Source: Pelosinus propionicus DSM 13327 (GTDB lineage: Bacteria > Bacillota > Negativicutes > DSM-13327). From it: a stretch of 64,000 nucleotides of DNA. Numbering within the stretch: the stretch's first letter is position 1; each line of letters opens with the position of its first letter. A program made the position numbers and the translations under genes. Location of the stretch: positions 1 through 64,000 of the forward strand of contig NZ_FOTS01000022.1 in NCBI RefSeq assembly GCF_900114615.1, given 5' to 3'. The notes beneath the pieces are model-generated. The model worked only from the letters and a program-made list of their open reading frames with translations, was not told the origin of the DNA and did not search any database. Positions 1-64,000 of the stretch are shown piece by piece.

Positions 1-2
1 TT

Positions 3-245
3 GATGCAGGCATGACACAAAGCATGTCCAGGGTCTCAAGATGCATAGATAACGGTCCTATGGAGGCATTCTGGGGAATGATGAAATCAGAGATGTATTA
101 TCTTAAAAAGTTCAATTCCTACGACGATTTGGAAAAGGCGATCAACGAATACATAGAGTACTACAATAATCATCGATATCAAAAGAGGCTCAACTGTATG
201 ACTCCACTAGAGTATAGACAGTATCTTTTGAATACAGCCGCATAA
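3..245 (+). CDS. IS3-family transposase (OrfB), C-terminal fragment
   Basis: This is the end of a DDE integrase-type transposase that cuts and joins the element's ends. The reading frame is open to the window edge and reads DAGMTQSMSRV, then NGPMEAFWGMMKSE. This is the conserved block that carries the catalytic glutamate of the rve domain. The typical tail YNNHRYQKRLNCMTPLEYR follows. The ATG at 12 is internal, not the true start. Only about 80 residues of a protein usually near 270-300 are visible. The frame is intact here, so nothing argues that the element is dead. Confidence 0.9.
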   Translation, partial: DAGMTQSMSRVSRCIDNGPMEAFWGMMKSEMYYLKKFNSYDDLEKAINEYIEYYNNHRYQKRLNCMTPLEYRQYLLNTAA

Positions 246-249
246 AAAA

Positions 250-283
250 ATGATGCCAACCACAACTCAATGATTGGCATCAT
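250..283 (+). terminator. hairpin behind the IS transposase
   Basis: A perfect 10-bp inverted repeat, ATGATGCCAA at 250-259 and TTGGCATCAT at 274-283, sits directly after the transposase stop. It is followed by a T-rich stretch. It could end transposase transcription or block read-in from outside. Confidence 0.55.
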
Positions 284-398
284 AAAACTTTTTGTTTTTA
301 TACTGTCTACTTGACAGGGGGCACTTCAAAGGTAAGACGGTAATAGTTCTATTTCGAGATTGGCATCACTCGTCTATAATTTTGCTCATAATGACATG

Positions 399-520
399 TC
401 ATATATCGACTCGGGTGACTTCACCGTTTTGTATGATAAAATCTACATTTCCAAACTTGAGAGAATCCAGCTGATGCTGCGCTTTCTTTATCTGGCTATG
501 ATTTCTTTAGTTAAGGTCAT
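399..520 (-). pseudogene. DUF2292 (YezD-like) small protein gene, frameshifted
   Basis: Read on the minus strand, an ATG at 518-520 behind an AGGGA ribosome site opens MTLTKEIIA and then hits a stop. Skipping one base near 488-494 restores a frame reading IKKAQHQLDSLKFGNVDF and IIQNGEVTRVDI before a TGA at 399. The motif SL-K/Q-F/Y-G-x-V-x-x-I-I-x-x-G-x-V is the signature of the small DUF2292 family, whose role is unknown; members are often near sulfur genes. One missing base, for example CCC read as CC, explains the break. The fragment is short, so the family call is good but not certain. Confidence 0.6.
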
Positions 521-585
521 TGAATCCCTGCATTGCACATAATTACCCAAAAATAACAAATACTATAACATCCAGTTTATTGGAG

Positions 586-1125
586 ATGGTATATACGAGT
601 AATCAAACGTTATTCTGGGCAAGTTTAATATTTTCATGGTCATCTGCCTTATTTCTAAAAAAGGACGATCTAAGGCGGTTTATGCCCGTTTCTTTATTTT
701 GTGGGTTTGTATTTACTTTTATCTTTGAGTCTGGTATTACCTTGCATTGGTGGGCAGTAAAAGAGTCTTTTTTCCCTCTTATAAATTTGCCAATATTCAT
801 TTATGGTGCTTATTTTATTGGTACAATCTGGATTTTCAAATACACTTATGGACACTTTTGGCTGTTTCTTATTACAAATATCATTTTAGATTATATCTTA
901 ATATTTTTCCTGATTGATTGGTTTATTCAGCGTGGTGCTTGGGAAGCTTACATATCTTATTCTCAAATATTACTTATCACTACTGCGCTAGCTATCCTTA
1001 TCTACGGATACCAGATGTGGCAAGAAGGAGCGACTAGTTTAGTATCTATGTCTAGTGTACAGCCTGCCATGAGCAAACCGCTGAACGAGAATAATCAGGA
1101 TGAATCCGATTCCGATAGCAAGTAG
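586..1125 (+). CDS. polytopic membrane protein of unknown function
   Basis: The product is about 179 residues, with roughly five hydrophobic segments spread over the first 150 residues (for example LFWASLIFSWSSALF, LFCGFVFTFIF, FIYGAYFIGTIWIF). A polar acidic tail rich in Asn, Asp and Ser follows. I do not recognise a functional motif. The start is uncertain. ATG 586 has GGAG placed too close to it, and an upstream TTG at 520 would overlap the divergent DUF2292 remnant. The gene is alone on the plus strand between an IS remnant and a LysM fragment. Confidence 0.55.
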   Translation: MVYTSNQTLFWASLIFSWSSALFLKKDDLRRFMPVSLFCGFVFTFIFESGITLHWWAVKESFFPLINLPIFIYGAYFIGTIWIFKYTYGHFWLFLITNIILDYILIFFLIDWFIQRGAWEAYISYSQILLITTALAILIYGYQMWQEGATSLVSMSSVQPAMSKPLNENNQDESDSDSK

Positions 1126-1127
1126 AC

Positions 1128-1325
1128 TCACTCCCAACTGTTAATCTGAAATTTCATCCCCGCCCACACATCACTCTCACCAATTACATCATAATTCAAT
1201 TCCCTGATCCCCTCGCGAAACTCTGCAACCTGTCGAGAATCATCGCCCTGGCAATACTGCTCAGCAATCGACTGCAGCGTATCATCAGGGTTTACTGTAT
1301 ATTGCATTGCAACTAAGGCTAACAC
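1128..1325 (-). CDS. small LysM-domain protein, possibly 5'-damaged
   Basis: About 65 residues contain a LysM peptidoglycan-binding fold: YTVNPDDTLQSIAEQYC, then a C-terminal VWAGMKFQI strand. A short hydrophobic stretch (FILVLALVAM) precedes it, so it may be an anchored or exported YneA-like cell-wall protein. No good ribosome site stands before the GTG at 1325. Upstream an ATG near 1342 would join this frame only if one A of ATGAAATGAA were removed, so the 5' end may be frameshifted. Family assignment rests on the LysM pattern alone. Confidence 0.5.
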   Translation of the reverse strand: MLALVAMQYTVNPDDTLQSIAEQYCQGDDSRQVAEFREGIRELNYDVIGESDVWAGMKFQINSWE

Positions 1326-1447
1326 CAGTATGAACTGTTCATTTCATTTAGGACTTCGAAGACAAGATATTGATATGCAAAAATGTATTCTACGAGTTAA
1401 TCAGTCTGCTACTGTTGTTACCCAAGCTGTTTCCCAAGTAAACATAA

Positions 1448-1476
1448 AAGCCTTTGAGGTAAACCCTCAAAGGCTT
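1448..1476 (-). terminator. Rho-independent terminator after tRNA-Arg
   Basis: AAGCCTTTGAGG and CCTCAAAGGCTT form a 12-bp stem with a short A-rich loop, just 3' of the tRNA on the minus strand. The minus-strand copy continues into TTTTATG. Confidence 0.8.
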
Positions 1477-1487
1477 GAATTTCTATA

Positions 1488-1562
1488 TGGTGCGCCCGGC
1501 AGGAATCGAACCTACGCACATGGCTTCGGAGGCCAATGCTCTATCCCCTGAGCTACGGGCGC
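1488..1562 (-). tRNA. tRNA-Arg (anticodon CCG)
   Basis: The minus strand folds as a full cloverleaf. The acceptor GCGCCCG (5' end at 1562) pairs with CGGGCGC, followed by A and an encoded CCA at 1488-1490. The D arm is GCTC/GAGC, the anticodon loop is CTCCGAA, and the T loop is GTTCGAATC. Anticodon CCG reads the rare Arg codon CGG. Confidence 0.95.
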
Positions 1563-1642
1563 ACATGAATGGTTTAAATCACAAAATTCATTATATCATA
1601 AAACTAATGCCCTGTCTAATCAATTGTCACTATAAACTATCA

Positions 1643-2032
1643 TCATTTATAATCAATCTGCGCTTGGCAATAAGGACACACTTTAGCTTCCCTCTCTATA
1701 TTATTCCCACAAGACTGACATTTTAACTGCAGAGTATGCTTACAATAAGGACATACTAAAAAACTCTCCTGGACCTTACTGCCACACATAGGGCAAGGGG
1801 TGGTCTCTTCTACCACAGTTGCTTCTATATCAATAACATCTGGATCAGCGTTCCTCCGCCTGTCTATATTGGATTTACGACCAAGCAACAAATATAAAGG
1901 AACGATTATAATGGGCATTGGAATACTAGCTACAGCCCAAAGCAGTGACGAAGAAAAAGATTTACCTAACTTTTTTGCATCATTATATATAAAATATGCA
2001 ACGATTAACCCAATCAACATACTAATTCCCAT
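1643..2032 (-). CDS. membrane-anchored double zinc-ribbon protein
   Basis: The product has 129 residues. Two N-terminal membrane segments (about residues 3-20 and 26-48) are followed by a charged linker. The C-terminal half carries two zinc-ribbon units with CPMC...CPYC and CQSC...CPYC knuckles, so each can hold one zinc. Such architecture is common in uncharacterised Firmicute membrane proteins, and no enzymatic residue is apparent. AAGGTGG at a fitting distance supports the ATG at 2032. Its partner is unknown. The gene stands alone between the tRNA and the MFS gene. Confidence 0.8.
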   Translation of the reverse strand: MGISMLIGLIVAYFIYNDAKKLGKSFSSSLLWAVASIPMPIIIVPLYLLLGRKSNIDRRRNADPDVIDIEATVVEETTPCPMCGSKVQESFLVCPYCKHTLQLKCQSCGNNIEREAKVCPYCQAQIDYK

Positions 2033-2101
2033 AGCAAAACCACCTTACCTAATGATACGTTATTATAGCATCAAAAACAGCAGGTAGGCAACACCTAAGG
2101 C

Positions 2102-3421
2102 TTAGCTGCTAATTTCTTGCAAAGACTTGCCCTTTGTCTCTTCTCCTAAAAACCAAACGATAGCCGCTACCCCTAACATTACAATGGTAAACATCATAAA
2201 CACCTTATTAAAGCCATCATTTCCTGAAATCATATAGCCTACAACCGTAGGTGCTAAAATTCCGCCAATACGACCTACAGCAGCTGCCCAACCAGACCCA
2301 TAAGCACGAACTTTAGTCGGGTATAACTCTGGCGTATAGGTATATACGACTCCCCATGCTCCTAAATTAAAAAATGACATCATACTGCCCCACCAGAGTA
2401 CAATCGTAGCATTTCCACCTTGCCCAAAAAAATAGGCACATACAGCACAAGCAGCTAAAAAACCAGATAAAGTAGCTTTACGTCCTATGCGATCTACGAG
2501 ATAAGCCGCAGCGAAATACCCCGGTAATTGAGCCAATGTCATAATTAGTACATATTCAAAGGTTTTAATAACAGTATATCCCTGTCCTACCATTAATGAC
2601 GGCAGCCAAGTAAATATACCGTAATAGGAATATACAATACCAAACCATAAAATCCACAACATGATTGTTCGTTTAACAAACTGCGTTTTCCAAAGATCTG
2701 CAAAAACAGCTACTTTTATCTCTTTATTCTCTGGTGCAATGATGCTGGCAACAGGCCTTATTCCAGCAGCCTCTTCCAGCTTGCTAACAAGATCATGAGC
2801 CTCTTTAACTTTTCCTTTGCCGAGCAAATAAGGAATTGACTCTGGCACTGACTTCCAAACCTTAAATACATATAAGGCAGGTAATGCACCAATAAAAAAA
2901 GCGATATTCCAGCCATAGCTAGGAATTACTAGATAAGAAATTAAGGCAGCAACTAACCATCCGATTCCCCAAAAGCTTTCTAATAATACTACAAAACGTC
3001 CTCTAGCTGTAGGCGGCGCATATTCACTTACTAGGGTAACGGCTACTGGAAGTTGTCCGCCTAGACCGAAACCCACCAAAAATCGAAACAATAATAAAGA
3101 CTCAAAATTCCATGCCAAGCCACACAAGCCTGTAGCTACACTATACATCACAAGCGTAGCTGAAAATACTTTCTTACGTCCAAAATGATCCGCCATTGAT
3201 CCAGACAATACAGCTCCTAATGCCATCCCCACCAAGCCAATACTTCCTATATAGCCAACTTGCGCACTAGTCAGCCCCCATACTTTTGCAAGCGTGGGCA
3301 AAACAAAAGCAATAATGCCAGTATCCATAGCATCAAACATCCACCCTAACCCAGTGATTACCAATAAACGATAGTGGAATTTGGTCACAGGCACATTTTC
3401 TAACCTTGTAATAATATCCAT
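2102..3421 (-). CDS. MFS transporter, sugar/aromatic-acid porter type
   Basis: The product is a 12-helix major-facilitator carrier of about 439 residues. Motif A, GSMADHFGRKKVF, lies between helices 2 and 3, its half-molecule repeat is YLVDRIGRKATL, and RFLVGFGLGGQLP fits the helix-4 motif of the metabolite:H+ symporter branch. The GGAGG at a suitable distance selects the ATG at 3421 (MDIITRLENVP); the longer frame upstream lacks a ribosome site. It lies downstream of the FadR-type regulator in the same direction, so it may carry a carboxylate or aromatic acid, but the substrate cannot be read from sequence. Confidence 0.8.
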   Translation of the reverse strand: MDIITRLENVPVTKFHYRLLVITGLGWMFDAMDTGIIAFVLPTLAKVWGLTSAQVGYIGSIGLVGMALGAVLSGSMADHFGRKKVFSATLVMYSVATGLCGLAWNFESLLLFRFLVGFGLGGQLPVAVTLVSEYAPPTARGRFVVLLESFWGIGWLVAALISYLVIPSYGWNIAFFIGALPALYVFKVWKSVPESIPYLLGKGKVKEAHDLVSKLEEAAGIRPVASIIAPENKEIKVAVFADLWKTQFVKRTIMLWILWFGIVYSYYGIFTWLPSLMVGQGYTVIKTFEYVLIMTLAQLPGYFAAAYLVDRIGRKATLSGFLAACAVCAYFFGQGGNATIVLWWGSMMSFFNLGAWGVVYTYTPELYPTKVRAYGSGWAAAVGRIGGILAPTVVGYMISGNDGFNKVFMMFTIVMLGVAAIVWFLGEETKGKSLQEISS

Positions 3422-3543
3422 AAAGTCCTCCAATGAATTAACATCTGTCTTGTCACATGTTTGTATTATAACGTTTCTACCTCTTGGTGACAAGAGTTAG
3501 TTTGCGAAAAACCTCCGCTCAACATACATATTTTATAAGAAAA

Positions 3544-3570
3544 GCTCTCCAACCGTTAGGATGGAAAGCC
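3544..3570 (-). terminator. terminator overlapping the regulator stop codon
   Basis: On the minus strand GGCTTTCCA pairs with TTGGAGAGC and is followed by TTTTCTTAT. The stop codon of the regulator lies in the loop. Confidence 0.55.
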
Positions 3571-4338
3571 AAAATCTGCTTTTATATTATTGTGTACAAA
3601 GTTCTTGTCATTCTTGGTTAAAGATGTAATTCCACCTCGTTTGAGTTGAACTAATGAATCTTCTACCATAGTTATATGTTTTCCCATTGTTTTCCTAGCC
3701 AGGTTAGGTTTTTTTTGTTCAATTGCCTGAAAAATCGAACAATGAGAATCATACAAAACATTCTGCATATTTTCTTCCATAAAGATTTTTTGCCTGGAGA
3801 ACCGATAAGTGCTATTCATTAAATCAGAAACAGCTCCCATTAATTTAATCAGAATTGGATTATGAGCAGCTTTAAGTATTGCAAAATGAAACTCTGCATC
3901 TGCCTTATCACCCACTTCTCCATCATTCACTTCATCTACCATGCGATGCAGGGCCGCACGCATCTCTTCTATATCTTCCGGCGTAGCACGAGTAGCTGCT
4001 AACGCGGCAATTTCTACTTCTAAGGTTTTTCTTACTTCTAATAAATTCATTGCATCATCAACGTTTACATGTAATAAAAAAGATAATGGCTCAAGCATTC
4101 CTTCAAAAGACACCTGACGTACAAAACTACCTTCTCCTGGACGTATCGTTATAATTCCCATTATTTCTAGAGCACTGAAAGCTTCCCGTATAGAAGCACG
4201 ACTAACATTTAGCTTCTCTGATAATTCACGTTCAGATAATAATTTGTCACCTGGCTGCAATTCCCCGATAACAATAAGCTGCTTAACTTGTTCAATTACT
4301 TCCTCATAAACTTTTTTGGTTTTAACTGGTTTAAACAT
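3556..4338 (-). CDS. FadR-family GntR regulator (FCD domain), probable lactate regulator
   Basis: The product is about 260 residues. The N-terminal GntR winged helix (about residues 8-75) has LLSERELSEKLNVSRASIREAFSAL. The rest is an FCD ligand domain with the Asp/His metal ligands expected in its helices (DAEFHFAILKAAHN, then H in the later helices). Such proteins (LldR, LutR, PdhR) bind TGGT-N3-ACCA operators and respond to small carboxylates. Two TGGTC-N-GACCA palindromes stand in the lctP/lutC promoter region 2 kb away, so lactate control is the best inference. GGGGGA supports ATG 4338 over an ATG 12 bases upstream. Confidence 0.8.
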   Translation of the reverse strand: MFKPVKTKKVYEEVIEQVKQLIVIGELQPGDKLLSERELSEKLNVSRASIREAFSALEIMGIITIRPGEGSFVRQVSFEGMLEPLSFLLHVNVDDAMNLLEVRKTLEVEIAALAATRATPEDIEEMRAALHRMVDEVNDGEVGDKADAEFHFAILKAAHNPILIKLMGAVSDLMNSTYRFSRQKIFMEENMQNVLYDSHCSIFQAIEQKKPNLARKTMGKHITMVEDSLVQLKRGGITSLTKNDKNFVHNNIKADFGFPS

Positions 4339-4413
4339 ATAATCCCCCATCTCCCTTAATCATTGCAGAGATCTATAAATGTTAGTGATAAGGAGTACGA
4401 TTTATCAGTTAAA

Positions 4414-4450
4414 TACATGGCGGGCTGCATAGTTTGCCGCCCGCCATGTA
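4414..4450. repeat. 12-bp perfect inverted repeat between lctP and its regulator
   Basis: TACATGGCGGGC (4414-4425) and GCCCGCCATGTA (4439-4450) form a GC-rich stem with a 13-base loop, 126 bases beyond the lactate permease stop. There is no clear T tract on either strand, so it may act as an mRNA 3'-end stabiliser or a weak terminator for lctP. Confidence 0.6.
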
Positions 4451-4575
4451 CTAGATAAGTGTTAGTAACGATGATGATTATCTATTACATCACTTATAAT
4501 CATTTTTCTTTTATAATATACTATTTTCTTACATAAGTCTAGACTTTAGTATAGAATTCATCTAACTGGGAAATC

Positions 4576-6204
4576 TTATGGGATCATCCATTGCAGCCAG
4601 TAAGCTTGCACATAGGTCATAATACCAACGATAACAGCCAGCACTAGAGAATGTTTAACTGTAAAGCCGAACAAATCGCCTTCTTTACCAACTAATCCAG
4701 TAGCTGCAGTAGCTACTGCAATACTTTGTGGTGAAATCATCTTACCGCAAACACCACCGGAAGAGTTAGCAGCAACTGTCAAAATAGGATCAACACCAAC
4801 TTGTGTTCCTGTAACAGCCTGCAAGTTGCCAAATAACGCATTTGCAGAAGTATCGGAACCAGTTAAGAATACACCTAACCATCCTAAGAATGGGGAGAAG
4901 AATGGGAAGAAAGAACCTGTACCTGCAAGGAATAAACCAAGAGTTGAGCTCATACCGGAATAATTCATAATATAAGCCAAACCAAGAACACAAGGAATCG
5001 TAATCAAAGGTTTTGTTAATTGTTTTAGCGTTTTAGTGAAAATGGAAATGAATCTTCCAGGACCAACGCCTAAAACTAAGGCTGTAATGATTGCTGCAAT
5101 AAACAAAGCCGTACCTGCTGCACTAAGCCAGTTAAGTTTATAAAGAGCTGCCATCGCAGTTGGCACTTTCGCAATTGGAGCCACCTGCATAACGACTTTA
5201 TCCAAACCTGGTACTAAGAATTTCAGCGTAACTGCATCCAAAGCTGCTACTACTGGTTTTAAGCCCCACAAGATAACCATAACAGTCAAAATGATGAATG
5301 GAGACCACGCTTTCATTACTTTACCAAAAGTTAATGCTGCACGATTTGCAACAAGAGTAGGTGCGGGTTCATTAGCAAAGCGCCAAATGCTTTTAGGTTT
5401 CCAATATTTTAAGAAAATCGTTAAAGAGATAATACAAGCAAGTGAAGATAAAATATCGGGAAGTTCTGGTCCGATATAATTGGAAGAAAACCATTGTACA
5501 CCAGCAAAAGAGATCCCTGCAACTAAACATGCAGGCAATACTTCTTTTGCAGCTTTCCAGCCTGACATTAGTACAACTAACCAGATCGGAATAATAATGG
5601 ATAAGAAAGGTAATTGTCTACCAACCATAGCACTAATTTTCATAGTATCAATTCCTGTTACTTGACCAGCAACAATAATAGGAATACCAATTCCACCAAA
5701 GGCTACAGGAGCCGTATTAGCGATCAAACATAATCCAGCTGCATATAGAGGATTAAACCCAAGACCTACTAGCATCCCAGCAGAAATCGCAACTGGAGTA
5801 CCAAAGCCTGCTGCTCCTTCCAAGAAAGCACCGAAACCAAAAGCTATTAAAAGTGCTTGTAAACGACGGTCGTCAGTAATCGTCGCAATTGAATCTTTTA
5901 CAATTTCAAATTGTCCCGTTTCTACCGTCATATTATAGATGAAAATAGCGGTAAGAACAATCCAGAATATTGGGAATACACCATATAAAGCACCCATAGC
6001 TGTTGCAGTAATTGCAATCCCCGCAGGCATTTTATATACAAAAATAGCTACTAACACTGCCGATCCTGCAGCTAGTGCACCTGCAATTTGTCCTGGAGTA
6101 CGGCGAATAGCCAAAAGATAGAAAATTACAATAATAGGAATTGCTGCGAAAAGGGATGAGAGCGCCAAATTGTTCATCGGATCATAAACTTGAGTCCATG
6201 TCAT
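4576..6204 (-). CDS. lctP: L-lactate permease (LctP family)
   Basis: The protein is 542 residues, the family's usual length, with about 13 membrane segments. It is a lactate:H+ symporter in the inner membrane. Family blocks are visible: FGFGAFLEGAAGFGTPVAISAGML around residue 125, NTAPVAFGGIGIPI around 163, SDTSANALFGNLQ near 450, and NSSGGVCGKMISPQSI near 480. GAGGTG before the ATG supports the start. It is divergent from lutC and the LutB-LutA fusion, and an operator lies in its upstream region. Together they import lactate and oxidise it to pyruvate. Glycolate could be a second substrate. Confidence 0.95.
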   Translation of the reverse strand: MTWTQVYDPMNNLALSSLFAAIPIIVIFYLLAIRRTPGQIAGALAAGSAVLVAIFVYKMPAGIAITATAMGALYGVFPIFWIVLTAIFIYNMTVETGQFEIVKDSIATITDDRRLQALLIAFGFGAFLEGAAGFGTPVAISAGMLVGLGFNPLYAAGLCLIANTAPVAFGGIGIPIIVAGQVTGIDTMKISAMVGRQLPFLSIIIPIWLVVLMSGWKAAKEVLPACLVAGISFAGVQWFSSNYIGPELPDILSSLACIISLTIFLKYWKPKSIWRFANEPAPTLVANRAALTFGKVMKAWSPFIILTVMVILWGLKPVVAALDAVTLKFLVPGLDKVVMQVAPIAKVPTAMAALYKLNWLSAAGTALFIAAIITALVLGVGPGRFISIFTKTLKQLTKPLITIPCVLGLAYIMNYSGMSSTLGLFLAGTGSFFPFFSPFLGWLGVFLTGSDTSANALFGNLQAVTGTQVGVDPILTVAANSSGGVCGKMISPQSIAVATAATGLVGKEGDLFGFTVKHSLVLAVIVGIMTYVQAYWLQWMIP

Positions 6205-6328
6205 TAAATAAACACCTCTTTTTTATGTTTTTCCATCATTTTTAAATCGTATTAGTCCTTTTCACTGGTATAATCTTCTTCTCACCTCTCTTTGATCAAC
6301 CAGTATTTTAGTCATCTCACTGGACTAG

Positions 6329-6339
6329 TGGTCTGACCA
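6329..6339. promoter_or_regulatory. FadR-family operator at the lctP promoter
   Basis: TGGTCTGACCA is a perfect palindrome with the TGGT-N3-ACCA pattern bound by LldR/LutR/PdhR-type GntR regulators. It lies 125 bp upstream of the lctP start and has a near twin at 6464. Confidence 0.7.
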
Positions 6340-6458
6340 TAGATATAATATTTCAACAGACTCAGCCAAATTCCTGCCTATATATTTAAAAAATTCAAAT
6401 AAATAAAATTTTATGTTTTTTCTCACATTTAGAAGGAATTTATATCTTACAGTTAGAA

Positions 6459-6474
6459 TATACTGGTCAGACCA
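6459..6474 (+). promoter_or_regulatory. lut promoter -10 with overlapping FadR-family operator
   Basis: TATACT (6459-6464) fits a -10 box and runs directly into TGGTCAGACCA (6464-6474), which matches the site at 6329 in all but the central base. A repressor here would block polymerase at the lut promoter. The -35 element is weak, which leaves the exact promoter unproven. Confidence 0.6.
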
Positions 6475-6523
6475 CTACATCCAGAATTTATAATTTATTT
6501 TAATAAAAAGCGAGGCGTGACTT

Positions 6524-7129
6524 ATGAAGAAAGTAAGTAATAATTGGAAACAAGCTTTTCCACCCGAAAGCGTCGGGACCGCATTTTTTGAAGAATTTGC
6601 AATGCGTGCCCAAAATGTTGCAGCTAAGGTATTTAGAGTCAAAACAGCAGCAGAGGCCCAGTCAGTAATTGCCGAGATCATAAAATCCAGTGATGCAAAA
6701 AAAGTAGTGGCTACTCCAGAAGTAGTATCCCCTTTAAATCTTCCTACTATACTAGAACCTTTGAATGTAAAATTATATACTGAACAATCAGATATTCGAA
6801 CCCATGCGGATACCTCAGATGTAGGTGTTGCTTGTGTAGAGTTTGGTATTGCGGAAACGGGCAGTGTTTGTGAAGATGGCCTTGCCATTGAACAACGTCT
6901 CATTACGACTCTCCCTCCTATATCGATTGTTGTAATGAATAGTGCAAATGTGGTTCCTACCATAGCAGCAGCCTTTGAAACAATTTCTAAAGTATTTGAT
7001 CGCGGTTATATCAGCTTCATCACTGGTCCTAGTCGTACATCCGACATTGAGAGGGTATTAACCATCGGCGTACACGGACCTAGTCAATTAGTAATTATCG
7101 CTATTGATGAAGAAATAAGGGAGGTATGA
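6524..7129 (+). CDS. lutC: LutC-like LUD-domain lactate utilisation protein
   Basis: The product is 201 residues of LUD (DUF162) fold. It matches LutC, one of three proteins that oxidise L-lactate to pyruvate in the LutABC system. Conserved stretches are TSDVGVACVEFGIAETGSV (about residues 98-116) and the C-terminal ITGPSRTSDIERVLTIGVHGP with the family's SRTxDIE motif. GAGGCG before ATG 6524 fits. The next gene begins 4 bases after the stop, so the two are co-transcribed and probably translationally coupled. The partner supplies both other subunits as one chain. Confidence 0.9.
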   Translation: MKKVSNNWKQAFPPESVGTAFFEEFAMRAQNVAAKVFRVKTAAEAQSVIAEIIKSSDAKKVVATPEVVSPLNLPTILEPLNVKLYTEQSDIRTHADTSDVGVACVEFGIAETGSVCEDGLAIEQRLITTLPPISIVVMNSANVVPTIAAAFETISKVFDRGYISFITGPSRTSDIERVLTIGVHGPSQLVIIAIDEEIREV

Positions 7130-7133
7130 AATA

Positions 7134-9302
7134 ATGTCTAGCAATCGTAATCTAAAACAAGAAATCAATGAAAAGTTAATGGATGAAACCTTGCGCGGTT
7201 CTTTAAATCGCTTTGCAGAAGCATACCCAATCGCTCGCGCTAAGGCTTATGAAAGTGTTGATGACATCGATTCCCTACGTAACTCTGTAAGAGATATGAA
7301 AATAGAAACCGTGGAAAACCTGGAAAAAATCGCTGATCAATTTGAAGAACAAGTCACCAAAAGAGGTGGTAAAGTATTTCGCGCCAAAGATGGAGATGCA
7401 TTAAAAGAATATCTTTTTAATCTCTGTAAAGAGAAAGGCGTCAAAAGAATTGCTAAATCCAAATCTATGGCTACTGAGGAAATTCATCTGAATCACTTTT
7501 TAGAAGAAAAAGGATTACATGTTAAAGAAACAGATTTAGGAGAATGGATCATTTCCATTGCTGGACATAAACCATCACACATGGTCATGCCTGCTATTCA
7601 CCTTGACCGAAATCAAGTTGCACAATATTTTTCTCAGGAACTTAATAAAGACATTGAGCCTGATATTGCTTACATGGTTCAAGAAGCCAGAATTGCCTTA
7701 AGAGACGAATTCTTACAAGCCGATATGGGTATTACCGGTGCAAATTTCGGCATTGCAGAAAATGGCGCCACCGGATTGGTAACAAATGAAGGAAATGCTC
7801 GCTTAGTAGCGACATTACCACCAATTCAAGTCGTTATTATTGGCTATGAGAAATTAATTCCTACCATTAAAGATGCTGTTCCCATTCTGAGAACTTTACC
7901 AAGAAATGCAACGGGGCAGCTTATGACTAGTTATATGAGCATGATTTCCGGTGCTGCTCCTGCTTTAGTCAAGAAAGATGGTCAATGGGTAGAACAAGAA
8001 AAAGAACTTCATGTCATTCTTTTTGACAACGGACGTTTAAAAGCAGCAAAAGACGATAAGTTAAAACAAATTTACCAATGCGTTCGTTGTGCTTCCTGTT
8101 TGAATGTTTGCCCTGTTTATACCTTGGTTGGCGGGCATGTTTACGGTCACATTTATGCTGGCGGCATTGGTGCCATTTTAACAGCCCTTTTAAATAGTAT
8201 GAACGATTTTAAACAAATTAATGAAATGTGTATTGGCTGTCGTCGCTGTACTGAAATTTGCCCTGGAAAAATTGATATTCCTGGATTAATTGAATATCTT
8301 CGAGCTAAGTCTGTTGAGCAAGATGGCTTGCCTTTTGGCGTGAAAGCAGTCTTTGAAAACGTTCTTGCCAATCGAAAAGTCTTCCATAATTTACTTCGCT
8401 TGGCCTCAATTGGACAAAAACCATTTACCACTGGACGTGTGATTAGACATTTGCCGTTGTTTTTTGCTGGCTTAGCAGCTGACCGCAGCTTACCAGCTGT
8501 AGCAGACAAACCTTTTAGAGATCGAGTGAAAAAAGTTACTAAAAAGATAGACAAACCAGTGAAACGTGTTGCTTTCTTCAGTGGCTGTAATATAGACTTT
8601 ATCTTCCCTGAAACGGGCGAGTCCGTTTATAAAGTACTACAAGATCTCAATATGGAAGTTGTCTTCCCTGAAGATCAAAGTTGCTGCGGTAAGCCAGTAT
8701 TAGGTATGGGCGACCATGAAACGGCAAGAAAGATTGCCAAACAAAACATTATTGCCTTTGAAGAAGCGAAAGCGGACTATATTATGTTTGCCTGCCCAAC
8801 TTGCGCTGAAACTTGGCATCTTACCTATGTAGAGTTGTTTAAAGACGATCCAGAATGGAGCAAGCGAGTCGAAAAACTGGTTCATAACGTACGGGAATTT
8901 ACCAGCTTTGTTGCCGGTGAATATGATAAAGTTGGTCGTCTGACCAAAACGAGTGGCAGACAAAAAGTAACCTATCATGATTCTTGTCATATGAAGCGTG
9001 GTCTTAGCGTGCACACTGAACCTAGACAACTATTGGAATCTGCACCTGGTTATGATTTCGTAGAAATGAAAGATTGTGATAAATGCTGCGGCATGGCCGG
9101 TGCATTCGGTGTGAAATATACTGAGCTATCTATGCCAATCTTAAAGAAGAAAATTGATAATATTAAAGACAGTGGTGCTGAAGTAATTGCTGTAGCCTGC
9201 CCAGCCTGCATGATGCAAATCCAAGGTGGACTGGATAAACAAGCTCCTACTATTAAAATTAAGCATGTTGCAGAAATCATTGCTGAACAAATTAAAGAAT
9301 AA
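7134..9302 (+). CDS. LutB-LutA fusion: lactate dehydrogenase iron-sulfur protein
   Basis: The protein is 722 residues long. Residues 1-305 form a LUD domain (TGANFGIAENGATGLV). A di-cluster ferredoxin segment follows, with Cys316/319/322/326 and Cys366/369/372/376. Two CCG domains follow, with Cys485 and CC517-518 and then Cys648 and CC651-652. In Bacillus these parts are split as LutB (LUD plus Fe-S) and LutA (CCG). Here they are one chain, as in the LdhH-type proteins of strict anaerobes. It probably passes electrons from lactate to a quinone or electron-transfer flavoprotein at the membrane. Only the CCG domains hint at the catalytic site. Confidence 0.9.
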   Translation: MSSNRNLKQEINEKLMDETLRGSLNRFAEAYPIARAKAYESVDDIDSLRNSVRDMKIETVENLEKIADQFEEQVTKRGGKVFRAKDGDALKEYLFNLCKEKGVKRIAKSKSMATEEIHLNHFLEEKGLHVKETDLGEWIISIAGHKPSHMVMPAIHLDRNQVAQYFSQELNKDIEPDIAYMVQEARIALRDEFLQADMGITGANFGIAENGATGLVTNEGNARLVATLPPIQVVIIGYEKLIPTIKDAVPILRTLPRNATGQLMTSYMSMISGAAPALVKKDGQWVEQEKELHVILFDNGRLKAAKDDKLKQIYQCVRCASCLNVCPVYTLVGGHVYGHIYAGGIGAILTALLNSMNDFKQINEMCIGCRRCTEICPGKIDIPGLIEYLRAKSVEQDGLPFGVKAVFENVLANRKVFHNLLRLASIGQKPFTTGRVIRHLPLFFAGLAADRSLPAVADKPFRDRVKKVTKKIDKPVKRVAFFSGCNIDFIFPETGESVYKVLQDLNMEVVFPEDQSCCGKPVLGMGDHETARKIAKQNIIAFEEAKADYIMFACPTCAETWHLTYVELFKDDPEWSKRVEKLVHNVREFTSFVAGEYDKVGRLTKTSGRQKVTYHDSCHMKRGLSVHTEPRQLLESAPGYDFVEMKDCDKCCGMAGAFGVKYTELSMPILKKKIDNIKDSGAEVIAVACPACMMQIQGGLDKQAPTIKIKHVAEIIAEQIKE

Positions 9303-9309
9303 TAAAAAG

Positions 9310-9351
9310 CAAGAGATTGAGAGCGATTGCCCTCAATCTCTTGTTTTTTTT
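9310..9351 (+). terminator. Rho-independent terminator of the lut operon
   Basis: CAAGAGATTGAG (9310-9321) and CTCAATCTCTTG (9332-9343) form a perfect 12-bp stem followed by eight T residues, seven bases after the operon's last stop. Confidence 0.95.
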
Positions 9352-9403
9352 GCTATAGACAAACTTTCCGCAAAGATGCTGCTAACCATGTGAGAAAAGG
9401 CAG

Positions 9404-9922
9404 CTAGGACAGCATCAAAATCCCCTTCCCCTTTAGCTCTTCTTTGATCTTAGACAAAACTTCCTCATTAGGAATTTCTATAGTATGCAAGTGTACGCCA
9501 CCAGTGATGCTTGCTAACTGTTCCGCCTTACCATCCTTTAACTTATGCAGAAATTCTCCAATTTCCCGACGTGATCCTAACATCAAATTCGCCTTTAATT
9601 CCCCATATAAAGAATGATCTACTATAACATCAAGTACCTTGCCACCATTATCCACAATAATAGATAGTTCTTCTTCCAACTCATCTTGACCGTGCTTACA
9701 GGCTAAAGTAGCTTTTATACTCTTCGAGCTATCCACTAATGGCAACAGGTATCCTTGAGGCGTAGCATATATCACATTTCCTGCAGCTCGTAAAATAGCA
9801 AAGTCCGTAACAATCACTTGGCGACTCACTCCTAGCTCTTTTGCCAGTCGAGTTCCTGTTAATGGCTGTTCTGCTGTCTTTAGTTTCTCTAATAATCTTC
9901 CTCGTCGCTCTTTTGCATCCAT
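9404..9922 (-). CDS. niaR: NiaR-type niacin-responsive repressor (HTH + 3H domain)
   Basis: The product is 172 residues. An HTH_11 winged helix (about residues 6-60, with LTGTRLAKELGVSRQVIVTDFAIL) is joined to a 3H domain named for its three conserved histidines (H77 in ACKHGQ, H103 in VDHSLYG, H145/147 in GVHLHTIE). The family represses NAD biosynthesis or niacin uptake genes when nicotinic acid is plentiful, using the histidines to bind metal and ligand. GGGGAG precedes the ATG. No niacin gene is adjacent, so the target operon must be elsewhere. Confidence 0.85.
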   Translation of the reverse strand: MDAKERRGRLLEKLKTAEQPLTGTRLAKELGVSRQVIVTDFAILRAAGNVIYATPQGYLLPLVDSSKSIKATLACKHGQDELEEELSIIVDNGGKVLDVIVDHSLYGELKANLMLGSRREIGEFLHKLKDGKAEQLASITGGVHLHTIEIPNEEVLSKIKEELKGKGILMLS

Positions 9923-10090
9923 TACTATGCTCCCCTACACTATATTATTAACAATAAGAAAACTTCAATCATTAAATTGATCGCGTTTTAACTAAACAAA
10001 ATCTCTTTCATTCACAATTCGGTCAAAAGCTTTTTTTTTCCTGCTCCTCCACTTTTACGAATAAAAGCACATAACAATAAGATTATGATA

Positions 10091-10129
10091 TAAAAAATGA
10101 GTATCAGAATCTTCATTCCAATACTCATT
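10091..10129 (-). terminator. terminator of the tRNA-Asn-Glu-Val transcript
   Basis: AATGAGTAT (10096-10104) and ATACTCATT (10121-10129) form the stem. On the minus strand it runs on into TTTTTTA, 14 bases past the tRNA-Val 3' end. Confidence 0.75.
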
Positions 10130-10142
10130 ACAACTTATAATA

Positions 10143-10218
<76 letters not shown>

Positions 10219-10227
10219 GTAGCTATT

Positions 10228-10302
10228 TGGTGACCCGTGGGGGAATCGAACCCCCGTTATCGCCGTGAAAGGGCGGTGTCTTAACCGCTTGACCAACGGG
10301 CC
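10228..10302 (-). tRNA. tRNA-Glu (anticodon TTC)
   Basis: The acceptor GGCCCGT pairs with ACGGGTC (one G-U pair). The anticodon stem CCGCC has loop CTTTCAC, giving anticodon TTC. The T arm is GGGGG-TTCGATT-CCCCC and CCA is encoded. It is the middle gene of the tRNA cluster, 9 bases from tRNA-Val. Confidence 0.95.
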
Positions 10303-10307
10303 ACATA

Positions 10308-10383
10308 TGGCTCCTCGAGTAGGACTCGAACCTACGACCGATCGGTTAACAGCCGATTGCTCTACCAACTGAGCTATCGAGGA
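10308..10383 (-). tRNA. tRNA-Asn (anticodon GTT)
   Basis: The acceptor TCCTCGA pairs with TCGAGGA, discriminator G, CCA encoded. Anticodon loop CTGTTAA gives GTT, and the T loop is GTTCGAGTC. It is the first gene of the cluster, 5 bases from tRNA-Glu. Confidence 0.96.
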
Positions 10384-10452
10384 ATAACAACATTTATTAT
10401 TATAAATTATCTTAACCATAAATGCAATAGGGTAAACTAACTTTTTTCAATT

Positions 10453-11286
10453 TTATTTTAATAATTCTTGTACAAAACTAGGCAGAACAAATGAGCTTTT
10501 GTGAATTTCGTTATTATAATAACGGGTAATTAACTCTTGAACATTTTCACTATTCGTTTGAATCGGATCATATTTTTTGGAGCCTATAGTGAAGCAATGT
10601 AATCCGCTAGGGTAAGTAGGAATGCTTGCCAAATACAGTTTCGTAATAGGAAATAATTGGCGAATCTCTTTATTTACATATGTAATTAATTCTTGATGAT
10701 AAAAAGGTGATTCTGTTTGCTGTACAAACAGTCCATCCTCTTTTAGAGCCTTATACACATTACTATAAAAATCAGGTGTAAATAGCCCTTTCCCTGGACC
10801 GATAGGATCGGAGCAATCTACAATGATAATATCATATTTATTTTCAGCTTCCTTCATATAAGATATACCATCACCAATTTTAAGCTCCAATTTAGGATGG
10901 TTATGAATAATAGCTTCACTAATTTCTGGAAGGAATTTTTTACAAGCATCAACGACCAATCCGTCAATTTCAACCATTTCTACTTTTTCAACGCATTCAT
11001 GCCTTACAACCTCACGAATTGTACCACCATCGCCACCACCAATAACGAGTACTTTCTTAGGGCTAGGATGGGCAAATAAGGGAATATGAACAATCATTTC
11101 ATGATAAATAAATTCATCCGCCACCGATGTTTGAAACACACCGTCCAGCACTAACATACGGCCGAATTGTTCTGAATCTACTACCGCGATCTCTTGATAA
11201 TCAGATTTCCCCATAAATAATGTTTCTCTTACGCGCGCTCTTAGTTCTAAGTCTTTTGTTTGCGCCTCATTAATCCATAGATTCAT
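10453..11286 (-). CDS. speE: spermidine synthase (polyamine aminopropyltransferase)
   Basis: The protein is 277 residues, typical for SpeE. It transfers the aminopropyl group of decarboxylated S-adenosylmethionine to putrescine in the cytosol. The Rossmann loop VLVIGGGDGGTIREVVRH (about residues 79-96), the acidic strand end VEMVEID, the catalytic VDCSDPIGPG (about 157-166) and LFVQQTESP are all present. GGAGG precedes the ATG. No speD or speA gene is adjacent; the gene seems to be monocistronic upstream of the tRNA cluster. Confidence 0.95.
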   Translation of the reverse strand: MNLWINEAQTKDLELRARVRETLFMGKSDYQEIAVVDSEQFGRMLVLDGVFQTSVADEFIYHEMIVHIPLFAHPSPKKVLVIGGGDGGTIREVVRHECVEKVEMVEIDGLVVDACKKFLPEISEAIIHNHPKLELKIGDGISYMKEAENKYDIIIVDCSDPIGPGKGLFTPDFYSNVYKALKEDGLFVQQTESPFYHQELITYVNKEIRQLFPITKLYLASIPTYPSGLHCFTIGSKKYDPIQTNSENVQELITRYYNNEIHKSSFVLPSFVQELLK

Positions 11287-11446
11287 CTTTGCATCCCTCC
11301 AACCTTTATTTTACGTGTATTTATTCAATGGTTATTATATCTTCAATATGAGCAATCTATTTTAATTATAACGATTATAGTTCTTGGGCAAAATACGCCT
11401 TTCCCAAAATCTTCTATATCCATAAATTCTATCATAAAATCGACTT

Positions 11447-11472
11447 GGGGAAAAGGTCTATTTCTTTTCCCC
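11447..11472. repeat. hairpin in the speE upstream gap
   Basis: GGGGAAAAG (11447-11455) and CTTTTCCCC (11464-11472) form a 9-bp stem. It may terminate the small membrane-protein gene whose stop lies 149 bases upstream on the minus strand. Apart from this hairpin I see nothing in the 334-base gap 11287-11620. Confidence 0.45.
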
Positions 11473-11620
11473 TCTTACTTATCACAGCGTTCACTCTACT
11501 CCAGTATACCGTATTGGCTTATTTTTATGAAAATTTAATTCCCATCAATTAGCATATATCCGATATGTCTTATATTCTACCTTCTTTTCAATGGAGCAAA
11601 CATTTTATTGATGATACGAT

Positions 11621-11896
11621 CTAGCTACAGTTAGACTTACCCGTCATATCATCTTTTATTCCTAAATCACCTGGACAAGTCCCCTTTGGAGTATTCCAGA
11701 TAGAATTAATCGCATGTGTCGCATTTAATTGGGTCATCAACCAAATGTAGGTATCACGAAATTGAAATAAATCAAATTGCGTACTTTTTAACCCATTTAG
11801 AATCCAGGCTCCTAACCAGATTATGATAAAAATTGCAGTATAGGCTCCCATACACTTGCTAGGAAAATAAATAACTTGTTCAATACTTCGCCACAT
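11621..11896 (-). CDS. small single-span membrane protein, unknown
   Basis: The product has 91 residues. One clear hydrophobic helix (about residues 18-34, AYTAIFIIIWLGAWIL) follows a short N-terminal segment. The C-terminal third is polar and holds two cysteines, PKGTCPGDLG and the near-terminal NCS. I recognise no family. A strong ribosome site (GGAGGGGGAG) precedes the ATG, which supports it as a real gene. It lies alone between speE and dcuC. Confidence 0.6.
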   Translation of the reverse strand: MWRSIEQVIYFPSKCMGAYTAIFIIIWLGAWILNGLKSTQFDLFQFRDTYIWLMTQLNATHAINSIWNTPKGTCPGDLGIKDDMTGKSNCS

Positions 11897-11984
11897 TTAT
11901 ATCTCCCCCTCCCAAAATAGAAGTACTTACTAAATAAATAGTCTTTTTATTATCCTATTCTGGGTAAGTAAAAGAGTTATACAC

Positions 11985-12031
11985 AACAAAAAAGCCCTCT
12001 CATTTCATCTCCAAGAGTAAAATGAAAGGGC
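11985..12031 (-). terminator. dcuC terminator
   Basis: GCCCTCTCATTT (11994-12005) pairs with AAATGAAAGGGC (12020-12031) with one non-Watson-Crick position. The minus-strand copy ends in TTTTTTG, 13 bases past the dcuC stop. Confidence 0.85.
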
Positions 12032-12043
12032 CCTTACATGCTA

Positions 12044-13411
12044 TTAGCGATAAAAATAAATAAAAGTAGCAGCTACATTCACAATCAGAGCACCAATCAT
12101 GGGAATAGACGTACGTTTTACTACATCAATTGGCGATACATTTGCAATACCGGAAACAACTACAATAACCGCAGTAATTGGTGACATGCTGCGGGCAATA
12201 CTTGCAGCAAAGTGCATCGGCAACAGCATTAAAACAGGAGCAATATCCATCTTAGCGGCTACAACAGGAGTCAAAGCAACAAAAGCAAAGAATGGTGCAT
12301 TGCCTGAACCCATTACTACAGATGATATAGCAATAATCGATACCATGACAATAATCATACCTGCGCCGCCAAATCCCGCGGATTGGGCAGAGCTAATAAT
12401 CGATTCAATAGCTCCCACTGATTTTAACCCTTGAGCAAAAGTTTCCCCAGCTACGACTAAGGTAACTACAGCAGCAAACTGAATACCCATACCATCAAAG
12501 AAAACTTGCAAATCAGTAAATACTTTTTTAATATCTCGTTTACGAACAAACTCAAAAATCATAGCTACAAATAGACTAATAAACATTGCATTCACAATAT
12601 CCATTTTAATTCCCTTAATTCCAATATCGCTAAAAGCCAAAATCAGTACTAAAGGTACAGCAGGTAACAAAGCAAAAATACCTGGTGGAAGCTCTTCCTC
12701 TGCTTTATTCGTGGTTATCTCTGCCCGCTCTACAATATGTCCTTGTTTTTTATCAAACCACTGTTGGACAAAATAATGTAATACAGCAACTACCACCATT
12801 ACGGTTAGAGCAACAGGAATTTGATACTGAGTCCAGTACGTTGCAATGTCCATGCCAGCCGTATTCGCTGACAATACACTGCCAGGATCTCCAGGACTCC
12901 AATCTAAACATAACGTAGTGCCAATAACAGCCGTCGCAGCTAATCGGCTAACACCTAGACGCACTAAAATAGGAAACATCGTAACCATGAGCAACATTCC
13001 TAAACCAGAAGCACTATTAATAAACAAGCCTAATACCTGACCGACCAAATAACATGCAGCCAGCATTACATAAGGTGCATGAAGCTTTTGCAAAGGTTTA
13101 ATGGCAATGTTGACCAACGCCTTACTTGCCCCAATATGATCCATATATCGAGCAAAGCCTCCCACTGCCATAATACTAAGGCCAAGACCAGCAGCCCTGC
13201 CACTCAACGTCTTTTTTATAAACTCAAATAAATCAAACCAAATAAATCCTGTACTTTCCTTTACTGGTAAAATTGTTCCCAACCCAAAAATAACAGCACA
13301 TGACATAAGAATAAGACCACCAAAAACCAAAACAGCTTGTGTCTTATATTGCTTTAAAATCATGTAGACAACCATTGACGTAACTATAAGTGCTAATAAT
13401 ATTCCCAACAT
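12044..13411 (-). CDS. dcuC: DcuC-family C4-dicarboxylate carrier
   Basis: The protein is 455 residues with 10-12 predicted membrane helices. It resembles DcuC, an anaerobic fumarate/succinate exchanger or succinate exporter. Shared blocks are GLSIMAVGGFARYMDHIGASKALV (about 77-100), SASGLGMLLMVTMFPILVRLGVSR (about 134-157), and VVMGSGNAPFFAFVAL plus ARSMSPITAV near the C-terminus. AGGAGG precedes the ATG. With dctA at 20.5 kb it gives the cell two unrelated C4-dicarboxylate carriers. It may export succinate in fermentation; the direction of transport is not visible in sequence. Confidence 0.85.
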   Translation of the reverse strand: MLGILLALIVTSMVVYMILKQYKTQAVLVFGGLILMSCAVIFGLGTILPVKESTGFIWFDLFEFIKKTLSGRAAGLGLSIMAVGGFARYMDHIGASKALVNIAIKPLQKLHAPYVMLAACYLVGQVLGLFINSASGLGMLLMVTMFPILVRLGVSRLAATAVIGTTLCLDWSPGDPGSVLSANTAGMDIATYWTQYQIPVALTVMVVVAVLHYFVQQWFDKKQGHIVERAEITTNKAEEELPPGIFALLPAVPLVLILAFSDIGIKGIKMDIVNAMFISLFVAMIFEFVRKRDIKKVFTDLQVFFDGMGIQFAAVVTLVVAGETFAQGLKSVGAIESIISSAQSAGFGGAGMIIVMVSIIAISSVVMGSGNAPFFAFVALTPVVAAKMDIAPVLMLLPMHFAASIARSMSPITAVIVVVSGIANVSPIDVVKRTSIPMIGALIVNVAATFIYFYR

Positions 13412-13659
13412 TTTTCTTTCCTCCTAATTATATCCCTTTCCTCTTTACTATTTGAAGGTAAAACCGATCTCCTATAGTAAATGTATTTTAAATACATTTA
13501 CTATAGTTCTATAAATCTTCATTATCTCCTGCAGGCGGACATTAATTCGCTGTAAATTTAGAAAATTTAATCAATTTAACTGCAAATCAATACCTAGTTA
13601 CTTTTACTTCTGAATATTATATAATCAATTAAGCACTATAAATTATTATGAGGTATTCT

Positions 13660-13890
13660 ATGAGCAGAATGACAGCATCACATCTTAAGAGAGGCATTAT
13701 TTTTGGTGATAATAACACTGCAGAATATGTCTATTTGCCGGCCAGTGAAATTGGTATGGAAGACCCGTTATGTGTTTTGGAAACACCTAACGGACGACAA
13801 GATCTCAATCTGAAGCAAGCTTTATCTTTTATATTAAAACTTAGCTTAAGACCAGTATGCCACCCTAGATTTGGACGTAGCTCCTTCTAG
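13660..13890 (+). CDS. small conserved-looking protein, unknown
   Basis: The protein has about 76 residues and is soluble, with no signal peptide. It starts MSRMTASHLKRG and has a basic C-terminus (PVCHPRFGRSSF). TGAGG seven bases before ATG 13660 favours this start over the ATG 12 bases earlier. A terminator directly follows, so it is a complete transcription unit. No family is recognised. Confidence 0.5.
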   Translation: MSRMTASHLKRGIIFGDNNTAEYVYLPASEIGMEDPLCVLETPNGRQDLNLKQALSFILKLSLRPVCHPRFGRSSF

Positions 13891-13904
13891 TTTAATTAAA
13901 GCAG

Positions 13905-13944
13905 TAAAGCCTTTACTATGTCTGACAGCATAGAAGAGGCTTTA
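13905..13944. terminator. bidirectional terminator
   Basis: TAAAGCC (13905-13911) and GGCTTTA (13938-13944), with imperfect inner pairing, lie between the convergent plus-strand small gene and the minus-strand NUDIX gene. T-rich flanks occur on the plus-strand side. Confidence 0.65.
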
Positions 13945-13957
13945 TTTCTTATTCCTG

Positions 13958-14416
13958 TTATAAAAATTTAAATTCAGCTACATCTTCATTGTTTTCGGCA
14001 AAAATTACTGTGCCCTCTATGATCTTTCCTGCCAAGACTGTAGGCAGCCAATAGATATCATCCTGCCACATTTCATTATAAGGAATATCAGACTGTGAAA
14101 ACCATTGAGGCTTCATTTCTTTCGTTTCTACTGGTTCTCCCTGCCAGGTATGCACTAGAAAGATATGTACATCATGCCGCAGCTGAGGGCTTGCGGGAAA
14201 AATGAAGTCAAGTTTACCTACATACGCTAACTGCCCCTCAGCGACCTGAATGCCACTTTCTTCTTTCAGTTCCCTTACAGTTGCCTGCAATATTGTTTCG
14301 CCGTCTTTAAGTTTACCACCAAAACCATTATATTTTCCTTGACCAAAGCCTGTTTTTTTCATGCCAAGCAAAATTTTATCTTTTTTAAGCAAGAAACAGA
14401 GTGTGGTTGTATACAT
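13958..14416 (-). CDS. NUDIX hydrolase, MutT/8-oxo-dGTPase type
   Basis: The product is about 152 residues. The NUDIX box is complete: GGKLKDGETILQATVREL followed by KEESG (about residues 36-58), with the glutamates that bind Mg2+. KKTGFGQGKYNGFGGKL just before it is typical of MTH1/MutT-type oxidised purine nucleotide phosphohydrolases, so pool sanitation is the best guess. I place the start at MYTTTLCFLLKKDK; an ATG 33 bases upstream is possible. It is followed by a shared terminator. Confidence 0.85.
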   Translation of the reverse strand: MYTTTLCFLLKKDKILLGMKKTGFGQGKYNGFGGKLKDGETILQATVRELKEESGIQVAEGQLAYVGKLDFIFPASPQLRHDVHIFLVHTWQGEPVETKEMKPQWFSQSDIPYNEMWQDDIYWLPTVLAGKIIEGTVIFAENNEDVAEFKFL

Positions 14417-14603
14417 TTTGTCATCTTCTTTCTTTAAAGTGTTGGACATGTCCCTTTGCCATCCTGACAGTTCTGCTTGTATAGCAAGAAAAGTATTACC
14501 GGGAAATATCGCCTCCTCCTACAGTAATAATTGTGATTTAATATATCCAATAAATACAATAAAAAACAACAGTCTGTTAAGACAGTTGTGGAATACCAAT
14601 TAT

Positions 14604-15131
14604 TTAATCTAATAAGAATTTTTCCATCACATGCACATCAATCCATTTTCCATCTAACATTCCTTGTTTTACATAAGTACCAACCTTTGTAAAACCAAGA
14701 GCGTAGTAAAGTTTATGTCCTGTACGATTAACGGCCAGCGTAGTCAATACCATCTTATAAAATTCTTCCTCTTTAGCCACTTGAATTAAAGCTAGTAATA
14801 AATGTTTCCCAAGCTTTTTATTTCGTTCTTCTCTATTAATATAAATGGAAAGATCAGCAACACCTTTATAACATTCCCGTGCATTAAAAACGTTGAGTGA
14901 AGCCCAGCCTTTTATCCTTTTCTCTGCATCTTCAAGTACTAATACTTTATGCCTCGAACTCCTGTTTTTCAGCCACGCTATCATTTCTTCGACACTTTTT
15001 GTATTTGTTTCTAATGTAGCAATTCGGTCTTGTATGCCTTGATTATAAATCTCTGTAATTTGTTTAATATCACTTAGAGAAGCAATCCGAATTAAAAACG
15101 TACCTTCTGGCAATTCTAAAGTCCCCTGCAT
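14604..15131 (-). CDS. GNAT N-acetyltransferase (phosphinothricin-acetyltransferase-like)
   Basis: The product is 175 residues with a GNAT fold. IRIASLSDIKQITEIYNQGI opens the domain, VADLSIYINREERNKKLGKHLLLALI (about 105-130) carries the acetyl-CoA pyrophosphate loop, and ALGFTKVGTYVKQG ends it. The early IYNQGI and late GFTKVG motifs resemble the Pat/ArsN branch, which acetylates small amines such as phosphinothricin or amino acids. The substrate is not determined. GGGGA precedes the ATG. Confidence 0.8.
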   Translation of the reverse strand: MQGTLELPEGTFLIRIASLSDIKQITEIYNQGIQDRIATLETNTKSVEEMIAWLKNRSSRHKVLVLEDAEKRIKGWASLNVFNARECYKGVADLSIYINREERNKKLGKHLLLALIQVAKEEEFYKMVLTTLAVNRTGHKLYYALGFTKVGTYVKQGMLDGKWIDVHVMEKFLLD

Positions 15132-15180
15132 ATTCCCCTCACTCCTACTTCTTACCCCTTATTGGTATTGTTATCAAAAT

Positions 15181-15963
15181 TCATTTTTTAATAGCATGCT
15201 CTTTAGCGTATTGCCATAAACACCGCTGAACACACGCAATCTCCTCTTGAGCAGGTAGAGCAGCTATCAGCTTTTCAATATACCCTTGCTCTATTATGTA
15301 GGAAAAGGAATAGGAAAAGTAGATATCATATATCCACGATAAACGAAAAAGCATTAAATCATTTCCAGTCTTGATGTCTGGATACTCCACTAATTTCCCC
15401 TGTAGTATGTCCTTAACGATTTTTGCTGAATACCCAGTATCGTTTCCTAGCTCTAGGGGCAAAGGGATTTTGTTCTCCTCTTCTTTTGTAACTAACATGG
15501 AAAAAATGTCAATCTTATCTGCATCTCGAACAATCTTTGCAGGAGTTAACCATTCCAAGTTTTCATCGATTGGCAGCTCACGTCGATTATGATATAATAC
15601 AGCATTTTTAACAATCTTCTGTTCTTGATCATTTAGCCCAGCAGCTTGCAGACTGCCCGATTCCTGCAAAACTTCCAATCCCAATTGAGCATGATTTACA
15701 GACAATGCATCATTAAAAGTTCTGTAGGTCTGGTATTGCTGAAACCTACCAATATCATGAAGCAATGCAGCAATTTTGATATGCTGCATCTGTTCAAAAG
15801 TACAAGATAACCAAGTACCAATTCGCTTGGCATTTTCCAGTACCCGCATCGTGTGCTCTTCCTTCAATCGAATATGAAATTGCAGCTGCGCATCCATAGA
15901 ATAAAACCCATGAACATAATGCTGAAACCAGTTCTTAAGAAATAAAAAAGCATTTTCCTTCAT
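15181..15963 (-). CDS. HD-domain phosphohydrolase
   Basis: The product is 260 residues. The metal site is visible as H36 in the first helix region (EEHTMRVLENA), AALLHDIGRFQQYQTY (about 65-80), VLYHNRRELP, and VRDADKIDIFSML (about 143-155). This is the H...HD...H...D pattern of HD hydrolases, which remove phosphate from nucleotides or second messengers. GGAGG precedes the ATG. It lies just downstream of the 106-residue protein gene and probably shares its transcript. Confidence 0.8.
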   Translation of the reverse strand: MKENAFLFLKNWFQHYVHGFYSMDAQLQFHIRLKEEHTMRVLENAKRIGTWLSCTFEQMQHIKIAALLHDIGRFQQYQTYRTFNDALSVNHAQLGLEVLQESGSLQAAGLNDQEQKIVKNAVLYHNRRELPIDENLEWLTPAKIVRDADKIDIFSMLVTKEEENKIPLPLELGNDTGYSAKIVKDILQGKLVEYPDIKTGNDLMLFRLSWIYDIYFSYSFSYIIEQGYIEKLIAALPAQEEIACVQRCLWQYAKEHAIKK

Positions 15964-15974
15964 AGGACCTCCAA

Positions 15975-16295
15975 TTATTTGGCTTTTCTCTTTTCCGCTT
16001 TACTAGGAACACCTGTCAATATGATTTGTTTATCCTGAGCTGTTACCTTAATATCAAAATCAACAATTCCTTCTTTATATAGTTTAACTTTCAAGTCAAG
16101 TAACGCTTTGCCTACCCTTTCCTGCAATTCTGGCGTAAAAAATTCACTCACATAGTTCTTATTATCTTTTTGTATCCCTCTCACTGGCTGAGAAGCAGCT
16201 GCTTCTTCCTCATAATTTTCATTTTCAAAAGTAAGAGTTTCCTTATAATCGCCAAACATAGCTGTATCACTTAAATTTTTAGGTATTTTCGCCAT
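15975..16295 (-). CDS. soluble protein of unknown function
   Basis: The product is 106 residues. An N-terminal part rich in acidic residues (FENENYEEEAAASQP) is followed by a charged alpha/beta C-terminal half (FFTPELQERVGKALLDLKVKLYKEG, then VDFDIKVTAQDKQIILTG). It has no signal, no membrane segment and no cysteine. No family is recognised. GGGTGAG precedes the ATG, and it sits 11 bases from the HD gene, so the two are likely to be an operon. Confidence 0.55.
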   Translation of the reverse strand: MAKIPKNLSDTAMFGDYKETLTFENENYEEEAAASQPVRGIQKDNKNYVSEFFTPELQERVGKALLDLKVKLYKEGIVDFDIKVTAQDKQIILTGVPSKAEKRKAK

Positions 16296-16351
16296 ACTCT
16301 ACTCACCCTATCGTCTTAAATTTTTATACCTACATTATAGCACAAATCCAG

Positions 16352-18160
16352 TTACTTTTCGTTTTTTCCTGCTGTCAGCCAAGTATATAACCCTTCTCCA
16401 GCAGTGACTCCGGGTCTTGGAACCCAATTTTTCTTTTCTAGCCATTTACGAATACTTCCCTCTCCATCTGGCTTTATCAGCAGAACTTTTGGCCCAACCA
16501 AACCAATGATCCAATTTGATAATTTACCTTGAGCAAGAATCTCCGTTGCCATTTCAGGAGTATCACAAGCCAATATCATCGCTCTGGAAAACAAAGTTTT
16601 ATCATAAGCAGCAGCCCACTGCTGCAGCGTGCATAGCACATTTTCCGCAGGAGGAACTTTACTATGATCAGCAATCAGCGCAAATAAATCATCAACTGAA
16701 GCTCCTCCCTTTAACGCACGAAGTACACTGTTGCGAGTAAATCCTCCTTGGTAAACATAATCTTGCACCTGAGTTTCAGCAAAGACCGATAACATCCACA
16801 CTACGTAAGGACTTACATTCTTGGGGACAAAAAAGGAAAGATCCGGCTGAATGATCAACTGCTGCTCTAGCTCAACAGGTAAAACTTGCCGAAAATTATC
16901 AAATAAGAGTGCAAAGATCTCTTCTGTATTTTTATGATATAGATCAATTTTAATCATTTGACTTATAGCCTTACCTGCATCTTTCCCCTCAGCCAGCCAC
17001 TGGGACAAGGCCAATCCCAAAGGAGTCAACCGCCAAAAATTTCGTGGCATTTCCTCTTCTGTAAGCCATTGGGTTGGTAATTCGACTGTAGTCTTCTCGA
17101 ATAATCCACAATACATAAGCGGCTCCAATACCACTGCCTCTAACCACTCTTCACTGCTAAAAGGATCTTTGGCATGAAAAAGCACGGAAGATTCATCTAG
17201 AATACTTTTCATCATTAAAGACGCTCCAGTTAACCACGTTCCTTTTACTTGTGCTGCATATTTTAATAAATTAGCAATAAAAGGCAGGCTTCCGCCCTTA
17301 TGATATTGAATGCGGGAAATTTGCCAGCTCAAAATGTAGAGTAAACGATGGGGTGATGGTGAAAATATAAAATCATCCCATTTCTCTCCATTTAATTGAT
17401 AATAGCAGCAGTCACCTTTATCAACTACAATCTTTAAGGCTCCTATTTCTTGTAAAATCCCTAAAAGCATACGTGTCATATTGGTATATAAATTTTCATC
17501 AGCGGCTTCTTCCCATCCATCAGCTGCTGCAGGACTCAAACGTGACATTAAACGACGCAATACGGATTTTGCCATAAATTTCTTTACAGTAAGTTTTGGT
17601 TTTTCTACATACAAAAATGCGGATAGCTCAATCAAATCCGTAAGAGACTGTCCTCCACTATCAATTGCAGAATGCGTGGCCGGAAGCTGCGCTTCTAAAA
17701 AATAATAAAATGCTGACATTTTATCTAGTGTTTTCTTAAAATCGGGTATTACCAATAATGACTGAGGCATCTGCCCTTCTAACAGCCACCCCTTCTGCAG
17801 CAAATCAGTTACCGCAGCATCAATTAATTTCGCGGGTACCGTTAAAAGATATTTTTCATATACTTGATCCATCGCTACTGGCTTACCAGCAAATTCACAT
17901 AAAAAAGCTATAATATTTTGCTCTTCTTCTCTCAAATCATGATATACACTCGCAAATCGTGGGATATGGAAGATAGCCTCACGTAGCAAATTAGGAACAT
18001 TACCCACCCAGCCACTTACATCAAATAGCCAGCACATTTTATTTAAGGCTGTTTTATTTAATGCATAAATTTCTTCTAAGGTATATGCATGATCCAAACG
18101 TAAGGATAATTTCTTATTTGGCAAAATTCCCCATTCCTTCCCTTGCCAATGTTTCATCAA
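16352..18160 (-). CDS. helicase-associated partner of XPB helicase
   Basis: The protein is about 602 residues and lacks Walker motifs. The region around residues 400-600 (LIIQPDLSFFVPKNVSPYVVWML, VPRPGVTAGEGLY) matches the Helicase_C_3 / XPB-Ssl2 N-terminal-like domain that accompanies bacterial XPB proteins. Its 5' end overlaps the helicase gene by 47 bases, so the two are translationally coupled and likely act together on DNA damage or unwinding. Function is inferred from this pairing. The start ATG at 18160 is supported by the overlap but its ribosome site is weak. Confidence 0.7.
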   Translation of the reverse strand: MMKHWQGKEWGILPNKKLSLRLDHAYTLEEIYALNKTALNKMCWLFDVSGWVGNVPNLLREAIFHIPRFASVYHDLREEEQNIIAFLCEFAGKPVAMDQVYEKYLLTVPAKLIDAAVTDLLQKGWLLEGQMPQSLLVIPDFKKTLDKMSAFYYFLEAQLPATHSAIDSGGQSLTDLIELSAFLYVEKPKLTVKKFMAKSVLRRLMSRLSPAAADGWEEAADENLYTNMTRMLLGILQEIGALKIVVDKGDCCYYQLNGEKWDDFIFSPSPHRLLYILSWQISRIQYHKGGSLPFIANLLKYAAQVKGTWLTGASLMMKSILDESSVLFHAKDPFSSEEWLEAVVLEPLMYCGLFEKTTVELPTQWLTEEEMPRNFWRLTPLGLALSQWLAEGKDAGKAISQMIKIDLYHKNTEEIFALLFDNFRQVLPVELEQQLIIQPDLSFFVPKNVSPYVVWMLSVFAETQVQDYVYQGGFTRNSVLRALKGGASVDDLFALIADHSKVPPAENVLCTLQQWAAAYDKTLFSRAMILACDTPEMATEILAQGKLSNWIIGLVGPKVLLIKPDGEGSIRKWLEKKNWVPRPGVTAGEGLYTWLTAGKNEK

Positions 18161-19868
18161 AATCCAGAATTTGATATTGGTACCCCTGCTCTGTTAAAAA
18201 TAATTGACGATGGTGAGCAAATTCCTGCTCGCGAGAATCCTTGGAAACTACACTATAAAAATAAGCTGACCGTCCGTCATCTTTAGGCCGTAAGATTCTG
18301 CCCAAGCGCTGAGCCTCTTCCTGGCGAGAGCCAAAGGCTCCGGAAACCTGTACACCTACTGCTGCATCAGGCAGATCAATGGCAAAATTAGCCACTTTAG
18401 ATACAATTAGTACTGGAATTTTTCGACTACGAAATGCTTGATATAACTCATCTCGTTTTACACTTGCCATCTTACCAGTGATAAGAGGAAATCCAAAATA
18501 GTCTGCAATAGCTTCTAACTGCTTTATATATTGACCAATAATCAATATACCTTCTCCAGCATGTTTATGCAAAATATATTCAATAGCCTTTAGCTTATCA
18601 ACATTCTCTGCTTCCATACGATAAGCGATTCGCTCTGGTACTTGGGCACACTCCATGCGCAGGGAAAAATCCATGGGCACGCGTACTTCTGTACAAACCG
18701 CTGTAGCAATCCAGCCAGCACTCTCCATTTCAATCCATGGAACATCAAGCTTTTTGGGACCAATCAAAGTAAAGACATCCGCTTCCTTTCCATCTTCTCT
18801 CACCAAGGTAGCCGTTAAACCTAACCTGCGCTTTGCCTGTAATTCAGCTGTAACTTGAAAAACAGGCGCTGGCAGCGTATGTACTTCATCATAAATAACC
18901 AATCCCCAAGCCCGGGCATTAAAAATTTCAAAATGAGGGAAGGGACCGTTTTTAACAGGCCGATAGGTTACCATTTGATACGTAGTAACTGTTACGGGAC
19001 AGATATCTTTTCGGTCTCCTGAATATTCACCAACTACTTCTGACGGCAAATCTGTTTTCTCTACAATTTCTCTCATCCATTGATGTACAGCACTAGTTGA
19101 GGTTGTCAATATCAGCGTATTCATGCCGATTTTTTCCATTGCCCCGATGCCGATTATTGTTTTACCTGCACCGCAGGGTAAAACCAAGACCCCTGATCCA
19201 CCCGTCTCTCGACCGCTATCATAAAAAAGCTCAACAGCCTGCCTCTGATAATCCCGTAAGGCAAATTCCCGTCCAGCTAAATCTTTCTGGCGTAACGTTA
19301 TTGCTAATTCTTCACCATCAACATAACCAGCTAGATCCTCAACAGGATAGCCTATTTTTACTAAAAGCTGCTTTATAATCCCCCTTTTCCCTGCGGGAAT
19401 AACCAAGGTATGTTCATCTAATTTTGCTGTAAAGATAGTCTTAGTCTCTTTGTGTCCAGCAATGGTCATAATCGTAGGAATATCCTGAGAGTATAGATAC
19501 AAAAACTCTCCAGGCACAGCAAGTTTATCAGCTTCATGTTCTGCTATCATTGGCGGGTATGACATTAGTTTAACCAGGCCATAACGACTCATGTAGCCTT
19601 CAATATCACGGCAGACATTATTAGGCAGAGGAAACTTCACATAGGCTAGTAAAAATTCAAGCACCTGAGCCGCAGTCTGGCCTGTGGCTGCAGCATTCCA
19701 TAAAGATAGAGGAGTAATACGATATGTATGGATATGTTCAGGGCTCTTCTCTAAATCTGCAAATGCAGACAATCCGCTGCGCACGATTTCAAAATCAGGG
19801 TGATACGCTTCTAGCAACACTGAGAAATCGCCTTGAACAATCATTGGATTCGCTGGATTATATGCCAC
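18114..19868 (-). CDS. XPB/Ssl2-type DNA repair helicase
   Basis: The protein is 584 residues, an SF2 3'-5' DNA helicase. After an N-terminal damage-recognition-like part, motif I is PCGAGKTI (about 232-239), motif II is DEVH, motif III is LTATLVRED with the RED triad that marks XPB proteins, and motif VI is QEEAQRLGRILRP. In eukaryotes and archaea XPB opens DNA in repair and transcription; bacterial copies are less understood. GGAGG precedes a GTG start. It heads a two-gene unit with the helicase-associated protein. Confidence 0.9.
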   Translation of the reverse strand: MAYNPANPMIVQGDFSVLLEAYHPDFEIVRSGLSAFADLEKSPEHIHTYRITPLSLWNAAATGQTAAQVLEFLLAYVKFPLPNNVCRDIEGYMSRYGLVKLMSYPPMIAEHEADKLAVPGEFLYLYSQDIPTIMTIAGHKETKTIFTAKLDEHTLVIPAGKRGIIKQLLVKIGYPVEDLAGYVDGEELAITLRQKDLAGREFALRDYQRQAVELFYDSGRETGGSGVLVLPCGAGKTIIGIGAMEKIGMNTLILTTSTSAVHQWMREIVEKTDLPSEVVGEYSGDRKDICPVTVTTYQMVTYRPVKNGPFPHFEIFNARAWGLVIYDEVHTLPAPVFQVTAELQAKRRLGLTATLVREDGKEADVFTLIGPKKLDVPWIEMESAGWIATAVCTEVRVPMDFSLRMECAQVPERIAYRMEAENVDKLKAIEYILHKHAGEGILIIGQYIKQLEAIADYFGFPLITGKMASVKRDELYQAFRSRKIPVLIVSKVANFAIDLPDAAVGVQVSGAFGSRQEEAQRLGRILRPKDDGRSAYFYSVVSKDSREQEFAHHRQLFLTEQGYQYQILDFDETLAREGMGNFAK

Positions 19869-19987
19869 TTTTACCTCCTAATAGTACATGCTGTGTAATG
19901 ACCTTTAATCACATGCTATATCTTTATATTGTACGATGCCGAAAAGGATTCGTCAAAAAATAAAGAAGAATAGATTCTATACTGTTA

Positions 19988-20031
19988 TTGTGACAAGCAT
20001 CACAGTATCTATACATATTCTACTCTATACT
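19988..20031 (+). promoter_or_regulatory. CRP/FNR-family (HcpR-like) site and -10 box of the hemerythrin gene
   Basis: TTGTGA-N6-TCACAG (19988-20005) matches the CRP-superfamily palindrome in 11 of 12 positions of TTGTGA-N6-TCACAA. TATACT at 20026-20031 fits a -10 box. With a start site about seven bases beyond it, the palindrome centre falls at -41.5, the class II activator position. HcpR, a nitrosative-stress regulator of anaerobes, uses this pattern; CRP itself is also possible. Confidence 0.65.
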
Positions 20032-20071
20032 TACTATATAAGAACTAAAAAAATGATGTGGAGGATGAATC

Positions 20072-20485
20072 ATGATTGATACAGGGAATCTAGAAAGACA
20101 GCATCAAGATTTTTTTGCTTTGATGGATAAAATATCCATACATAAATCAGAAGGGCAGGTAAAAGCTCATGCATCAGCTATTGCACTGCTGTTAAATCAA
20201 TTATCAGGAAAGCTTAAAATTCATGCAATAAGTGAAGATAAGTTTTTATATCCTTCTTTAATGAATCACAGTAACAGTAGCGTCAAAACGATCAGCCAAA
20301 ATTTTTACGCAGAAATGGGTGGTTTAGCTCAAGTATTCGAAGAATTTAAAAGCAACTTTGCCACTACAAATAAAATTTCTGCTAATCCGGCTGCCTTTCT
20401 TAGTGAATCACAAAAAGTCTTCACAGCCCTTCAAAGACGCGTGAATAAAGAAAATACAGAACTCTATCCTTTAGCAGCACTGTAA
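20072..20485 (+). CDS. hemerythrin-domain protein
   Basis: The product is 137 residues, one four-helix hemerythrin domain. Likely iron ligands are H11 (ERQHQDF), H51 (KIHAISEDKFLYP) with the nearby Glu, and later carboxylates in NKENTELYPL. Such proteins bind O2 or NO through a di-iron site, or repair iron centres. The C-terminal histidine pattern is less complete than in classic hemerythrins, so it may be closer to RIC/YtfE-like HHE proteins. GGAGG supports the start. The CRP/HcpR-type site upstream suggests a role in NO or redox stress. Confidence 0.75.
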   Translation: MIDTGNLERQHQDFFALMDKISIHKSEGQVKAHASAIALLLNQLSGKLKIHAISEDKFLYPSLMNHSNSSVKTISQNFYAEMGGLAQVFEEFKSNFATTNKISANPAAFLSESQKVFTALQRRVNKENTELYPLAAL

Positions 20486-20507
20486 AGAGCAGCGAATAGA
20501 ATGAGAA

Positions 20508-20543
20508 GGCATTGCTTTTATCTTAAAAGCAATGCCTGTTTTA
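20508..20543 (+). terminator. terminator of the hemerythrin gene
   Basis: GGCATTGCTTTTA and TAAAAGCAATGCC form a stem with almost no loop, followed by TGTTTTATT on the plus strand. It lies 23 bases after the stop. Confidence 0.85.
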
Positions 20544-20553
20544 TTCAATCTCA

Positions 20554-21849
20554 TTATGGATTTTGATTTTGCAATAGATCCTCATCCGGATTTGATTCAC
20601 CTATTTCATTTAGCTCCTGAAAAAACTTTTTCTCATCTAATTCATTTTCCCATTTTGCAACAATAACGGTAGCAACTCCATTACCAATTAGATTCGTTAC
20701 TGCTCTTGCTTGTGACATAAAGCGATCAATGCCAAATATTAAAGCCAATCCGGCTACAGGAATACTTGGTATTGCTGATAAGGTTGCAGCAAGTACAATA
20801 AAGCCACTTCCTGTTACTCCAGAGGCTCCTTTCGAAGTCAGCAGCAGTACCGCAAGAATTGTCAGCTGCTGCACGATGGTTAAATCCGTATTAGTAGCCT
20901 GGGCTACGAAAATAGCTGACATTGTAAGATAGATAGAAGTACCGTCAAGGTTAAAAGAATACCCTGTTGGAATCACGAGACCAACGACGGATTTTGAGCA
21001 TCCGAGCTTTTCTAACTTATTAATCATGCGAGGCAGTACACTTTCAGAAGATGCAGTCCCCAGTACAATCAAGAATTCTTCTTTTATATAGGAAATGAAT
21101 TTCATAATATTAAATCCCGCCCACCTTGCAATCAAGCCAATGACCACAAAGACAAAGACAGTACAGGTAGCATAAAAGCAAACTAACAGCTTACCAAGGG
21201 GTATTAAAGAAGCAATGCCGTATTTACCAATCGTAAAAGCCATCGCACCAAAAGTACCAATGGGAGCCAGCTTCATAATAAAATCTACAATTCCAAACAA
21301 TGCATGAGAAACTTCTGTAATAACACCAAACAATTTAGTTTCTCTGCCTCCCATGGCTGACAATGCGCCACCAAACATAACAGAGAATAGCAGCACCTGT
21401 AAAATATCCCCCTTGGCAAACGCATCAACTACGGTTGAAGGAATAATATTCATAATAAAATCCGCTGTGCTATGAGCCTTGGCTGCTGTAGTATAAGCAG
21501 AGATCGACCCTGTATCTAACGTTTTGACATCAACATTCATGCCTACCCCTGGCTCAAACCAATTTACCACAAATAATCCCATAATCAAAGCAAAGATTGT
21601 AACAACTTCAAAGTAAATCAATGCTTTTGCTCCCACCCTGCCAACTTTTTTCATATCATCCATACCAGCAATGCCAGTTACTATTGTACAGAAGATAATT
21701 GGAGCAATAATCATTTTAATCAATTTTATAAATCCATCACCGAGGGGCTTCATGCTCTCACCAAATCCAGGATAAAAATGTCCTAAGGCAATCCCACAAA
21801 CGATGGAAAAAAATACTTGAAAATGAAGCGACGTACAAAATTTTTTCAT
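20554..21849 (-). CDS. dctA: DctA-type C4-dicarboxylate:cation symporter
   Basis: The protein is 431 residues of the DAACS family. It imports succinate, fumarate or malate with protons or sodium. [25 protein letters not shown] (about 33-57), the hairpin-1 serine-rich loop [13 protein letters not shown] (about 276-288), and [14 protein letters not shown] (about 308-321) with the family's NLDG motif are present. GAGGA lies eight bases before ATG 21849. An FNR-like site lies 173 bp upstream. Confidence 0.92.
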
Positions 21850-22021
21850 TTCATGCTTCCTCTCTTTAAGATTTTTATATGCAAACTAATTTTTACCTCA
21901 AACCAAGAAATCAATTAGTTTCTATAAACAATAATCCTACCACTCATAAAGTACTATATTAACATATCATAAATTTTAAAAAAGACAACAATTTAACTGT
22001 GAAAATACAAAATACATAATC

Positions 22022-22035
22022 TTGATATGTATCGA
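22022..22035 (-). promoter_or_regulatory. FNR-like palindrome upstream of dctA
   Basis: TTGATATGTATCGA matches TTGAT-N4-ATCAA in nine of ten positions. It lies in the 400-base gap between dctA and the phosphoesterase gene. No clear promoter could be placed beside it, so the call is tentative. Confidence 0.3.
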
Positions 22036-22062
22036 TTCCTATAATGTACACTATGTGCCAAC

Positions 22063-22104
22063 AAAAAAGGGAAACCACTAGCTTTTGCTCTTTCTAGGGC
22101 TTCT
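22063..22104 (-). terminator. probable terminator of the metallophosphoesterase gene
   Basis: On the minus strand GAAGCCCTAG pairs imperfectly with CTAGTGGTTTC and runs into CCCTTTTTTG. It lies about 145 bases past the phosphoesterase stop. Confidence 0.55.
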
Positions 22105-22249
22105 CATCTTCCTCACAATCTTTCAACTTTATTTGGTTATTATCAATGAAATTATTCCTGAATGCTAATACTATGCGAACAATATAACAATTCCTGATCT
22201 CTAGCTTAAATTATACCAGCACTTTTACCATAAGGAAAAAATACCTAGC

Positions 22250-23437
22250 CTATTCTTGATCCTTAATCATTAAAGTAAATACACTAATTTCAGGCGGACA
22301 CCCCAGTCGAAAAGGTATCCACTGTCCCGTTCCTGGACTAACATATCCATATGAATCACCTTCCTGATAAAGACCACGCATATAATGGTAACTAACCGGC
22401 AATAATGACTTTCCTAAAATATTAACTTGCCCTCCATGAGTATGTCCTGATAATGTAAGAGGTATTTGTGATGAAAATGCATTAAACAGAAAGTCGGGAT
22501 GATGTGCCAATAATATTTTAAAGGAATCTTCAGGTATATTTCTTTCAGCTTTTTCCATAAATTGCTGTCGCGTACGTTCCTTTTCTCCACTATCTTTAGG
22601 CCAAGGATAATCAACTCCTACTATATAGATGAGTGCTTCTCCTACCCGAACTGGAATATTACTATTCTTCAGGACTTGAATTGGACTATTATGCAGAGCC
22701 TTGCTAATTCGATTAATATCTCGAAAATATTCATGATTACCCCAACAAAAATAGACACCATATGGTATTAAAGAACAGAATTCGCTAAGTTTTATGATTG
22801 CTGTGTCAAGTAGATTCAAGTCATCAATTAGATCTCCTGTTATCACTACCATGCTGGGTTTTTCTTTTACAACCAGTTGCAATACTTCGTCCAATCGTTC
22901 CAAGCTAAAAAAAGGTCCTAAATGGGTATCACTGATTTGTGCTATTTTAAACCCTGCCAATTCTTGAGAAAGTTCTTCAAAAGGCAGCGCTACACGCTTG
23001 ACCACCATTTCCTTTTCTGCTGAATATACGCCTTTAGCACTTACTCCTAAGGATAGTACTGGAGCAGCATAAAGCATACTTTGTAAAAAAGTGCGGCGAC
23101 TAACGTCCATCTTACCAGTTTCTTTTTTTATATTTGTAAGATCTATCAGCCTTCTTATAGCAAATAATCCAGGAAAAAAACAAAGTAAAATAACTCCGCT
23201 GATGATCCAAATATAAGCAAAATCTACAGCTGGGGCTATCCATCGATAGAAAAAAGCAGCATCTGGCTGGAACCACCAATTATAGTTAATAAAAAACCAA
23301 GCCATTCCCGTTATAAACCAATATATATGATTTTTACTAGAAAAATTACCATTAAGAAACCACTGCGTTAACAATCGCCAATTAATCCAAAAGATGGCTA
23401 GCACAACGACGATTAATATAACATACATGATTAACAT
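22250..23437 (-). CDS. membrane-anchored metallophosphoesterase with internal Tat-type signal
   Basis: The protein is 395 residues. Two or three membrane segments (about 3-20, 39-55, 71-94) are followed by SRRTFLQSMLYAAPVLSLG (about 113-131), a twin-arginine-like motif with a hydrophobic run. A YkuE/YaeI-type calcineurin-like domain follows: DTHLG (about 170), GDLIDD, GNHE, AHHP and GHTHGG, all two-metal ligands. Relatives act on lipids such as UDP-diacylglucosamine or remove phosphate outside the membrane. The internal Tat motif suggests the catalytic domain is external. GGAGG precedes the ATG. Confidence 0.85.
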   Translation of the reverse strand: MLIMYVILIVVVLAIFWINWRLLTQWFLNGNFSSKNHIYWFITGMAWFFINYNWWFQPDAAFFYRWIAPAVDFAYIWIISGVILLCFFPGLFAIRRLIDLTNIKKETGKMDVSRRTFLQSMLYAAPVLSLGVSAKGVYSAEKEMVVKRVALPFEELSQELAGFKIAQISDTHLGPFFSLERLDEVLQLVVKEKPSMVVITGDLIDDLNLLDTAIIKLSEFCSLIPYGVYFCWGNHEYFRDINRISKALHNSPIQVLKNSNIPVRVGEALIYIVGVDYPWPKDSGEKERTRQQFMEKAERNIPEDSFKILLAHHPDFLFNAFSSQIPLTLSGHTHGGQVNILGKSLLPVSYHYMRGLYQEGDSYGYVSPGTGQWIPFRLGCPPEISVFTLMIKDQE

Positions 23438-23533
23438 TCATGATCCTCCAACTCTATATTTATATCTTCTAAAGACATTATTTCCGTCATGGCTTCTTTC
23501 TTATCCTATGATTCTATACAGGCGTTAGAAAAA

Positions 23534-23576
23534 TAGTAAAAAGACCTTGTCAGTTTTTTATCATCGACAAGATCTT
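23534..23576 (-). terminator. terminator of the first chemoreceptor gene
   Basis: AAGACCTTGTC (23541-23551) and GACAAGATCTT (23566-23576) pair with one mismatch. The minus-strand copy continues as TCTTTTTAC, 38 bases past the stop. Confidence 0.85.
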
Positions 23577-23613
23577 CTTACTATTCTCTTTCATTAACCA
23601 GTCTTGCCATTCT

Positions 23614-25344
23614 TTATAATTTAAACTTCTCCACAGAAGTTCTTAATTGATGTGCCATAGCGCTTGTTTCCTCCGCACTAGCTGCTACCGTCTGCATGGC
23701 TGCTGACTGCTGTTCAGAAGAAGCTGCAATTTCTTCGCCATGAGCTGCAACACTTTCTATCATCGTTGCAAGACCATTAATTAATTTTACAATCTGCTCG
23801 GAACTAGCAACTTCCGAGGAAGTTACCTCTCCAATATCTTTGGTTTCTGTTACTGTTTGCTTCACAGCCTGCAAAATACTATCTAAAGCGCCTCCTGCTT
23901 CATTAACTGTAAAAACACCAGAATCTACCTCAACAGCATTTTGAGCCATAGCTGTCACTGCAAGGTTTGTTTTTTCAGTGACCATCTTCACTAAGGAAGT
24001 TATCTCTTGAGCACCTTGATCGGATTGTTCCGCCAATTTACGTACTTCTTCGGCAACAACAGCAAATCCCCGTCCATGTTCACCCGCTCGGGCAGCTTCA
24101 ATCGCCGCGTTAAGAGCCAAAAGATTGGTCTGTTTTGCTAAGTTGGTAATGGTATTTGTAATTTGTGAAATTTGTTGTGAATAGGTATTCAGTTCTTCAA
24201 TGACTTGACTGGAATTCTGCGTTTGCTCTTTAATATTGTCCATTTTTGTCACTGATTCAGTAACTCTTTTACGCCCTTCTTCTGCTGCATGCAATGTATT
24301 TTCGGAGTTTGTAATAGTATTTTCTGATTTTGATTTTGCAATTTGAATAAGACTGGACAGCTCTACTAGTGCTTGAGATGCTTCCAACATGGATTGATTG
24401 CCTAAATCTGCTTCTTGCGCTAGGTGCTGCATATTCTTGGATACATCTTCACTAGAAGAAGTTACCTCCTCCGTGGACGTCGCCATTTCCTCTGATGCAC
24501 TCGCTAATTGCCCTGATGCAGATCGAATATTCGTAATCATCTCCACGAAGTTTTTATGCATTTCTTGCAGAGAAGCTGACAACTCACCAATTTCATCTGA
24601 ACTGGTAACTTCAACTTGTTTACGCAAATCACCATTTGCATATTGATGCGCAATTTCAGTGAGTTTGACGACAGGTCTGCGAATCATATTTGTTAAAGTG
24701 ATTGCAATGATGATGCCTAACACTAGCACCACAAAACTAATGACTCCTGAAGTGATAATTACAGTATTATTCGAACTTATGCTTTCTTTTATCGAATGAT
24801 TTGCCACTTCAACGTTGCTTTGAGCAAAACCGTCTAACGCCTCTTCAATAGCCTGAGATTGAGATGCTATCCTCTTGGCAAAGTCAGCTAATTTGACTTT
24901 GGCTTCTTGTGCTTTAGTATAATCACCTGCTGCAACCAGTCGATTATACTCTTTTGCAAGTGGCACAAACTCTGCCATGATTGTATTTTTATACTTCACC
25001 GTTTCATCAATTACGGCTTGAAATTCCTGTTTTTTTTCAGGTCTGGCAAGTGCTAAAAAATCATTCTCTAGCTGTATAACCTTTTCAAAATCACCATTGA
25101 TTCGATTTAAATATACTTCACTTCCATAGGCGGCATACGCACGAAGATCCGATACAGTAATCTTGTATTGAATTGCAATATCATCTGCAATCGCCATGCG
25201 GACATTTGCCTGCTTGATATTTTCCAAATCATTTTTTGCATGATTTAATGAAATAAATGAATTAACTGCCATAATAAAGATCAAGACAATTATAATTGCG
25301 AAGCTAACAGCAATTTTTGCGCCTATCTTTAAATTTATTTTCAT
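23614..25344 (-). CDS. methyl-accepting chemotaxis protein (4HB-type sensor)
   Basis: The product is about 576 residues. The first membrane helix is at about 10-30. A periplasmic all-helical bundle (about 31-180) is typical of 4HB/HBM sensor domains for small ligands. The second helix is at about 190-212, then HAMP ([19 protein letters not shown]). The cytoplasmic signalling tip reads [29 protein letters not shown] in part, with flanking Glu/Gln methylation-type helices. It couples through CheA/CheW to flagella. AGGTGA favours the ATG at 25344 (MKINLKIG). No che gene lies nearby. Confidence 0.9.
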
Positions 25345-25429
25345 TTTAAACTCATCACCTTTGATCATTATTTTTCCAACTATGAAAAGATTTGACCAAT
25401 CTTGAAATAGTCATTTTATAAAAACTCTT

Positions 25430-26482
25430 TTAGCGGATTAAAATTCCCACACCTGAAGCATCATCATTACACTCACCGCTGTTAATAATCTTTTTAGACA
25501 GTTCATGAATACTCCAGAAATCAAGTTCATGATCCATAGGCTGTACGATTCTCTCGAACAATCCATCTGTTAAAAAAAGAAAACTTTCACCAGATGTAAA
25601 ATGATAACTGCCTTGATCATAGACCTCATCTTCATTAATACCTAAGAAAAGTCCAGGTGTTTTAACAATCTGCGGCCCTTGCTCTTTTAAGATGATAAAA
25701 TGATTAATTCCTCCCGCTGCATAGGTGAGAGTATTGCATCTAAAATCAAACTCAAATAAAAATACACCAGCGAATTGTCCTCCTTTAAAGAAGGGCATCA
25801 CTTCTTTATTTATCCATGCCAACCTATCACTTATCGTAATATTCTTCTTAATCGCTTTTAAAAAAAGATATTTTAGAATACTCGTTTGCAGTGCTGCTGC
25901 GACACTATGTCCCATAACATCAATCATAATGCCAAACAACAATTGGGACTTTTCCTCATATACAAAATCATATAAGTCCCCACTAACATAATGATGAGGC
26001 TGATAAACTGATCGAATACGAAATAATTCATTTTCTAAATCCCGTGGCAGCATTCTATGTTGCACTTTACCAGCAATTTGAATTTCTTCTCGCATTTTCC
26101 CATCAAAAGTCAAGTTTCTGACTACTGCAGCAAAAACAGGAGTTCCATGCAGCGTCATATAACGAGCGCTTACTTCAACTTTAAAAATCGTACCATCTTT
26201 TTTAATATGGTTGGTAGTATAAATATACCCTTCTTTATGTGTCTTAGCTAGCTCCATATTTTCTCGCATCGTTTCCATTGAACTGTTTGCGATATCATAG
26301 GCGAAAAAGGTCAAAAATTCTTCTTTGGTATATTGATACAGTTCCAGTGCTTTTTGATTCATAAATAATATTTTTCCATCTTCGAAATCAATTAATAGCA
26401 ATGCATCATTGATCATATTAAACAGTTCAAAACGCTGGCAATAACTACACATGCCGCTAAAGATCCCTTGTGAAACACTCAT
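25430..26482 (-). CDS. PAS-domain PP2C (SpoIIE/RsbU-type) phosphatase
   Basis: The product is 350 residues. An N-terminal PAS domain (about 20-130, LLIDFEDGKILFMNQKALELY) precedes a SpoIIE-type phosphatase (about 140-350). Metal motifs are SGDLYDF, MIDVMGHSVAAAL (the usual DGHG is MGHS here), LTDGLFE and DDASGVGI. Such proteins dephosphorylate a STAS antagonist to free it for partner switching. The STAS gene lies 16 bases upstream in the transcript and the kinase gene before that. The N-terminal CSYC pair might bind metal. GGAG precedes the ATG. Confidence 0.85.
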   Translation of the reverse strand: MSVSQGIFSGMCSYCQRFELFNMINDALLLIDFEDGKILFMNQKALELYQYTKEEFLTFFAYDIANSSMETMRENMELAKTHKEGYIYTTNHIKKDGTIFKVEVSARYMTLHGTPVFAAVVRNLTFDGKMREEIQIAGKVQHRMLPRDLENELFRIRSVYQPHHYVSGDLYDFVYEEKSQLLFGIMIDVMGHSVAAALQTSILKYLFLKAIKKNITISDRLAWINKEVMPFFKGGQFAGVFLFEFDFRCNTLTYAAGGINHFIILKEQGPQIVKTPGLFLGINEDEVYDQGSYHFTSGESFLFLTDGLFERIVQPMDHELDFWSIHELSKKIINSGECNDDASGVGILIR

Positions 26483-26497
26483 CTGCCTAACTCCTTA

Positions 26498-26803
26498 CTA
26501 TGGTTGCATCGTAAATACCTTGTTTAATCTTGTTAATTCAAATAGTTCTTTTACAACGCCCTTGGCACCTGTCAAGGTTACATGCCCTTCTTTCGGCAGT
26601 ACCTTCTTTTGAATCGCGACAAGTACACCAAGACCTGAACTATCAATATAGTCTACATTGTGCAGATTAATGATAAATTGTTTATATCCAGATTCAATAA
26701 ATCCCATTAGCTTTTCTCGTAAAACAGCAGCATCCTCCACATACATACTTCCTGCTAACGTTACAATAACTTCTTTTTCATTAACATTTGTAGTAATCTC
26801 CAA
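26498..26803 (-). CDS. STAS-domain anti-sigma factor antagonist (RsbV/SpoIIAA type)
   Basis: The product is 101 residues with one STAS domain. The phosphorylation motif NLHNVDYIDSSGLGVLVAIQ (about 45-64) includes the serine that the partner kinase modifies; DSSGLG is the hallmark. When unphosphorylated it sequesters the RsbW-like kinase. It lies between the kinase gene and the PP2C phosphatase gene, so all three parts of a switch are together. The start is TTG at 26803 behind GAGGGG. Confidence 0.9.
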   Translation of the reverse strand: MEITTNVNEKEVIVTLAGSMYVEDAAVLREKLMGFIESGYKQFIINLHNVDYIDSSGLGVLVAIQKKVLPKEGHVTLTGAKGVVKELFELTRLNKVFTMQP

Positions 26804-26837
26804 TTGTATATCCCCTCTTCATGTTAAATTTCTTATC

Positions 26838-27248
26838 TTATATACTGGTACATGTTCCAAAAGGCTTGCAATAGGTAGGATTAATTTTTTTTACTAAGGT
26901 AATCTCATTACCTTTTGTATTCCACCAGCAAGAATCTACATAAAGGCCAATTAAGTCAAGACCTCGCCCATTTTCATCCCATAATTCCATATCGGCAGAT
27001 TTCTTTGTATTTACAAACCCGTCACCTTCATCTCGAATAATAATCTGTACATCTTCAGGTGATCTTTCGATAATGATCTGAACCTTTTTAGTATTATCTT
27101 CCTTATTGCCATGAAAAATCGCATTATTAACACCTTCATTAATGGCAATAAATAAACGAAGAGCATCTTCTTCACAAGTTTGAACCAATTCTCTTTTTAT
27201 TGAATCCCGCAGAATGGCAAATTCTGCAAGTGAGGAAAAAGAGTACAT
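26838..27248 (-). CDS. anti-sigma factor serine kinase (RsbW-like HATPase)
   Basis: The protein is 136 residues, a GHKL ATPase fold of the HATPase_c_2 type. The N box is EGVNNAIFHGNKEDN (about 54-68), the G1 box IRDEGDGF (about 91-98) and the G2-like region ENGRGLDLIGLYVD (about 113-126). It phosphorylates the STAS protein and binds an unknown target. No sigma factor gene is adjacent, so the output may be another regulator. GGGAGG precedes the ATG. Confidence 0.88.
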   Translation of the reverse strand: MYSFSSLAEFAILRDSIKRELVQTCEEDALRLFIAINEGVNNAIFHGNKEDNTKKVQIIIERSPEDVQIIIRDEGDGFVNTKKSADMELWDENGRGLDLIGLYVDSCWWNTKGNEITLVKKINPTYCKPFGTCTSI

Positions 27249-27487
27249 TACTTTTACCTCCCTATTTTTTTATAAATGTTGTTTTTTTGCTATTATCTTA
27301 CTAAAAACTTATCTATTTTTTTGATATACCAGATGTATTTTGATAAAATTCGCCATTTATTTTTCAAATACCTTCCATTATTTGCTTAAAAAATTATAAA
27401 AACTAACAATTCTAGATTAATACCAAGCATTTTTTTTTATGAATCGGCTCCAACTTCTTTGATAAATTAAACTACTATTTTAATTCG

Positions 27488-29053
27488 TTAGCAATCAGGG
27501 AATTTTTCGCATATTTGTAGAATATCATCTAACTTATTCATAAATAAATCTACTAATTTCGGATCAAAATGAGCTCCTCGTTCTTTGGAGATATAATGTA
27601 ATATTTCATCTAATGACCAAGATCTTTTATAAATACGCTCACTTCTCAAGGCGTCGAAAACATCTGCTAATGCTACAATTCTGCCATAAATATGTATTTC
27701 TTCTCCTGCAAGTCCTTGTGGATATCCGCTGCCATCATATCGTTCATGATGTTCGTGAGCGATAAGGGCTCCACTTTTTAATATAGAGCGCTTTGATTTT
27801 CTTAGCATTTCATAGCCTACAGGTGAATGCCTTTTCATAATATTAAACTCTTCAGGAGTCAGTTTACCTGGTTTATTTAAAATTGCATCTGGAATTGCTA
27901 ATTTACCGACATCATGGATCGGAGCAGCTAAACGTAATTTTTCTGCGTCTTCGGGAGAAAGCCCATAAGCTAATGCTAATAATTTTGCGATTTCAGCTAC
28001 TCTTTTCACGTGGCATCCTGTTTCCTGAGAGCGTGCTTCAGCAATTTCTCCTAATGTAAAGAGAATTTCTTTTTGTGTATCTTCTACTTCTTCATTTAGA
28101 TAAATATTATCGAAAGCAATAGATACGTTAGTACAAAAAACCTCAATTAAATCTTTATCCCAGACACTTAAAGAAGCGACCCCATCTAAGTAAATTACAT
28201 TTTCTGAGCCTTGTTTGCTGCAAAAGTAAATTACAAAACGATCAGGGAAATACAGACTCTTTTTTTGCTGAAATGTTGTTTCAATATCTTGTCCAACTTT
28301 CGTTTCTATATCTTTCTGCAGCTTAGTACCAATTAATCTTTCATAGGCACCAGTTGCAGCTAGTATGCAAAAATCGTCTATCCCTTCTTTTGTTGCAGCA
28401 AAAGAAGATGCATGGCAATATAACGCGTTCGGATTCAAGTGTAAAATTGCAACCAGCTGTGATAATACCGCAGAAGCAAATTTCGTCATTGATTGAAGCT
28501 GAAAAATAGTAGCTGATGAATCAATGATTTGCTTCAAACTGCGACGATTCATATCAATAATACTCAAATCTCTAAAAGATCGCAGAGTTGTTACTAAAGT
28601 AGTATGCAGCTTCTGGGACGTTAGTTCTGTCTTTTCTTTATAATCATTAATATCATATTCTACCACAACATCATGTTCGGGAGCCTGACCAGGCTGACCA
28701 GTCCGCAGTATGATTCTAACTAAATGATTCTGTAATTCATTCCGAATATAACGTGCCAATTCCAAGCCTGAGTTTTCTTCTTCCATTACCACATCCAGCA
28801 ATATCACAGCTATATCTGGATTCTCCGCTAATACTTGCCGCCCTTCACTTGATGAATATGCGCTGAAAAACTCTACAGGCTTAGCATCGAAAGTAAAGCG
28901 GCGAAGTGCTAATTTAGTTACATGATGAACCTCTTCTTCATCATCAATGATTAAGACTTTCCATCTGCCACTCAGACTAGGAAGAACGCCATCTGATGTT
29001 ACTATTTCCTCTTCCCATTTTTCAAACAATAATTCATCATCATTCTTTGTCAT
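27488..29053 (-). CDS. response regulator: REC + DUF3369 + HD-GYP phosphodiesterase
   Basis: The protein is 521 residues. The receiver domain (about 32-150) has acidic D37/D38 and phospho-acceptor D87 in ILLDVVM. A DUF3369 GAF-like domain (about 180-325) follows. The HD-GYP domain (about 330-500) has APIHDVGKLAIPDAIL, a later HEHHERYDGSGYPQGL with the GYP motif, and ALADVFDALRSER. It would hydrolyse cyclic-di-GMP when phosphorylated. It overlaps the upstream histidine kinase gene by 14 bases, so that kinase is the likely phosphate donor. Confidence 0.92.
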   Translation of the reverse strand: MTKNDDELLFEKWEEEIVTSDGVLPSLSGRWKVLIIDDEEEVHHVTKLALRRFTFDAKPVEFFSAYSSSEGRQVLAENPDIAVILLDVVMEEENSGLELARYIRNELQNHLVRIILRTGQPGQAPEHDVVVEYDINDYKEKTELTSQKLHTTLVTTLRSFRDLSIIDMNRRSLKQIIDSSATIFQLQSMTKFASAVLSQLVAILHLNPNALYCHASSFAATKEGIDDFCILAATGAYERLIGTKLQKDIETKVGQDIETTFQQKKSLYFPDRFVIYFCSKQGSENVIYLDGVASLSVWDKDLIEVFCTNVSIAFDNIYLNEEVEDTQKEILFTLGEIAEARSQETGCHVKRVAEIAKLLALAYGLSPEDAEKLRLAAPIHDVGKLAIPDAILNKPGKLTPEEFNIMKRHSPVGYEMLRKSKRSILKSGALIAHEHHERYDGSGYPQGLAGEEIHIYGRIVALADVFDALRSERIYKRSWSLDEILHYISKERGAHFDPKLVDLFMNKLDDILQICEKFPDC

Positions 29054-31418
29054 TATGTGTCTCCCTCTCTACTGGAATGCCAATTATAAATTTCGTCCCT
29101 TTTCCCAATTCACTTTCACATTCAATTGTGCCATTAAACTGTTTTTTAACAAGGTTATATAGAATATATAATCCTAAACCAGTTCCCCCCATACCTCGTT
29201 TTGTTGTAAAAAAAGGATTGAAGATTTGCGCTACTACTTCATTACTCATGCCTTTTCCATCATCAGAATAGATTAGGAATATGGTCTCCACTTCTTGAAA
29301 TATAGCAATAGTAAGCGTTCCTTCTTGATCAGGATCATAAGCATGAATTAAAGAATTCATAATTAGATTGGTGATAATTTGTCCGAAGGCTCCAGGAAAG
29401 CTATCAATTTGCAAGCTTTCATTACATTTAAGTATTATTTTATGCCTTGTTCGCTTGATTTTTGGCTGCAAGCTCAATAAAATTTCATTTAGGTATTGTT
29501 TGATATTAAAAATACGTCGTGCTTCACTTGATTGGTCTGCAGAAACTTGTTTAAAGCTGCGAATTAATTGAGATGCTCGCTCTAAATTAGAAAAAATAAT
29601 AGATAAAGCTTCTTCAGAATCCTCCAAGTAATTGGTCAAATCTCGCCGTTTAAGATCACCAGAGGCATACAACGCAGCAAACTCCTTCGTAACTTCTTGT
29701 AAATGAGAAGTAGCTGTTACTCCTACTCCTACTGGCGTATTAATCTCATGAGCAATTCCAGCAACTAAACTGCCAAGAGAAGCCATCTTCTCCGCATGCA
29801 CGAGCTGCGCTTGCGTTTGTTGCAAATTCTCTAATGCATACTGCAATTCCTTATTAACGGCTTGTAATTCTTCGTTCATTGCCAACAAGTCTTCTGTTCT
29901 GCGTTCCACTTTAATCTCTAGCTGTTCATGTACTTGGTGCAATGCTTCCTCGGCTTCTTTACGCTGCGTAATATCACTAATTGAGCCGACGACTCGCAAT
30001 GGCATACATTGTTCATCCCAAACGGCTTGCCCACTTACAAATGCCCATTTAAAGCTATGATCCTTACAGCAAAAACGATATTCTCCACGAAAAAAATCTG
30101 TTTTTTTTGCAAGATAATCTTGAAGAAATTGCTCAATCTTTTCAAAATCATTTGGATGGATTCTTTTTCGCCATTCCCCCATACTCTTAAATTCTTCTAC
30201 ATCATCATACCCAAACATTTGCATTACTCTGGCAGAGAAGAAGGCTTGGTCAGTTTTTATATCCCAATCCCAAATTCCCTCATTATTCCCCTGTAACGCC
30301 AGCTGCCATCGTTCTTCGCTGACCATTAACTCCTCGTTTGTTTTCTGAATTACATCTATATTGTTTTGAATCGTTTGTGACATTGTATTGAAAGTTGTAC
30401 AAAGTTCTTGCAATTCTTGCGGAGCAGAGTGAATTACCTCTTCACTGATTTTTGCAGAGGCAAAATTTCCCTCATTCATACTCGTAAAATGCTTAGTCAC
30501 CGTAGTAATTGAACGAAATAGTTTATTAAAAATTAAGAGGGAAACAAAAGAAATTAATAGAAATATAATGCAGAAAGTAATCACACCGTATTTAATACTA
30601 TCATAAAAACCTTGTAAAACCTCTTTTTGTGTAATAGTAACAGCAATACCCCACCCCGGAGTTTTTACACGAGCTGTGGCAACCATAGCTGCTTCTCCAT
30701 TTTCTCTAGTAAACTTCCCCATGCTACGTAAATCTTTTTTAAATAAATCATTAAGCTCACCTGAAATATAAGAAATATACTCTGAAGATTCACTATTTTG
30801 CGGTACAATTATTTTTCCATCAGAAGTGAATACAAGAGTTTGGCCCGTTTGTCCAATCTTTGCATCTTCACTCATATCCTGTAATGCATCTAGCTTAATA
30901 TTTTGCAATAATACGCCTGTTAACTCCCCATTTTCTTTTATGATTGGCTGAGTGATGACAATAACAGGCTTTCCAGTGGTAGGGCTAAGCAATACCTTAC
31001 TAATTTGAGCGTTTCTCGATGTAATGGTAGTTTGGAAATAATTGTAACCTGCCATACTCTTTCCAATTACACTGGGATTATGAGGATAAATATTAGTAAT
31101 TTCGCCATTTTCCTTTGCTACAATAAGATCATCAAAAACATTTAGTTCATTATGCATATTGCCCAAAAGCTTTTGCATTTCTTTCTGATTTGCATTTTGA
31201 ACAAAAGATTCACTTACAAAAAGGTGACCGCCTTGCTTTATGAGAGTAAACCACATTTCCACTTGGTTGCTAAATTGCAAAGCCTGATTTTGCAGAATTC
31301 CGTGCATACTTTCTTTCTCTTGATTGTAAGCAGTATACATCTGTACCCCAGTAACAAGTGAGGTCATAAAAAATAATGATATCACCATTACTAAAAGCAG
31401 CTGAGAGCGAATCTTCAT
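29040..31418 (-). CDS. sensor histidine kinase: dCache-HAMP-PAS-HisKA-HATPase
   Basis: The product is about 792 residues. Two membrane helices (about 8-28 and 275-300) flank a periplasmic Cache-type sensor. HAMP, a PAS domain (about 370-495) and a coiled coil follow. The dimerisation helix has EKMASLGSLVAGIAHEINTP with the phospho-His. The ATPase has N-box NLIMNSLIHAY, DDGKGM and GGTGLGLYI. GGAGG selects the ATG at 31418. The adjacent periplasmic binding lipoprotein gene, just upstream in the transcript, may deliver its ligand. Confidence 0.9.
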   Translation of the reverse strand: MKIRSQLLLVMVISLFFMTSLVTGVQMYTAYNQEKESMHGILQNQALQFSNQVEMWFTLIKQGGHLFVSESFVQNANQKEMQKLLGNMHNELNVFDDLIVAKENGEITNIYPHNPSVIGKSMAGYNYFQTTITSRNAQISKVLLSPTTGKPVIVITQPIIKENGELTGVLLQNIKLDALQDMSEDAKIGQTGQTLVFTSDGKIIVPQNSESSEYISYISGELNDLFKKDLRSMGKFTRENGEAAMVATARVKTPGWGIAVTITQKEVLQGFYDSIKYGVITFCIIFLLISFVSLLIFNKLFRSITTVTKHFTSMNEGNFASAKISEEVIHSAPQELQELCTTFNTMSQTIQNNIDVIQKTNEELMVSEERWQLALQGNNEGIWDWDIKTDQAFFSARVMQMFGYDDVEEFKSMGEWRKRIHPNDFEKIEQFLQDYLAKKTDFFRGEYRFCCKDHSFKWAFVSGQAVWDEQCMPLRVVGSISDITQRKEAEEALHQVHEQLEIKVERRTEDLLAMNEELQAVNKELQYALENLQQTQAQLVHAEKMASLGSLVAGIAHEINTPVGVGVTATSHLQEVTKEFAALYASGDLKRRDLTNYLEDSEEALSIIFSNLERASQLIRSFKQVSADQSSEARRIFNIKQYLNEILLSLQPKIKRTRHKIILKCNESLQIDSFPGAFGQIITNLIMNSLIHAYDPDQEGTLTIAIFQEVETIFLIYSDDGKGMSNEVVAQIFNPFFTTKRGMGGTGLGLYILYNLVKKQFNGTIECESELGKGTKFIIGIPVERETHNDKE

Positions 31419-31450
31419 GCTGTTTAACCTCCTATCCAAGATCGGCTCCC

Positions 31451-32599
31451 TTAAAGCTGTATATCATCCTTGATAATCTTTCCATTCCGAATCGTCAGTA
31501 TCGTTATCTTACTTTTCACATCATGATGCTGATCAAAAGTAATATGCCCTGTAACACCTGGATAATTTTCCACCTTACTAAGATAATCATAAATCCCCTC
31601 ACGGCTAATACCATTCTTTTTCATCGCCTCAATTAACAATAGAGCTGAATCGTAAGCTAAGGCTGCATAACTGTCAGGTTCTTTATGATACCGATTTTGA
31701 AAACGCTTTCTAAATTCTTCTGATCCATTTTCCTGTATACCATTATAAAAAAATCCATTAAAACGGACCCCTTCTACTGCCTCTTTCCCTAACAAAATAA
31801 ATTCTTCTGAGCTAATTCCATCCGTGCCGATTATGGGAAGCTCTAGTCCGATCGCTCTTGCTTGGCGAATAATGGATGCTGTTTCTGAAGAATAGCCCGC
31901 TATAAAAAGCCCATCAGGCTTTGAATACTTTATTTTATACAGTTCAGAGGTAAAATCCGTAGTTCGTCCTTCAGAAAAAATTTCAATCGCTGTAATCTCA
32001 CCGCCAATGCGCTGCAGCCTCTCACGAAAATAGTCTTTCATCCCCTTGCTGTAATCATTATTTGTGTAAATAATAGCCATTCTTTTTAACCCTAGCTGAT
32101 AAAAAGAATATTCCCCTAGTTGCTCTGCTTCTACCTTATCTGTTGGTATAACCCTAAACACATAGGGTGTTGTACCATCTGTAATCGTTTTGTTTACCGA
32201 ATCTGTAATTACAGGAATCCCCGCACCATTATATACATTTCTAGCGGCCATAGTACTCGCACTATTCCAATGGCCAAGTACTGCGACTACAGATTGATCT
32301 GCAGCTATTTTTTCTGCTAACTTATGAGCTTCTTTTGGTGAGCTGGCATCATCCCCCACCAATAACTTGATTTTTCTGCCTTGAATTCCGCCAGCTGCAT
32401 TTACTTCCTCTACGGCTAATTGAATGGCCTTAACTTTCATACTGCCAAACTCTTTAGAGTTGCCGGTCATAGGATTGGCACTGGCAATAATAATATCATC
32501 CTTCTTATTTTGCTGCTGCCCAATCGTATTGTGATTACACCCGCTGCCAAGCAAAACAAATCCCATAATAAAAATGCTAAAAATTAGTTTGCTGCTCAT
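31451..32599 (-). CDS. periplasmic-binding lipoprotein, branched-chain amino acid/amide type
   Basis: The product is about 382 residues. The lipoprotein signal has lipobox LLGSGC (Cys at about residue 21), and the mature part is a type I Peripla_BP_6 fold: SANPMTGNSKEFGSMKVKAIQLAVEEVNAAGG, LVGDDASSPKEA and AVLGHWNSASTMAA. GGAG selects the ATG at 32599. No permease or ATPase gene follows. The next genes encode a histidine kinase and an HD-GYP regulator, so this protein probably serves as a ligand sensor rather than a transporter subunit. Confidence 0.85.
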   Translation of the reverse strand: MSSKLIFSIFIMGFVLLGSGCNHNTIGQQQNKKDDIIIASANPMTGNSKEFGSMKVKAIQLAVEEVNAAGGIQGRKIKLLVGDDASSPKEAHKLAEKIAADQSVVAVLGHWNSASTMAARNVYNGAGIPVITDSVNKTITDGTTPYVFRVIPTDKVEAEQLGEYSFYQLGLKRMAIIYTNNDYSKGMKDYFRERLQRIGGEITAIEIFSEGRTTDFTSELYKIKYSKPDGLFIAGYSSETASIIRQARAIGLELPIIGTDGISSEEFILLGKEAVEGVRFNGFFYNGIQENGSEEFRKRFQNRYHKEPDSYAALAYDSALLLIEAMKKNGISREGIYDYLSKVENYPGVTGHITFDQHHDVKSKITILTIRNGKIIKDDIQL

Positions 32600-32856
32600 G
32601 GCACTCAACTCCTTTCCTGCACATTCGGTTTGCAAATACTTTACATAGTTACAACAAATATATATGACTTGGTTCCACAAAGATCGACCTAATTCCTTGC
32701 TAAATTTGTCATTTTTTTGTATTACTTTAAAAAGACTTGCGCTTTCTATTTCGTATTTTTGCTCTCTTTTCTCAAATTTATCATCTGTACTAAGGCAGCT
32801 AATTAGAGAGATGTTCCCTTTTTCTTCTTATTAGAACTGAAAAGATCCAAATAAAG

Positions 32857-32891
32857 AAAAGCTCATATCCTAATACAGGACATGAGCTTTT
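32857..32891 (-). terminator. terminator overlapping the glycerate kinase stop
   Basis: AAAAGCTCATATCCT (32857-32871) and AGGACATGAGCTTTT (32877-32891) pair with one mismatch. The minus-strand copy continues CTTTATTT, and the kinase stop codon sits inside the hairpin. The gap 32600-32856 shows nothing else. Confidence 0.85.
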
Positions 32892-34054
32892 CTAATCTCT
32901 TTATTTTTTCTATCCCCCAGCTTCATGCTCCTTTTTATGACATGGCATAATCGTTCGGCTGCCGCTTCTATCAATTCGGGAGCATTTGTCATGCAATCAG
33001 CTAAATTCATTGGCGAAGGAATAATGCTCATCAAGCCTGTAATACCACAAGAATATACTTCTTCATATCCTTTGCCTAAACTGCCTGATAGGCAAAAAGT
33101 AGGAACATCATGCGTTCTAGCAATACGCGCTACACCAACTGGAGCTTTTCCACAAGCAGTTTGAAAATCAGTACACCCTTCACCAGTAATGATAAAATCA
33201 GCTTCTCTGGCAATATTAGAAAAGCGTACTGCCTCAAGTATAATCTCAACACCAGGCAATAGCTTGGCATTGGTAAAAAGCAGTAAGCCTGCTCCAAGAC
33301 CGCCAGCAGCTCCTGCCCCTGGATATTGGGCAACATCTTTCCCTGTAACCTGCTTAGCAATCGCAGCAAATTTTGCTAATGCAGCATCTAATTCAGCAAT
33401 CATTTCTATCGTAGCACCTTTTTGCGGGCCATAAATAGCCGATGCACCCTGCGGTCCGCATAAAGGGTTATCAACATCACAGGCTACGACTATCGTCGTT
33501 TCGGCTAAACGTGCATCCATTTGACTAACATCAATCTTTGTCAACTGCTGTAATGCTGCCCCTCCACTAGGCAAGGAATTACCAACAGCATCTAGAAATT
33601 TTGCTCCTAAAGCACAAGCCATGCCCATTCCGCCATCATTTGTTGCACTGCCGCCTATTCCAATGATTAATTTGCGGATTCCCCGATCAAGAGCTGCCTT
33701 TATCAATTCACCTGTTCCATAAGTAGTCGTGATGCAAGGATTGCGTTTGTCCTGAGGTACCAAAGGCAGACCGGATGCAGCTGCCATCTCAATGACAGCG
33801 GTTTCTCCATCGCCAAGTATTCCCCAATGAGCCTCTAATGGATTTCCTAATGGCCCAAGTACAGTTTCGGTAATGATTTGCCCACCTGTAGCTACGACAA
33901 GAGCTTCTATTGTACCTTTTCCTCCGTCCGCTATTGGTACTTTTATTACCTCAGCATCTGAGAAAACCGATAATATTCCTGCTTCCATAGCATTTGCTAC
34001 AGCTACAGCTGATGCACTCCCTTTAAATGAATCAGGGGCCACAACAATGCGCAT
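32870..34054 (-). CDS. glycerate kinase (GlxK/GarK family)
   Basis: The protein is 394 residues. It phosphorylates D-glycerate, in this family at the 2-hydroxyl, so the product enters glycolysis. The family start RIVVAPDSFKGSASA, IGIGGSATNDGGMGMA (about 130-145) and PGAGAAGGLGAGL (about 245-257) are present. The usual TGEGRxDxQT block is TGEGCTDFQTACGKAP here, keeping the acidic residues. It ends the carbohydrate-acid cluster, after a glycerate dehydrogenase gene separated by a hairpin. The final 15-20 residues are unusually basic. Confidence 0.9.
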   Translation of the reverse strand: MRIVVAPDSFKGSASAVAVANAMEAGILSVFSDAEVIKVPIADGGKGTIEALVVATGGQIITETVLGPLGNPLEAHWGILGDGETAVIEMAAASGLPLVPQDKRNPCITTTYGTGELIKAALDRGIRKLIIGIGGSATNDGGMGMACALGAKFLDAVGNSLPSGGAALQQLTKIDVSQMDARLAETTIVVACDVDNPLCGPQGASAIYGPQKGATIEMIAELDAALAKFAAIAKQVTGKDVAQYPGAGAAGGLGAGLLLFTNAKLLPGVEIILEAVRFSNIAREADFIITGEGCTDFQTACGKAPVGVARIARTHDVPTFCLSGSLGKGYEEVYSCGITGLMSIIPSPMNLADCMTNAPELIEAAAERLCHVIKRSMKLGDRKNKEIRKAHVLY

Positions 34055-34106
34055 CTCCCATCACATCCTTTATCAATCTAGGTATCTTTTTCATTCTGTA
34101 TGTAAG

Positions 34107-34140
34107 AATGAGAGTATGAAATCATTTTCATACTCTCATT
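34107..34140. repeat. 15-bp perfect inverted repeat between dehydrogenase and glycerate kinase
   Basis: AATGAGAGTATGAAA (34107-34121) and TTTCATACTCTCATT (34126-34140) form a strong hairpin. The T tract is weak on the minus strand, so it may attenuate read-through into glycerate kinase or process the mRNA. Confidence 0.65.
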
Positions 34141-34207
34141 CTCATCATTTTATTTTATCATCTAACTAATTATTAATCTATCTTTTACTATAATCTACTC
34201 TGAAATA

Positions 34208-35228
34208 AACTTCTACTTGTTCACAATGTTGACTGGTGTATTTGCCAAAAATTTTGTCAGATTATCTACAGCAATATCCATTAGTCTAGATCTGGATTCT
34301 TTTGGTGCCCAAGCAATATGAGGCGTAATAATGCAGTTTTTTGCTGTAAGCAATGGGTTATCCGCTTTAATGGGTTCTGAGGAAACAACATCTAATGCCA
34401 CTCCATATACTTTTCCACTATTTAACGCTTCTGCTAAATCTTCTTCTACAATCAAAGGTCCCCGAGAGGTATTGATAATGATAACTCCATCTTTCATTTT
34501 AGCAATATTATTTTTGTTCACAATGCCTTTGGTGCTGTCAAACAACGGGCAATGCAGGGAAATTACATCAGAGTTTGCTAACAGCTCATCAAGACTGGCA
34601 TACTGCAGAGTATCACTTTTAAGCTCTTCAATTTCATAGGAGTCAAAGGCTAATACTTTCATTCCCAAAGCCTGAGCGATCTTTGCCGTTGCCTGACCAA
34701 TTCTGCCAAACCCAATAATACCTAAGGTTTTACCTGCAAGTTCGATAAGAGGATAGTTCCAATAGCACCAGTCTGGACAATTGGTCCAGTCGCCTTTTAG
34801 CACACTCCGGCTATGTTCTCCAATGTGATGGCATACTTCCAGTAAGAGAGCAATGGTAATTTGTGAGACCGCAGTAGTGCCATAGGTTGGAATGTTGGCT
34901 ACCGGGATCCCTTTTGCTTTTGCAGCTTCCACATCTACCACATTGTAGCCCGTTGCTAATACGCCGATAAATTTAATGTTCGGGCAAGAAGCAAAGACTT
35001 CTTGATCGATAACGGTTTTGTTGGTGAAAACGATCTCGGCGTCTCCAATTCTTTCTATCGTTTTTTCTGCTGATGTCCGGTCATAGACCACAACATCTCC
35101 TAATGCTTTCAGACCATCCCAGCTTAAGTCTCCAGGATTTAATGTGTAGCCATCTAATACAACAATTTTCATAATCGTTTCTTCCTCCAGTTTTTTTATA
35201 GTTTAGCCCAGGCTAAATTTAAAGCACG
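34208..35228 (-). repeat. 1.0-kb near-identical repeat, copy A
   Basis: This segment recurs at 43511-44530 in the same orientation with only scattered base changes. It holds the whole dehydrogenase gene plus about 30 bases of the end of the gene before it. In this copy those 30 bases are the real 3' end of the TIM-barrel gene, so copy A looks ancestral. Confidence 0.92.
34213..35172 (-). CDS. D-2-hydroxyacid dehydrogenase (glycerate/hydroxypyruvate reductase), copy 1
   Basis: The protein is 319 residues. It reduces a 2-oxo acid such as hydroxypyruvate to D-glycerate with NAD(P)H. The nucleotide fold has LGIIGFGRIGQATA (about 148-161). Catalytic Arg is in INTSRGPLI, Glu in VVSSEPI, and His in ITPHIAWA near residue 281. 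GGAGG precedes the ATG. It closes an operon of aldolase, isomerases and MFS carrier and precedes glycerate kinase, which supports a hydroxypyruvate-to-glycerate role. Protein copy 2 differs at only four residues. Confidence 0.92.
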   Translation of the reverse strand: MKIVVLDGYTLNPGDLSWDGLKALGDVVVYDRTSAEKTIERIGDAEIVFTNKTVIDQEVFASCPNIKFIGVLATGYNVVDVEAAKAKGIPVANIPTYGTTAVSQITIALLLEVCHHIGEHSRSVLKGDWTNCPDWCYWNYPLIELAGKTLGIIGFGRIGQATAKIAQALGMKVLAFDSYEIEELKSDTLQYASLDELLANSDVISLHCPLFDSTKGIVNKNNIAKMKDGVIIINTSRGPLIVEEDLAEALNSGKVYGVALDVVSSEPIKADNPLLTAKNCIITPHIAWAPKESRSRLMDIAVDNLTKFLANTPVNIVNK

Positions 35229-36107
35229 CTTTGCGTTCGCGACTACCAAATCAGGGTCTTCATCTCCCCAAGGTTTTACTTCAAAGCTTACTATCGGACG
35301 GTTGGCTTCACTAATAAAGCCAATATCCATAAGCACTCGCAAGAAGTGAACGATTTCGTTTACACCTATGACACCATTTGGAAAGCCAAAGCGCGGATGT
35401 AAATCTCCATACCCTTCCATGGTTGGATCCTCTACTACACAATTGGCAATGTGAGCATGAACAATATACTCCTTGATCGGCAGTATCGCTTCTTCAACGG
35501 TTTCATGCAATTGGGCAATATGACTTAAGTCTACCATGAGACCAAAATTATCATATTCAGCTCTTATCTCTTGGGCAAAACGTTTCGCAAGTGACGCAGG
35601 ACCGATTAGTGATTTTTTATCAAAGTCATAGTCAAAGACTTCGAGAATAATTTTTAGATCACCTTTCGATTTGGCATACGCACATAATTCTTTTGTTGAT
35701 TTTACCAATGCAGCGAAGGCTTCTTCTTTTTTAGATTCTTCATATTTTCCCGAAAGAAATGCGCAACCTACAGCACCTAACTCATAGGCTTCGTCTACTC
35801 CTTCTTTTAGAGATGCAAGGGCTTCGAGGCGTACTTTTTCATCCAGAGAGTTGATGTTTAATCCTGTAGTCAGATGCCTTGGCTGGCAGCCGTAACCTAC
35901 TGTTAATCCTGCTGTTTTTACGGCATCTGCCACTTGTTTTCTAGTGTCTTTGTCTTTGATCCAGGTTAATTCAATCGCATCAAAATAATCATCGTTAGCA
36001 ATTTTTTTAGCGGATTCCAGTATTGAACCTTCTCCTTTTATCGTCGTAGGATAGGCCATAAAATTTACGATTCCAACTTTCATGTATTTCTTCATAGATT
36101 CAATCAT
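35196..36107 (-). CDS. TIM-barrel sugar isomerase/epimerase
   Basis: The protein is 303 residues of the AP-endonuclease-2 / xylose-isomerase-like fold. Metal ligands can be placed at ILEVFDYD, LMVDLSHIAQLHET, HAHIANC and the late SFEVKPWG strand. These enzymes use Mn2+ or Mg2+ to isomerise or epimerise keto sugars and keto acids. The specific substrate is unknown; hydroxypyruvate isomerase-like activity would fit the adjacent dehydrogenase. GGAGG lies eight bases before ATG 36107. Its last 30 bases also survive beyond dehydrogenase copy 2. Confidence 0.8.
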   Translation of the reverse strand: MIESMKKYMKVGIVNFMAYPTTIKGEGSILESAKKIANDDYFDAIELTWIKDKDTRKQVADAVKTAGLTVGYGCQPRHLTTGLNINSLDEKVRLEALASLKEGVDEAYELGAVGCAFLSGKYEESKKEEAFAALVKSTKELCAYAKSKGDLKIILEVFDYDFDKKSLIGPASLAKRFAQEIRAEYDNFGLMVDLSHIAQLHETVEEAILPIKEYIVHAHIANCVVEDPTMEGYGDLHPRFGFPNGVIGVNEIVHFLRVLMDIGFISEANRPIVSFEVKPWGDEDPDLVVANAKRALNLAWAKL

Positions 36108-36126
36108 TTCTTACTACCTCCATATA

Positions 36127-37020
36127 TTATTTAACTAATCCCATATTTTCTAGAATTTTTTTCAATTTAACCATATTAACCTCTGAGCAGCTGGTATTCG
36201 GTTTAATTGGATCGCCAGCTTGAAAGCCGATAAGGTTCATTGCATCCTTGGTTACCACTGGCCAGCTGCCAAGCCCCATAGCTACTCGCAATGGAGCAAG
36301 CTTATATTGAGCTTCTAGTGATCCTTGTATATCACCAGCCATAAATGTATCGTAGATTTTGACCACTAACTTTGGAGCAATGTTGGCAGTAGCCGCAACG
36401 CATCCTACGCCGCCATAAACTAACGTACCTAATATCATTGTATCTCTGCCAGCCATCACTTTAAAACCGTTACCTCGTGTCCTGCGGATATATTCGGAAG
36501 TCAGGGTTAAGTCGCCACTACTGTCTTTGGCCCCAACAATATTAGGAATATTCGCTAATCGCTCAACAAGATTCGCTGAGATATTCACCTTTAAACGATC
36601 AGGATTATTATAAATGAGTATTGGAAGCGATGTTGCTTCAGCAATCGTCACAAAATGCTGGTACAATTCCTCTTCGTTTGGACTAATAAACATAGGGGGT
36701 AAAACCGTAATTGCTTGCGTCCCTGCTTCTTCAGCCATTTTAGCAAGCTTAACCGATTCTTTTGTAGTAATCGCTCCAATTCCTGCATAAACTGGAACTC
36801 GTCCTCTTACCTGATCAATTGCAATTTCAATAGCACGCTTTTGTTCATTATAGTCAAGACCATAAAATTCACCATTACTGCCTAATACAAATACACCATG
36901 CACGCCTCCACCTATGACATGTTCAATAATTTGACGAAAAACCACTTCATCTACTTGGTCATCTTTATTTACGGGCGTTACTACTGGCGGTATTACGCCT
37001 TTTATGAAACTAATATCCAT
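36127..37020 (-). CDS. DapA-family (class I) aldolase/dehydratase
   Basis: The product is about 297 residues, a dihydrodipicolinate-synthase/N-acetylneuraminate-lyase type barrel. The pyruvate-binding loop is LGSNGEFYGLD (about 46-56), Tyr is in LILIYNNPDR, and the Schiff-base lysine in GAKDSSGDL (about 160-168). Relatives cleave or dehydrate 2-keto-3-deoxy sugar acids. The cluster of sugar-acid genes argues for such a role and against lysine synthesis. AGGAG favours the ATG at 37020 over the ATG at 37029. Confidence 0.85.
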   Translation of the reverse strand: MDISFIKGVIPPVVTPVNKDDQVDEVVFRQIIEHVIGGGVHGVFVLGSNGEFYGLDYNEQKRAIEIAIDQVRGRVPVYAGIGAITTKESVKLAKMAEEAGTQAITVLPPMFISPNEEELYQHFVTIAEATSLPILIYNNPDRLKVNISANLVERLANIPNIVGAKDSSGDLTLTSEYIRRTRGNGFKVMAGRDTMILGTLVYGGVGCVAATANIAPKLVVKIYDTFMAGDIQGSLEAQYKLAPLRVAMGLGSWPVVTKDAMNLIGFQAGDPIKPNTSCSEVNMVKLKKILENMGLVK

Positions 37021-37037
37021 ATTCTGCATCTCCTTTC

Positions 37038-38408
37038 TTATTGAGCACTGGATGACTCAATGATTGGCTCATCTATCGTTGCAAGAGCAATTAGGCACAA
37101 TATGCCGCTTCCAGCCATATATAGAAAAACACTATTCCAACTATACGCATCTAATAACATTCCAACAAATAATGGAGCACAAGCACCACCTATTTGCCCC
37201 ACGGTATTCACTATACCAAAAGCAACAGGATAGGTAGCTTTACTAGCCAGCCCCATAGGATAAACAGAATATCCAGCAAAACCGATGCCGACCATCAAAC
37301 CAGCCAACAATAATGTTAAACCCAAGTACAAAGCGTTATTAGGTGCATAAATTAAAGCAACCATCATCACGATTGTCCCAAAGGCACCGAGCATCATCAT
37401 AGGCTTACGTCGTTTCCCCAGCACTCGATCTGAAATAAATCCTCCCAGCAAATTCCCTAGGACGGAGCCTAGAAATGGCGCTGACGCTAAGAATCCCATT
37501 TTGACCGATGTGAATCCTTTTACCGTCATAAGATAAGTAGGTATCCACGACATAAAAATGTTACTTACACCAATAATACAACCATAGCCAACAGCAGCTC
37601 CAATCACATTCCAAGAGAGAAATACCTGACGAAGAGTTTCTAACTGCACAACCTTTTTGGTTCGATTTAACTTATCTAACCATCCTAAATCATATTGCCT
37701 GCGGCCTTCTGATTTATTTTTTTCTTTAATAATTGAACCTTCTTCACTTCGAATGTAGTGACATTCAGCTCCAGAACAGAATTTATTATCCTCTGGGGAA
37801 TTAGTCACCATAATCATCCACAAAATTGAAAATAGTATTCCTGGGGCAGCAAAAATGTAAAAAATTTCTCGCCAGCCCCACAATTCAATAATTACAACGC
37901 ACAGCGGCGGTACAATTAATGGTCCCAGCTTTGATGCTGCAATCCAAAGCCCAGTAGCCGTCCCTTTTTCTTTAGCAGGAAACCACCGATTAATGATATT
38001 GGTGCACCCAATTCCCAGCGGCCCCTCTGAAAGGCCTAAACCAACGCGAAAAGTTTTCAATAAAAACACGGAAGAAGTTGTCCCCATCAAACCCGTAAAT
38101 ACAGAGGTCAAAATCATGAATATTGGAAATAATCTACCTGTCACCTTGTTACTCAATCTTTTATAAACAAGCCCTATGGGAATTTGTACTACACCGTAAG
38201 CAAAGGAAAACAAACTAATAATAGCGCCAGCTTCTGTATTCGTAATTCCATATTCTTTCTTCATATATGGCAACGCGATACCCAAATTAGCGCGATCAGC
38301 ACAGGCAATAGCCCATATGACAAAAATAAGTGCCATTACTACCCACCGATAATTGGTCTTCTTTTCTTGGGAAGCATAAGCCGGTTCTTTTAGTTCTGCA
38401 GATTGTGA
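37038..38408 (-). CDS. MFS anion:cation symporter (hexuronate/galactonate type), paralogue 1
   Basis: The protein is about 456 residues with 12 helices. FVIWAIACADRANLGIALPYM (helix 1, Asp/Arg pair), RVGLGLSEGPLGIGCTNIINRWFP and the late GFAGYSVYPMGLASKATYP belong to the ACS family, whose members carry glucarate, galactonate or hexuronates with H+. GGAGG selects the ATG at 38408. By eye it is about 85% identical to the protein at 41393. It is the middle gene of the aldolase operon, so it probably imports the substrate. Confidence 0.88.
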   Translation of the reverse strand, partial: SQSAELKEPAYASQEKKTNYRWVVMALIFVIWAIACADRANLGIALPYMKKEYGITNTEAGAIISLFSFAYGVVQIPIGLVYKRLSNKVTGRLFPIFMILTSVFTGLMGTTSSVFLLKTFRVGLGLSEGPLGIGCTNIINRWFPAKEKGTATGLWIAASKLGPLIVPPLCVVIIELWGWREIFYIFAAPGILFSILWMIMVTNSPEDNKFCSGAECHYIRSEEGSIIKEKNKSEGRRQYDLGWLDKLNRTKKVVQLETLRQVFLSWNVIGAAVGYGCIIGVSNIFMSWIPTYLMTVKGFTSVKMGFLASAPFLGSVLGNLLGGFISDRVLGKRRKPMMMLGAFGTIVMMVALIYAPNNALYLGLTLLLAGLMVGIGFAGYSVYPMGLASKATYPVAFGIVNTVGQIGGACAPLFVGMLLDAYSWNSVFLYMAGSGILCLIALATIDEPIIESSSAQ

Positions 38409-38511
38409 CATCTTGCTCCTCCTAACCATTAATAACATCAGCCACATTTTATTAAGTCCTAACATCTTAAATCACTGTAAACTATTAAAAACAAAAATTA
38501 CAAACTGACTT

Positions 38512-39387
38512 TTAATACTTTTCTATTAGATAAGCAATGCTCTTTTTATGATTCTCATAGATAGTCTCTAATTCTTCCGCAGGAGATAATTCAATTGCTA
38601 CGTATACTTTATTTTTTTTGGATAGAACGTCTAAATATAACTCTAAAGGCAGCGTATTTTCTCCAAGTATCGAATGGGATTTTCCGTCTTTAGCACTTTT
38701 CAAATGTGTGTAATCTACTCTTTCAATATGCTGCTCAAAAAACGTTTTCACTGCATCTGAGTCACTCACATCCCTTGATACAGAAAAGAAATTTGCAGTA
38801 TCCAATTGCCAAGCAACATTTTCATTTACACCATTTTTCCCGAATAAATCCCCCGTACCAAAGGTTTGTATCCCATCTCCCTGCAAACCTTCTCGGGCAT
38901 TTTCTACAGAAAGGCTTATACCAAACATTCTTGCCATATTTGCCGCTTTATTTATATTCTTTTTGAGCTTTGAAAAGTCTTCAGCCGTCCAATATTGTTT
39001 TTTCTCATCATTTGTCATCTCGGGACCATTTGCTCCCGTTCTAATCATCTTGGGTCCTTCAAAGGCAAGGGTGTTTGCAACAGCGCGAGCGAAAGTCTCA
39101 AAATATTTTGGATCCATTCCTCCAACATTAACAGCGTAAATTACTTCGATGCATTTTTGACGGGCCCAATCCGCTAATTCTTTACATTCATCTAATGCCA
39201 GTGCAGCATTTGGATCTCTTAATTCGATAAAAGTAAACCCTTGTTCACTAGCATAGTCAATTATTTCTTTCACATTTGATCTAGTTGGCGGGAGAGCCTT
39301 TGCAAAATTTGCAGTTGTAAATCCGATCTTCAGATTAGGATATTTATTTAAAATAATGGTTTTATTTGCAATGTGTTTACTTATCAT
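38512..39387 (-). CDS. TIM-barrel sugar isomerase/epimerase
   Basis: The protein is 291 residues. It has the xylose-isomerase-like barrel with ISLSVENAREG, NVAWQLDTANFF, VDYTHLKSAKDG and VYVAIELSPAEE as the metal-binding strands. It is only distantly related to the other barrel at 35196 and not an obvious IolE or Hyi. The substrate is unknown. GAGG lies seven bases before ATG 39387, and the aldolase gene is 10 bases upstream, so the two are co-transcribed. Confidence 0.75.
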   Translation of the reverse strand: MISKHIANKTIILNKYPNLKIGFTTANFAKALPPTRSNVKEIIDYASEQGFTFIELRDPNAALALDECKELADWARQKCIEVIYAVNVGGMDPKYFETFARAVANTLAFEGPKMIRTGANGPEMTNDEKKQYWTAEDFSKLKKNINKAANMARMFGISLSVENAREGLQGDGIQTFGTGDLFGKNGVNENVAWQLDTANFFSVSRDVSDSDAVKTFFEQHIERVDYTHLKSAKDGKSHSILGENTLPLELYLDVLSKKNKVYVAIELSPAEELETIYENHKKSIAYLIEKY

Positions 39388-39397
39388 TATTCATCCT

Positions 39398-40168
39398 CTA
39401 TTTTTTCAGCACTTCTAGGCCACTTTTTGCCCCAGCCATCATAAGAACCACATCATTTGCCCATAAATTTATTGTCATCCCTTTTGCGATCCAAGGCTGC
39501 AGGGCATCAGAGGACGTTAAGTGAGTTCCAGAGTATTTACCTCTTTCTTTTGCAGATAAAATTACCCGATCTATGGCAGCAATGAAATCTGGATTGTCAA
39601 ACTGACCAAGTATTCCCATGCTTTGAGATAAATCATTCGGTCCCATAAATGCTGCATCAATTCCATCGATATCCAAGATCCTCCCGACATTTTCTACTCC
39701 CTTTAGGGATTCAATTTGTACCATAAGTACTGTTTCTTCATTCACACTCTTCATGTATTCAACTGCATTCCCTATCTTTTCAAATCCGGTATGTGCCCTT
39801 AACAGTGATACCCCTCGATTCCCCAAGGGAGCGTATTTCGCATGTTGTACCAATAATTGAGCCTGTTCAACCGTTTCTGTATTCGGCAGTAAAAGGCCGG
39901 CTGCCCCCATTTCCATATATTTTAGTACTACTTCGCGTTTAATCTCTGGGATTCGGACGATTCCAGGAATCCCAGCTTCTCTAGCAATTGCTAATATATT
40001 CGCTACTGCACTATAATCATAAGGTCCATGCTCACAGTCAATAATAAAATAATCAAACCCGCATACCTTTAAAATCTTCGCAATTTCTGGACTGTCAAAA
40101 ACTGTAATCATAGTCCCGATAACACTTTCGCCACTTTTCAAACGTGCTTTTAAGTTATTCTTCATCAT
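39398..40168 (-). CDS. HpaI/GarL-type class II aldolase
   Basis: The product is 256 residues. It cleaves a 2-keto-3-deoxy acid to pyruvate (or makes the reverse aldol) with a divalent metal. Catalytic H45 is in DCEHGPYDYS, Arg in IVRIPE (about 70), metal Glu in VQIESLKGV (about 147), and Asp in GPNDLSQS (about 174). The other product would be an aldehyde such as tartronate semialdehyde or hydroxypyruvate. It is first in the operon, with a TGATAT-type palindrome 117 bp upstream and GGAG before the ATG. Confidence 0.92.
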   Translation of the reverse strand: MMKNNLKARLKSGESVIGTMITVFDSPEIAKILKVCGFDYFIIDCEHGPYDYSAVANILAIAREAGIPGIVRIPEIKREVVLKYMEMGAAGLLLPNTETVEQAQLLVQHAKYAPLGNRGVSLLRAHTGFEKIGNAVEYMKSVNEETVLMVQIESLKGVENVGRILDIDGIDAAFMGPNDLSQSMGILGQFDNPDFIAAIDRVILSAKERGKYSGTHLTSSDALQPWIAKGMTINLWANDVVLMMAGAKSGLEVLKK

Positions 40169-40284
40169 AATTGCTCCTTTAACTTTGTATTTCTAAACTA
40201 GAAAATATTTATCTTTTTAGATACTTCTTTAATAATGACATCTTTTTTAAACACCTTATCGGAGTTTTTTAATTAGACACCCTA

Positions 40285-40307
40285 TACTGATATCTGATAT
40301 ATCAGTA
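40285..40307. promoter_or_regulatory. candidate GntR/FCD operator upstream of the aldolase operon
   Basis: TACTGATAT, a 5-base centre CTGAT and ATATCAGTA make a 9-bp-arm palindrome. The core TGATATCTGATATATCA recurs exactly at 42964-42988 and with two changes at 41224. The rest of the 365-base gap 40169-40533 holds only the hairpin at 40414. Confidence 0.7.
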
Positions 40308-40413
40308 TGCTCATTTTTTATTTTATCACAATATTTTCACATGTCAATATTATTCGCAATATTTGCAGTATCAGATGATTTAAATAGAAGTTATAGTATT
40401 GCTCTTAAACAAT

Positions 40414-40461
40414 TATAAACCTTGCAATGTAAGCATAATTGGCTTAACATGCAAGGTTTAT
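40414..40461 (-). terminator. terminator of the GntR regulator gene
   Basis: ATAAACCTTGCA pairs with TGCAAGGTTTAT, with further imperfect inner pairing (TGTAAGC / GGCTTAACA). The minus-strand copy is followed by ATTGTTTAA. It lies 73 bases past the regulator stop. Confidence 0.7.
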
Positions 40462-40533
40462 GAGGATACTACTATGAAACTTTTTCCTACGAAAATGCAA
40501 TGTTGCATCCTGTAAGATCCAAACATTCAATAG

Positions 40534-41196
40534 CTATTTTTTTATATTTAATATAAAAGTGGTACTACGATGAATATGTGATCGTACCGCATTTTCCGCA
40601 CCATCAGGATCTCTCATGGAAATCATTTTAAAAATGAGCTGATGCTCTCTAAGTGCTCTATCTAATTCTTCCGGATTTGATAATATCTTATTTCTAGGAC
40701 CTAAATCAAAGGAACGAATTGCTTCTATCTGCTTATATACATAGTTATTTTTTGCAAGAATCGCAATCATTTTATGAAAATAAGCATTCATTTCCAAAGT
40801 TTTTTCCGGATTTCGCTCTTTGGTATAACGTTCCATTTCCTTTAAAACGTCTTCTAACTGGCTTATCTCATCATCACTTATTTTGGTGGCCGCCAATCGA
40901 GCGGCAATTCCCTCAACTGCTGAACGTATTAAATTAATTTCTTCAATAGAAACCATAACATCGTTTGACACAAAAGAACCGACTCTAGGTCGAGTTATTA
41001 TAAGCCCCTCTTGTTCTAAGCGTCTCATAGCTTCTTTTAAGGGAGTCGTACTGATCATAAATTGTTCTGCAAGCTGCCTTTCATTTAAATGAAATCCTGG
41101 CTTGTAGTCCCCTACTATAATCGCCTCTTTTAGTTTTTCATATACAACATCCCTGACAGACCGAGTCTTAGAAGTAATATCCATCGCAAATTCCAT
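40534..41196 (-). CDS. GntR-family regulator with FCD domain
   Basis: The product is about 220 residues. The winged helix (about 10-75) reads LNERQLAEQFMISTTPLKEAMRRL; the C-terminal FCD helical domain has NAYFHKMIAILAKNN and an HIHRST end with metal-type histidines. The start at ATG 41196 is chosen from AGGAAGG and because a copy of the operator sits at 41224-41240, inside any longer reading frame. It is flanked by two operator-bearing promoters and likely controls both and itself. The ligand may be a sugar acid or pathway intermediate. Confidence 0.85.
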   Translation of the reverse strand: MEFAMDITSKTRSVRDVVYEKLKEAIIVGDYKPGFHLNERQLAEQFMISTTPLKEAMRRLEQEGLIITRPRVGSFVSNDVMVSIEEINLIRSAVEGIAARLAATKISDDEISQLEDVLKEMERYTKERNPEKTLEMNAYFHKMIAILAKNNYVYKQIEAIRSFDLGPRNKILSNPEELDRALREHQLIFKMISMRDPDGAENAVRSHIHRSTTFILNIKK

Positions 41197-41223
41197 ATCT
41201 GAGTCATCCTTCCTACAAGCTAT

Positions 41224-41240
41224 TGATATTTTATATATCA
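41224..41240 (-). promoter_or_regulatory. candidate auto-regulatory operator
   Basis: TGATATTTTATATATCA differs from the shared core at two central positions only. It lies 28 bp upstream of the regulator start, where bound protein would block its own transcription. Confidence 0.5.
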
Positions 41241-41332
41241 TTCTATCATAAATTTCCAACAGATCCAATAAGAGCTATATATACTATATCTAATATAAAT
41301 TTTTAGTCATATATCTTTAGGTTTTCAATTGA

Positions 41333-41376
41333 AAATGAGGTGATACACTATGAATCTCATAGATATCACCTCATTT
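41333..41376 (-). terminator. terminator of the second MFS gene
   Basis: AAATGAGGTGATA (41333-41345) and TATCACCTCATTT (41364-41376) form a perfect 13-bp stem, 17 bases past the MFS stop. Minus-strand T run: CATTTTCAA. Confidence 0.8.
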
Positions 41377-41392
41377 GTTATTACTATGATTT

Positions 41393-42766
41393 TTATGCAG
41401 CCTTCTCTGGCTCTACCCTAGGCTCATCTATGGTGGCAAGAGCAGTTAAACATAAAATTCCACTACCCGCCATATAAAGAAAAACACTATTCCAGCTATA
41501 AGCATCTAACAGCATCCCAACAAATAAAGGAGCACATGCACCGCCAATCTGTCCTACGCTATTTACAATACCAAACGCAACTGGATAGGTTGCCTTACTT
41601 GCCAGCCCCATAGGATAAACGGAATACCCTGCAAAGCCGATGCCGACCATCAAACCAGCCATAAGTAAGGTAACACCTAAATAGAAAGCATTATTTGGTG
41701 CATAAATTAAAGCAATCATCATCATAATTGTCCCAAAGGCACCAAGCATCATCATTGGTTTTCGTCGCTTATCAAGTAGACGATCTGAAATAAAACCGCC
41801 TAATAAATTTCCTAATACAGATCCCATAAAAGGAGCTGATGCTAAAAAACCCATTTTAATAGATGCAAAACCCTTTGATGTCATCAAGTATGTGGGAATC
41901 CATGACATGAATATATTGCTGATCCCAATCATACAACCATAGCCAATAGCAACGCCCAAAACATTCCAGGAAAAGAAGACTTGGCGAATTGTTTCTAGCT
42001 CTACAACTTTTTTGGTCCGATTTAATGTATCCAGCCATCCTAAATTATAAGTTCTACTAGGCGTCTTAAGCTTTTCTTGCTTAAACATGGAACTTTCTTC
42101 ACTACGAATATAATTGCATTCAGCACCAGAGCAGAATTTATTATCTTCTGGTGAGTTTGTCACTAAGATCATCCAGAGAACGGAAAATAAGATTCCCGGA
42201 ATTGCAAATACGAAAAAGATTTCCCTCCAACCCCACAATTCAATGATAACTACACATAATGGAGGCACAACTAGCGGCCCTAGCTTGGATGCTGCGATCC
42301 AAAGCCCTGTAGCAGTCCCTTTTTCTTTTGCTGGAAACCATCGATTAATAATATTGGTACAACCGATCCCCAAAGGCTCTTCCGAAACCCCTAACCCTAC
42401 ACGGAAAAGCTTCAGCAGAAACACAGAAGAAGTAGTTCCCATCAAACCAGTAAACAGGGAAGTGAATATCATGAACATGGGAAAAAGTCTTCCCGTGATC
42501 TTATTACTTAACCTTTTATAAATAAGTCCCATGGGAATTTGCACGATACCATACGCAAAGGAAAATAAACTAATAATAGCTCCGGCTTCCGTATTAGAAA
42601 TATTATATTCTTTCTTCATAAATGGCAAAGCGATCCCTAAGTTCGCACGATCAGCACAGGCAATAGCCCATATAATAAAAATTAATGCCATTACCACCCA
42701 GCGATAATTTGTTCTTTTTTCTAAGGATGTTGTAACCTTTTCAGTCGCTTCTAAGGATTGTGACAT
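41393..42766 (-). CDS. MFS anion:cation symporter, paralogue 2
   Basis: The protein is about 457 residues. It is the close paralogue of the carrier at 37038, with the same helix-1 IACADRANLGIALP segment and the same C-terminal YSVYPMGLASKATYP block. Differences concentrate in the central loop (about 225-245) and at the ends. GGAGG selects the ATG at 42766. It forms its own transcription unit, with operator at 42964 and terminator at 41333. Two nearly alike carriers under one regulator may differ in affinity or substrate. Confidence 0.88.
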   Translation of the reverse strand: MSQSLEATEKVTTSLEKRTNYRWVVMALIFIIWAIACADRANLGIALPFMKKEYNISNTEAGAIISLFSFAYGIVQIPMGLIYKRLSNKITGRLFPMFMIFTSLFTGLMGTTSSVFLLKLFRVGLGVSEEPLGIGCTNIINRWFPAKEKGTATGLWIAASKLGPLVVPPLCVVIIELWGWREIFFVFAIPGILFSVLWMILVTNSPEDNKFCSGAECNYIRSEESSMFKQEKLKTPSRTYNLGWLDTLNRTKKVVELETIRQVFFSWNVLGVAIGYGCMIGISNIFMSWIPTYLMTSKGFASIKMGFLASAPFMGSVLGNLLGGFISDRLLDKRRKPMMMLGAFGTIMMMIALIYAPNNAFYLGVTLLMAGLMVGIGFAGYSVYPMGLASKATYPVAFGIVNSVGQIGGACAPLFVGMLLDAYSWNSVFLYMAGSGILCLTALATIDEPRVEPEKAA

Positions 42767-42963
42767 ACTTGATCCTCCTTTTTTCATACTTACCTTGATT
42801 AGATCATTATGCTGCTCCACTATGTAATGCAATATGATCATATGTAACCTATGAAACTCACCTCCTAATTACACAATTACGCACAGTGCCCTTTTAGATA
42901 ACAACCCCCTCGATTCGCAACAAAAAAGCTGAAATAAGTGCGTTTTTTGAAGTAGAGACTCTA

Positions 42964-42988
42964 TATTTGATATCTGATATATCAAATA
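42964..42988. promoter_or_regulatory. candidate GntR/FCD operator upstream of the second MFS gene
   Basis: TATTTGATAT, centre CTGAT, ATATCAAATA: a palindrome with 10-bp arms about 200 bp upstream of the MFS start. It contains the same 17-base core as the aldolase operator. Elsewhere in the 749-base gap 42767-43515 I see only the hairpin at 43246. Confidence 0.7.
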
Positions 42989-43245
42989 TCAATAGCTTGT
43001 TTTTAATTTTATCATAATATTTAAACATGTCAATATTATTCTGAATATTTTGTTCTCGGTTATATTATCTAGCTAAACAAGAAAAGGGAACACTGTTTCA
43101 TCATCATAAATTATTCCTGCTAATCTATCGTTATAGTATTTAACTATCTCGATTGTATTCTGAACTCTTTTTCAATCTACCATACTAAATTAAGGTCTCG
43201 ACAACAATCAATACAAGCATGTTATTTACCGATTTTTATCATATA

Positions 43246-43291
43246 TTAAAAAGAAAGTATGGAAATGAAGCTCCCCATACTTTCTTTTTAA
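43246..43291. terminator. strong hairpin terminator, probably bidirectional
   Basis: A perfect 17-bp stem: the left arm at 43246-43262 includes AAAAAGAAAGTATGG, the right arm at 43275-43291 includes CCATACTTTCTTTTT. T runs occur on both strands. It lies 225 bases past the stop of dehydrogenase copy 2. Confidence 0.8.
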
Positions 43292-43510
43292 TGTATATAT
43301 TTTCTTTCGGATTTACACAACATCGTGTATTTTTTGCGTATTAAGCAATATCTTAAAATTGTTCAGACTCTTGCTGAACTGATAACAAGTTTTATCTCAA
43401 TCGATTTTCAATTTCGAAGATTGGTCTTCTAACCGCTTGAAGAGAGTTTTATTTATTTGATCTAAAAATCTGCTGAATAGGCAGCATTAAGACCGAGAAA
43501 AACTAATAAT

Positions 43511-44530
43511 AACTTCTACTTGTTCACAATATTGGCCGGTGTATTTGCCAAGAATTTTGCTAGATTATCTACAGCAATATCCATTAGTCTAGATCTGGAT
43601 TCTTTTGGTGCCCAAGCAATATGAGGCGTAATAATGCAGTTTTTTGCTGTAAGCAATGGGTTATCCGCTTTAATGGGTTCTGAGGAAACAACATCTAATG
43701 CCGCTCCATATACTTTTCCACTATTTAATGCTTCTGCTAAATCTTCTTCCACAATCAAAGGTCCCCGAGAAGTATTGATAATGATAACTCCATCTTTCAT
43801 TTTGGCAATATTATTTTTGTTCACAATGCCTTTGGTACTGTCAAACAGCGGGCAATGCAGAGAAATTACGTCGGAGTTTGCTAACAGCTCATCAAGACTG
43901 GCATACTGCAGGGTATCGCTTTTAAGCTCTTCAATTTCATAGGAGTCAAAGGCTAATACTTTCATTCCCAAAGCCTGAGCGATCTTTGCCGTTGCCTGAC
44001 CAATTCTGCCAAACCCAATAATACCTAAGGTTTTACCTGCAAGTTCGATAAGAGGATAGTTCCAATAGCACCAGTCTGGACAATTGGTCCAGTCCCCTTT
44101 TAGTACACTCCGGCTATGTTCTCCAATATGATGGCATACTTCCAGCAGAAGCGCAATCGTAATTTGTGATACCGCAGTAGTGCCATAGGTTGGAATGTTG
44201 GCTACCGGAATTCCTTTTGCTTTTGCAGTTTCCACATCTACCACGTTGTAACCTGTTGCTAATACGCCGATAAATTTGATGTTCGGGCAAGAAGCAAAGA
44301 CTTCTTGATCGATAACGGTTTTGTTGGTGAAAACGATCTCGGCGTCTCCAATTCTTTCTATCGTTTTTTCTGCTGATGTCCGGTCATAGACCACAACATC
44401 TCCTAATGCTTTCAGACCATCCCAGCTTAAGTCTCCAGGATTTAATGTGTAGCCATCTAATACAACAATTTTCATAATCGTTTCTTCCTCCAGTTTTTTA
44501 TAGTTTAGCCCAGGCTAGATTTAAAGCACG
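43511..44530 (-). repeat. 1.0-kb near-identical repeat, copy B
   Basis: This is the second copy of the segment at 34208-35228. After the ribosome site it keeps TAGTTTAGCCCAGGCTAGAT, the remnant of the last codons of the TIM-barrel gene, then loses similarity at 44530. The copy was therefore made from the locus at 34-35 kb and inserted here behind the transketolase genes. Confidence 0.92.
43516..44475 (-). CDS. D-2-hydroxyacid dehydrogenase, copy 2
   Basis: The product is 319 residues and differs from copy 1 at four positions, none at the nucleotide-binding GFGRIG, catalytic SRGP, SEP or PHIAW sites. Both copies should therefore have the same activity, taken to be hydroxypyruvate or glyoxylate reduction. 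It lies 97 bases behind the split transketolase genes, in the same direction, and so is placed in a different operon from copy 1. The changes are mostly Ala/Val/Thr swaps, consistent with recent duplication under selection or with gene conversion. Confidence 0.92.
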   Translation of the reverse strand: MKIVVLDGYTLNPGDLSWDGLKALGDVVVYDRTSAEKTIERIGDAEIVFTNKTVIDQEVFASCPNIKFIGVLATGYNVVDVETAKAKGIPVANIPTYGTTAVSQITIALLLEVCHHIGEHSRSVLKGDWTNCPDWCYWNYPLIELAGKTLGIIGFGRIGQATAKIAQALGMKVLAFDSYEIEELKSDTLQYASLDELLANSDVISLHCPLFDSTKGIVNKNNIAKMKDGVIIINTSRGPLIVEEDLAEALNSGKVYGAALDVVSSEPIKADNPLLTAKNCIITPHIAWAPKESRSRLMDIAVDNLAKFLANTPANIVNK

Positions 44531-44571
44531 TTATATATTTATATAACTTTAGTTTTTATACCTTAATCTAT

Positions 44572-45519
44572 TTATTTCGATTTTCTTGCCAATACTTTTT
44601 GCGCTGCCAAAACAATATCATTAGCTACAAGATGGTACTTAACAGCCAGTTCTTCTGGCGTACCACTCTCCCCAAAGGTATCTTGAATACCTATCATTTC
44701 AACAGGTACTGGTTTATTTTTTACCAATACTTCAGAAACAGCGCTGCCAAGCCCTCCGGCAACCTGATGTTCTTCAGCAGTAACAATTGCCTTGGTTTCC
44801 TCTGCAGCTTGCAATACAACAGCTTCATCCAAAGGCTTTATCGTATGCATGTTAATAACTCTAGCCGAGATTCCCATTGCTGCTAATTGTTCATTAGCCA
44901 ATAGAGCCTCATAAACAATAGGACCACAAGCAATAATTGTTACGTCCATCCCCTCCTTTAGCACATTAGCTTTACCAATTTCAAAAAAATCCCTTTCTTC
45001 AGTAAATACAGGCGTTGCTTCTCTAGCAAACCGCAAGTAGCAAGGTCCTTTTACACTAGCTGCTGCAATGGTAGCCTTCTTAGCTTCAACTGCATCACAA
45101 GGAACCATTACTTGCATGTGAGGCAATACTCTCATTAAAGCAATATCTTCTAACGCTTGATGGGTAGCGCCATCAGGACCAACAGAAATCCCGCCGTGAG
45201 CTCCGGCAATTTTAACATTCAGCTCTGAATAACAAATCGTAGTTCTAATTTGATCCCATGCTCTGCCTGTAACAAAAACACCGTAAGTAGTTGCAAAAGG
45301 GATTTTTCCTCCTAAAGACAGCCCTGCCGCTGTACCAAGCATATCCTGCTCCGCAATACCAAGATCAAAAAACCGCTCTGGAAACTTATCGGCAAACCAA
45401 TCAGATCGTGTTGATTTTGCAAGATCCGCATCTAATACTACAACTTCTGAATTCGTTGCCCCAAGTTCAATTAGCCCATGACCATAACCATCTCGATTTG
45501 GTAACATTTTTATGCTCAT
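44572..45519 (-). CDS. transketolase, C-terminal subunit
   Basis: The product is 315 residues, with the pyrimidine-binding and C-terminal domains of a split transketolase. DADLAKSTRSDWF, FFDLGIAEQDMLGTAAGLSL (catalytic Glu near 55), the FATTYGVF loop, and HGGISVGPDGATHQALED are present. It works with the N-terminal subunit, encoded 2 bases upstream, to transfer two-carbon ketol units using thiamine diphosphate. Split pairs in catabolic clusters are often devoted to unusual ketoses (for example apulose-type pathways) rather than the pentose-phosphate route. Confidence 0.92.
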   Translation of the reverse strand: MSIKMLPNRDGYGHGLIELGATNSEVVVLDADLAKSTRSDWFADKFPERFFDLGIAEQDMLGTAAGLSLGGKIPFATTYGVFVTGRAWDQIRTTICYSELNVKIAGAHGGISVGPDGATHQALEDIALMRVLPHMQVMVPCDAVEAKKATIAAASVKGPCYLRFAREATPVFTEERDFFEIGKANVLKEGMDVTIIACGPIVYEALLANEQLAAMGISARVINMHTIKPLDEAVVLQAAEETKAIVTAEEHQVAGGLGSAVSEVLVKNKPVPVEMIGIQDTFGESGTPEELAVKYHLVANDIVLAAQKVLARKSK

Positions 45520-45521
45520 TA

Positions 45522-46352
45522 TTAGTTCCCCTTCCCATAGATATCATCTAATGCGATTTGCAGCTCTTTTTCATTGCAACTTTTGCCATGCCAGCCTGCA
45601 ACATTCTCCATGAAAGAGCAGCCTTTTCCTTTAACAGTAGTTGCAATGATCACGCTTGGTTTTCCTTTTGTTTGCTTTGCCTCTTCATAAGCAGCAAGAA
45701 CTTGTGAAAGATCATGTCCATCAATTTGGATGGTATGCCAATTGAAAGATTGCCATTTTTCTACTAAGGGAGCAACACCCATAACAGCTTCTACAGTACC
45801 ATCAATTTGTAAATTATTATAGTCAACTAGAGCACAAACTTGATCCAATTTATAGTGTGCGGCAGTCATTACAGCTTCCCATACCTGCCCCTCCTGCAAT
45901 TCTCCATCTCCTAAAAGACAATAAATCCGAAAGCCCTTTTTATTTAATCTAGCCGATAGGGCTAAGCCATTGGCAATCGATAACCCTTGCCCTAAAGAAC
46001 CACTGGAAACTTCTACTCCTGGAAGCAATTTGCTGCTAGGATGTCCTTGCAATTTCGAACCCAATGTACGTAAAGTCAGTAATTCCTCAACAGAAAAGTA
46101 ACCGCTTCTGGCCATCACAGAATAAAGTACTGGACAAACATGACCTTTCGACAAGATAAAACGATCCCGCTCAGGCCATGCTACTTCTTGTGGCCTATGA
46201 TTCATTACGTTAAAATATAAAGCTGTCATTAACTCCACAGCAGAAAGGCTGCCTCCCGGATGACCGGATCCAGCAGCAGCAGTCATTCTTACAATATCTC
46301 CCCGAACATCTTTACAGCTTTTCTTGAGTTCTTCCAAACTTTGTGTATACAA
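45522..46352 (-). CDS. transketolase, N-terminal (thiamine diphosphate-binding) subunit
   Basis: The product is 276 residues. ThDP contacts include SGHPGGSLSAVELMTALYF (about 30-48), the SKGHV segment, and the metal-binding GDGELQEGQVWEAVMTAAHY followed by NNLQIDG. The start is a TTG at 46352 behind GAGAGGGG. It is the first gene of a unit with the C-terminal subunit and dehydrogenase copy 2. A GGT-N6-ACC element 165 bp upstream matches one before the neighbouring GntR gene. Confidence 0.92.
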   Translation of the reverse strand: MYTQSLEELKKSCKDVRGDIVRMTAAAGSGHPGGSLSAVELMTALYFNVMNHRPQEVAWPERDRFILSKGHVCPVLYSVMARSGYFSVEELLTLRTLGSKLQGHPSSKLLPGVEVSSGSLGQGLSIANGLALSARLNKKGFRIYCLLGDGELQEGQVWEAVMTAAHYKLDQVCALVDYNNLQIDGTVEAVMGVAPLVEKWQSFNWHTIQIDGHDLSQVLAAYEEAKQTKGKPSVIIATTVKGKGCSFMENVAGWHGKSCNEKELQIALDDIYGKGN

Positions 46353-46516
46353 AACTTCAGCCCCTCTCCATTTACATTTTACAATCTACCTAATGAATAA
46401 GATATTTTATAACTTTCTAGGAATCATCGATAAAATAGCCCTAGAAAGAAATACACCCGAAAAATATAAAACTAGCATTGCATCACTTAAATACTCTATC
46501 GATAATCGACTGTCTA

Positions 46517-46529
46517 GGTGATCGTACCA
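46517..46529. promoter_or_regulatory. candidate GntR operator upstream of transketolase genes
   Basis: GGTGATCGTACCA agrees with GGTCATCCTACCA at 47340 in 11 of 13 bases, and both are followed by CTA. The outer GGT/ACC is palindromic, which fits a dimeric GntR protein. Confidence 0.45.
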
Positions 46530-46571
46530 CTAGTTATAAAAAAAATATTTTAAAGCTTTTTTAAAAATAGC

Positions 46572-46595
46572 GAACAGTCATCAAATCGACTGTTC
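46572..46595 (-). terminator. terminator of the second GntR gene
   Basis: GAACAGTC and GACTGTTC form an 8-bp stem. On the minus strand it runs into GCTATTTTT. It lies nine bases past the stop. Confidence 0.7.
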
Positions 46596-46603
46596 CATCT
46601 ACT

Positions 46604-47305
46604 CTATCGTTGCAAAAAAGCACGTTCTATATTTTTGAGATGTTCCAGCATTGCATGAGTAGCCATTTTTGAATCTCTACTTTTTATAGCATTAAAAATG
46701 GTTTCGTGCTCCTTATGATATTTCTCACCGCGCCCTAAAACTTCTAAACTTTTTTCTTTCATAATTGTCCACAAGTGTTTACTCATTTGATCTGTTATTT
46801 CAAGCATTGTTCGATATAATATTTCATTTTTTGCACCTCTTGCAAACGCTAAATGGACTTTTCGATCCAGCTCAAAAGCATGCTGACCTTCGTCTAGATT
46901 ATTTTTTAATGCTTCTAAGGCTGTTTCCATTTCCCCAATTTCTTCTTCAGTAGCCCTCTTAGCAGCAAGACTAACTAACTCTACTTCGATTACTCGTCTT
47001 GCTTCCAATAACTCAAAAGGATTCATCAAACTTTCATCCTCTTTAGAAATTGTCGTCAAATTTGATACTGCATCATGCCTTACAAAAGTGCCTATACCGT
47101 GTCTGACTTCAAGTAGACCAATTGCTTCTAAGACACTGAGTGCCTCTCGCAACGATTGACGTCCAATATTTAAGGCTGAAGATAATGTTCTTTCGGAAGG
47201 AAGGCGCTCACCTGGCTTGAGTTCACCTTGTTCAATAAGTTTGCTAATTTGCCCCACAATTTCAGCATAGGTTTTCGTTTGTTTTACAGATTGAAATTTC
47301 AGCAC
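46604..47305 (-). CDS. FadR-type GntR regulator with FCD domain
   Basis: The product is 233 residues. The HTH reads LPSERTLSSALNIGRQSLREALSVLEAIGLLEVRHGIGTFV (in two parts: recognition helix about 42-55, wing to 77). The FCD part has ELDRKVHLAFARGAKN and two later histidines for metal. It starts at GTG 47305 behind GGAGG. It sits directly upstream of the transketolase unit and has a matching candidate site before its own start. It is clearly distinct from the GntR proteins at 3.6 kb and 40.5 kb. Confidence 0.85.
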   Translation of the reverse strand: MLKFQSVKQTKTYAEIVGQISKLIEQGELKPGERLPSERTLSSALNIGRQSLREALSVLEAIGLLEVRHGIGTFVRHDAVSNLTTISKEDESLMNPFELLEARRVIEVELVSLAAKRATEEEIGEMETALEALKNNLDEGQHAFELDRKVHLAFARGAKNEILYRTMLEITDQMSKHLWTIMKEKSLEVLGRGEKYHKEHETIFNAIKSRDSKMATHAMLEHLKNIERAFLQR

Positions 47306-47339
47306 AGCCCCTCCTTATTTTTTATTTATAAGATAATAC

Positions 47340-47352
47340 GGTCATCCTACCA
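47340..47352. promoter_or_regulatory. candidate GntR operator upstream of the regulator itself
   Basis: GGTCATCCTACCA, 35 bp upstream of the GntR start, is the partner of the site at 46517. It may mediate autoregulation. Confidence 0.45.
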
Positions 47353-47453
47353 CTAACATATATTTTTGATAATTCGCATTAAAAATTAATAATCCTGCAT
47401 AACGCTACTAATAATTTATGTAATTCTCAATTTTTTATGAATTCTCTTTTATT

Positions 47454-47482
47454 TTTACAATTAATCCCATTTGCTATATACT
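47454..47482 (+). promoter_or_regulatory. sigma-A-type promoter for a small plus-strand gene
   Basis: TTTACA (47454-47459), a 17-base spacer and TATACT (47477-47482) match the housekeeping promoter. It points to the 29-codon open frame at 47520, in a region where all neighbouring genes are on the other strand. Confidence 0.6.
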
Positions 47483-47519
47483 GAAATTATAATAAATAAT
47501 TTAAGAGAAGGGTATCAAT

Positions 47520-47609
47520 ATGCAATTCATAAAAAAAATTGGCTTATGGCTTTGGGCCGAATTGAAACGTCACGGAGATCTTGCTTTAAAGATTGGAAGA
47601 ATCGACTGA
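47520..47609 (+). CDS. candidate 29-residue amphipathic small protein
   Basis: ATG at 47520 follows AGAAGGG by seven bases and a good promoter at 47454. The product starts MQFIKKIGLWLWAELKRHG and ends LALKIGRID. Hydrophobic and basic residues alternate as in a membrane-surface amphipathic helix with two Trp, like small membrane peptides or toxins. I know no family. The gap 47306-47678 holds nothing else beyond the operator. There is no obvious terminator. Promoter, ribosome site and frame agree, but the length makes chance possible. Confidence 0.45.
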   Translation: MQFIKKIGLWLWAELKRHGDLALKIGRID

Positions 47610-47678
47610 ATAATGTCTCAACAACTGTCTAGATTCAAATAATCGTATAATGACCCATTCAATCAGTATTCTACAGCA

Positions 47679-48767
47679 TTAGACCGACTCAAGTACTTTT
47701 AGAATATCAGCTGCGGTAGGAGGACAGCCTACTACATATCGTGTGCATTTATTCGTGCAGCGGCCAATGCCAATTCCCTCTAATTCCTTGCCTTGAAAGT
47801 CCTGCCCAATATAGATCGGCTGCTTTATCTTTTTCAACATGTCTCTATCATCCAGGCGCTGAAGTGCATGAACCAAACTGCCATAACAAGCTGAGCAGGC
47901 ACTTTCGGCTGTGACTTTCTTTGTCAAATACCGTACCTTATTCGAAGGCTTAAAGGTACTGCTTTTCTTGAGTCCTACATTATACTCTTGTATTTTAGTT
48001 GCAGCAAGATTACTAGAACCTACCCCCATGCTCTCAGCAATACCAATATACTCAATGTCCTCTTTAGTGTAGCCAAGTAAGGATGCTGCATAGGTATCCA
48101 TCAATACAGGATCTTTTCCAAGTATGATACGATCCATTTGCACAGGATTCCCCCCTTCTTCAAAGGTAAGATCGCCGGCCATGCCATCAACAATAATTAA
48201 TCCAATAGGAATGGCTTTTGCTAAATATCCTATTGGTTTCGTAAGACCCAACGCATGAAACCGTCTCTTTTCCTTATCCGGAATACATCCCTTTAAATTT
48301 TTTAATGCACAAGTCATTAGTGTCTGGCAGTGAGCTTTTAACACTGGAATATTGATTAGAAAATCAACTTGCAGCGGTTTTTGACAAACATTTAATTCCA
48401 TATCTCCGACTTTATGCATGACCGAAGAATCGTCTTTTAAGTCATAAAGAGGTACATTATATTTTCTTGCAAGTTCTTCATAACCACAGATCTTAAAAGC
48501 CCGTTTCGTATTGTCCCCTACCCAGGATCCTTCCATGATACTAATGTTTTTACAACCATGAGTTTGCAGATACTGAATTACGCCTTCCACTATAGAAGGT
48601 GAGGTCGTTGCTCCTTCATTGGCAGGTTTAGCGACAACCAAATTTGGCTTTATGCCAATATGCATATTCACATTTAAATCTTTGATAAGTTGAATATTCT
48701 CTAGCAATTCATAAGTCATTTTTCGTGAATCAGTACCATACATAACGTGAATTTCATTTTTTTCCAT
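47679..48767 (-). CDS. DUF362-domain protein
   Basis: The product is 362 residues. The DUF362 core (about 35-250) has KPNLVVAKPANEGATTSP, INIPVLKAHCQTLMTCALKNLKGCIPD and VDGMAGDLTFEEGG. A C-terminal part has several cysteines (SACSACYGS, GIGRCTNKC, VGCPP). These do not form a standard 2x[4Fe-4S] ferredoxin, but could hold a cluster. The family's chemistry is mostly unknown. It lies at the end of the inositol/sugar operon; AGGAGG precedes the ATG. Confidence 0.8.
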   Translation of the reverse strand: MEKNEIHVMYGTDSRKMTYELLENIQLIKDLNVNMHIGIKPNLVVAKPANEGATTSPSIVEGVIQYLQTHGCKNISIMEGSWVGDNTKRAFKICGYEELARKYNVPLYDLKDDSSVMHKVGDMELNVCQKPLQVDFLINIPVLKAHCQTLMTCALKNLKGCIPDKEKRRFHALGLTKPIGYLAKAIPIGLIIVDGMAGDLTFEEGGNPVQMDRIILGKDPVLMDTYAASLLGYTKEDIEYIGIAESMGVGSSNLAATKIQEYNVGLKKSSTFKPSNKVRYLTKKVTAESACSACYGSLVHALQRLDDRDMLKKIKQPIYIGQDFQGKELEGIGIGRCTNKCTRYVVGCPPTAADILKVLESV

Positions 48768-48837
48768 TGTTCTCCTCCTTTCGATTTTCTAACAATGTAT
48801 CATATTTCTGACCAAAATTCCATTATTAAATTAATAA

Positions 48838-48853
48838 GTATTATCAATAATAC
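48838..48853. promoter_or_regulatory. palindrome upstream of the DUF362 gene
   Basis: GTATTAT-CA-ATAATAC, 7-bp arms, lies 70 bp before the DUF362 start. It resembles the palindrome at the iolG promoter (56862), sharing TCAATAAT, so the same DeoR protein may act here. Confidence 0.4.
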
Positions 48854-48855
48854 GT

Positions 48856-48897
48856 AAAGCAGTATATAACATTTAACGGTGTTACATACTGCTTTTA
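48856..48897 (-). terminator. hairpin after the TIM-barrel gene
   Basis: AAAGCAGTATATAAC (48856-48870) pairs with GTTACATACTGCTTT (48881-48895) with one mismatch. It is about 50 bases past the TIM-barrel stop and may separate it from the DUF362 gene. Confidence 0.6.
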
Positions 48898-48948
48898 TGT
48901 ATTCTGCATGCGAAAAATGAATTATGAATGAATTATTGTGTTCATGCT

Positions 48949-49865
48949 TTATTTGCTAATCGCTTGTCTCAGGGCAATAATTGAAGTTTTTACTCCTTCT
49001 AGTGGAGTCATGGTCATATCTTCCATTTCTAGAGACACATAATCCTCATATCCTACCATCCGGCAAACAGAAAAAAACTCTTTCCACCACAGCAAATCAT
49101 GTCCATATCCTATAGCGACATAATTCCATGAACGCTCCCCAAAACGGTCAATTGTTTTAGTATCTAGCACCCCATTCGCACCTACCATTCTGCGTTCCAA
49201 TCTGGAATCTTTCCCATGAATATGATAAAGTGCCTTATCTAATAAACGTACAGCCTCAATGGGATCTCCTCCCATCCAAAACATATGCCCCGGATCCAAG
49301 TTCATGCCAACCATGTCGCCAACTTCACCCCTAAGTCTAAGAAGGGTTTCGGGATTATATACCAACTGATAGCCATGGTTTTCCAAGGCTATGCATTCTA
49401 TACCACAATTTTCTGCATCCTTTACTAACTTGTGCCATGCAGGAATCGCTACATCTTCCCACTGATAGTCAAGCACATCTTTTGTTTCGGGCGGCCAGCT
49501 TGTTGTCACCCATACAGGCGTGCTATCGCCCTTGCACCCCACTGGCAGGCCGCTCATCATAATAATCTTTTTAATCCCTAACATTTGGGCAAGCTGAAAT
49601 GTCTTTAGGGTTACAGCTAGGTCTTTTTCATATGCCAGAGGATTGCCTGAACAGTTCAGCGCTATTAATTCAATATCTCGCTTTTTTAAGGCATCCATAT
49701 ATTTATCTCTGGCAATTTTACTGTTAACAAGCTCATCAAGATTTAGATGTGCTGCCTTTGACCAGTTGGAATTTCTAATGCCTGAACGCCAAGACTCTGA
49801 ACCATGTCTAACATTTCCTCAAAGTACATATATCCTAGTGAATCAGGTATATAAGATAGCTTCAT
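48949..49865 (-). pseudogene. TIM-barrel sugar isomerase/epimerase, frameshifted near its 5' end
   Basis: An ATG at 49865 behind AAGGAG opens MKLSYIPDSLGYMYFEEM and runs to ALEIPTG, then stops at 49743. A second frame carries NWSKAAHLNLDELV and continues through MDALKKRDIELIALN to a normal end at 48949. Joined, they give a complete xylose-isomerase-like barrel, with GIECIALENHG, GMNLDPGHMFWMGG, YHIHGKDSR and YVSLEMEDMTM as metal strands. The junction near 49760 lacks one base, or seven if a TGN-W motif was lost. The longest intact frame starts at 49698 and lacks the first beta strand. Confidence 0.75.
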
Positions 49866-49879
49866 CGGCAGCTTCTCCT

Positions 49880-50887
49880 TTATCTACCATAAAATGCAGA
49901 ACATTGAGGCATTGTAATGGGAACAATCGTCCCTTTCTCTCTAGCTTCAGTACAAGCATCTGCTGTAATGCATGCAGCATATCCATCCCATGCAGTTGGT
50001 CCTGCTACAACACCTAGCTTTACTCCATCTACCCACTGTTGAAACTCAATATTATATGCTTCAACAAATCGATCTGACCAGTCTGAAAAAATTTCATAGG
50101 ATAATTTTCCATGGGAACGCATCACAACAGCAGCCGGATCCGGAAGACGAATGGTACCAGTTTCACCTACAACTTCACACTGAACATCATATCCATACTG
50201 ACAGCTCACAAAGGACTCTATATCAATTCTGACTCCACTTTGGGTTTCCAATAGCACGATCTGTGGATCACGCAGACCATTTTCTGCAAGACTGGAACTT
50301 TTCGGCAGCAAGACCTGAGCAGTTTTAAAGTCCTCCCCCAGTAACCAGCGCAATACATCAATCTCATGAATAACAGAATTCTTGATACTCATTTCAGTCG
50401 TATGCTTAGGTCCTGGAGTGGGGTTTCGATGTACACAATGAAGCATCAACGGATTGCCGATTTCTCCACTTTCAATGCAAGCTTTAAGTTGTCTGTAACC
50501 GCTATCAAAACGTCTCATAAAGCCAACCTGTACCAGCTGCTTTCCTCCTGCTAATTCAGCTTCTACAATTCTTTTACAATCCTCTTTTGAGGTAGCCAAA
50601 GGCTTTTCGCATAGGACAAATTTTCCTGCTTTAATCGAAGCAGCAACATACTGTGCATGGGTTGGATCCCAGGATGCAATAACAACCGCATCGACCTCTG
50701 CGGCCTCAATGACTTCTTCACCTGTTACATAAAATTTGACGTCATACTTCTTAGCAAGGTTTTTTGCCCGATTCACATTTAGATCAGATAATGCTACAAC
50801 CCTAGCACCTGTAATAACATTAGTGATTCTGCGAATATGATCTTCGCCAATTGCTCCGGTTCCAATCACGCCAATACGCAAATTCAT
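49880..50887 (-). CDS. Gfo/Idh/MocA-family oxidoreductase
   Basis: The protein is 335 residues. The Rossmann loop IGVIGTGAIGEDHIRRI (about 4-20) binds NAD(P). Catalytic Lys is in LCEKPLATSKED (about 94-105) and the active-site His/Asp in IKNSVIHEIDVLRWL (about 170-184). It probably oxidises a cyclitol or sugar at a ring carbon, as inositol 2-dehydrogenases do. It is clearly different from the IolG-like protein at 55634. GGAGG precedes the ATG, and the frameshifted TIM-barrel gene starts 15 bases downstream. Confidence 0.9.
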   Translation of the reverse strand: MNLRIGVIGTGAIGEDHIRRITNVITGARVVALSDLNVNRAKNLAKKYDVKFYVTGEEVIEAAEVDAVVIASWDPTHAQYVAASIKAGKFVLCEKPLATSKEDCKRIVEAELAGGKQLVQVGFMRRFDSGYRQLKACIESGEIGNPLMLHCVHRNPTPGPKHTTEMSIKNSVIHEIDVLRWLLGEDFKTAQVLLPKSSSLAENGLRDPQIVLLETQSGVRIDIESFVSCQYGYDVQCEVVGETGTIRLPDPAAVVMRSHGKLSYEIFSDWSDRFVEAYNIEFQQWVDGVKLGVVAGPTAWDGYAACITADACTEAREKGTIVPITMPQCSAFYGR

Positions 50888-50974
50888 AAAATGTACCTCC
50901 TAAGCTTGCATAAGTTATAGAGATCTTAATGTCTATCGCCCTCATGCAGTACCAATATATTACAACTACAAAGC

Positions 50975-51763
50975 CTATAGCTCTAATAAGTATCTGGCCA
51001 CATTCTTGGATTCTTTTGATGGAATAAGTTCAAAGCCTATCATTCCATCATAAGCAAGCCGCCGCAAGCACTCCATCACATTCTTATAATTTATTTCTCC
51101 AGTGCCAGGCTCATGTCTGCCTGGCACATCAGCTATATGTATATAACCAATTGATTTTATATATCGAGTTATGGAATCTATAATATTACCTTCATTGACT
51201 TGCATATGGTAAACATCATACAAAATCTTAACGTATTTTGAATTAACTATATCAATTAATGCCACAGCATCCTTAGTATAGGCTAAAAAGTTATTCAAAT
51301 GATCAACTTGTGTATTCAGCGCTTCTACGACTAGCGTAATCTCATATTTTTCTGCAATCGGCACTATTTTTTTTAATACATAAACCATATTAGCAAATTT
51401 TTTATCTGCATTTATTTCATCGAAAGCATTCACTACTCTTCCGCCCTCTCCCAAAGCGTTAGAATGCAGTACAAGGTACTTACAGTCAAGAAATATGGCA
51501 GTTTTTATTGATTCTATGACAAAAGCAATATAAGCATCATTCTCCTCTTGATAGATCATTGAAAAATCTTGATCCCCTGAGAAACTGGCAACGTTCAGCT
51601 TACAACTCTCACATAAGGATTTTATCTTTGTTATATCCTTATCTTTCCATGACCAAAATTCGATATGCTGAAATCCTGCTTCTTTTGCTAAAGTAAAACG
51701 TTCTTCAAAGGGAACTTCCGTAAACATCATTTCAATACATGCTGATTTTTTCATATTAGCCAC
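50975..51763 (-). CDS. hydroxypyruvate isomerase-like TIM-barrel protein
   Basis: The protein is 262 residues. The family segments are visible: FEERFTLAKEAGFQHIEFWSW (about 19-39), LVVEALNTQVDHLNNFLAYT, ILYDVYHMQVNEGN, and IHIADVPGRHEPGTGEINY (about 213-231), the last typical of Hyi. Glutamate and histidine metal ligands are kept. It interconverts hydroxypyruvate and tartronate semialdehyde in glyoxylate metabolism, though Hyi-like proteins also act on keto-inositols. The start is a GTG at 51763 or an ATG nine bases downstream. Confidence 0.82.
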   Translation of the reverse strand: MANMKKSACIEMMFTEVPFEERFTLAKEAGFQHIEFWSWKDKDITKIKSLCESCKLNVASFSGDQDFSMIYQEENDAYIAFVIESIKTAIFLDCKYLVLHSNALGEGGRVVNAFDEINADKKFANMVYVLKKIVPIAEKYEITLVVEALNTQVDHLNNFLAYTKDAVALIDIVNSKYVKILYDVYHMQVNEGNIIDSITRYIKSIGYIHIADVPGRHEPGTGEINYKNVMECLRRLAYDGMIGFELIPSKESKNVARYLLEL

Positions 51764-51946
51764 ATCCGATCCTATTTATCACAATCAAGTGCCACTTCTG
51801 TAAAGAACAACGGTATTACTGTTACAAAAATTTACTTTCTTCCTCTTTTAAGCGCACGCACTGAATTCGCAAAGTACCAGTAAAGAAAGTATAAATGATC
51901 CCATATATGCATGCGCTTGTAAAGATTATTAAATGATATTTGAAAC

Positions 51947-52912
51947 CTATTTACCTAAGATCTTTTTTAAATCATCACTTTTTTGTTTCACATTTTCAGC
52001 ATTAACAATTTCCGTACCAGTATCTATACGATTTTCAATCGCTTCACCCTTAGCAATTTTGACAGCAGCTTCTACACTTTTAAATCCTATATTATAGGGG
52101 CTTTGCGCTACAGATGCATCCAGTTTTCCAGCACTAATAGAAGCCAATGCATCAGGAGAACCATCAAAACCAACAACAATCATTTTCTTGCCAGCATCTT
52201 CTAAGGCTTTGGCTGCTCCTAGCGCCATCTCATCATTCGTGGCAAACACTGCTGCAAATTCTTGTTTACTTTGCAGAATATTTTCGATTACAGTTACAGC
52301 CATGGAACGTTCGCTATTGGCAGGCTGGGTTACAGCCACTTCCAAGCCAGCAGCTTTTAATCCTTCAATACAACCGTTAGCTCGTTCATCATGAGTAGGA
52401 TCGCCTAATGCACCACGTAAAATAACAATTTTCGAACCCTTAGGAAGTTTTTTCCCAAAGTATTCTCCTGCCAGTTTACCACCGTTAAAATTTCCAGTAC
52501 CGACAAAGGAAGCCTTCCCATCCCATGCGGCGTCCGTATCAGCAAGAATTACAGGAATTTTAGCTTCTTTAGCGCGATTAAAAACAGGGATTGCACTCGC
52601 AGCTTGTGAAGGGGCTACAACTAATGCATTTACTTTTCTTGTAACTTGATCTTCAATTAAAGAAATCTGCCCCGTCACATCGGTCTCCGTATTAGGGCCA
52701 AGAACTTTTACTTCAACACCATATTTTTCGCCTGCTGCTTTCGCTCCAGATTCTACGATCTTCCAATAATCACTATTTAATGCTTTTACTACTACCCCAA
52801 CTTTCATTTTTTCGGATGCTTTTTGCGTTTGAGTCTGGGTACTACCACAACCAGCAACTATGAGAGTGACCATCAAAAACAATGCAGCCAACAGAGACAT
52901 GTTTTTTTTCAT
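51947..52912 (-). CDS. sugar/cyclitol ABC transporter substrate-binding lipoprotein (RbsB type)
   Basis: The product is about 321 residues. The signal peptide ends in lipobox LIVAGC, then a Thr/Gln-rich linker and a Peripla_BP_4 fold: VGVVVKALNSDYWKIVESGAKAAGE, IPVILADTDAAW, FATNDEMALGAAKALEDAG, VVGFDGSPDAL and an ending VAQSPYNIGFKSVEAAVKIAKG. AGAGGA selects the ATG at 52912. The matching permease and ATPase genes come just upstream in the operon. IolG-like enzymes beside it make myo-inositol a likely ligand, and ribose-type sugars are possible. Confidence 0.9.
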   Translation of the reverse strand: MKKNMSLLAALFLMVTLIVAGCGSTQTQTQKASEKMKVGVVVKALNSDYWKIVESGAKAAGEKYGVEVKVLGPNTETDVTGQISLIEDQVTRKVNALVVAPSQAASAIPVFNRAKEAKIPVILADTDAAWDGKASFVGTGNFNGGKLAGEYFGKKLPKGSKIVILRGALGDPTHDERANGCIEGLKAAGLEVAVTQPANSERSMAVTVIENILQSKQEFAAVFATNDEMALGAAKALEDAGKKMIVVGFDGSPDALASISAGKLDASVAQSPYNIGFKSVEAAVKIAKGEAIENRIDTGTEIVNAENVKQKSDDLKKILGK

Positions 52913-53021
52913 TCTAATTCCTCTTTTCTCATTTTTTAGTCCCAGAATGTTAGTAATCAGTACCTTTTTCCCCTTACACCTCCTCACATAATATCTTGGA
53001 ACTTAGTCATATACCTTATTT

Positions 53022-54023
53022 TCAAGTTTTCACCCTTGCAGCCGCCTTATGCCGCAAAACATCTATATATACTGCAAGAATAATAACAATTCCAATGGCT
53101 ACGGTTTGCATCTCGGCAGAAACACTTAAAAGATTTAATCCGTTTCGTAAAACTGCCATGATCATAGAACCAATCAACGTTCCCCAAACTGTGCCTTCCC
53201 CTCCCATAAAACTGGCACCGCCAATAATGCAGGCTGCAATCGCATCAAATTCATACCCTAATCCCGCTAAAGGATAAGCCGAATTGACTCGTCCTACAAG
53301 AACCAGTCCACCTAGAGCTGCCATGAGGCCACTAATGGTATATACAATGATTAATACTTTATCAATATTGATCCCTGACAAACGTGTTGCTTCTGGATTG
53401 CCCCCTACAGCATAAATATAACGTCCAACAGTCGTATAATTGAGGAAAACATGAAATACAGCATACACAACTAATACCAAGATAAAGCTAACAGGAATTG
53501 GACCGATAAAAGCCGCTCCTAAAAACTGTATTGATGCAGGAAAGTTGGAAATAGGCGAAGCTGCTGTTACAATCAAAGCTAATCCTCTAGCGACATTCAT
53601 CGTACCTAATGTAGAAATAAAAGGATGAGGCAGCGACATTTTAGTTAGCATCATTCCATTCAGCCATCCAAGAAGTATACCAATCCCTAGACATACCAGC
53701 ACGCCTACGACAGGAGACATTCCCATCTTTACTACAACAATCCCCATCATAACAGTACTCAATGCTAGAATCGAACCAACAGATAAATCAATTCCAGCTG
53801 TTAAAATCGCTAGTAACATTCCAATGGCAATAAGACTGTTTATAGCGGATTGCCTGGCAACATTCATAATGTTGTCAATTGTTAAAAAGTATGGAGAAGC
53901 AAACGTCAATACCAGGGATAAACCGATTAATCCAATGAGTGACCCCATTTTTTTTATCATCTGACGAAGTTGTGTTTTTTGTGTACCCCCATGACTTTGA
54001 ACTTCAGGCGTGCTTGCATTCAT
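53022..54023 (-). CDS. ABC sugar permease (RbsC type)
   Basis: The product is 333 residues with about 8-10 helices of the BPD_transp_2 family. AGIDLSVGSILALSTVMMGI (about 103-122) and GRYIYAVGGNPEATRLSGI (about 205-223), which holds the ATPase-contacting EAA-like loop, are typical of RbsC. The GIGILLGWLNG stretch is also standard. The start overlaps the ATPase gene by 20 bases, so translation is coupled. Confidence 0.93.
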   Translation of the reverse strand: MNASTPEVQSHGGTQKTQLRQMIKKMGSLIGLIGLSLVLTFASPYFLTIDNIMNVARQSAINSLIAIGMLLAILTAGIDLSVGSILALSTVMMGIVVVKMGMSPVVGVLVCLGIGILLGWLNGMMLTKMSLPHPFISTLGTMNVARGLALIVTAASPISNFPASIQFLGAAFIGPIPVSFILVLVVYAVFHVFLNYTTVGRYIYAVGGNPEATRLSGINIDKVLIIVYTISGLMAALGGLVLVGRVNSAYPLAGLGYEFDAIAACIIGGASFMGGEGTVWGTLIGSMIMAVLRNGLNLLSVSAEMQTVAIGIVIILAVYIDVLRHKAAARVKT

Positions 54024-55521
54024 GACTAATACCTCCTGTAGCAGCTTTTAAAATTTCCTCTGGTGTAACTTCCAAACAAGAAAATTCACCTGTTATCTTC
54101 CCACTGTTCATCACTAGAATGCGATCGCTAATTCCCATAACCTCGGGTAATTCAGAAGAAATGACAATCACTGCCGCTCCTTCGTTAACCAGACGATTGA
54201 TGAGATTATAAACTTCGACTTTGGCACCCACATCAATACCACGGGTGGGTTCATCAAAAATAAATATTTTTGCCTTTGAGCACAACCATTTAGCAATGAC
54301 TACTTTCTGCTGATTACCACCCGATAACAAGCGAGTCGTCATCTTTGGGATAGCAGGGTGAATTTGCAGCTCACGCATCATCTCATCAACTTCAGCAACT
54401 ACCATTTTTTGATCGATAAAGTATCCAAACTTGCAAAATTTCTTTAGTCCCGTCAACGTGGAATTAACGATAATATCATGCATAAGAATCAGCCCTTGCC
54501 CCTTACGGTCTTCTGTAAGAAAAGCCATACCATGGTGAATGGCATCCTTTGGGCTATTAATTTTAACCACTTTTCCAAATATTTCGATTATTCCTCCGTC
54601 AATCTTGTCTGCACCAAAAATAGCTCTCGCCAATTCAGTACGTCCTGCGCCAACCAATCCCGCAAAGCCAATCACTTCTCCTTTATGCAAGTCAAAGGAA
54701 ATGTCTTTCAGTCTGCCTCTTTGATTTAGATTTCTAACTCTTAAAGCAATCTCTCCTTTTTGGGTTTGGTGCCTAGGGAATTTTTCCTCCAAAGTGCGTC
54801 CTACCATTAATCGAATAATTTTTTCTTCATCCGCTTCACTTCTTTCCATCGTTCCAATTTTACAGCCATCCCGGATCACTGTAATACGATCAGCTATGGC
54901 CAGTACTTCTTCTAATCGATGGGAAATATAAATAACTGCAATGCCCTTTTCTTTTAGCATATGTATATTTTTCAACAAAACATCCACTTCACGACCAGAC
55001 AGGCTGGATGTTGGTTCATCCATAATAATAAGCTTCACATTGGCAATTAACGCACGAGCAATTTCAATCATCTGTTGATATCCCATTGTATATTCACTAG
55101 CTGTCTTAGTCACATCAATGTCAATTCCCAGCTCCAGTAAAGCCGTCTTTGCTAACTGATTCATTCTACGGTAATCCAATAGCCCAAACCCTGGAATACG
55201 TAATTCTCTACCTAGAAAAATGTTTTCTGTAACTGTCAGGTTGGGCAATATGCTTAATTCCTGATAAATTGCTGTAATCCCTAAAGAAAATGACTCTTTC
55301 GTATTGTTAAATCGAACTACCTTGCCCTCACAAAGCATCTCACCATCATTGCTTTGATACACACCTGTTAGTATTTTAATAAACGTGGATTTTCCTGCCC
55401 CGTTTTCACCGCAAAGAGCATGAATTTCACCATTTTTAACATCCAAACTGACATCTGTTAAGGCATTTACACCAGGAAATCTTTTACATATCCCTTTGAG
55501 ACTTAAAAGGTATTCACACAT
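54004..55521 (-). CDS. sugar ABC transporter ATPase (RbsA type, two ABC domains)
   Basis: The protein is about 505 residues with two ABC modules. The first has Walker A GENGAGKSTF (about 36), signature YTMGYQQMIEIARAL and Walker B LIIMDEPTSSL. The second has the degenerate Walker A GLVGAGRTEL usual in RbsA/MglA proteins, signature LSGGNQQKVVIAKWL, and Walker B IFIFDEPTRGIDVGAK. It drives import through RbsC. GGGAGG selects ATG 55521. It follows the iolG-like gene by 113 bases. Confidence 0.95.
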   Translation of the reverse strand: MCEYLLSLKGICKRFPGVNALTDVSLDVKNGEIHALCGENGAGKSTFIKILTGVYQSNDGEMLCEGKVVRFNNTKESFSLGITAIYQELSILPNLTVTENIFLGRELRIPGFGLLDYRRMNQLAKTALLELGIDIDVTKTASEYTMGYQQMIEIARALIANVKLIIMDEPTSSLSGREVDVLLKNIHMLKEKGIAVIYISHRLEEVLAIADRITVIRDGCKIGTMERSEADEEKIIRLMVGRTLEEKFPRHQTQKGEIALRVRNLNQRGRLKDISFDLHKGEVIGFAGLVGAGRTELARAIFGADKIDGGIIEIFGKVVKINSPKDAIHHGMAFLTEDRKGQGLILMHDIIVNSTLTGLKKFCKFGYFIDQKMVVAEVDEMMRELQIHPAIPKMTTRLLSGGNQQKVVIAKWLCSKAKIFIFDEPTRGIDVGAKVEVYNLINRLVNEGAAVIVISSELPEVMGISDRILVMNSGKITGEFSCLEVTPEEILKAATGGISHECKHA

Positions 55522-55633
55522 ACATAAACCTCCCGATACATCGAATGCTTTATAGCAGTAAAAAATCAACTATGTTATTCCATATTAGCCGTTCCTGTAG
55601 ATGCTTCATTCTTTAACTAACGAGATACGATTT

Positions 55634-56659
55634 TTATAAACCAAAGGTATTTTTGATTTCTGCTGTTGTAACAGGCCGATTTTCATCCAAAGATTTTTTA
55701 GCAGCCAGACCAATAATGACAGGTTCTAAGCCATCTGTAATATTTACTGGAACATCGGTATTATTTACGATTGCAGCAACAAATTCCTGAATTTCAGCAG
55801 TATATGCCTGCATATATCTTTCCAGGAAAAAATATAACGGTTTTTCAGATATAACACCTTTTTTTGTACTAAGAACCGCTGTAGAGGATTTGTCATTACC
55901 AACTGCAACAGCACCTTCGGAGCCAAATACTTCAGCACGTTGATCATAGCCATAAACCGCACGCCTTGAGTTATCAATAACCGCCATTGCACCATTATTA
56001 AGTTTCATGGTGATGATGGCTGTGTCAATATCACCTGCCACACCAATCCCGGGGTCTACTAAAGCTCCCCCCATTGCATACACTTCTACTACTTCGCTGC
56101 CGGAAAGATATCTGACCATATCAAAATCATGGATTGTCATATCCAAAAACATGCCGCCTGAGATTTTAACATAGCTAATAGGTGGTTCCTCTGGATCTCT
56201 TGAAGTAATTTTAATGATATGCTGCACGCCAATTTTCCCCGCATCGACTGCCTCTTTGACTGCTTTAAAATTATGATCAAATCGTCGGTTAAAGCCAACT
56301 TGATATTTAATACCAGCGTTTTTCACTGCCTTAAGTACTTCTTTAATTTTGTCTACATCATGATCAACAGGTTTTTCACAGAATACATGCTTACCAGCCT
56401 TAATCGCTTCTAAAGAAATTTGTGAATGGGTATCCGTTGATGAACAAATCAACACAGCATCAATTTCTGAGTTTGCCAAAATATCATGATAGTCTTTACT
56501 CGTATACTGAATCCCTAATGATGTGGACCATTGTTTTGCAGCCTCATCCAAAAATGGATCAGCAATGAATGTTACTTCTGCTCCTTTAACATATTTAGTA
56601 ATACTTTCTGTATGTACCTTGCCAATTCTGCCTGCTCCAATGATACCGATTTTTAACAT
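55634..56659 (-). CDS. iolG: myo-inositol 2-dehydrogenase (IolG-like)
   Basis: The protein is 341 residues of the Gfo/Idh/MocA family. NAD loop GIIGAGRIGKVHTESI (about 4-19), CEKPVDHDVDKI (catalytic Lys about 96), VGFNRRFDHNFKAVKEAVDAG (about 120-140) and MFLDMTIHDFDMVRYLSG (about 168-185, catalytic Asp and His) match bacterial IolG closely, so NAD-dependent oxidation of myo-inositol to scyllo-inosose is likely. Related sugars cannot be excluded. It heads the operon and is divergent from a DeoR gene. The promoter overlaps a palindrome at 56862. Confidence 0.85.
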   Translation of the reverse strand: MLKIGIIGAGRIGKVHTESITKYVKGAEVTFIADPFLDEAAKQWSTSLGIQYTSKDYHDILANSEIDAVLICSSTDTHSQISLEAIKAGKHVFCEKPVDHDVDKIKEVLKAVKNAGIKYQVGFNRRFDHNFKAVKEAVDAGKIGVQHIIKITSRDPEEPPISYVKISGGMFLDMTIHDFDMVRYLSGSEVVEVYAMGGALVDPGIGVAGDIDTAIITMKLNNGAMAVIDNSRRAVYGYDQRAEVFGSEGAVAVGNDKSSTAVLSTKKGVISEKPLYFFLERYMQAYTAEIQEFVAAIVNNTDVPVNITDGLEPVIIGLAAKKSLDENRPVTTAEIKNTFGL

Positions 56660-56773
56660 AATAATGCCACCTTTCCTTATGATTCATTTACATTCCAACC
56701 TCAACAGCCAAAAGTTTATACTTTTTATGGCTAGAGAATATGAATCTAGCACTTCCTAACACATCACAAATTT

Positions 56774-56801
56774 TGATCATTTAATTGCAATAAAATGATC
56801 A
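56774..56801. repeat. 9-bp inverted repeat in the iolG-deoR gap
   Basis: TGATCATTT (56774-56782) and AAATGATCA (56793-56801) have a 10-base spacer, 115 bp before iolG. It could be a second regulator site or mRNA leader structure. Confidence 0.4.
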
Positions 56802-56843
56802 CATTTGCCTATGTCATTATTATAACTTGATTACTTATTGATA

Positions 56844-56876
56844 AATTTACTATTATTTCCAATTATTGTCAATAAT
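56844..56876 (-). promoter_or_regulatory. candidate iolG promoter with DeoR operator
   Basis: On the minus strand TTGACA (56867-56872) and TAAATT (56844-56849) are 17 bases apart. The -35 is the middle of ATTATTG-A-CAATAAT, a 7-bp-arm palindrome (56862-56876). A repressor there would compete with polymerase. The -10 match is only moderate. Confidence 0.5.
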
Positions 56877-57079
56877 AATTTTTAAAGATTATAAATATTC
56901 TTTTATCTGATGATAGTAAGCAATATTCTGTATGTTATTACGCTTGATAAATGCATTTAAGAATATTTTACTAATTTTAAATCTCCGATTTATTTTACAA
57001 TTAAGGAATAATCTCCTAATAAGGTACCTTTTCAGAATAAAATATTATCAAAACCTACTCATCCATTTAACAAAAAAAC

Positions 57080-57108
57080 TTGTATAATGAATTGTAATTG
57101 CATATAAT
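57080..57108 (+). promoter_or_regulatory. deoR promoter
   Basis: TTGTAT (57080-57085), a 17-base spacer and TATAAT (57103-57108), 33 bases upstream of the TTG start. The rest of the 481-base gap 56660-57140 is very AT-rich with only the elements listed here. Confidence 0.65.
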
Positions 57109-57140
57109 ATTAACCAAATACGGTAATGTGAGGTATTAAA

Positions 57141-57905
57141 TTGAAAATCAATCGAATTAGTGAAATTGAAAAGTATACACGTCAATTGGAGCATGTTTCA
57201 TTAGATCGGCTGTGTGATGTCTTTAAAGTCTCAAAAAATACAATTCGAAGAGACATTAGCGAGTTGGCGAAAAGGGGAGCGATAAAAAAAGTATATGGAG
57301 GTATTACAATCAACCAGAAAAATGGTGTTGAATCCCGCGAACCATTCGAATCACGCGAGATAAAATATCAAGTTGAAAAAAGCCAGATTGCAAAGCTCGC
57401 AAGTGATCTAGTAGATGACGATGACGTTATTTTTATTGATTCTGGAACCACAACGATACACATGATTCCTTTTCTGGCTAATAAACAAAATATAACGATT
57501 GTTACCACCAATTTACATGCTATTACTGCTTCTATTCCATATCCAAACTTAAATGTAATTTCTACTGGCGGCGTACTTTATCGGGGAACCAATTCCCTTA
57601 CAGGTACAGGAGTGACAGCCTCTCTTAGAAACTACAATATAAAAAAAGCATTTTTAGCATCAACAGGTGTTTCACTGACAAAGGGTGTAACAAATATATC
57701 TCCTCTTGAAACTGAAATAAAACGCTATTTAATCGAAAATAGCACACAGACTGCTCTATTAGTCGATCATACCAAAATAAACATTGCATCTTTAATGACC
57801 TATGGAAATCTCGAAGATTTTAATTATTTTATCACCAATACACTTCCTCCAGCTGAATTTGTAGATTTTTTTGCGGCAAATAATATAGCTCTTTTAACCC
57901 CCTGA
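57141..57905 (+). CDS. DeoR-family transcriptional regulator
   Basis: The product is 254 residues. The HTH domain (about 5-58) reads VSLDRLCDVFKVSKNTIRRDI and ends in KKVYGGI, as in DeoR/GlpR. The DeoRC sensor (about 75-235) has VIFIDSGTTTIHMIPFL and VISTGGVLYRGTNSLTG, the sugar-phosphate-binding fold related to ribose-5-phosphate isomerase. GAGG sits seven bases before a TTG start. It is the only plus-strand gene here and diverges from iolG, so control of the inositol/sugar operon by a phosphorylated intermediate is likely. Confidence 0.9.
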   Translation: MKINRISEIEKYTRQLEHVSLDRLCDVFKVSKNTIRRDISELAKRGAIKKVYGGITINQKNGVESREPFESREIKYQVEKSQIAKLASDLVDDDDVIFIDSGTTTIHMIPFLANKQNITIVTTNLHAITASIPYPNLNVISTGGVLYRGTNSLTGTGVTASLRNYNIKKAFLASTGVSLTKGVTNISPLETEIKRYLIENSTQTALLVDHTKINIASLMTYGNLEDFNYFITNTLPPAEFVDFFAANNIALLTP

Positions 57906-57912
57906 TTCTGAC

Positions 57913-57967
57913 AAAAGGTACCCTTTCTTGCTGACTTAATAACATTCAACAAGAAAGGGTACCTTTT
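57913..57967. terminator. strong bidirectional terminator
   Basis: A perfect 18-bp stem: AAAAGGTACCCTTTCTTG at 57913-57930 and CAAGAAAGGGTACCTTTT at 57950-57967, with a 19-base loop. It follows the DeoR gene by eight bases and faces the end of the converging chemoreceptor gene. Confidence 0.88.
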
Positions 57968-58036
57968 CTTTAGATCATAGCATTCATGATCTGCACATCG
58001 TAATTTTTAAATAATTCGAGCTGCCGTAACTATAAA

Positions 58037-60034
58037 TTATATTTTAAATTTATAAACCTGATCCTTTAGCTGCTTCGATAATTCAGCTAGCATTCCACAA
58101 GTTGAAGCAACTTCCTCCATTGCAGCTGTCTGCTCCTCTACTGCTGCCGAAACATTTTGTAATTCACCTGTGGCAGCTTCGTAAGTCTTTTCCGCCGCTT
58201 TCACAGACATCACAATTTGTTGACTACCTAAAGAGAGCTCCGCTAATGATCTAGAAATTTTTTTCACCTGATGATCTACACTTTTGACAAAATGTAAAAT
58301 CTGCTTAAATTCTTCTCCAGCAGAACTTACTACTGTAACCCCTTGGTCCACATTCGCAATAGCTGAATCAATTGACTCTACTACATTGTTTATATTTCGA
58401 TGATTTTTTTGAATTAATTCAGTAATTTGGCTTGCTGCTCTTTCAGATTGTTCTGCAAGTTTTCTTACTTCTTCGGCTACAACAGCAAAACCGCGCCCTT
58501 GTTCTCCTGCACGTGCCGCTTCTATTGCTGCATTTAAAGCTAGAAGATTTGTCTGTCCGGCAATAATAGAAATCAATCCTACGATTTCTCCAATTTGCTT
58601 AGAACCTGCTTCCAGTTCGCCAGACGTTTCTTTCGCCCTTTTAGCAGACTCGACCATGCTTTCCATTTGACTCATTGCTTTTTTAATGGCACATTCTCCG
58701 GCATCTGTAGCTAAGGTAGCTTTCTGAGCCACCCCAGTCATTCTATCTGCCGTTGCAGATACATCTTCAATGCTTGCTGACATACCGGTAACAACTTCAG
58801 ATACCTCTTTGAATATATTCACCTGATCTTCCGCTCCCTGAGTCACGTTAGCGATAGCAGAAGCAATTGAGCAAGATGCCTCTGCAGATTGCTGCGAACT
58901 TTCGCTAAATTGTTGAGCAGATTTAGCAACTTGACTAGACGACGAATAAACATGTGAAATTAATTCACGCAAATTTGCTGCCATCTTCGAAAAACCGTGT
59001 ATTAATTTGTCAATTTCGTCTCCTTTGCCTAACTCATGATTGGAGGTAATTGTCAGATTTCCATCTGCAATATTTTCTGCCATCTCTTTTAATTGCTGAA
59101 CCCGACTTACGATTTGCAGCGTAAATAGAATTATAATGATTCCTAATAAAAAAAGTGCAACTATACTGGATATAAACGAATGAATTCCTAATATATCCAC
59201 TTGCTCAAGCAACTCTGCCTTAGGCACAAAAACAGCAAATGTCCAACCTGTTTTTCCAATAGGAGAGGCAGCCATTAAAGTCTCAATACCATCAAGTTCA
59301 CCCGTTTGAACACTAGCTGTTCCGCTCATTAGCTGTTTACCATATTCGGCGAACTTCCCATTTTCACTCTTTAAGATATTATCTTTCAAACCAAACGTAG
59401 GATGATACACAAAATTTCCTCTGCCATCTAGTATAACTGCATATCCCGTTTTACCAATTTTAAAATCCTTCGCTAGTTTATGTATTGGGTCAATATCTAT
59501 GCCAATGCCAGTAACACCAATAACATTCCCATCACGTATTATGTTTTTAACTACTCCAACTGATAATTCATTAGCTGTTGACTCATATATTTCTGTATAA
59601 CCGATTCCTCCATTAGCTTGCAAAGCCACCTTATACCACTCCCGTGTCCGCGGGTCATATCCTTTCGGTTTCTTTTTTTCTGTGATGCCTTGAGAATCTG
59701 CACAAGTCATATTTTCATACCCTGTATAAGCGGATTGAACACCTGTTCCAGCAGCTTTGACTTGCTTTAAAAATTCAATTTCTTCGGCTTGCGGTAGTAC
59801 CTTCTCGCCTAATACCTGGGCAGTAACTGAAACTAATACCTCTTTTTCTTTTAGTGAAGAATATATATTATTGCTGCTGCTTTCTACCAAATAACTGGCT
59901 GTTTCCACTATTTGCCCATCAAGAATACGACGTGCTTCATAATAAGAATAGTAACTCATTATACTTAATACCAATAGCATTGGAACGATCAGTATGAACA
60001 GCATTTTAGTTCTTAACTTTAATGATTTCCACAT
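58037..60034 (-). CDS. methyl-accepting chemotaxis protein (dCache sensor)
   Basis: The protein is about 665 residues. Helix 1 is at about 10-30. The periplasmic dCache_1 domain (about 35-285) has [16 protein letters not shown] and [23 protein letters not shown], the ligand pocket type that binds amino acids or carboxylates. Helix 2, HAMP and the signalling domain ([22 protein letters not shown]) follow. GAGGAG selects ATG 60034. It lies between the inositol operon and the phytase operon, so taste for a related compound is conceivable, but no evidence ties it to one. Confidence 0.92.
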
Positions 60035-60131
60035 AAACTCCTCACCTTTCATAGTCATATTTGGCGTCAACTCTTAGTTGCTATCTACTGTAAATTTAAA
60101 GCGACACAGAAAAATGATATATTAGAATTTG

Positions 60132-60160
60132 TCCCTTGAAATTAAAATAACTTCAAGGGA
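60132..60160. terminator. hairpin after the beta-propeller phytase gene
   Basis: TCCCTTGAA (60132-60140) and TTCAAGGGA (60152-60160) form a 9-bp stem, 12 bases past the phytase stop. The T tract is weak. Confidence 0.6.
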
Positions 60161-60171
60161 GCTTGGTATAG

Positions 60172-61299
60172 TTATTGCTTTTTCAATTTACGCGGATTCA
60201 CTGTGTTATCCAGCTCTACACCAGAAACAGCTTGGACAATTTTTTCCCATCTTATTATTTTAAAGTTTTGGTTTAATTTCTCAGTACCATTCATATTTTC
60301 ACCATCCTGAGCAATCAATAGACCATTTGGAAATTCCTTACCCAGGTTAAAACTGATAACATCAATGCCGTCTGTATCATTGGTTCCATCAACTTTACCA
60401 TCATCAATGGAAAAACTGCCAATGTATGAATTCATTCCTCTTCGATCATAGATATTATAACTGTTATTTCCTTGACTAGAGGCTATTAAGTGCCCTTTTC
60501 CGTTACGCGCATAATAGATTGTTAAACCTTCAACATCTGCAATTAAATGACCAGCGCCGACAGAATCAACCTGAACACGCTTAGCTCCTGCATCAGGCTC
60601 AGCACCATATTTCCAGATTCCAACATTTTCTTCAGAAATATAGAAGCAACCATATTCATCATCAGCTACTAAACCTTCAGAAATACTGCCGATGTTTAAA
60701 GAACGAACAAGTTTAGCATCAATTTTTCCCTCTCCGTTATCAAAGAGCTCATATTGCTCAAATTCACCTTCATAGCCAGATATAAGCGCATAGTATTTAT
60801 CAGTTTTCAAACTATGATATAGAGAAAAACCATATACGACTTTCATTTTTGCAAATAGATTTCTTGCAGCAATATTCGTCAGTTCACCTGTTTCAGAATT
60901 AATCTTATAAATAATCAGTCCATTATTTTGAGCTCTATCAGTAGCAGCAGCAATATCAACTTTTTCCTTTCCAAGAGGAAAATTGTAGCGTACATCAACA
61001 TTATTCGGCTTTCCAGCTTTAACATTATATAATTCTTTACCTTTTAAATCATAAACAAGAAGCCCCCCCTGCTTATTGGTCGCAATAATAGTACTCTTAG
61101 AAGGGTTTTGGGGATGAACCCATATCGCAGGATCATCTGCCGCATCATGACCTGATACAACAGCATCCGTTTCATAGTCTGCCTGAACAGCAACATCGTG
61201 ATAATTTTTTGCTGCTTCTGAAATATTGCAACCTCCCCAGCCAAACCCTATAAAGGAAGCAGCCAATAAAGCTGCATATATCTTTCTACATGCTTTCAT
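60172..61299 (-). CDS. beta-propeller phytase (3-phytase, PhyC type)
   Basis: The product is about 375 residues, a secreted six-bladed propeller that hydrolyses Ca-phytate. DAADDPAIWVHPQNPSKSTI (about 52-71), NNVDVRYNFPLGKEKVDIAAATDR, VVYGFSLYHS, SGYEGEFEQYEL, VADDEYGCFYISEENVG, LIADVEGLTIYYA and DTDGIDVISF match Bacillus phytases along the full length, with the acidic Ca2+ ligands. The N-terminal signal (MKACRKIYAALLAASFIGFGWGGC) ends in Cys, but the lipobox is weak. GAGGTG favours ATG 61299. The gene follows the PTP-like phytase gene by about 80 bases. Confidence 0.95.
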   Translation of the reverse strand: MKACRKIYAALLAASFIGFGWGGCNISEAAKNYHDVAVQADYETDAVVSGHDAADDPAIWVHPQNPSKSTIIATNKQGGLLVYDLKGKELYNVKAGKPNNVDVRYNFPLGKEKVDIAAATDRAQNNGLIIYKINSETGELTNIAARNLFAKMKVVYGFSLYHSLKTDKYYALISGYEGEFEQYELFDNGEGKIDAKLVRSLNIGSISEGLVADDEYGCFYISEENVGIWKYGAEPDAGAKRVQVDSVGAGHLIADVEGLTIYYARNGKGHLIASSQGNNSYNIYDRRGMNSYIGSFSIDDGKVDGTNDTDGIDVISFNLGKEFPNGLLIAQDGENMNGTEKLNQNFKIIRWEKIVQAVSGVELDNTVNPRKLKKQ

Positions 61300-61376
61300 T
61301 ATAAATATCACCTCATTGTATTCTTTTATTTCAACCAGCATTTTTTTATCTACTGTGGAGTAAGGGGAGGCAGATG

Positions 61377-62345
61377 TTATTCTTGTATATGATTGTGTTC
61401 TTTAATCCATTTTGACCAGCTTATCGGCAAATCATCAGGGCTTGTTGTTACATATTCATAAAACATTTTTAAAAGTTTAACCTTTTCCTTATATAGCGGT
61501 ACCTTATAGGCATCTTTTTCATTAGATACAGTTATTTTTGTAGCATTATTTCCGCCAAGCAAATATTGACGATTTACAATGTCCTCGAAACTAACCTGCT
61601 TCCCGTTCCGAAGAATGTCATACATCACCATAATTTGGGTGGTACGTCCTTCACCAGCCATACAATGGAAATGCAGCCAAGCATTTTGAGGTAATTTCTT
61701 GTAAAACTTCACAAAATCATTTACTTGTTCATTTGTAAATGAAGAGTGGTCAGTGGCTTGAATTCTTAAGTAATTTTGCCCACGAGAAGTAACAAATTCC
61801 TTTTCGGTGAGTGCATTATCAACTGCTATTTTATAAGTTTCATAGGGTTTTTTATCATCATCTAATTCTGAGATTTCTATAGGAGACTTTAATGCAGATC
61901 TTAACCATGCTTTTTCATCTTTTTCAACTTGAGCCACTGATTTACCTACATTTACCCAATCACGGCTAATATATGCACTTACCCCAATACCATTTACAAA
62001 ACCATGAGATTCCTGACGTAAATCAACTATGTAAATCGGACCAGACGTTACTGACTTTATTTTTTCTAACATTTTGTCATAAGATGCATAGGAAAATTCA
62101 GAGCTCCCTGAAATATGCAGAGTATCCAAACCGATCCTTGATGGCAATTCCCCTTTTATTTTTTTATTTTAAAATGGATCATTTGCCATCCTAAAATTTT
62201 TTGGCATCGTGGAGATGTTTTTATTGTCAATTCGCCAGATGGGCTTTTCCTCCACAGTCTGCGTTGCTGGTTCAGCAGCAAATAGAATTGATTGACAAGC
62301 AAGTAACATGGTTAACATTAATACAAATGGTATAAATTTTTTCAA
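61377..62345 (-). pseudogene. PTP-like cysteine phytase with one in-frame stop (codon 59)
   Basis: A TTG at 62345 behind GGAGGAG opens a signal peptide (MKKFIPFVLMLTMLLACQS) and mature start IWRIDNKNISTMPKNFRMANDPF. Codon 59 is TAA (62169-62171). The same frame continues without a gap through LPSRIGLDTLHISGSSEFS to the end. General acid Asp is in YLRIQATDHSSF, and the P-loop is HCMAGEGRTT with catalytic Cys at codon 228, the PTP-like myo-inositol phosphatase signature known from Selenomonas. Without readthrough only a fragment starting at a TTG at 62147, lacking its signal peptide, could form. Confidence 0.8.
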
Positions 62346-62407
62346 AATAACTCCTCCTCTATAATGGCAATAGAATGAAAAATTTAAAAATCTTATCTGA
62401 TTATCAA

Positions 62408-63353
62408 TCAGAATTTAGTGCTCAGTTTGAGCGACGAGCAAATGAACGTTCCATGATCTGCAGCAGCCGTCTTCTCTCCCCACCATTTTTCAAATGTGAG
62501 GGTGCCTGCTTTAGATACTTTATAAGAAATTGCTGCGCCAACTCCTTTAAATCCATTCTCAGTATACTGGTCATCATAATCTGTATAATTGCCATCTCTA
62601 AAAATGCCTGCATCAGCATTCATGTAAGATAGAGTATACTTAAAATCGCCAACCTTTTTTGTACTGCCATTTTCTACTTCGACTACATAGGCTTTTGTCT
62701 TGCTGACTATTATTTATATATTCACTGCTTATTGTCGTTCGTGGAGAAAATTGATACTTGCCATGTACAGCTGCATAGTTATCCTTGTCTTGCTTTCCAA
62801 AATAAATACCTCCAACCCCCTTTTCAAAAGCATTGTCCCAAGCCAAGTATTGTATTTCACTAGTAAAGTTTATTTTAGTACGGCTCTTGGCATCATAGAC
62901 CGTATCTTCCTGCTGATCCCGGCCAGCAAATACTCTAATTGAGTTCGATTTATTAAGTTTCGCAGATAACATAGCACCCGTTACACCATTAGCAGACATC
63001 CATAAACCTTTACCTATTTCAATCGGTTGACTGCCAAGACGGAGTGCCATAGTATCCCTTAGCTTGCTTTCTACCCACACGTCATAAAGTGTAATGGAGT
63101 TTGACTCTGAGTTAGCTGTATTATTGTTCGAATTCTTGAATTTTAAATCAAGCCCTACCGTAGTTTTATCATCAAGCTCGCTAGTCATATATACCTTGAT
63201 TTCGCTCTTGGACTTATATTCATTGTCTTCAGTACGTTCATATCCGGTCTTGGTCGATCCTGTTATTTTAATAGGACCAGCACTAGCATACACCTGGACG
63301 GTTGACATCACAATCGCTGCCACTACAACAGCGGTGATCATCTTTCTATTCAC
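62408..63353 (-). pseudogene. outer-membrane porin-like protein, frameshifted
   Basis: GTG 63353 behind GGAGG opens a Sec signal (MNRKMITAVVVAAIVMSTVQVYASA) and beta-strand-rich sequence with many Asn and Ser (ITLYDVWVESKLRDTMALRLG). At 62693-62696 a run of four A (minus strand) shifts the frame and it stops at 62640. Removing one A gives KAYVVEVENGSTKKVGDFKYT, then MNADAGIFRDGNY and a C-terminal STKF with the terminal Phe of porins, total about 314 residues. It would admit solutes, perhaps phytate, through an outer membrane, and precedes the phytase genes. Confidence 0.75.
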
Positions 63354-63533
63354 GTATTCATTCCTCCACCTTTTTAAAAATAGTAATCATTCATTCTAAA
63401 GAACATGTAAACTATAAAAAATTCCGTCATGTTATTATGTTATCCTACTCAATAAACTCCTTGGTAAAATTAAAGTATGGCAGACAAAATCACCACTATA
63501 CTTAAAAATAACTTATACTTCTTTACTATCTTC

Positions 63534-63632
63534 TCAATAAATAGTATTATTATATTGGTTTCTATATGGATAAGGTCCTCGACTGGGATAGAGTTGCTGC
63601 TCTATGACTCCCAGTTCGAGGGCTTTTTCCAT
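63534..63632 (-). CDS. possible small open frame, Tyr-rich
   Basis: From ATG 63632 the frame reads MEKALELGVIEQQLYPSRG and ends at TGA 63534 (32 residues). The frame stays open further upstream to 63709, behind a perfect AAGGAGGTGA at 63712-63721, but only an ATA would lie at the right distance. No family recognised. It overlaps a hairpin, so it may be a leader peptide or chance. Confidence 0.25.
   Translation of the reverse strand: MEKALELGVIEQQLYPSRGPYPYRNQYNNTIY
63577..63628 (+). terminator. long GC-rich hairpin with T run
   Basis: CCTCGACTGGGATAGAG (63577-63593) folds back on CTCTA, TCCCAG and TCGAGG (63600-63621) with a four-base bulge, then GCTTTTTCC on the plus strand. No plus-strand gene ends here. 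The rest of the gap 63354-63760 holds only the small frame and the ribosome-site-like AAGGAGGTGA. Confidence 0.5.
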
Positions 63633-63760
63633 TACTTGATTCAAATCTAACAGTTTCTCAATAACAACTCCTTTTCTAGATTTTAATGCTTTGTATATAT
63701 TTTTTTGATCTCACCTCCTTAGCAGAATAACAATGTTTTATATTTTACCAGTTAAATTCT

Positions 63761-64000
63761 TCAATTGTATTTATGCTGCTTTGCCCATTCAGTCCAAGTC
63801 ATAGAATCATCAGGCCTTTGTACCACATAGTCATAAAAATGCTTCGTAAATACAGCACGCTCCGCATAACCTACTTTTTTTAGCGGATCTTTTGACGTTG
63901 ATTTCCGAATATCTTGGCCGCCAATCAACCATTGGCGGGACATAATATCGTCGTAGCTAACTTCTTTGGCATTATGGAGCATATCGACCATTGCCATAAA
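63761..64000 (-). CDS. PTP-like cysteine phytase, C-terminal part (runs off the window)
   Basis: The visible 79 codons are the end of a second PTP-like phytase. FMAMVDMLHNAKEVSYDDIMSR aligns with the helix after the P-loop of the copy at 61377 (IMVMYDILRNGKQVSFEDIV), then LIGGQDI and the tail RPDDSMTWTEWAKQH match again. The P-loop itself lies beyond base 64000. A paralogue in the same direction suggests a phytase array. The frame is open at the window edge, so the start, signal and domains before this cannot be judged. Confidence 0.85.
   Translation of the reverse strand, partial: FMAMVDMLHNAKEVSYDDIMSRQWLIGGQDIRKSTSKDPLKKVGYAERAVFTKHFYDYVVQRPDDSMTWTEWAKQHKYN

Follow-up and report, generated by a model that had tools for sequence, protein, structure and literature searches.

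It is proposed, with a probability of roughly 0.86, that a 220-residue GntR protein of the FCD type, encoded in this stretch of Pelosinus DNA (the window, 64,000 nt analysed as a whole), acts as a local, autoregulated repressor on sugar-acid catabolism, with a carboxylate as inducer and CTGATATATCAG-like operators at three promoters. Until the right acid is present, the regulator very probably keeps its own gene and those beside it off, because the sites lie behind promoters and the same motif accompanies relatives of the regulator in unrelated bacteria. The initial annotation had described one GntR regulon with three sites, before an aldolase operon, a second MFS gene and gntR itself. This is supported by the promoter position of the sites, their conservation and the cross-phylum motif, and also by the missing site in paralogous clusters without the regulator. 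Added to that first reading are the promoter geometry, the conservation in a second species, the lack of extragenic copies elsewhere and the probable duplicate origin of two of the sites; the cross-phylum motif, which places the core at CTGATATATCAG, is new. Predicted operators are present in the regulator's own promoter (41224) and in those of neighbouring targets (40288 and 42968), as is usual for an autoregulated local repressor, and these promoters are conserved.

Features of the proposed regulon (positions in the window)
Feature	Position	Strand	Remarks
Glycerate kinase, probable end of the operon	32870..34054	-	158-nt gap before the gene
D-2-hydroxyacid dehydrogenase	34213..35172	-	
Second xylose-isomerase-like TIM barrel protein	35196..36107	-	
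DapA/KdgD-like lyase	36127..37029	-	
MFS transporter 1, galactonate-transporter group	37038..38465	-	
Xylose-isomerase-like TIM barrel protein	38512..39387	-	
HpcH/HpaI-family aldolase, first gene of the operon	39398..40168	-	profile matches
Predicted operator 1, ATACTGATATCTGATATATCAGTAT, before the aldolase operon	40284..40308		inner TGATATATCA at 40295-40304; kept in UBA6563
Aldolase-operon promoter TTGACA-N16-TAAAAT	40320..40347	-	11/12 consensus matches, top of the region; kept in UBA6563
GntR/FCD regulator, 220 aa, helix STTPLKEA	40534..41196	-	Pfam GntR + FCD
Predicted operator 3, TGATATTTTATATATCA, in the gntR promoter	41224..41240		weaker, inner palindrome 9/10; letter-for-letter in UBA6563
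Likely gntR promoter TTGGAT-N17-TAGAAT	41240..41268	-	by eye, under the scan threshold; kept in UBA6563
MFS transporter 2 (MFS2), paralogue of MFS transporter 1	41393..42766	-	start about 42766, from an AGGAGG-like site
Predicted operator 2, ATATTTGATATCTGATATATCAAATAT plus overlapping extra half-site, before MFS2	42963..42991		extra match at 42975-42991; kept in UBA6563
MFS2 promoter TTGACA-N16-TAAAAT, near-copy of the aldolase promoter	43006..43033	-	promoter scan; kept in UBA6563

A 17-base core, identical in two sites within longer palindromes and present with two changes upstream of the GntR/FCD gene, had been noted previously, and both observations were borne out. Exact copies of TGATATCTGATATATCA are at 40288-40304 and 42968-42984, and the copy with two changes is at 41224-41240. 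The palindromes around the exact copies are perfect, 25 bp long in operator 1 (ATACTGATAT-CTGAT-ATATCAGTAT) and 27 bp, at 42963-42989, in operator 2 (ATATTTGATAT-CTGAT-ATATCAAATAT), and rank among the strongest of the window. Matches to the core with three or fewer mismatches number 8 against 0.52 expected, a count reached in 0 of 100 shuffles. Common to all three sites is TGATAT-N5-ATATCA, for which a Markov model of the window gives an expectation of approximately 0.02 per 64 kb. In the 5.41-Mb genome this is found at five loci (the overlapping matches at 42968 and 42975 being taken as one), these being the three regulon sites and two intragenic loci, in a sigma54-type regulator gene (L001) and a NeuB-like gene (L002). 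A genome scan had been suggested, with a core occurring widely at random as the outcome that would count against an operator. When run, it located the exact 17-mer only twice in 5.41 Mb; given the few genome loci and the low expectation, the core is not widespread. The sites are non-random and, if coding sequence is set aside, are confined to the regulon locus. No further regulon members were identified, because TGATATATCA has four other copies in the genome (L117-L120), all within long open frames.

All of the genes concerned are on the minus strand. Of the promoter-like sites in the region, those of the aldolase operon and MFS2 score best, and the palindromes of operators 1 and 2 start about 11-16 bp past their -10 boxes. 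The likely -10 box of gntR, placed by eye, ends on the base with which operator 3 starts. Sites at or downstream of a -10 box suit a repressor and do not suit a classical activator, and on this knowledge of promoters the three operators would therefore be repressor sites. Some GntR/FCD proteins activate rather than repress, and conservation of the sites would be expected equally if this one activated, or did both depending on its ligand. This is improbable, however, not only due to the position of the sites, but also because the aldolase and MFS2 promoters are near-consensus and would need no activator.

The aldolase and MFS2 modules, each a -35/-10 region with its operator, are near-copies of each other and, likewise, the two MFS genes share 79% DNA identity. 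On these grounds the two modules most probably arose by duplication, and operators 1 and 2 are not to be counted as independent events, since the modules are near-copies. Judged by sequence, two of the three predicted operators are paralogous and that of gntR is the weaker of the three; its 17-bp symmetry is kept and its inner palindrome is broken at one base. The MFS2 leader (42767-42960) is about 200 nt long and has an AGGAGG-like sequence near 42860, well before the presumed MFS2 start, which is conserved in UBA6563 and possibly belongs to a short leader frame.

One other Pelosinus genome was found with the regulator, that of UBA6563 (a Pelosinus fermentans MAG), in which the protein is 96% identical and all three sites are present. 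Promoter elements and operators are retained between the two, while the leaders past the operators align poorly, and the gntR operator is identical despite an 8-bp indel between it and the -10 box. In eight other genomes of the family the regulator was not found, the best matches having 30-35% identity. Matches to TGATAT-N5-ATATCA in these eight genomes have different spacers, except for one exact copy of the 17-mer in G001; as this is inside an ACT-type gene with unrelated neighbours, it was rejected as a real site and is regarded as a chance match. The paralogous aldolase clusters of G005 and G009, which are without this GntR, have no site, and on two of three contigs have sigma54-type regulator genes instead. 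Further aldolase clusters in UBA6563 and G009 (L023 1-5200, L080, L081, L082) include genes for a GarR-like reductase and an RraA-like protein and an extra enolase copy, with sigma54-type regulator genes on two contigs and the operator in none.

The regulator contains an N-terminal GntR winged helix (PF00392, 3.3e-18) and a C-terminal FCD domain (PF07729, 2.8e-24), both above gathering scores. By eye, an Asn-x3-His, a His and a further His lie where the metal ligands of 6z74 align, and may bind a metal. The HMMER alignment to Atu1419 covers residues 18-213 and places a Thr where the family typically has Arg45 in its recognition helix. Residue 45 is Thr in the window regulator and in 18 motif-bearing homologues, and Arg in most others; Arg45 is a typical, not an obligatory, feature of the GntR/FCD family.

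These 18 are plasmid-borne alphaproteobacterial homologues with the helix S-T-[TS]-P-x-K-E-A, from a set made of homologues of the window protein and extended by a Gemmobacter query. At least 9/10 of TGATATATCA is present upstream of gntR in 18/18 of them, compared with 0/51 other homologues (shuffle p per locus 0.003-0.02 for the first 15 of the 18 loci). In the Bacillota homologues (about 31-37% identity), mostly with an SRTPVREA helix, the motif is absent, the best match being 8/10 or lower in 51/51; likewise, none of six alphaproteobacterial homologues with SRTP or SAQP helices reaches 9/10. The Negativicutes/Bacillota homologues of about 36% identity were rejected as orthologues, based on the SRTPVREA helix and the missing motif. 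In the tree, the window protein groups with Thr- and Ala-type alphaproteobacterial proteins and not with those of Negativicutes (support 92/91, under the starred level). About four alphaproteobacterial lineages are represented among the 18 (Rhizobiaceae/Phyllobacteriaceae, Terrarubrum, Gemmobacter and Alloyangia), with most from the first group, so that independent events are few, about five lineages with Pelosinus included. Outside Pelosinus, the full 17-bp layout is found in Gemmobacter only (TGATGT-CTGAT-GTATCA), other alphaproteobacterial sites being mostly the inner palindrome alone. Because all of the same-helix homologues carry the motif and none of the others do, the core shared across phyla is CTGATATATCAG, and the 17-mer is CTGATATATCAG with one more half-site. 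The testable operator of the initial annotation is thus retained, but as this inner palindrome plus an extra half-site, not as a free-standing 17-mer. The lone literature match to CTGATATATCAG was a PCR primer and was discarded; no GntR-protein paper naming the motif was found in the open-access text searched.

These comparisons also bear on whether the palindromes are operators of another regulator, for example the second FCD GntR (46604-47305; 233 aa), 4 kb away, with the 40534 regulator acting elsewhere. This is highly unlikely; G004 has the second GntR (96%) with no motif nearby, whereas the 40534 regulator occurs, among the family genomes compared, just in the two with all three sites, one site is within its own promoter and its same-helix homologues carry the motif in another phylum. 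That the palindromes are leader RNA or DNA hairpins, or leftover copies of duplicated promoters with no regulatory role, is scarcely credible although two of the three are in transcribed leaders and duplicated promoter modules, since the third reaches into the likely -10 box of gntR, the stems, outside the CTGAT core, consist of A and T alone and would be weak, and the motif accompanies the regulator across phyla and persists between species while leaders diverge.

The genes of the aldolase operon, a predicted target of the repressor, are consistent with a route, as yet unproven, from a keto-deoxy sugar acid to pyruvate and tartronate semialdehyde, and then through hydroxypyruvate and glycerate to phosphoglycerate; the aldolase scores under the NCBIfam equivalog cut-offs. 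Beside many of the alphaproteobacterial homologues an ABC transporter is encoded divergently, and DapA-family and mandelate-racemase-family genes follow the regulator gene, therefore sugar-acid catabolism is indicated again. By analogy, the inducer should be a carboxylate of the sugar-acid route, because regulators of the FadR subfamily mostly respond to carboxylic acids (PMC4494728). Two direct repeats (34203-35227 and 43507-44530), about 1025 bp long and 96% identical, each contain a D-2-hydroxyacid dehydrogenase gene, the two genes being near-identical. Most of the regulon (MFS, aldolase, gntR and MFS2) lies between these repeats and would be deleted if they recombined. After the duplicated dehydrogenase there is a split transketolase (44572-46352), its N-terminal and C-terminal halves being separate genes, which adjoins the second FCD GntR gene at 46604.

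In the proposed mechanism, GntR/FCD dimers would bind CTGATATATCAG-like operators at the promoters of the aldolase operon, MFS2 and gntR and, when bound, would block transcription initiation or early elongation. By sequence, a single dimer could occupy either the inner palindrome or the whole 17-mer. The outer GATATCA half-site would probably strengthen the aldolase and MFS2 operators, and the weaker copy at gntR would give negative autoregulation. A carboxylate in the FCD domain, either the sugar acid or a keto-deoxy breakdown product, would release the repressor. In operators 1 and 2 about 10 nt separate the outer GATATCA from the middle of the inner palindrome; additional half-sites are often seen in GntR sites at 7-12 nt (PMC4494728), a range that includes this distance.

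As a local, autoregulated FCD repressor the proposed system is of an ordinary kind, and its operator does not follow the family signature. GT-Nx-AC (TKGT/ACMA boxes) is absent at the expected places in the Pelosinus sites, where the inner palindrome is TGAT-AT-ATCA, and by its sequence the operator is judged non-canonical for the GntR family. Membership of the GntR/FCD family stands, since known members, BioR and NanR, also have deviating operators (PMC4494728). The FCD protein Atu1419 has been solved with DNA; its Arg45, a residue typical of the recognition helix in the family, reads G3 of ATGTATACAT, and binding is abolished when G3 is replaced by A (and C8 by T) (PMC7797058). As TGATATATCA has A3/T8 where ATGTATACAT has G3, and as Thr45 is aligned with Arg45, the operator deviates from the family rule in step with the recognition helix. 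In rhizobial sites one half is often TGGT or ACCA, and Thr45 therefore seems to tolerate G3 in one half-site. Two Roseomonas-type homologues with the helix SAQPVREA (L110 2486 and L112 2404) have an identical 14-mer, TCTGCTATTGCAGA, at or near the gene starts; with two loci only, this is possibly a further operator type of this branch, with C3. It is tentatively suggested, and is on balance doubtful, that this FCD branch changed a key contact, with residue 45 and half-site base 3 co-varying (Arg45 with G, Thr45 with A or sometimes G, and perhaps Ala45 with C). If true, this pairing would amount to a simple code for DNA recognition within the GntR proteins, of which the Pelosinus regulon would be the AT-rich version, having three or four half-sites stacked and perhaps looping between operators 1 to 2.7 kb apart.

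An uncharacterised regulator thereby becomes a defined regulon with a short, testable operator common to different phyla. It also provides a natural example of altered DNA specificity; in its family, one of the largest among bacterial regulators, the protein often gives no clue to the binding motif. Of the systems compared, Atu1419 of Agrobacterium fabrum (a VanR-group FCD GntR repressor; PDB 6z74 and others; PMC7797058) shares the GntR winged helix and FCD domain and likewise has 10-bp palindromic operators at promoters including its own, with a catabolic locus that is repressed, as is predicted here. It differs in its operator, ATGTATACAT with an Arg45-G3 contact as against the core TGATATATCA (A3, with G at 2) and Thr45, and in controlling hydroxycinnamate rather than sugar-acid catabolism. 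DgoR, ExuR, UxuR and GntR, of the FadR subfamily, are likewise local FCD regulators of sugar-acid operons with palindromic operators, however theirs are TKGT-N2-3-ACMA, whereas the window sites have AT/AT for the GT/AC pair (PMC4494728). NanR of Escherichia coli, also an FCD GntR, has an operator of repeated half-sites bound by several dimers, and half-sites are repeated here too; those of NanR are direct repeats, (GGTATA)3, while the window sites are an inverted repeat with an additional half-site (PMC8012715).

Follow-up and report, generated by a model that had tools for sequence, protein, structure and literature searches.

A candidate phytate-utilisation locus that joins two phytase folds to inositol genes in Pelosinus propionicus DSM 13327

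Plants store phosphorus mainly as phytate, which in soil and manure is also a large pool of organic phosphorus. The locus described here raises the question of how phytate would be taken apart where two unrelated phytase folds sit beside inositol genes, and in which form the product would enter the cell. The window, meaning the whole stretch of DNA analysed, comprises positions 1 to 64,000 of the forward strand of contig NZ_FOTS01000022.1 from Pelosinus propionicus DSM 13327 (GCF_900114615.1). A preliminary description had recognized in it beta-propeller and PTP-like phytases, iolG, an Rbs-type importer, isomerases and a DeoR regulator, all of which are borne out by family profiles; the locus further includes a chemoreceptor gene and, past the window, nine more whole genes and the end of iolC. 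Its gene set stands, with the correction that in the DSM 13327 assembly PTP-C is interrupted by a stop codon and the putative porin gene is frameshifted. The features are as follows.

48949–49698, minus strand: AP_endonuc_2 TIM-barrel protein, accessory (Pfam, 91.7 bits)
49880–50887, minus strand: IolG-like dehydrogenase, accessory (NF052679, 475 bits, cut-off 540)
50975–51763, minus strand: TIM-barrel isomerase (AP_endonuc_2), accessory, closest to hydroxypyruvate isomerase, under cut-off
51947–52987, minus strand: Rbs-type substrate-binding protein (PF13407, 214 bits; RbsB-like alignment; lipoprotein-like N-terminus by eye)
53022–54023, minus strand: ABC permease, RbsC-like (PF02653, 143 bits)
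54004–55569, minus strand: Rbs-type ABC ATPase (PF00005; in NCBIfam closest to sugar ABC ATPase models, under cut-off)
55634–56659, minus strand: iolG, inositol 2-dehydrogenase (TIGR04380, 481 bits, cut-off 355)
57141–57905, plus strand: DeoR-family regulator (PF00455, PF08220)
57913–57967, no strand: terminator-like hairpin between the convergent DeoR and chemoreceptor genes, read in the sequence
58037–60070, minus strand: methyl-accepting chemoreceptor with dCache sensor (PF02743, PF00015)
60172–61341, minus strand: beta-propeller phytase, BPP (PF02333, 492 bits; PDB 1poo, E 3e-112; conserved residues)
61377–62345, minus strand: PTP-C, PTP-like phytase, interrupted (PF14566, 87 bits over 61377–62147; in-frame TAA at 62171–62169)
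62408–63353, minus strand: putative outer-membrane porin, frameshifted near 62690, intact homologues in relatives
63761–64000, minus strand: PTP-B, PTP-like phytase, 3′ end in the window (contig gene 63761–64699; PF14566, 82 bits)
64764–65723, past the window: PTP-A, third PTP-like phytase (PF14566, 91 bits)

Past the window the contig also carries genes for an organophosphate:phosphate antiporter of the GlpT family (OPA), a metallophosphoesterase with a LamG-like domain (MPE), a PHP protein, a further IolG and a LacI-type regulator, followed by iolD, iolE, iolB and the end of iolC. The preliminary description had linked phytate to inositol, and since the contig continues past the window into these iol genes the link is real. 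iolD and iolE, like iolG in the window, pass curated equivalog cut-offs and lie on the same contig as the phytase genes, 9–16 kb away; iolB is whole (97% identity to the JBW45 copy), and of iolC the contig edge keeps the final 55 residues. In the relatives Pelosinus fermentans JBW45 and Anaerospora hongkongensis iolC is over its cut-off, as are iolG, iolE and iolD in Anaerospora, while the iolB model scores 111 and 102 bits in the two relatives, below the cut-off of 205.

Taken together, we consider it likely that this is a phytate-utilisation locus, with exported phytases, import of lower inositol phosphates by OPA, cytosolic phosphatases and then Iol catabolism. Phytases of two unrelated folds, one BPP and three PTP-like, would strip InsP6 outside the inner membrane, and the lower inositol phosphates formed, probably Ins(2)P, would enter through OPA in exchange for phosphate. 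In genomes that have them, the Rbs-type ABC importer or, as in JBW45, a sugar-porter MFS would take up free inositol. In the cytosol MPE, joined in some genomes by the PHP protein, would remove the final phosphate, and IolG, IolE, IolD, IolB and IolC with their partners would then break down inositol. The locus would thus gather the whole phytate route in one place, which bears on complete breakdown by anaerobes, and it names an uncharacterised transporter–phosphatase pair that is directly assayable.

The phytases themselves are a natural pairing of two chemistries in one locus, which may complement each other as the preliminary description proposed, with all four genes within 6 kb, and at E up to 0.001 the strain's own genome gave one PF02333 match and three PF14566 matches. 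The PF02333 match spans the whole domain (residues 26–388 on profile positions 8–374 of 375), and the top PDB match is the Bacillus phytase already listed. The BPP start is probably 61299, the same as in JBW45. We take the phosphate-site residues of Bacillus BPP to be K76, R122, Y159 and K179; in the Pelosinus protein K90, R136 and Y170 are retained, as are the acidic metal-site columns inspected. The match to Bacillus BPP (PDB 1poo/3amr) is near whole-length, but at position 190, the K179 column, the usual Lys is replaced by Tyr here and in JBW45 and by His in Anaerospora, with Lys in 56 of 61 aligned BPPs. Going by this alignment, the replacement in the three Negativicutes BPPs may lower or change activity; a literature search on the BPP lysine returned nothing relevant.

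The three PTP-like proteins all pass the PF14566 cut-off of 27, and their translated P-loops (HCFAGMGRT, HCEAGEGRT and HCMAGEGRT) fit HCxxGxGRT. PTP-A and PTP-B have signal-like N-termini, judged by eye, and would be exported. In PTP-C the TAA cuts the part at 61377–62147 off from an upstream start codon at 62345 and the signal-peptide-like stretch that follows it, and uninterrupted copies are found in JBW45 (322 aa) and Anaerospora (318 aa). When aligned to the Mitsuokella multacida phytase, PTP-A and PTP-B match repeat 1 best and the JBW45 PTP-C matches repeat 2. Since PTP-C looks like the InsP6-specific type and the other two like the broad type, the enzymes probably divide the work. Provided that the lesions are not sequencing errors, strain DSM 13327 may depend on BPP together with PTP-A and PTP-B.

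The second lesion affects the putative porin, whose frame resumes after the shift near 62690 and runs to about 62408, with full-length homologues of 315 and 347 aa in relatives. Negativicutes possess an outer membrane, and we retain the porin label of the preliminary description as a putative one: the protein and its homologues reached no Pfam cut-off, the two homologues scanned against NCBIfam gave zero matches, and a structure predicted from a two-row alignment had a mean pLDDT of 29.7, too low for use.

The preliminary description had suggested comparing phytase neighbourhoods across relatives, and the phytase–iol gene set does recur in JBW45 and Anaerospora; the lack of conserved proximity that it had named as grounds for refutation is thus not what is seen. 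The island is mostly collinear in the former and rearranged in the latter, so that the same gene set appears in altered order in genera assigned to different families; the neighbourhood is conserved across two genera and parts of it in more. A chemoreceptor gene lies close to the phytases in JBW45, Anaerospora and a further genome (G005) as well, and of the 34 genomes for which both coordinates were available, 10 have a PTP phytase no more than 20 kb from iolD. The region at 44.5–51.8 kb, including the leftmost TIM-barrel, IolG-like and TIM-barrel genes, is missing at the corresponding JBW45 site by synteny; the closest model to the 49880 product is an inositol/D-chiro-inositol dehydrogenase.

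Having both folds together is rare and does not belong to the conserved core, as BPP is present in only 3 of the 380 genomes of the class, always with three PTP phytases and iol genes next to it. No described system combining them in this way had been known to the authors of the preliminary description, and searches of an open-access literature library gave none either, which is not proof. The pairing is not exclusive to Negativicutes: among 62 BPP loci, a PTP phytase occurs in the examined flank of JBW45, Anaerospora and Paenibacillus rigui and in none of the other 59, and in P. rigui (L062) a PTP-like gene lies about 1.2 kb downstream of BPP, with no OPA, MPE or iol gene matched in 21 kb of its sequence.

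What recurs more widely is the pair formed by OPA and MPE. We take the substrate-site residues of GlpT to be R45, K80, H165 and R269. In OPA, whose top PDB match is GlpT (1pw4, E 7e-52), K87, H168 and R267 are retained in all nine copies compared, and position 51, aligned with the presumed R45, is Arg in four and Lys in five; the score is below every named NCBIfam cut-off. MPE is found in 32 of 380 class genomes, 29 of which also have iolD (counts that ignore phylogeny), and in 26 of the 32 an MPE gene is found no more than 20 kb away from iolD or from a PTP phytase. At E up to 1e-120, and again with phylogeny ignored, OPA is present in 30 of the 32 MPE genomes versus 0 of 16 iolD-positive, MPE-negative controls, which we chose from 33 such genomes. 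Of the 30 genomes, 29 have the two genes within 4 kb of each other and 26 have them within 1 kb, with a median gap of 172 bases; the pair occurs in several families, and in three islands of the genus Pelosinus the PHP gene sits between them.

No signal peptide was seen by eye in ten MPE N-termini from eight genomes, suggesting that MPE is probably cytosolic; its structure predicted from a two-row alignment (mean pLDDT 38.1) was too low for use. We tentatively propose, at somewhat under even odds, that OPA and a cytosolic MPE-LamG form a widespread Negativicutes pair that would import inositol monophosphate, above all Ins(2)P, in exchange for phosphate and dephosphorylate it inside. A literature search for inositol phosphate antiport found nothing relevant. 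If the proposal is true, OPA–MPE would be a missing last step of phytate degradation in Negativicutes. Three of the genomes with MPE (G146, G345 and G346) gave no PTP match at all, and two of the three have OPA, so the pair is not strictly a phytase partner; under the same proposal, genomes without a PTP phytase (such as G146 and G345) could feed on the Ins(2)P of others.

The alternative that survives best, though we regard it as unlikely, is that dephosphorylation is completed outside the inner membrane and free myo-inositol enters via the Rbs-type ABC or the sugar-porter MFS, with OPA and MPE serving another organophosphate such as glycerophosphate. This is near the model of the preliminary description, in which freed cyclitol feeds the adjacent importer. 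The genes at 51947–55569 together encode a CUT2/Rbs-type ABC importer that adjoins iolG in DSM 13327, stands beside the island in JBW45 (permease 96% identical) and lies within an iol operon of G024 at 69–80% identity (permease 80%). The nearest named model to the binding protein is RbsB, with a score under cut-off, and in alignment 4 of the 11 residues that we take to be the ribose contacts of RbsB differ, making ribose an unlikely ligand. In JBW45, where the sugar-porter MFS adjoins iolD, inositol may therefore be imported mainly in free form. In the negativicute Mitsuokella jalaludinii, going by the accessible part of the report, phytate yields both Ins(2)P and free inositol, which the authors assign to a periplasmic phytase, with uptake to follow (PMC7618129). 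Against complete external dephosphorylation, the examined stretches of Anaerospora and G005 hold no close copy of the ABC importer yet have OPA and MPE (some 15 kb beyond the G005 island there is a binding protein of 30% identity), and OPA is absent from every one of the 16 controls. From island to island the Rbs-type ABC differs, and the pair that is kept is OPA with MPE; the flow of cyclitol into the adjacent importer is not supported as proposed, with OPA accompanying the phytases in more lineages.

It is improbable, in our judgement, that the phytases chiefly free phosphate and that use of inositol carbon is incidental. Of the 318 class genomes that lack an iolD match, 140 do have a PTP phytase, and the PstSCAB phosphate importer is induced on phytate in M. 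jalaludinii, according to the part of that report available (PMC7618129), but no pho or pst genes were recognised by eye among the genes of four islands, where the adjoining genes serve carbon catabolism or encode DeoR-type regulators. That separate inositol, phosphatase and sugar-import genes merely adjoin by chance, as local rearrangements and the extra genes of a fluid region at 44.5–51.8 kb might suggest, was rejected as very improbable because the gene set is conserved across families with changed order and OPA–MPE occurs in several of them.

The DeoR-family protein is 53% identical to its DeoR-type counterpart that flanks the iol operon of JBW45. The terminator placed here by the preliminary description corresponds to the hairpin downstream of this gene, with arms at 57913–57930 and 57950–57967; a terminator scan did not list it, since its loop exceeds the length the scan allows. 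WRAYCAADARD, which we take to be the IolR consensus, turned up 5 times in the intergenic stretches, no signal beside the mean of 3.8 in shuffled sequence. A 15-base motif, ATAATATAACCAAAA, was matched 17 times in 440,689 bases from 13 stretches when up to 2 mismatches were allowed, and 10 of these matches are intergenic; three first-order random sets gave 3, 0 and 4. The exact copies number three and are found between the DeoR-type regulator and the iol genes (in G003, G005 and G306), and before the phytase and porin genes only partial matches of 10–11 bases were found. As the motif was noticed post hoc, we treat it as pointing to a candidate iol operator and as no evidence of phytase co-regulation.

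Several known systems share parts of this arrangement. M. jalaludinii likewise degrades phytate and then draws on an inositol gene cluster, but the accessible text describes one phytase, constitutive and not induced, and an inositol transporter (MJ_0380) that is induced on phytate, and makes no mention of a BPP or of clustered OPA and MPE (PMC7618129). The same text has it growing faster on phytate than on inositol, which import and internal dephosphorylation by OPA–MPE could account for, if true. The inositol catabolic cluster IolCatGC has iolG, iolD, iolE, iolB, iolC and a DeoR-type regulator in common with the Pelosinus locus, in which phytases, the OPA antiporter and MPE are additional; the main text of that survey, as far as available, mentions neither Pelosinus nor Negativicutes (PMC9430895). 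A study of pig-gut isolates put the same question on phytase neighbours and inositol clusters, and its available portion reports no conserved phytase neighbourhood across genera, whereas the Pelosinus/Anaerospora island is conserved across two (PMC12838507). The M. multacida phytase PhyAmm (PDB 3f41) consists, in the part of the report available, of tandem PTP-like repeats (PMC3981807), in contrast to the separate genes beside BPP in the Pelosinus island, and tandem PTP fusions of 621–640 aa also occur in four related loci (G143, G258, G291 and G036).

The phytase genes of Pelosinus propionicus belong to an island that combines phytases, a transporter-phosphatase pair and inositol (iol) genes, and that reaches the end of its contig (78,832 bases, the window being bases 1-64000; the 5.41 Mb genome is in 134 contigs).

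Genes of the island, from the contig end inwards
78668-78832, minus: iolC, last 55 residues, at contig end
77864-78652, minus: iolB
76845-77741, minus: iolE (432 bits, cut-off 290)
74839-76776, minus: iolD (982 bits, cut-off 715)
73276-74304, minus: LacI-type regulator
71301-72326, minus: first iolG, beyond the window
69838-71220, minus: OPA-MFS, a GlpT-family organophosphate:phosphate antiporter (OPA)
69114-69821, minus: PHP protein
65926-68841, minus: MPE-LamG, a predicted cytosolic metallophosphoesterase with a LamG-like domain (MPE)
64764-65723, minus: PTP-like phytase PTP-A
63761-64699, minus: PTP-like phytase PTP-B
62408-63353, minus: putative porin, frameshifted
61377-62345, minus: PTP-like phytase PTP-C, interrupted
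60172-61341, minus: beta-propeller phytase (BPP)
58037-60070, minus: chemoreceptor

The chemoreceptor is followed by a convergent DeoR regulator (plus strand) and then by a second iolG and Rbs-type ABC importer genes (minus strand); the two iolG copies score 481 and 477 bits against a cut-off of 355. At E up to 0.001 the genome holds one BPP and three PTP phytases, all in the island, and an additional full-length match above the iolC cut-off is on contig C98. A short reading frame (ELGVIEQQLYP..GPYPYRNQYNNTIY, translated by eye) between the PTP-B and porin genes is conserved in both Pelosinus genomes (about 63530-63650, minus strand, in the window; C1:1702782-1702991 in P. fermentans JBW45, G003).

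Among named relatives that have the island, JBW45 is the nearest; it belongs to the same genus by genome classification, and its BPP is 90% identical. Gene order in its island is mostly the same, apart from a few additional genes between iolD and iolG, and the island runs on to iolB (below cut-off, 111 vs 205 bits), iolC (420 bits, cut-off 300), an iron alcohol dehydrogenase, an aldolase, iolA (above the cut-off of the methylmalonate-semialdehyde dehydrogenase model) and a divergent DeoR-type regulator. Anaerospora hongkongensis, classified in a different family, retains most of the set in a changed order, with porin, PTP-C and BPP on one strand and chemoreceptor, PTP-B, PTP-A, MPE, OPA-MFS, iolG, iolE, iolD, iolB, iolC, aldolase and alcohol dehydrogenase on the other, ending at a DeoR-type regulator. 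Here iolG, iolE, iolD and iolC pass their cut-offs and iolB falls below; no match to the island-type Rbs-type importer, PHP or iolA was found in the 55 kb stretch searched. A further Pelosinus-genus genome, G005, has the iol genes, OPA-MFS, PHP, MPE, PTP-A, PTP-B, iolA and chemoreceptor; BPP is absent genome-wide, and PTP-C, porin and a close ABC copy are absent from the island. A 382-389 aa protein with a Tat-like N-terminus (by eye) adjoins PTP phytases in G005 (C2:515759-516928, L037) and G258 (C3:36123-37271, L054).

Two genes of the P. propionicus island carry lesions. In PTP-C an in-frame TAA after 58 codons separates a signal-peptide-like start from the catalytic domain, and the putative porin gene has a frame shift near 62690. 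Both JBW45 and Anaerospora have intact copies of the two genes, and the lesions are either real or sequencing errors. Three family f11 genomes likewise have porin-like genes close to PTP phytases (G036, L045 12688-13902; G258, L054 6374-7585; G285, L055 2354-3649), with weak N-terminal coiled-coil matches below cut-off.

Each class-wide search covered 380 genomes. BPP was found in three, all of which have three PTP matches no more than about 5 kb away, and PTP phytase in 188. At E up to 1e-150, iolD was found in 62 (61 above cut-off), 48 of them with a PTP match; the two genes lie no more than 20 kb apart on one contig in at least 10 of the 34 of these genomes with both coordinates, a lower bound since PTP coordinates were taken from among the matches listed and many genomes are fragmented. 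MPE, found in 32 genomes at E up to 1e-80, is accompanied by iolD in 29 (Fisher p 6e-23, phylogeny ignored), within 20 kb in 17 of these, and by a PTP match in 29, within 20 kb in at least 16 among the matches listed. Overall, at least 26 of the 32 have MPE near iolD or a PTP phytase, and for the other six, MPE and the listed genes sit on separate contigs. OPA-MFS was looked for in 48 genomes (E up to 1e-120): all 32 MPE genomes and, as controls, 16 hand-picked ones out of the 33 that are iolD-positive and MPE-negative. It was present in 30 of the former and in none of the latter. The OPA and MPE genes share a contig at a distance of 4 kb or less in 29 of the 30 (1 kb or less in 26; median gap 172 bases), with the PHP gene between them in the three Pelosinus-genus islands. 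Three genomes (G146, G345, G346) have MPE and no PTP match, a pattern consistent with uptake of inositol phosphates that other organisms produce, or with another substrate.

The grouping of a predicted phosphate-ester importer with a predicted cytosolic phosphatase and inositol pathway genes suggests that inositol phosphates are imported, a scheme in which OPA would take up inositol phosphates for handling by MPE and the iol enzymes. GlpT is the best match of OPA among solved structures, and nine copies keep three of four functional GlpT residues, the fourth being R or K. The MPE metal-site motifs DSH, GD, GNHD, HH and GHLH are common to JBW45 and Anaerospora, no signal peptide was seen by eye in 10 copies, and the N-terminal part has weak similarity to the N-domain of purple acid phosphatases (24.8 bits against a cut-off of 30). 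PTP-A and PTP-B align best to repeat 1 of the Mitsuokella multacida tandem phytase and JBW45 PTP-C to repeat 2; in the tree, tandem-enzyme first halves group with PTP-A, and the region of the second halves includes PTP-C. PMC3981807 places repeat 1 among broad-specificity, low-activity enzymes and repeat 2, with the Selenomonas ruminantium enzyme, among highly active specific ones. Together these affinities and specificities suggest that PTP-C and BPP would open InsP6 and that PTP-A and PTP-B would work on lower esters. For M. jalaludinii, PMC7618129 describes accumulation of Ins(2)P and inositol, faster growth on phytate than on inositol, a constitutive phytase gene, and eight-fold induction on phytate of an "inositol transporter" and of PstSCAB, which imports phosphate. 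This growth difference could be accounted for by the import model.

Outside the class, a non-exhaustive scan of named genomes with two peptide patterns from the BPP alignment gave 62 loci; the 60 besides JBW45 and Anaerospora are in Paenibacillus, Cohnella, Bacillus, Brevibacillus and three Bacteroidales MAGs. Within flanks of up to 10 kb (some shorter), a PTP phytase lies beside BPP in three loci (JBW45, Anaerospora and Paenibacillus rigui), and OPA-MFS, MPE and chemoreceptor occur only in JBW45 and Anaerospora. Both folds are also paired in P. rigui (L062 9686-13184), where genes for BPP, a LacI-type regulator and a PTP-like phytase are consecutive; no signal peptide is evident in the PTP-like enzyme. 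The three Negativicutes sequences form a single clade in a tree of 59 BPPs (support 100/100), so one origin is likely. Of 61 aligned BPPs, 56 have Lys at position 190 (P. propionicus numbering); P. propionicus and JBW45 have Tyr there and Anaerospora His. We take this column to correspond to the phosphate-binding Lys179 of the Bacillus enzyme, and our literature search found no paper confirming that role. With this residue changed, the enzyme may favour a different ester or have low activity. The P. propionicus BPP keeps the other phosphate-site residues and the inspected acidic columns.

In genome G024 the Rbs-type ABC genes (69-80% identity) sit inside the iol operon, an arrangement that makes inositol or a closely related cyclitol the more likely ligand. 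Aligned to RbsB, the binding protein has four of 11 ribose contacts changed. A 15-base motif, ATAATATAACCAAAA, conserved between the DeoR-type regulator and iol genes in JBW45, G005 and Anaerospora, is a candidate operator; a copy with two mismatches lies between the DeoR and ABC genes of JBW45 (1709309).

The two phytase families are already known, as are iol clusters and OPA antiporters. Neither the combination nor the OPA-MPE pair is described in the open-access literature covered, including passages of PMC12838507, PMC7618129, PMC12482443, PMC9430895 and PMC3981807. According to the first of these, phytase genes in its isolates do not share a conserved neighbourhood between genera.

Further into the window, a nearly identical pair of D-2-hydroxyacid dehydrogenase genes (34213-35172 and 43516-44475) flanks about 9 kb. 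The JBW45 stretch contains one such dehydrogenase gene, immediately following the gene for the ABC binding protein, so the region up to 51.8 kb appears to be an insertion or duplication. Split transketolase genes at 44572-46352, beside TIM-barrel and dehydrogenase genes, are possibly another sugar pathway adjoining the island.
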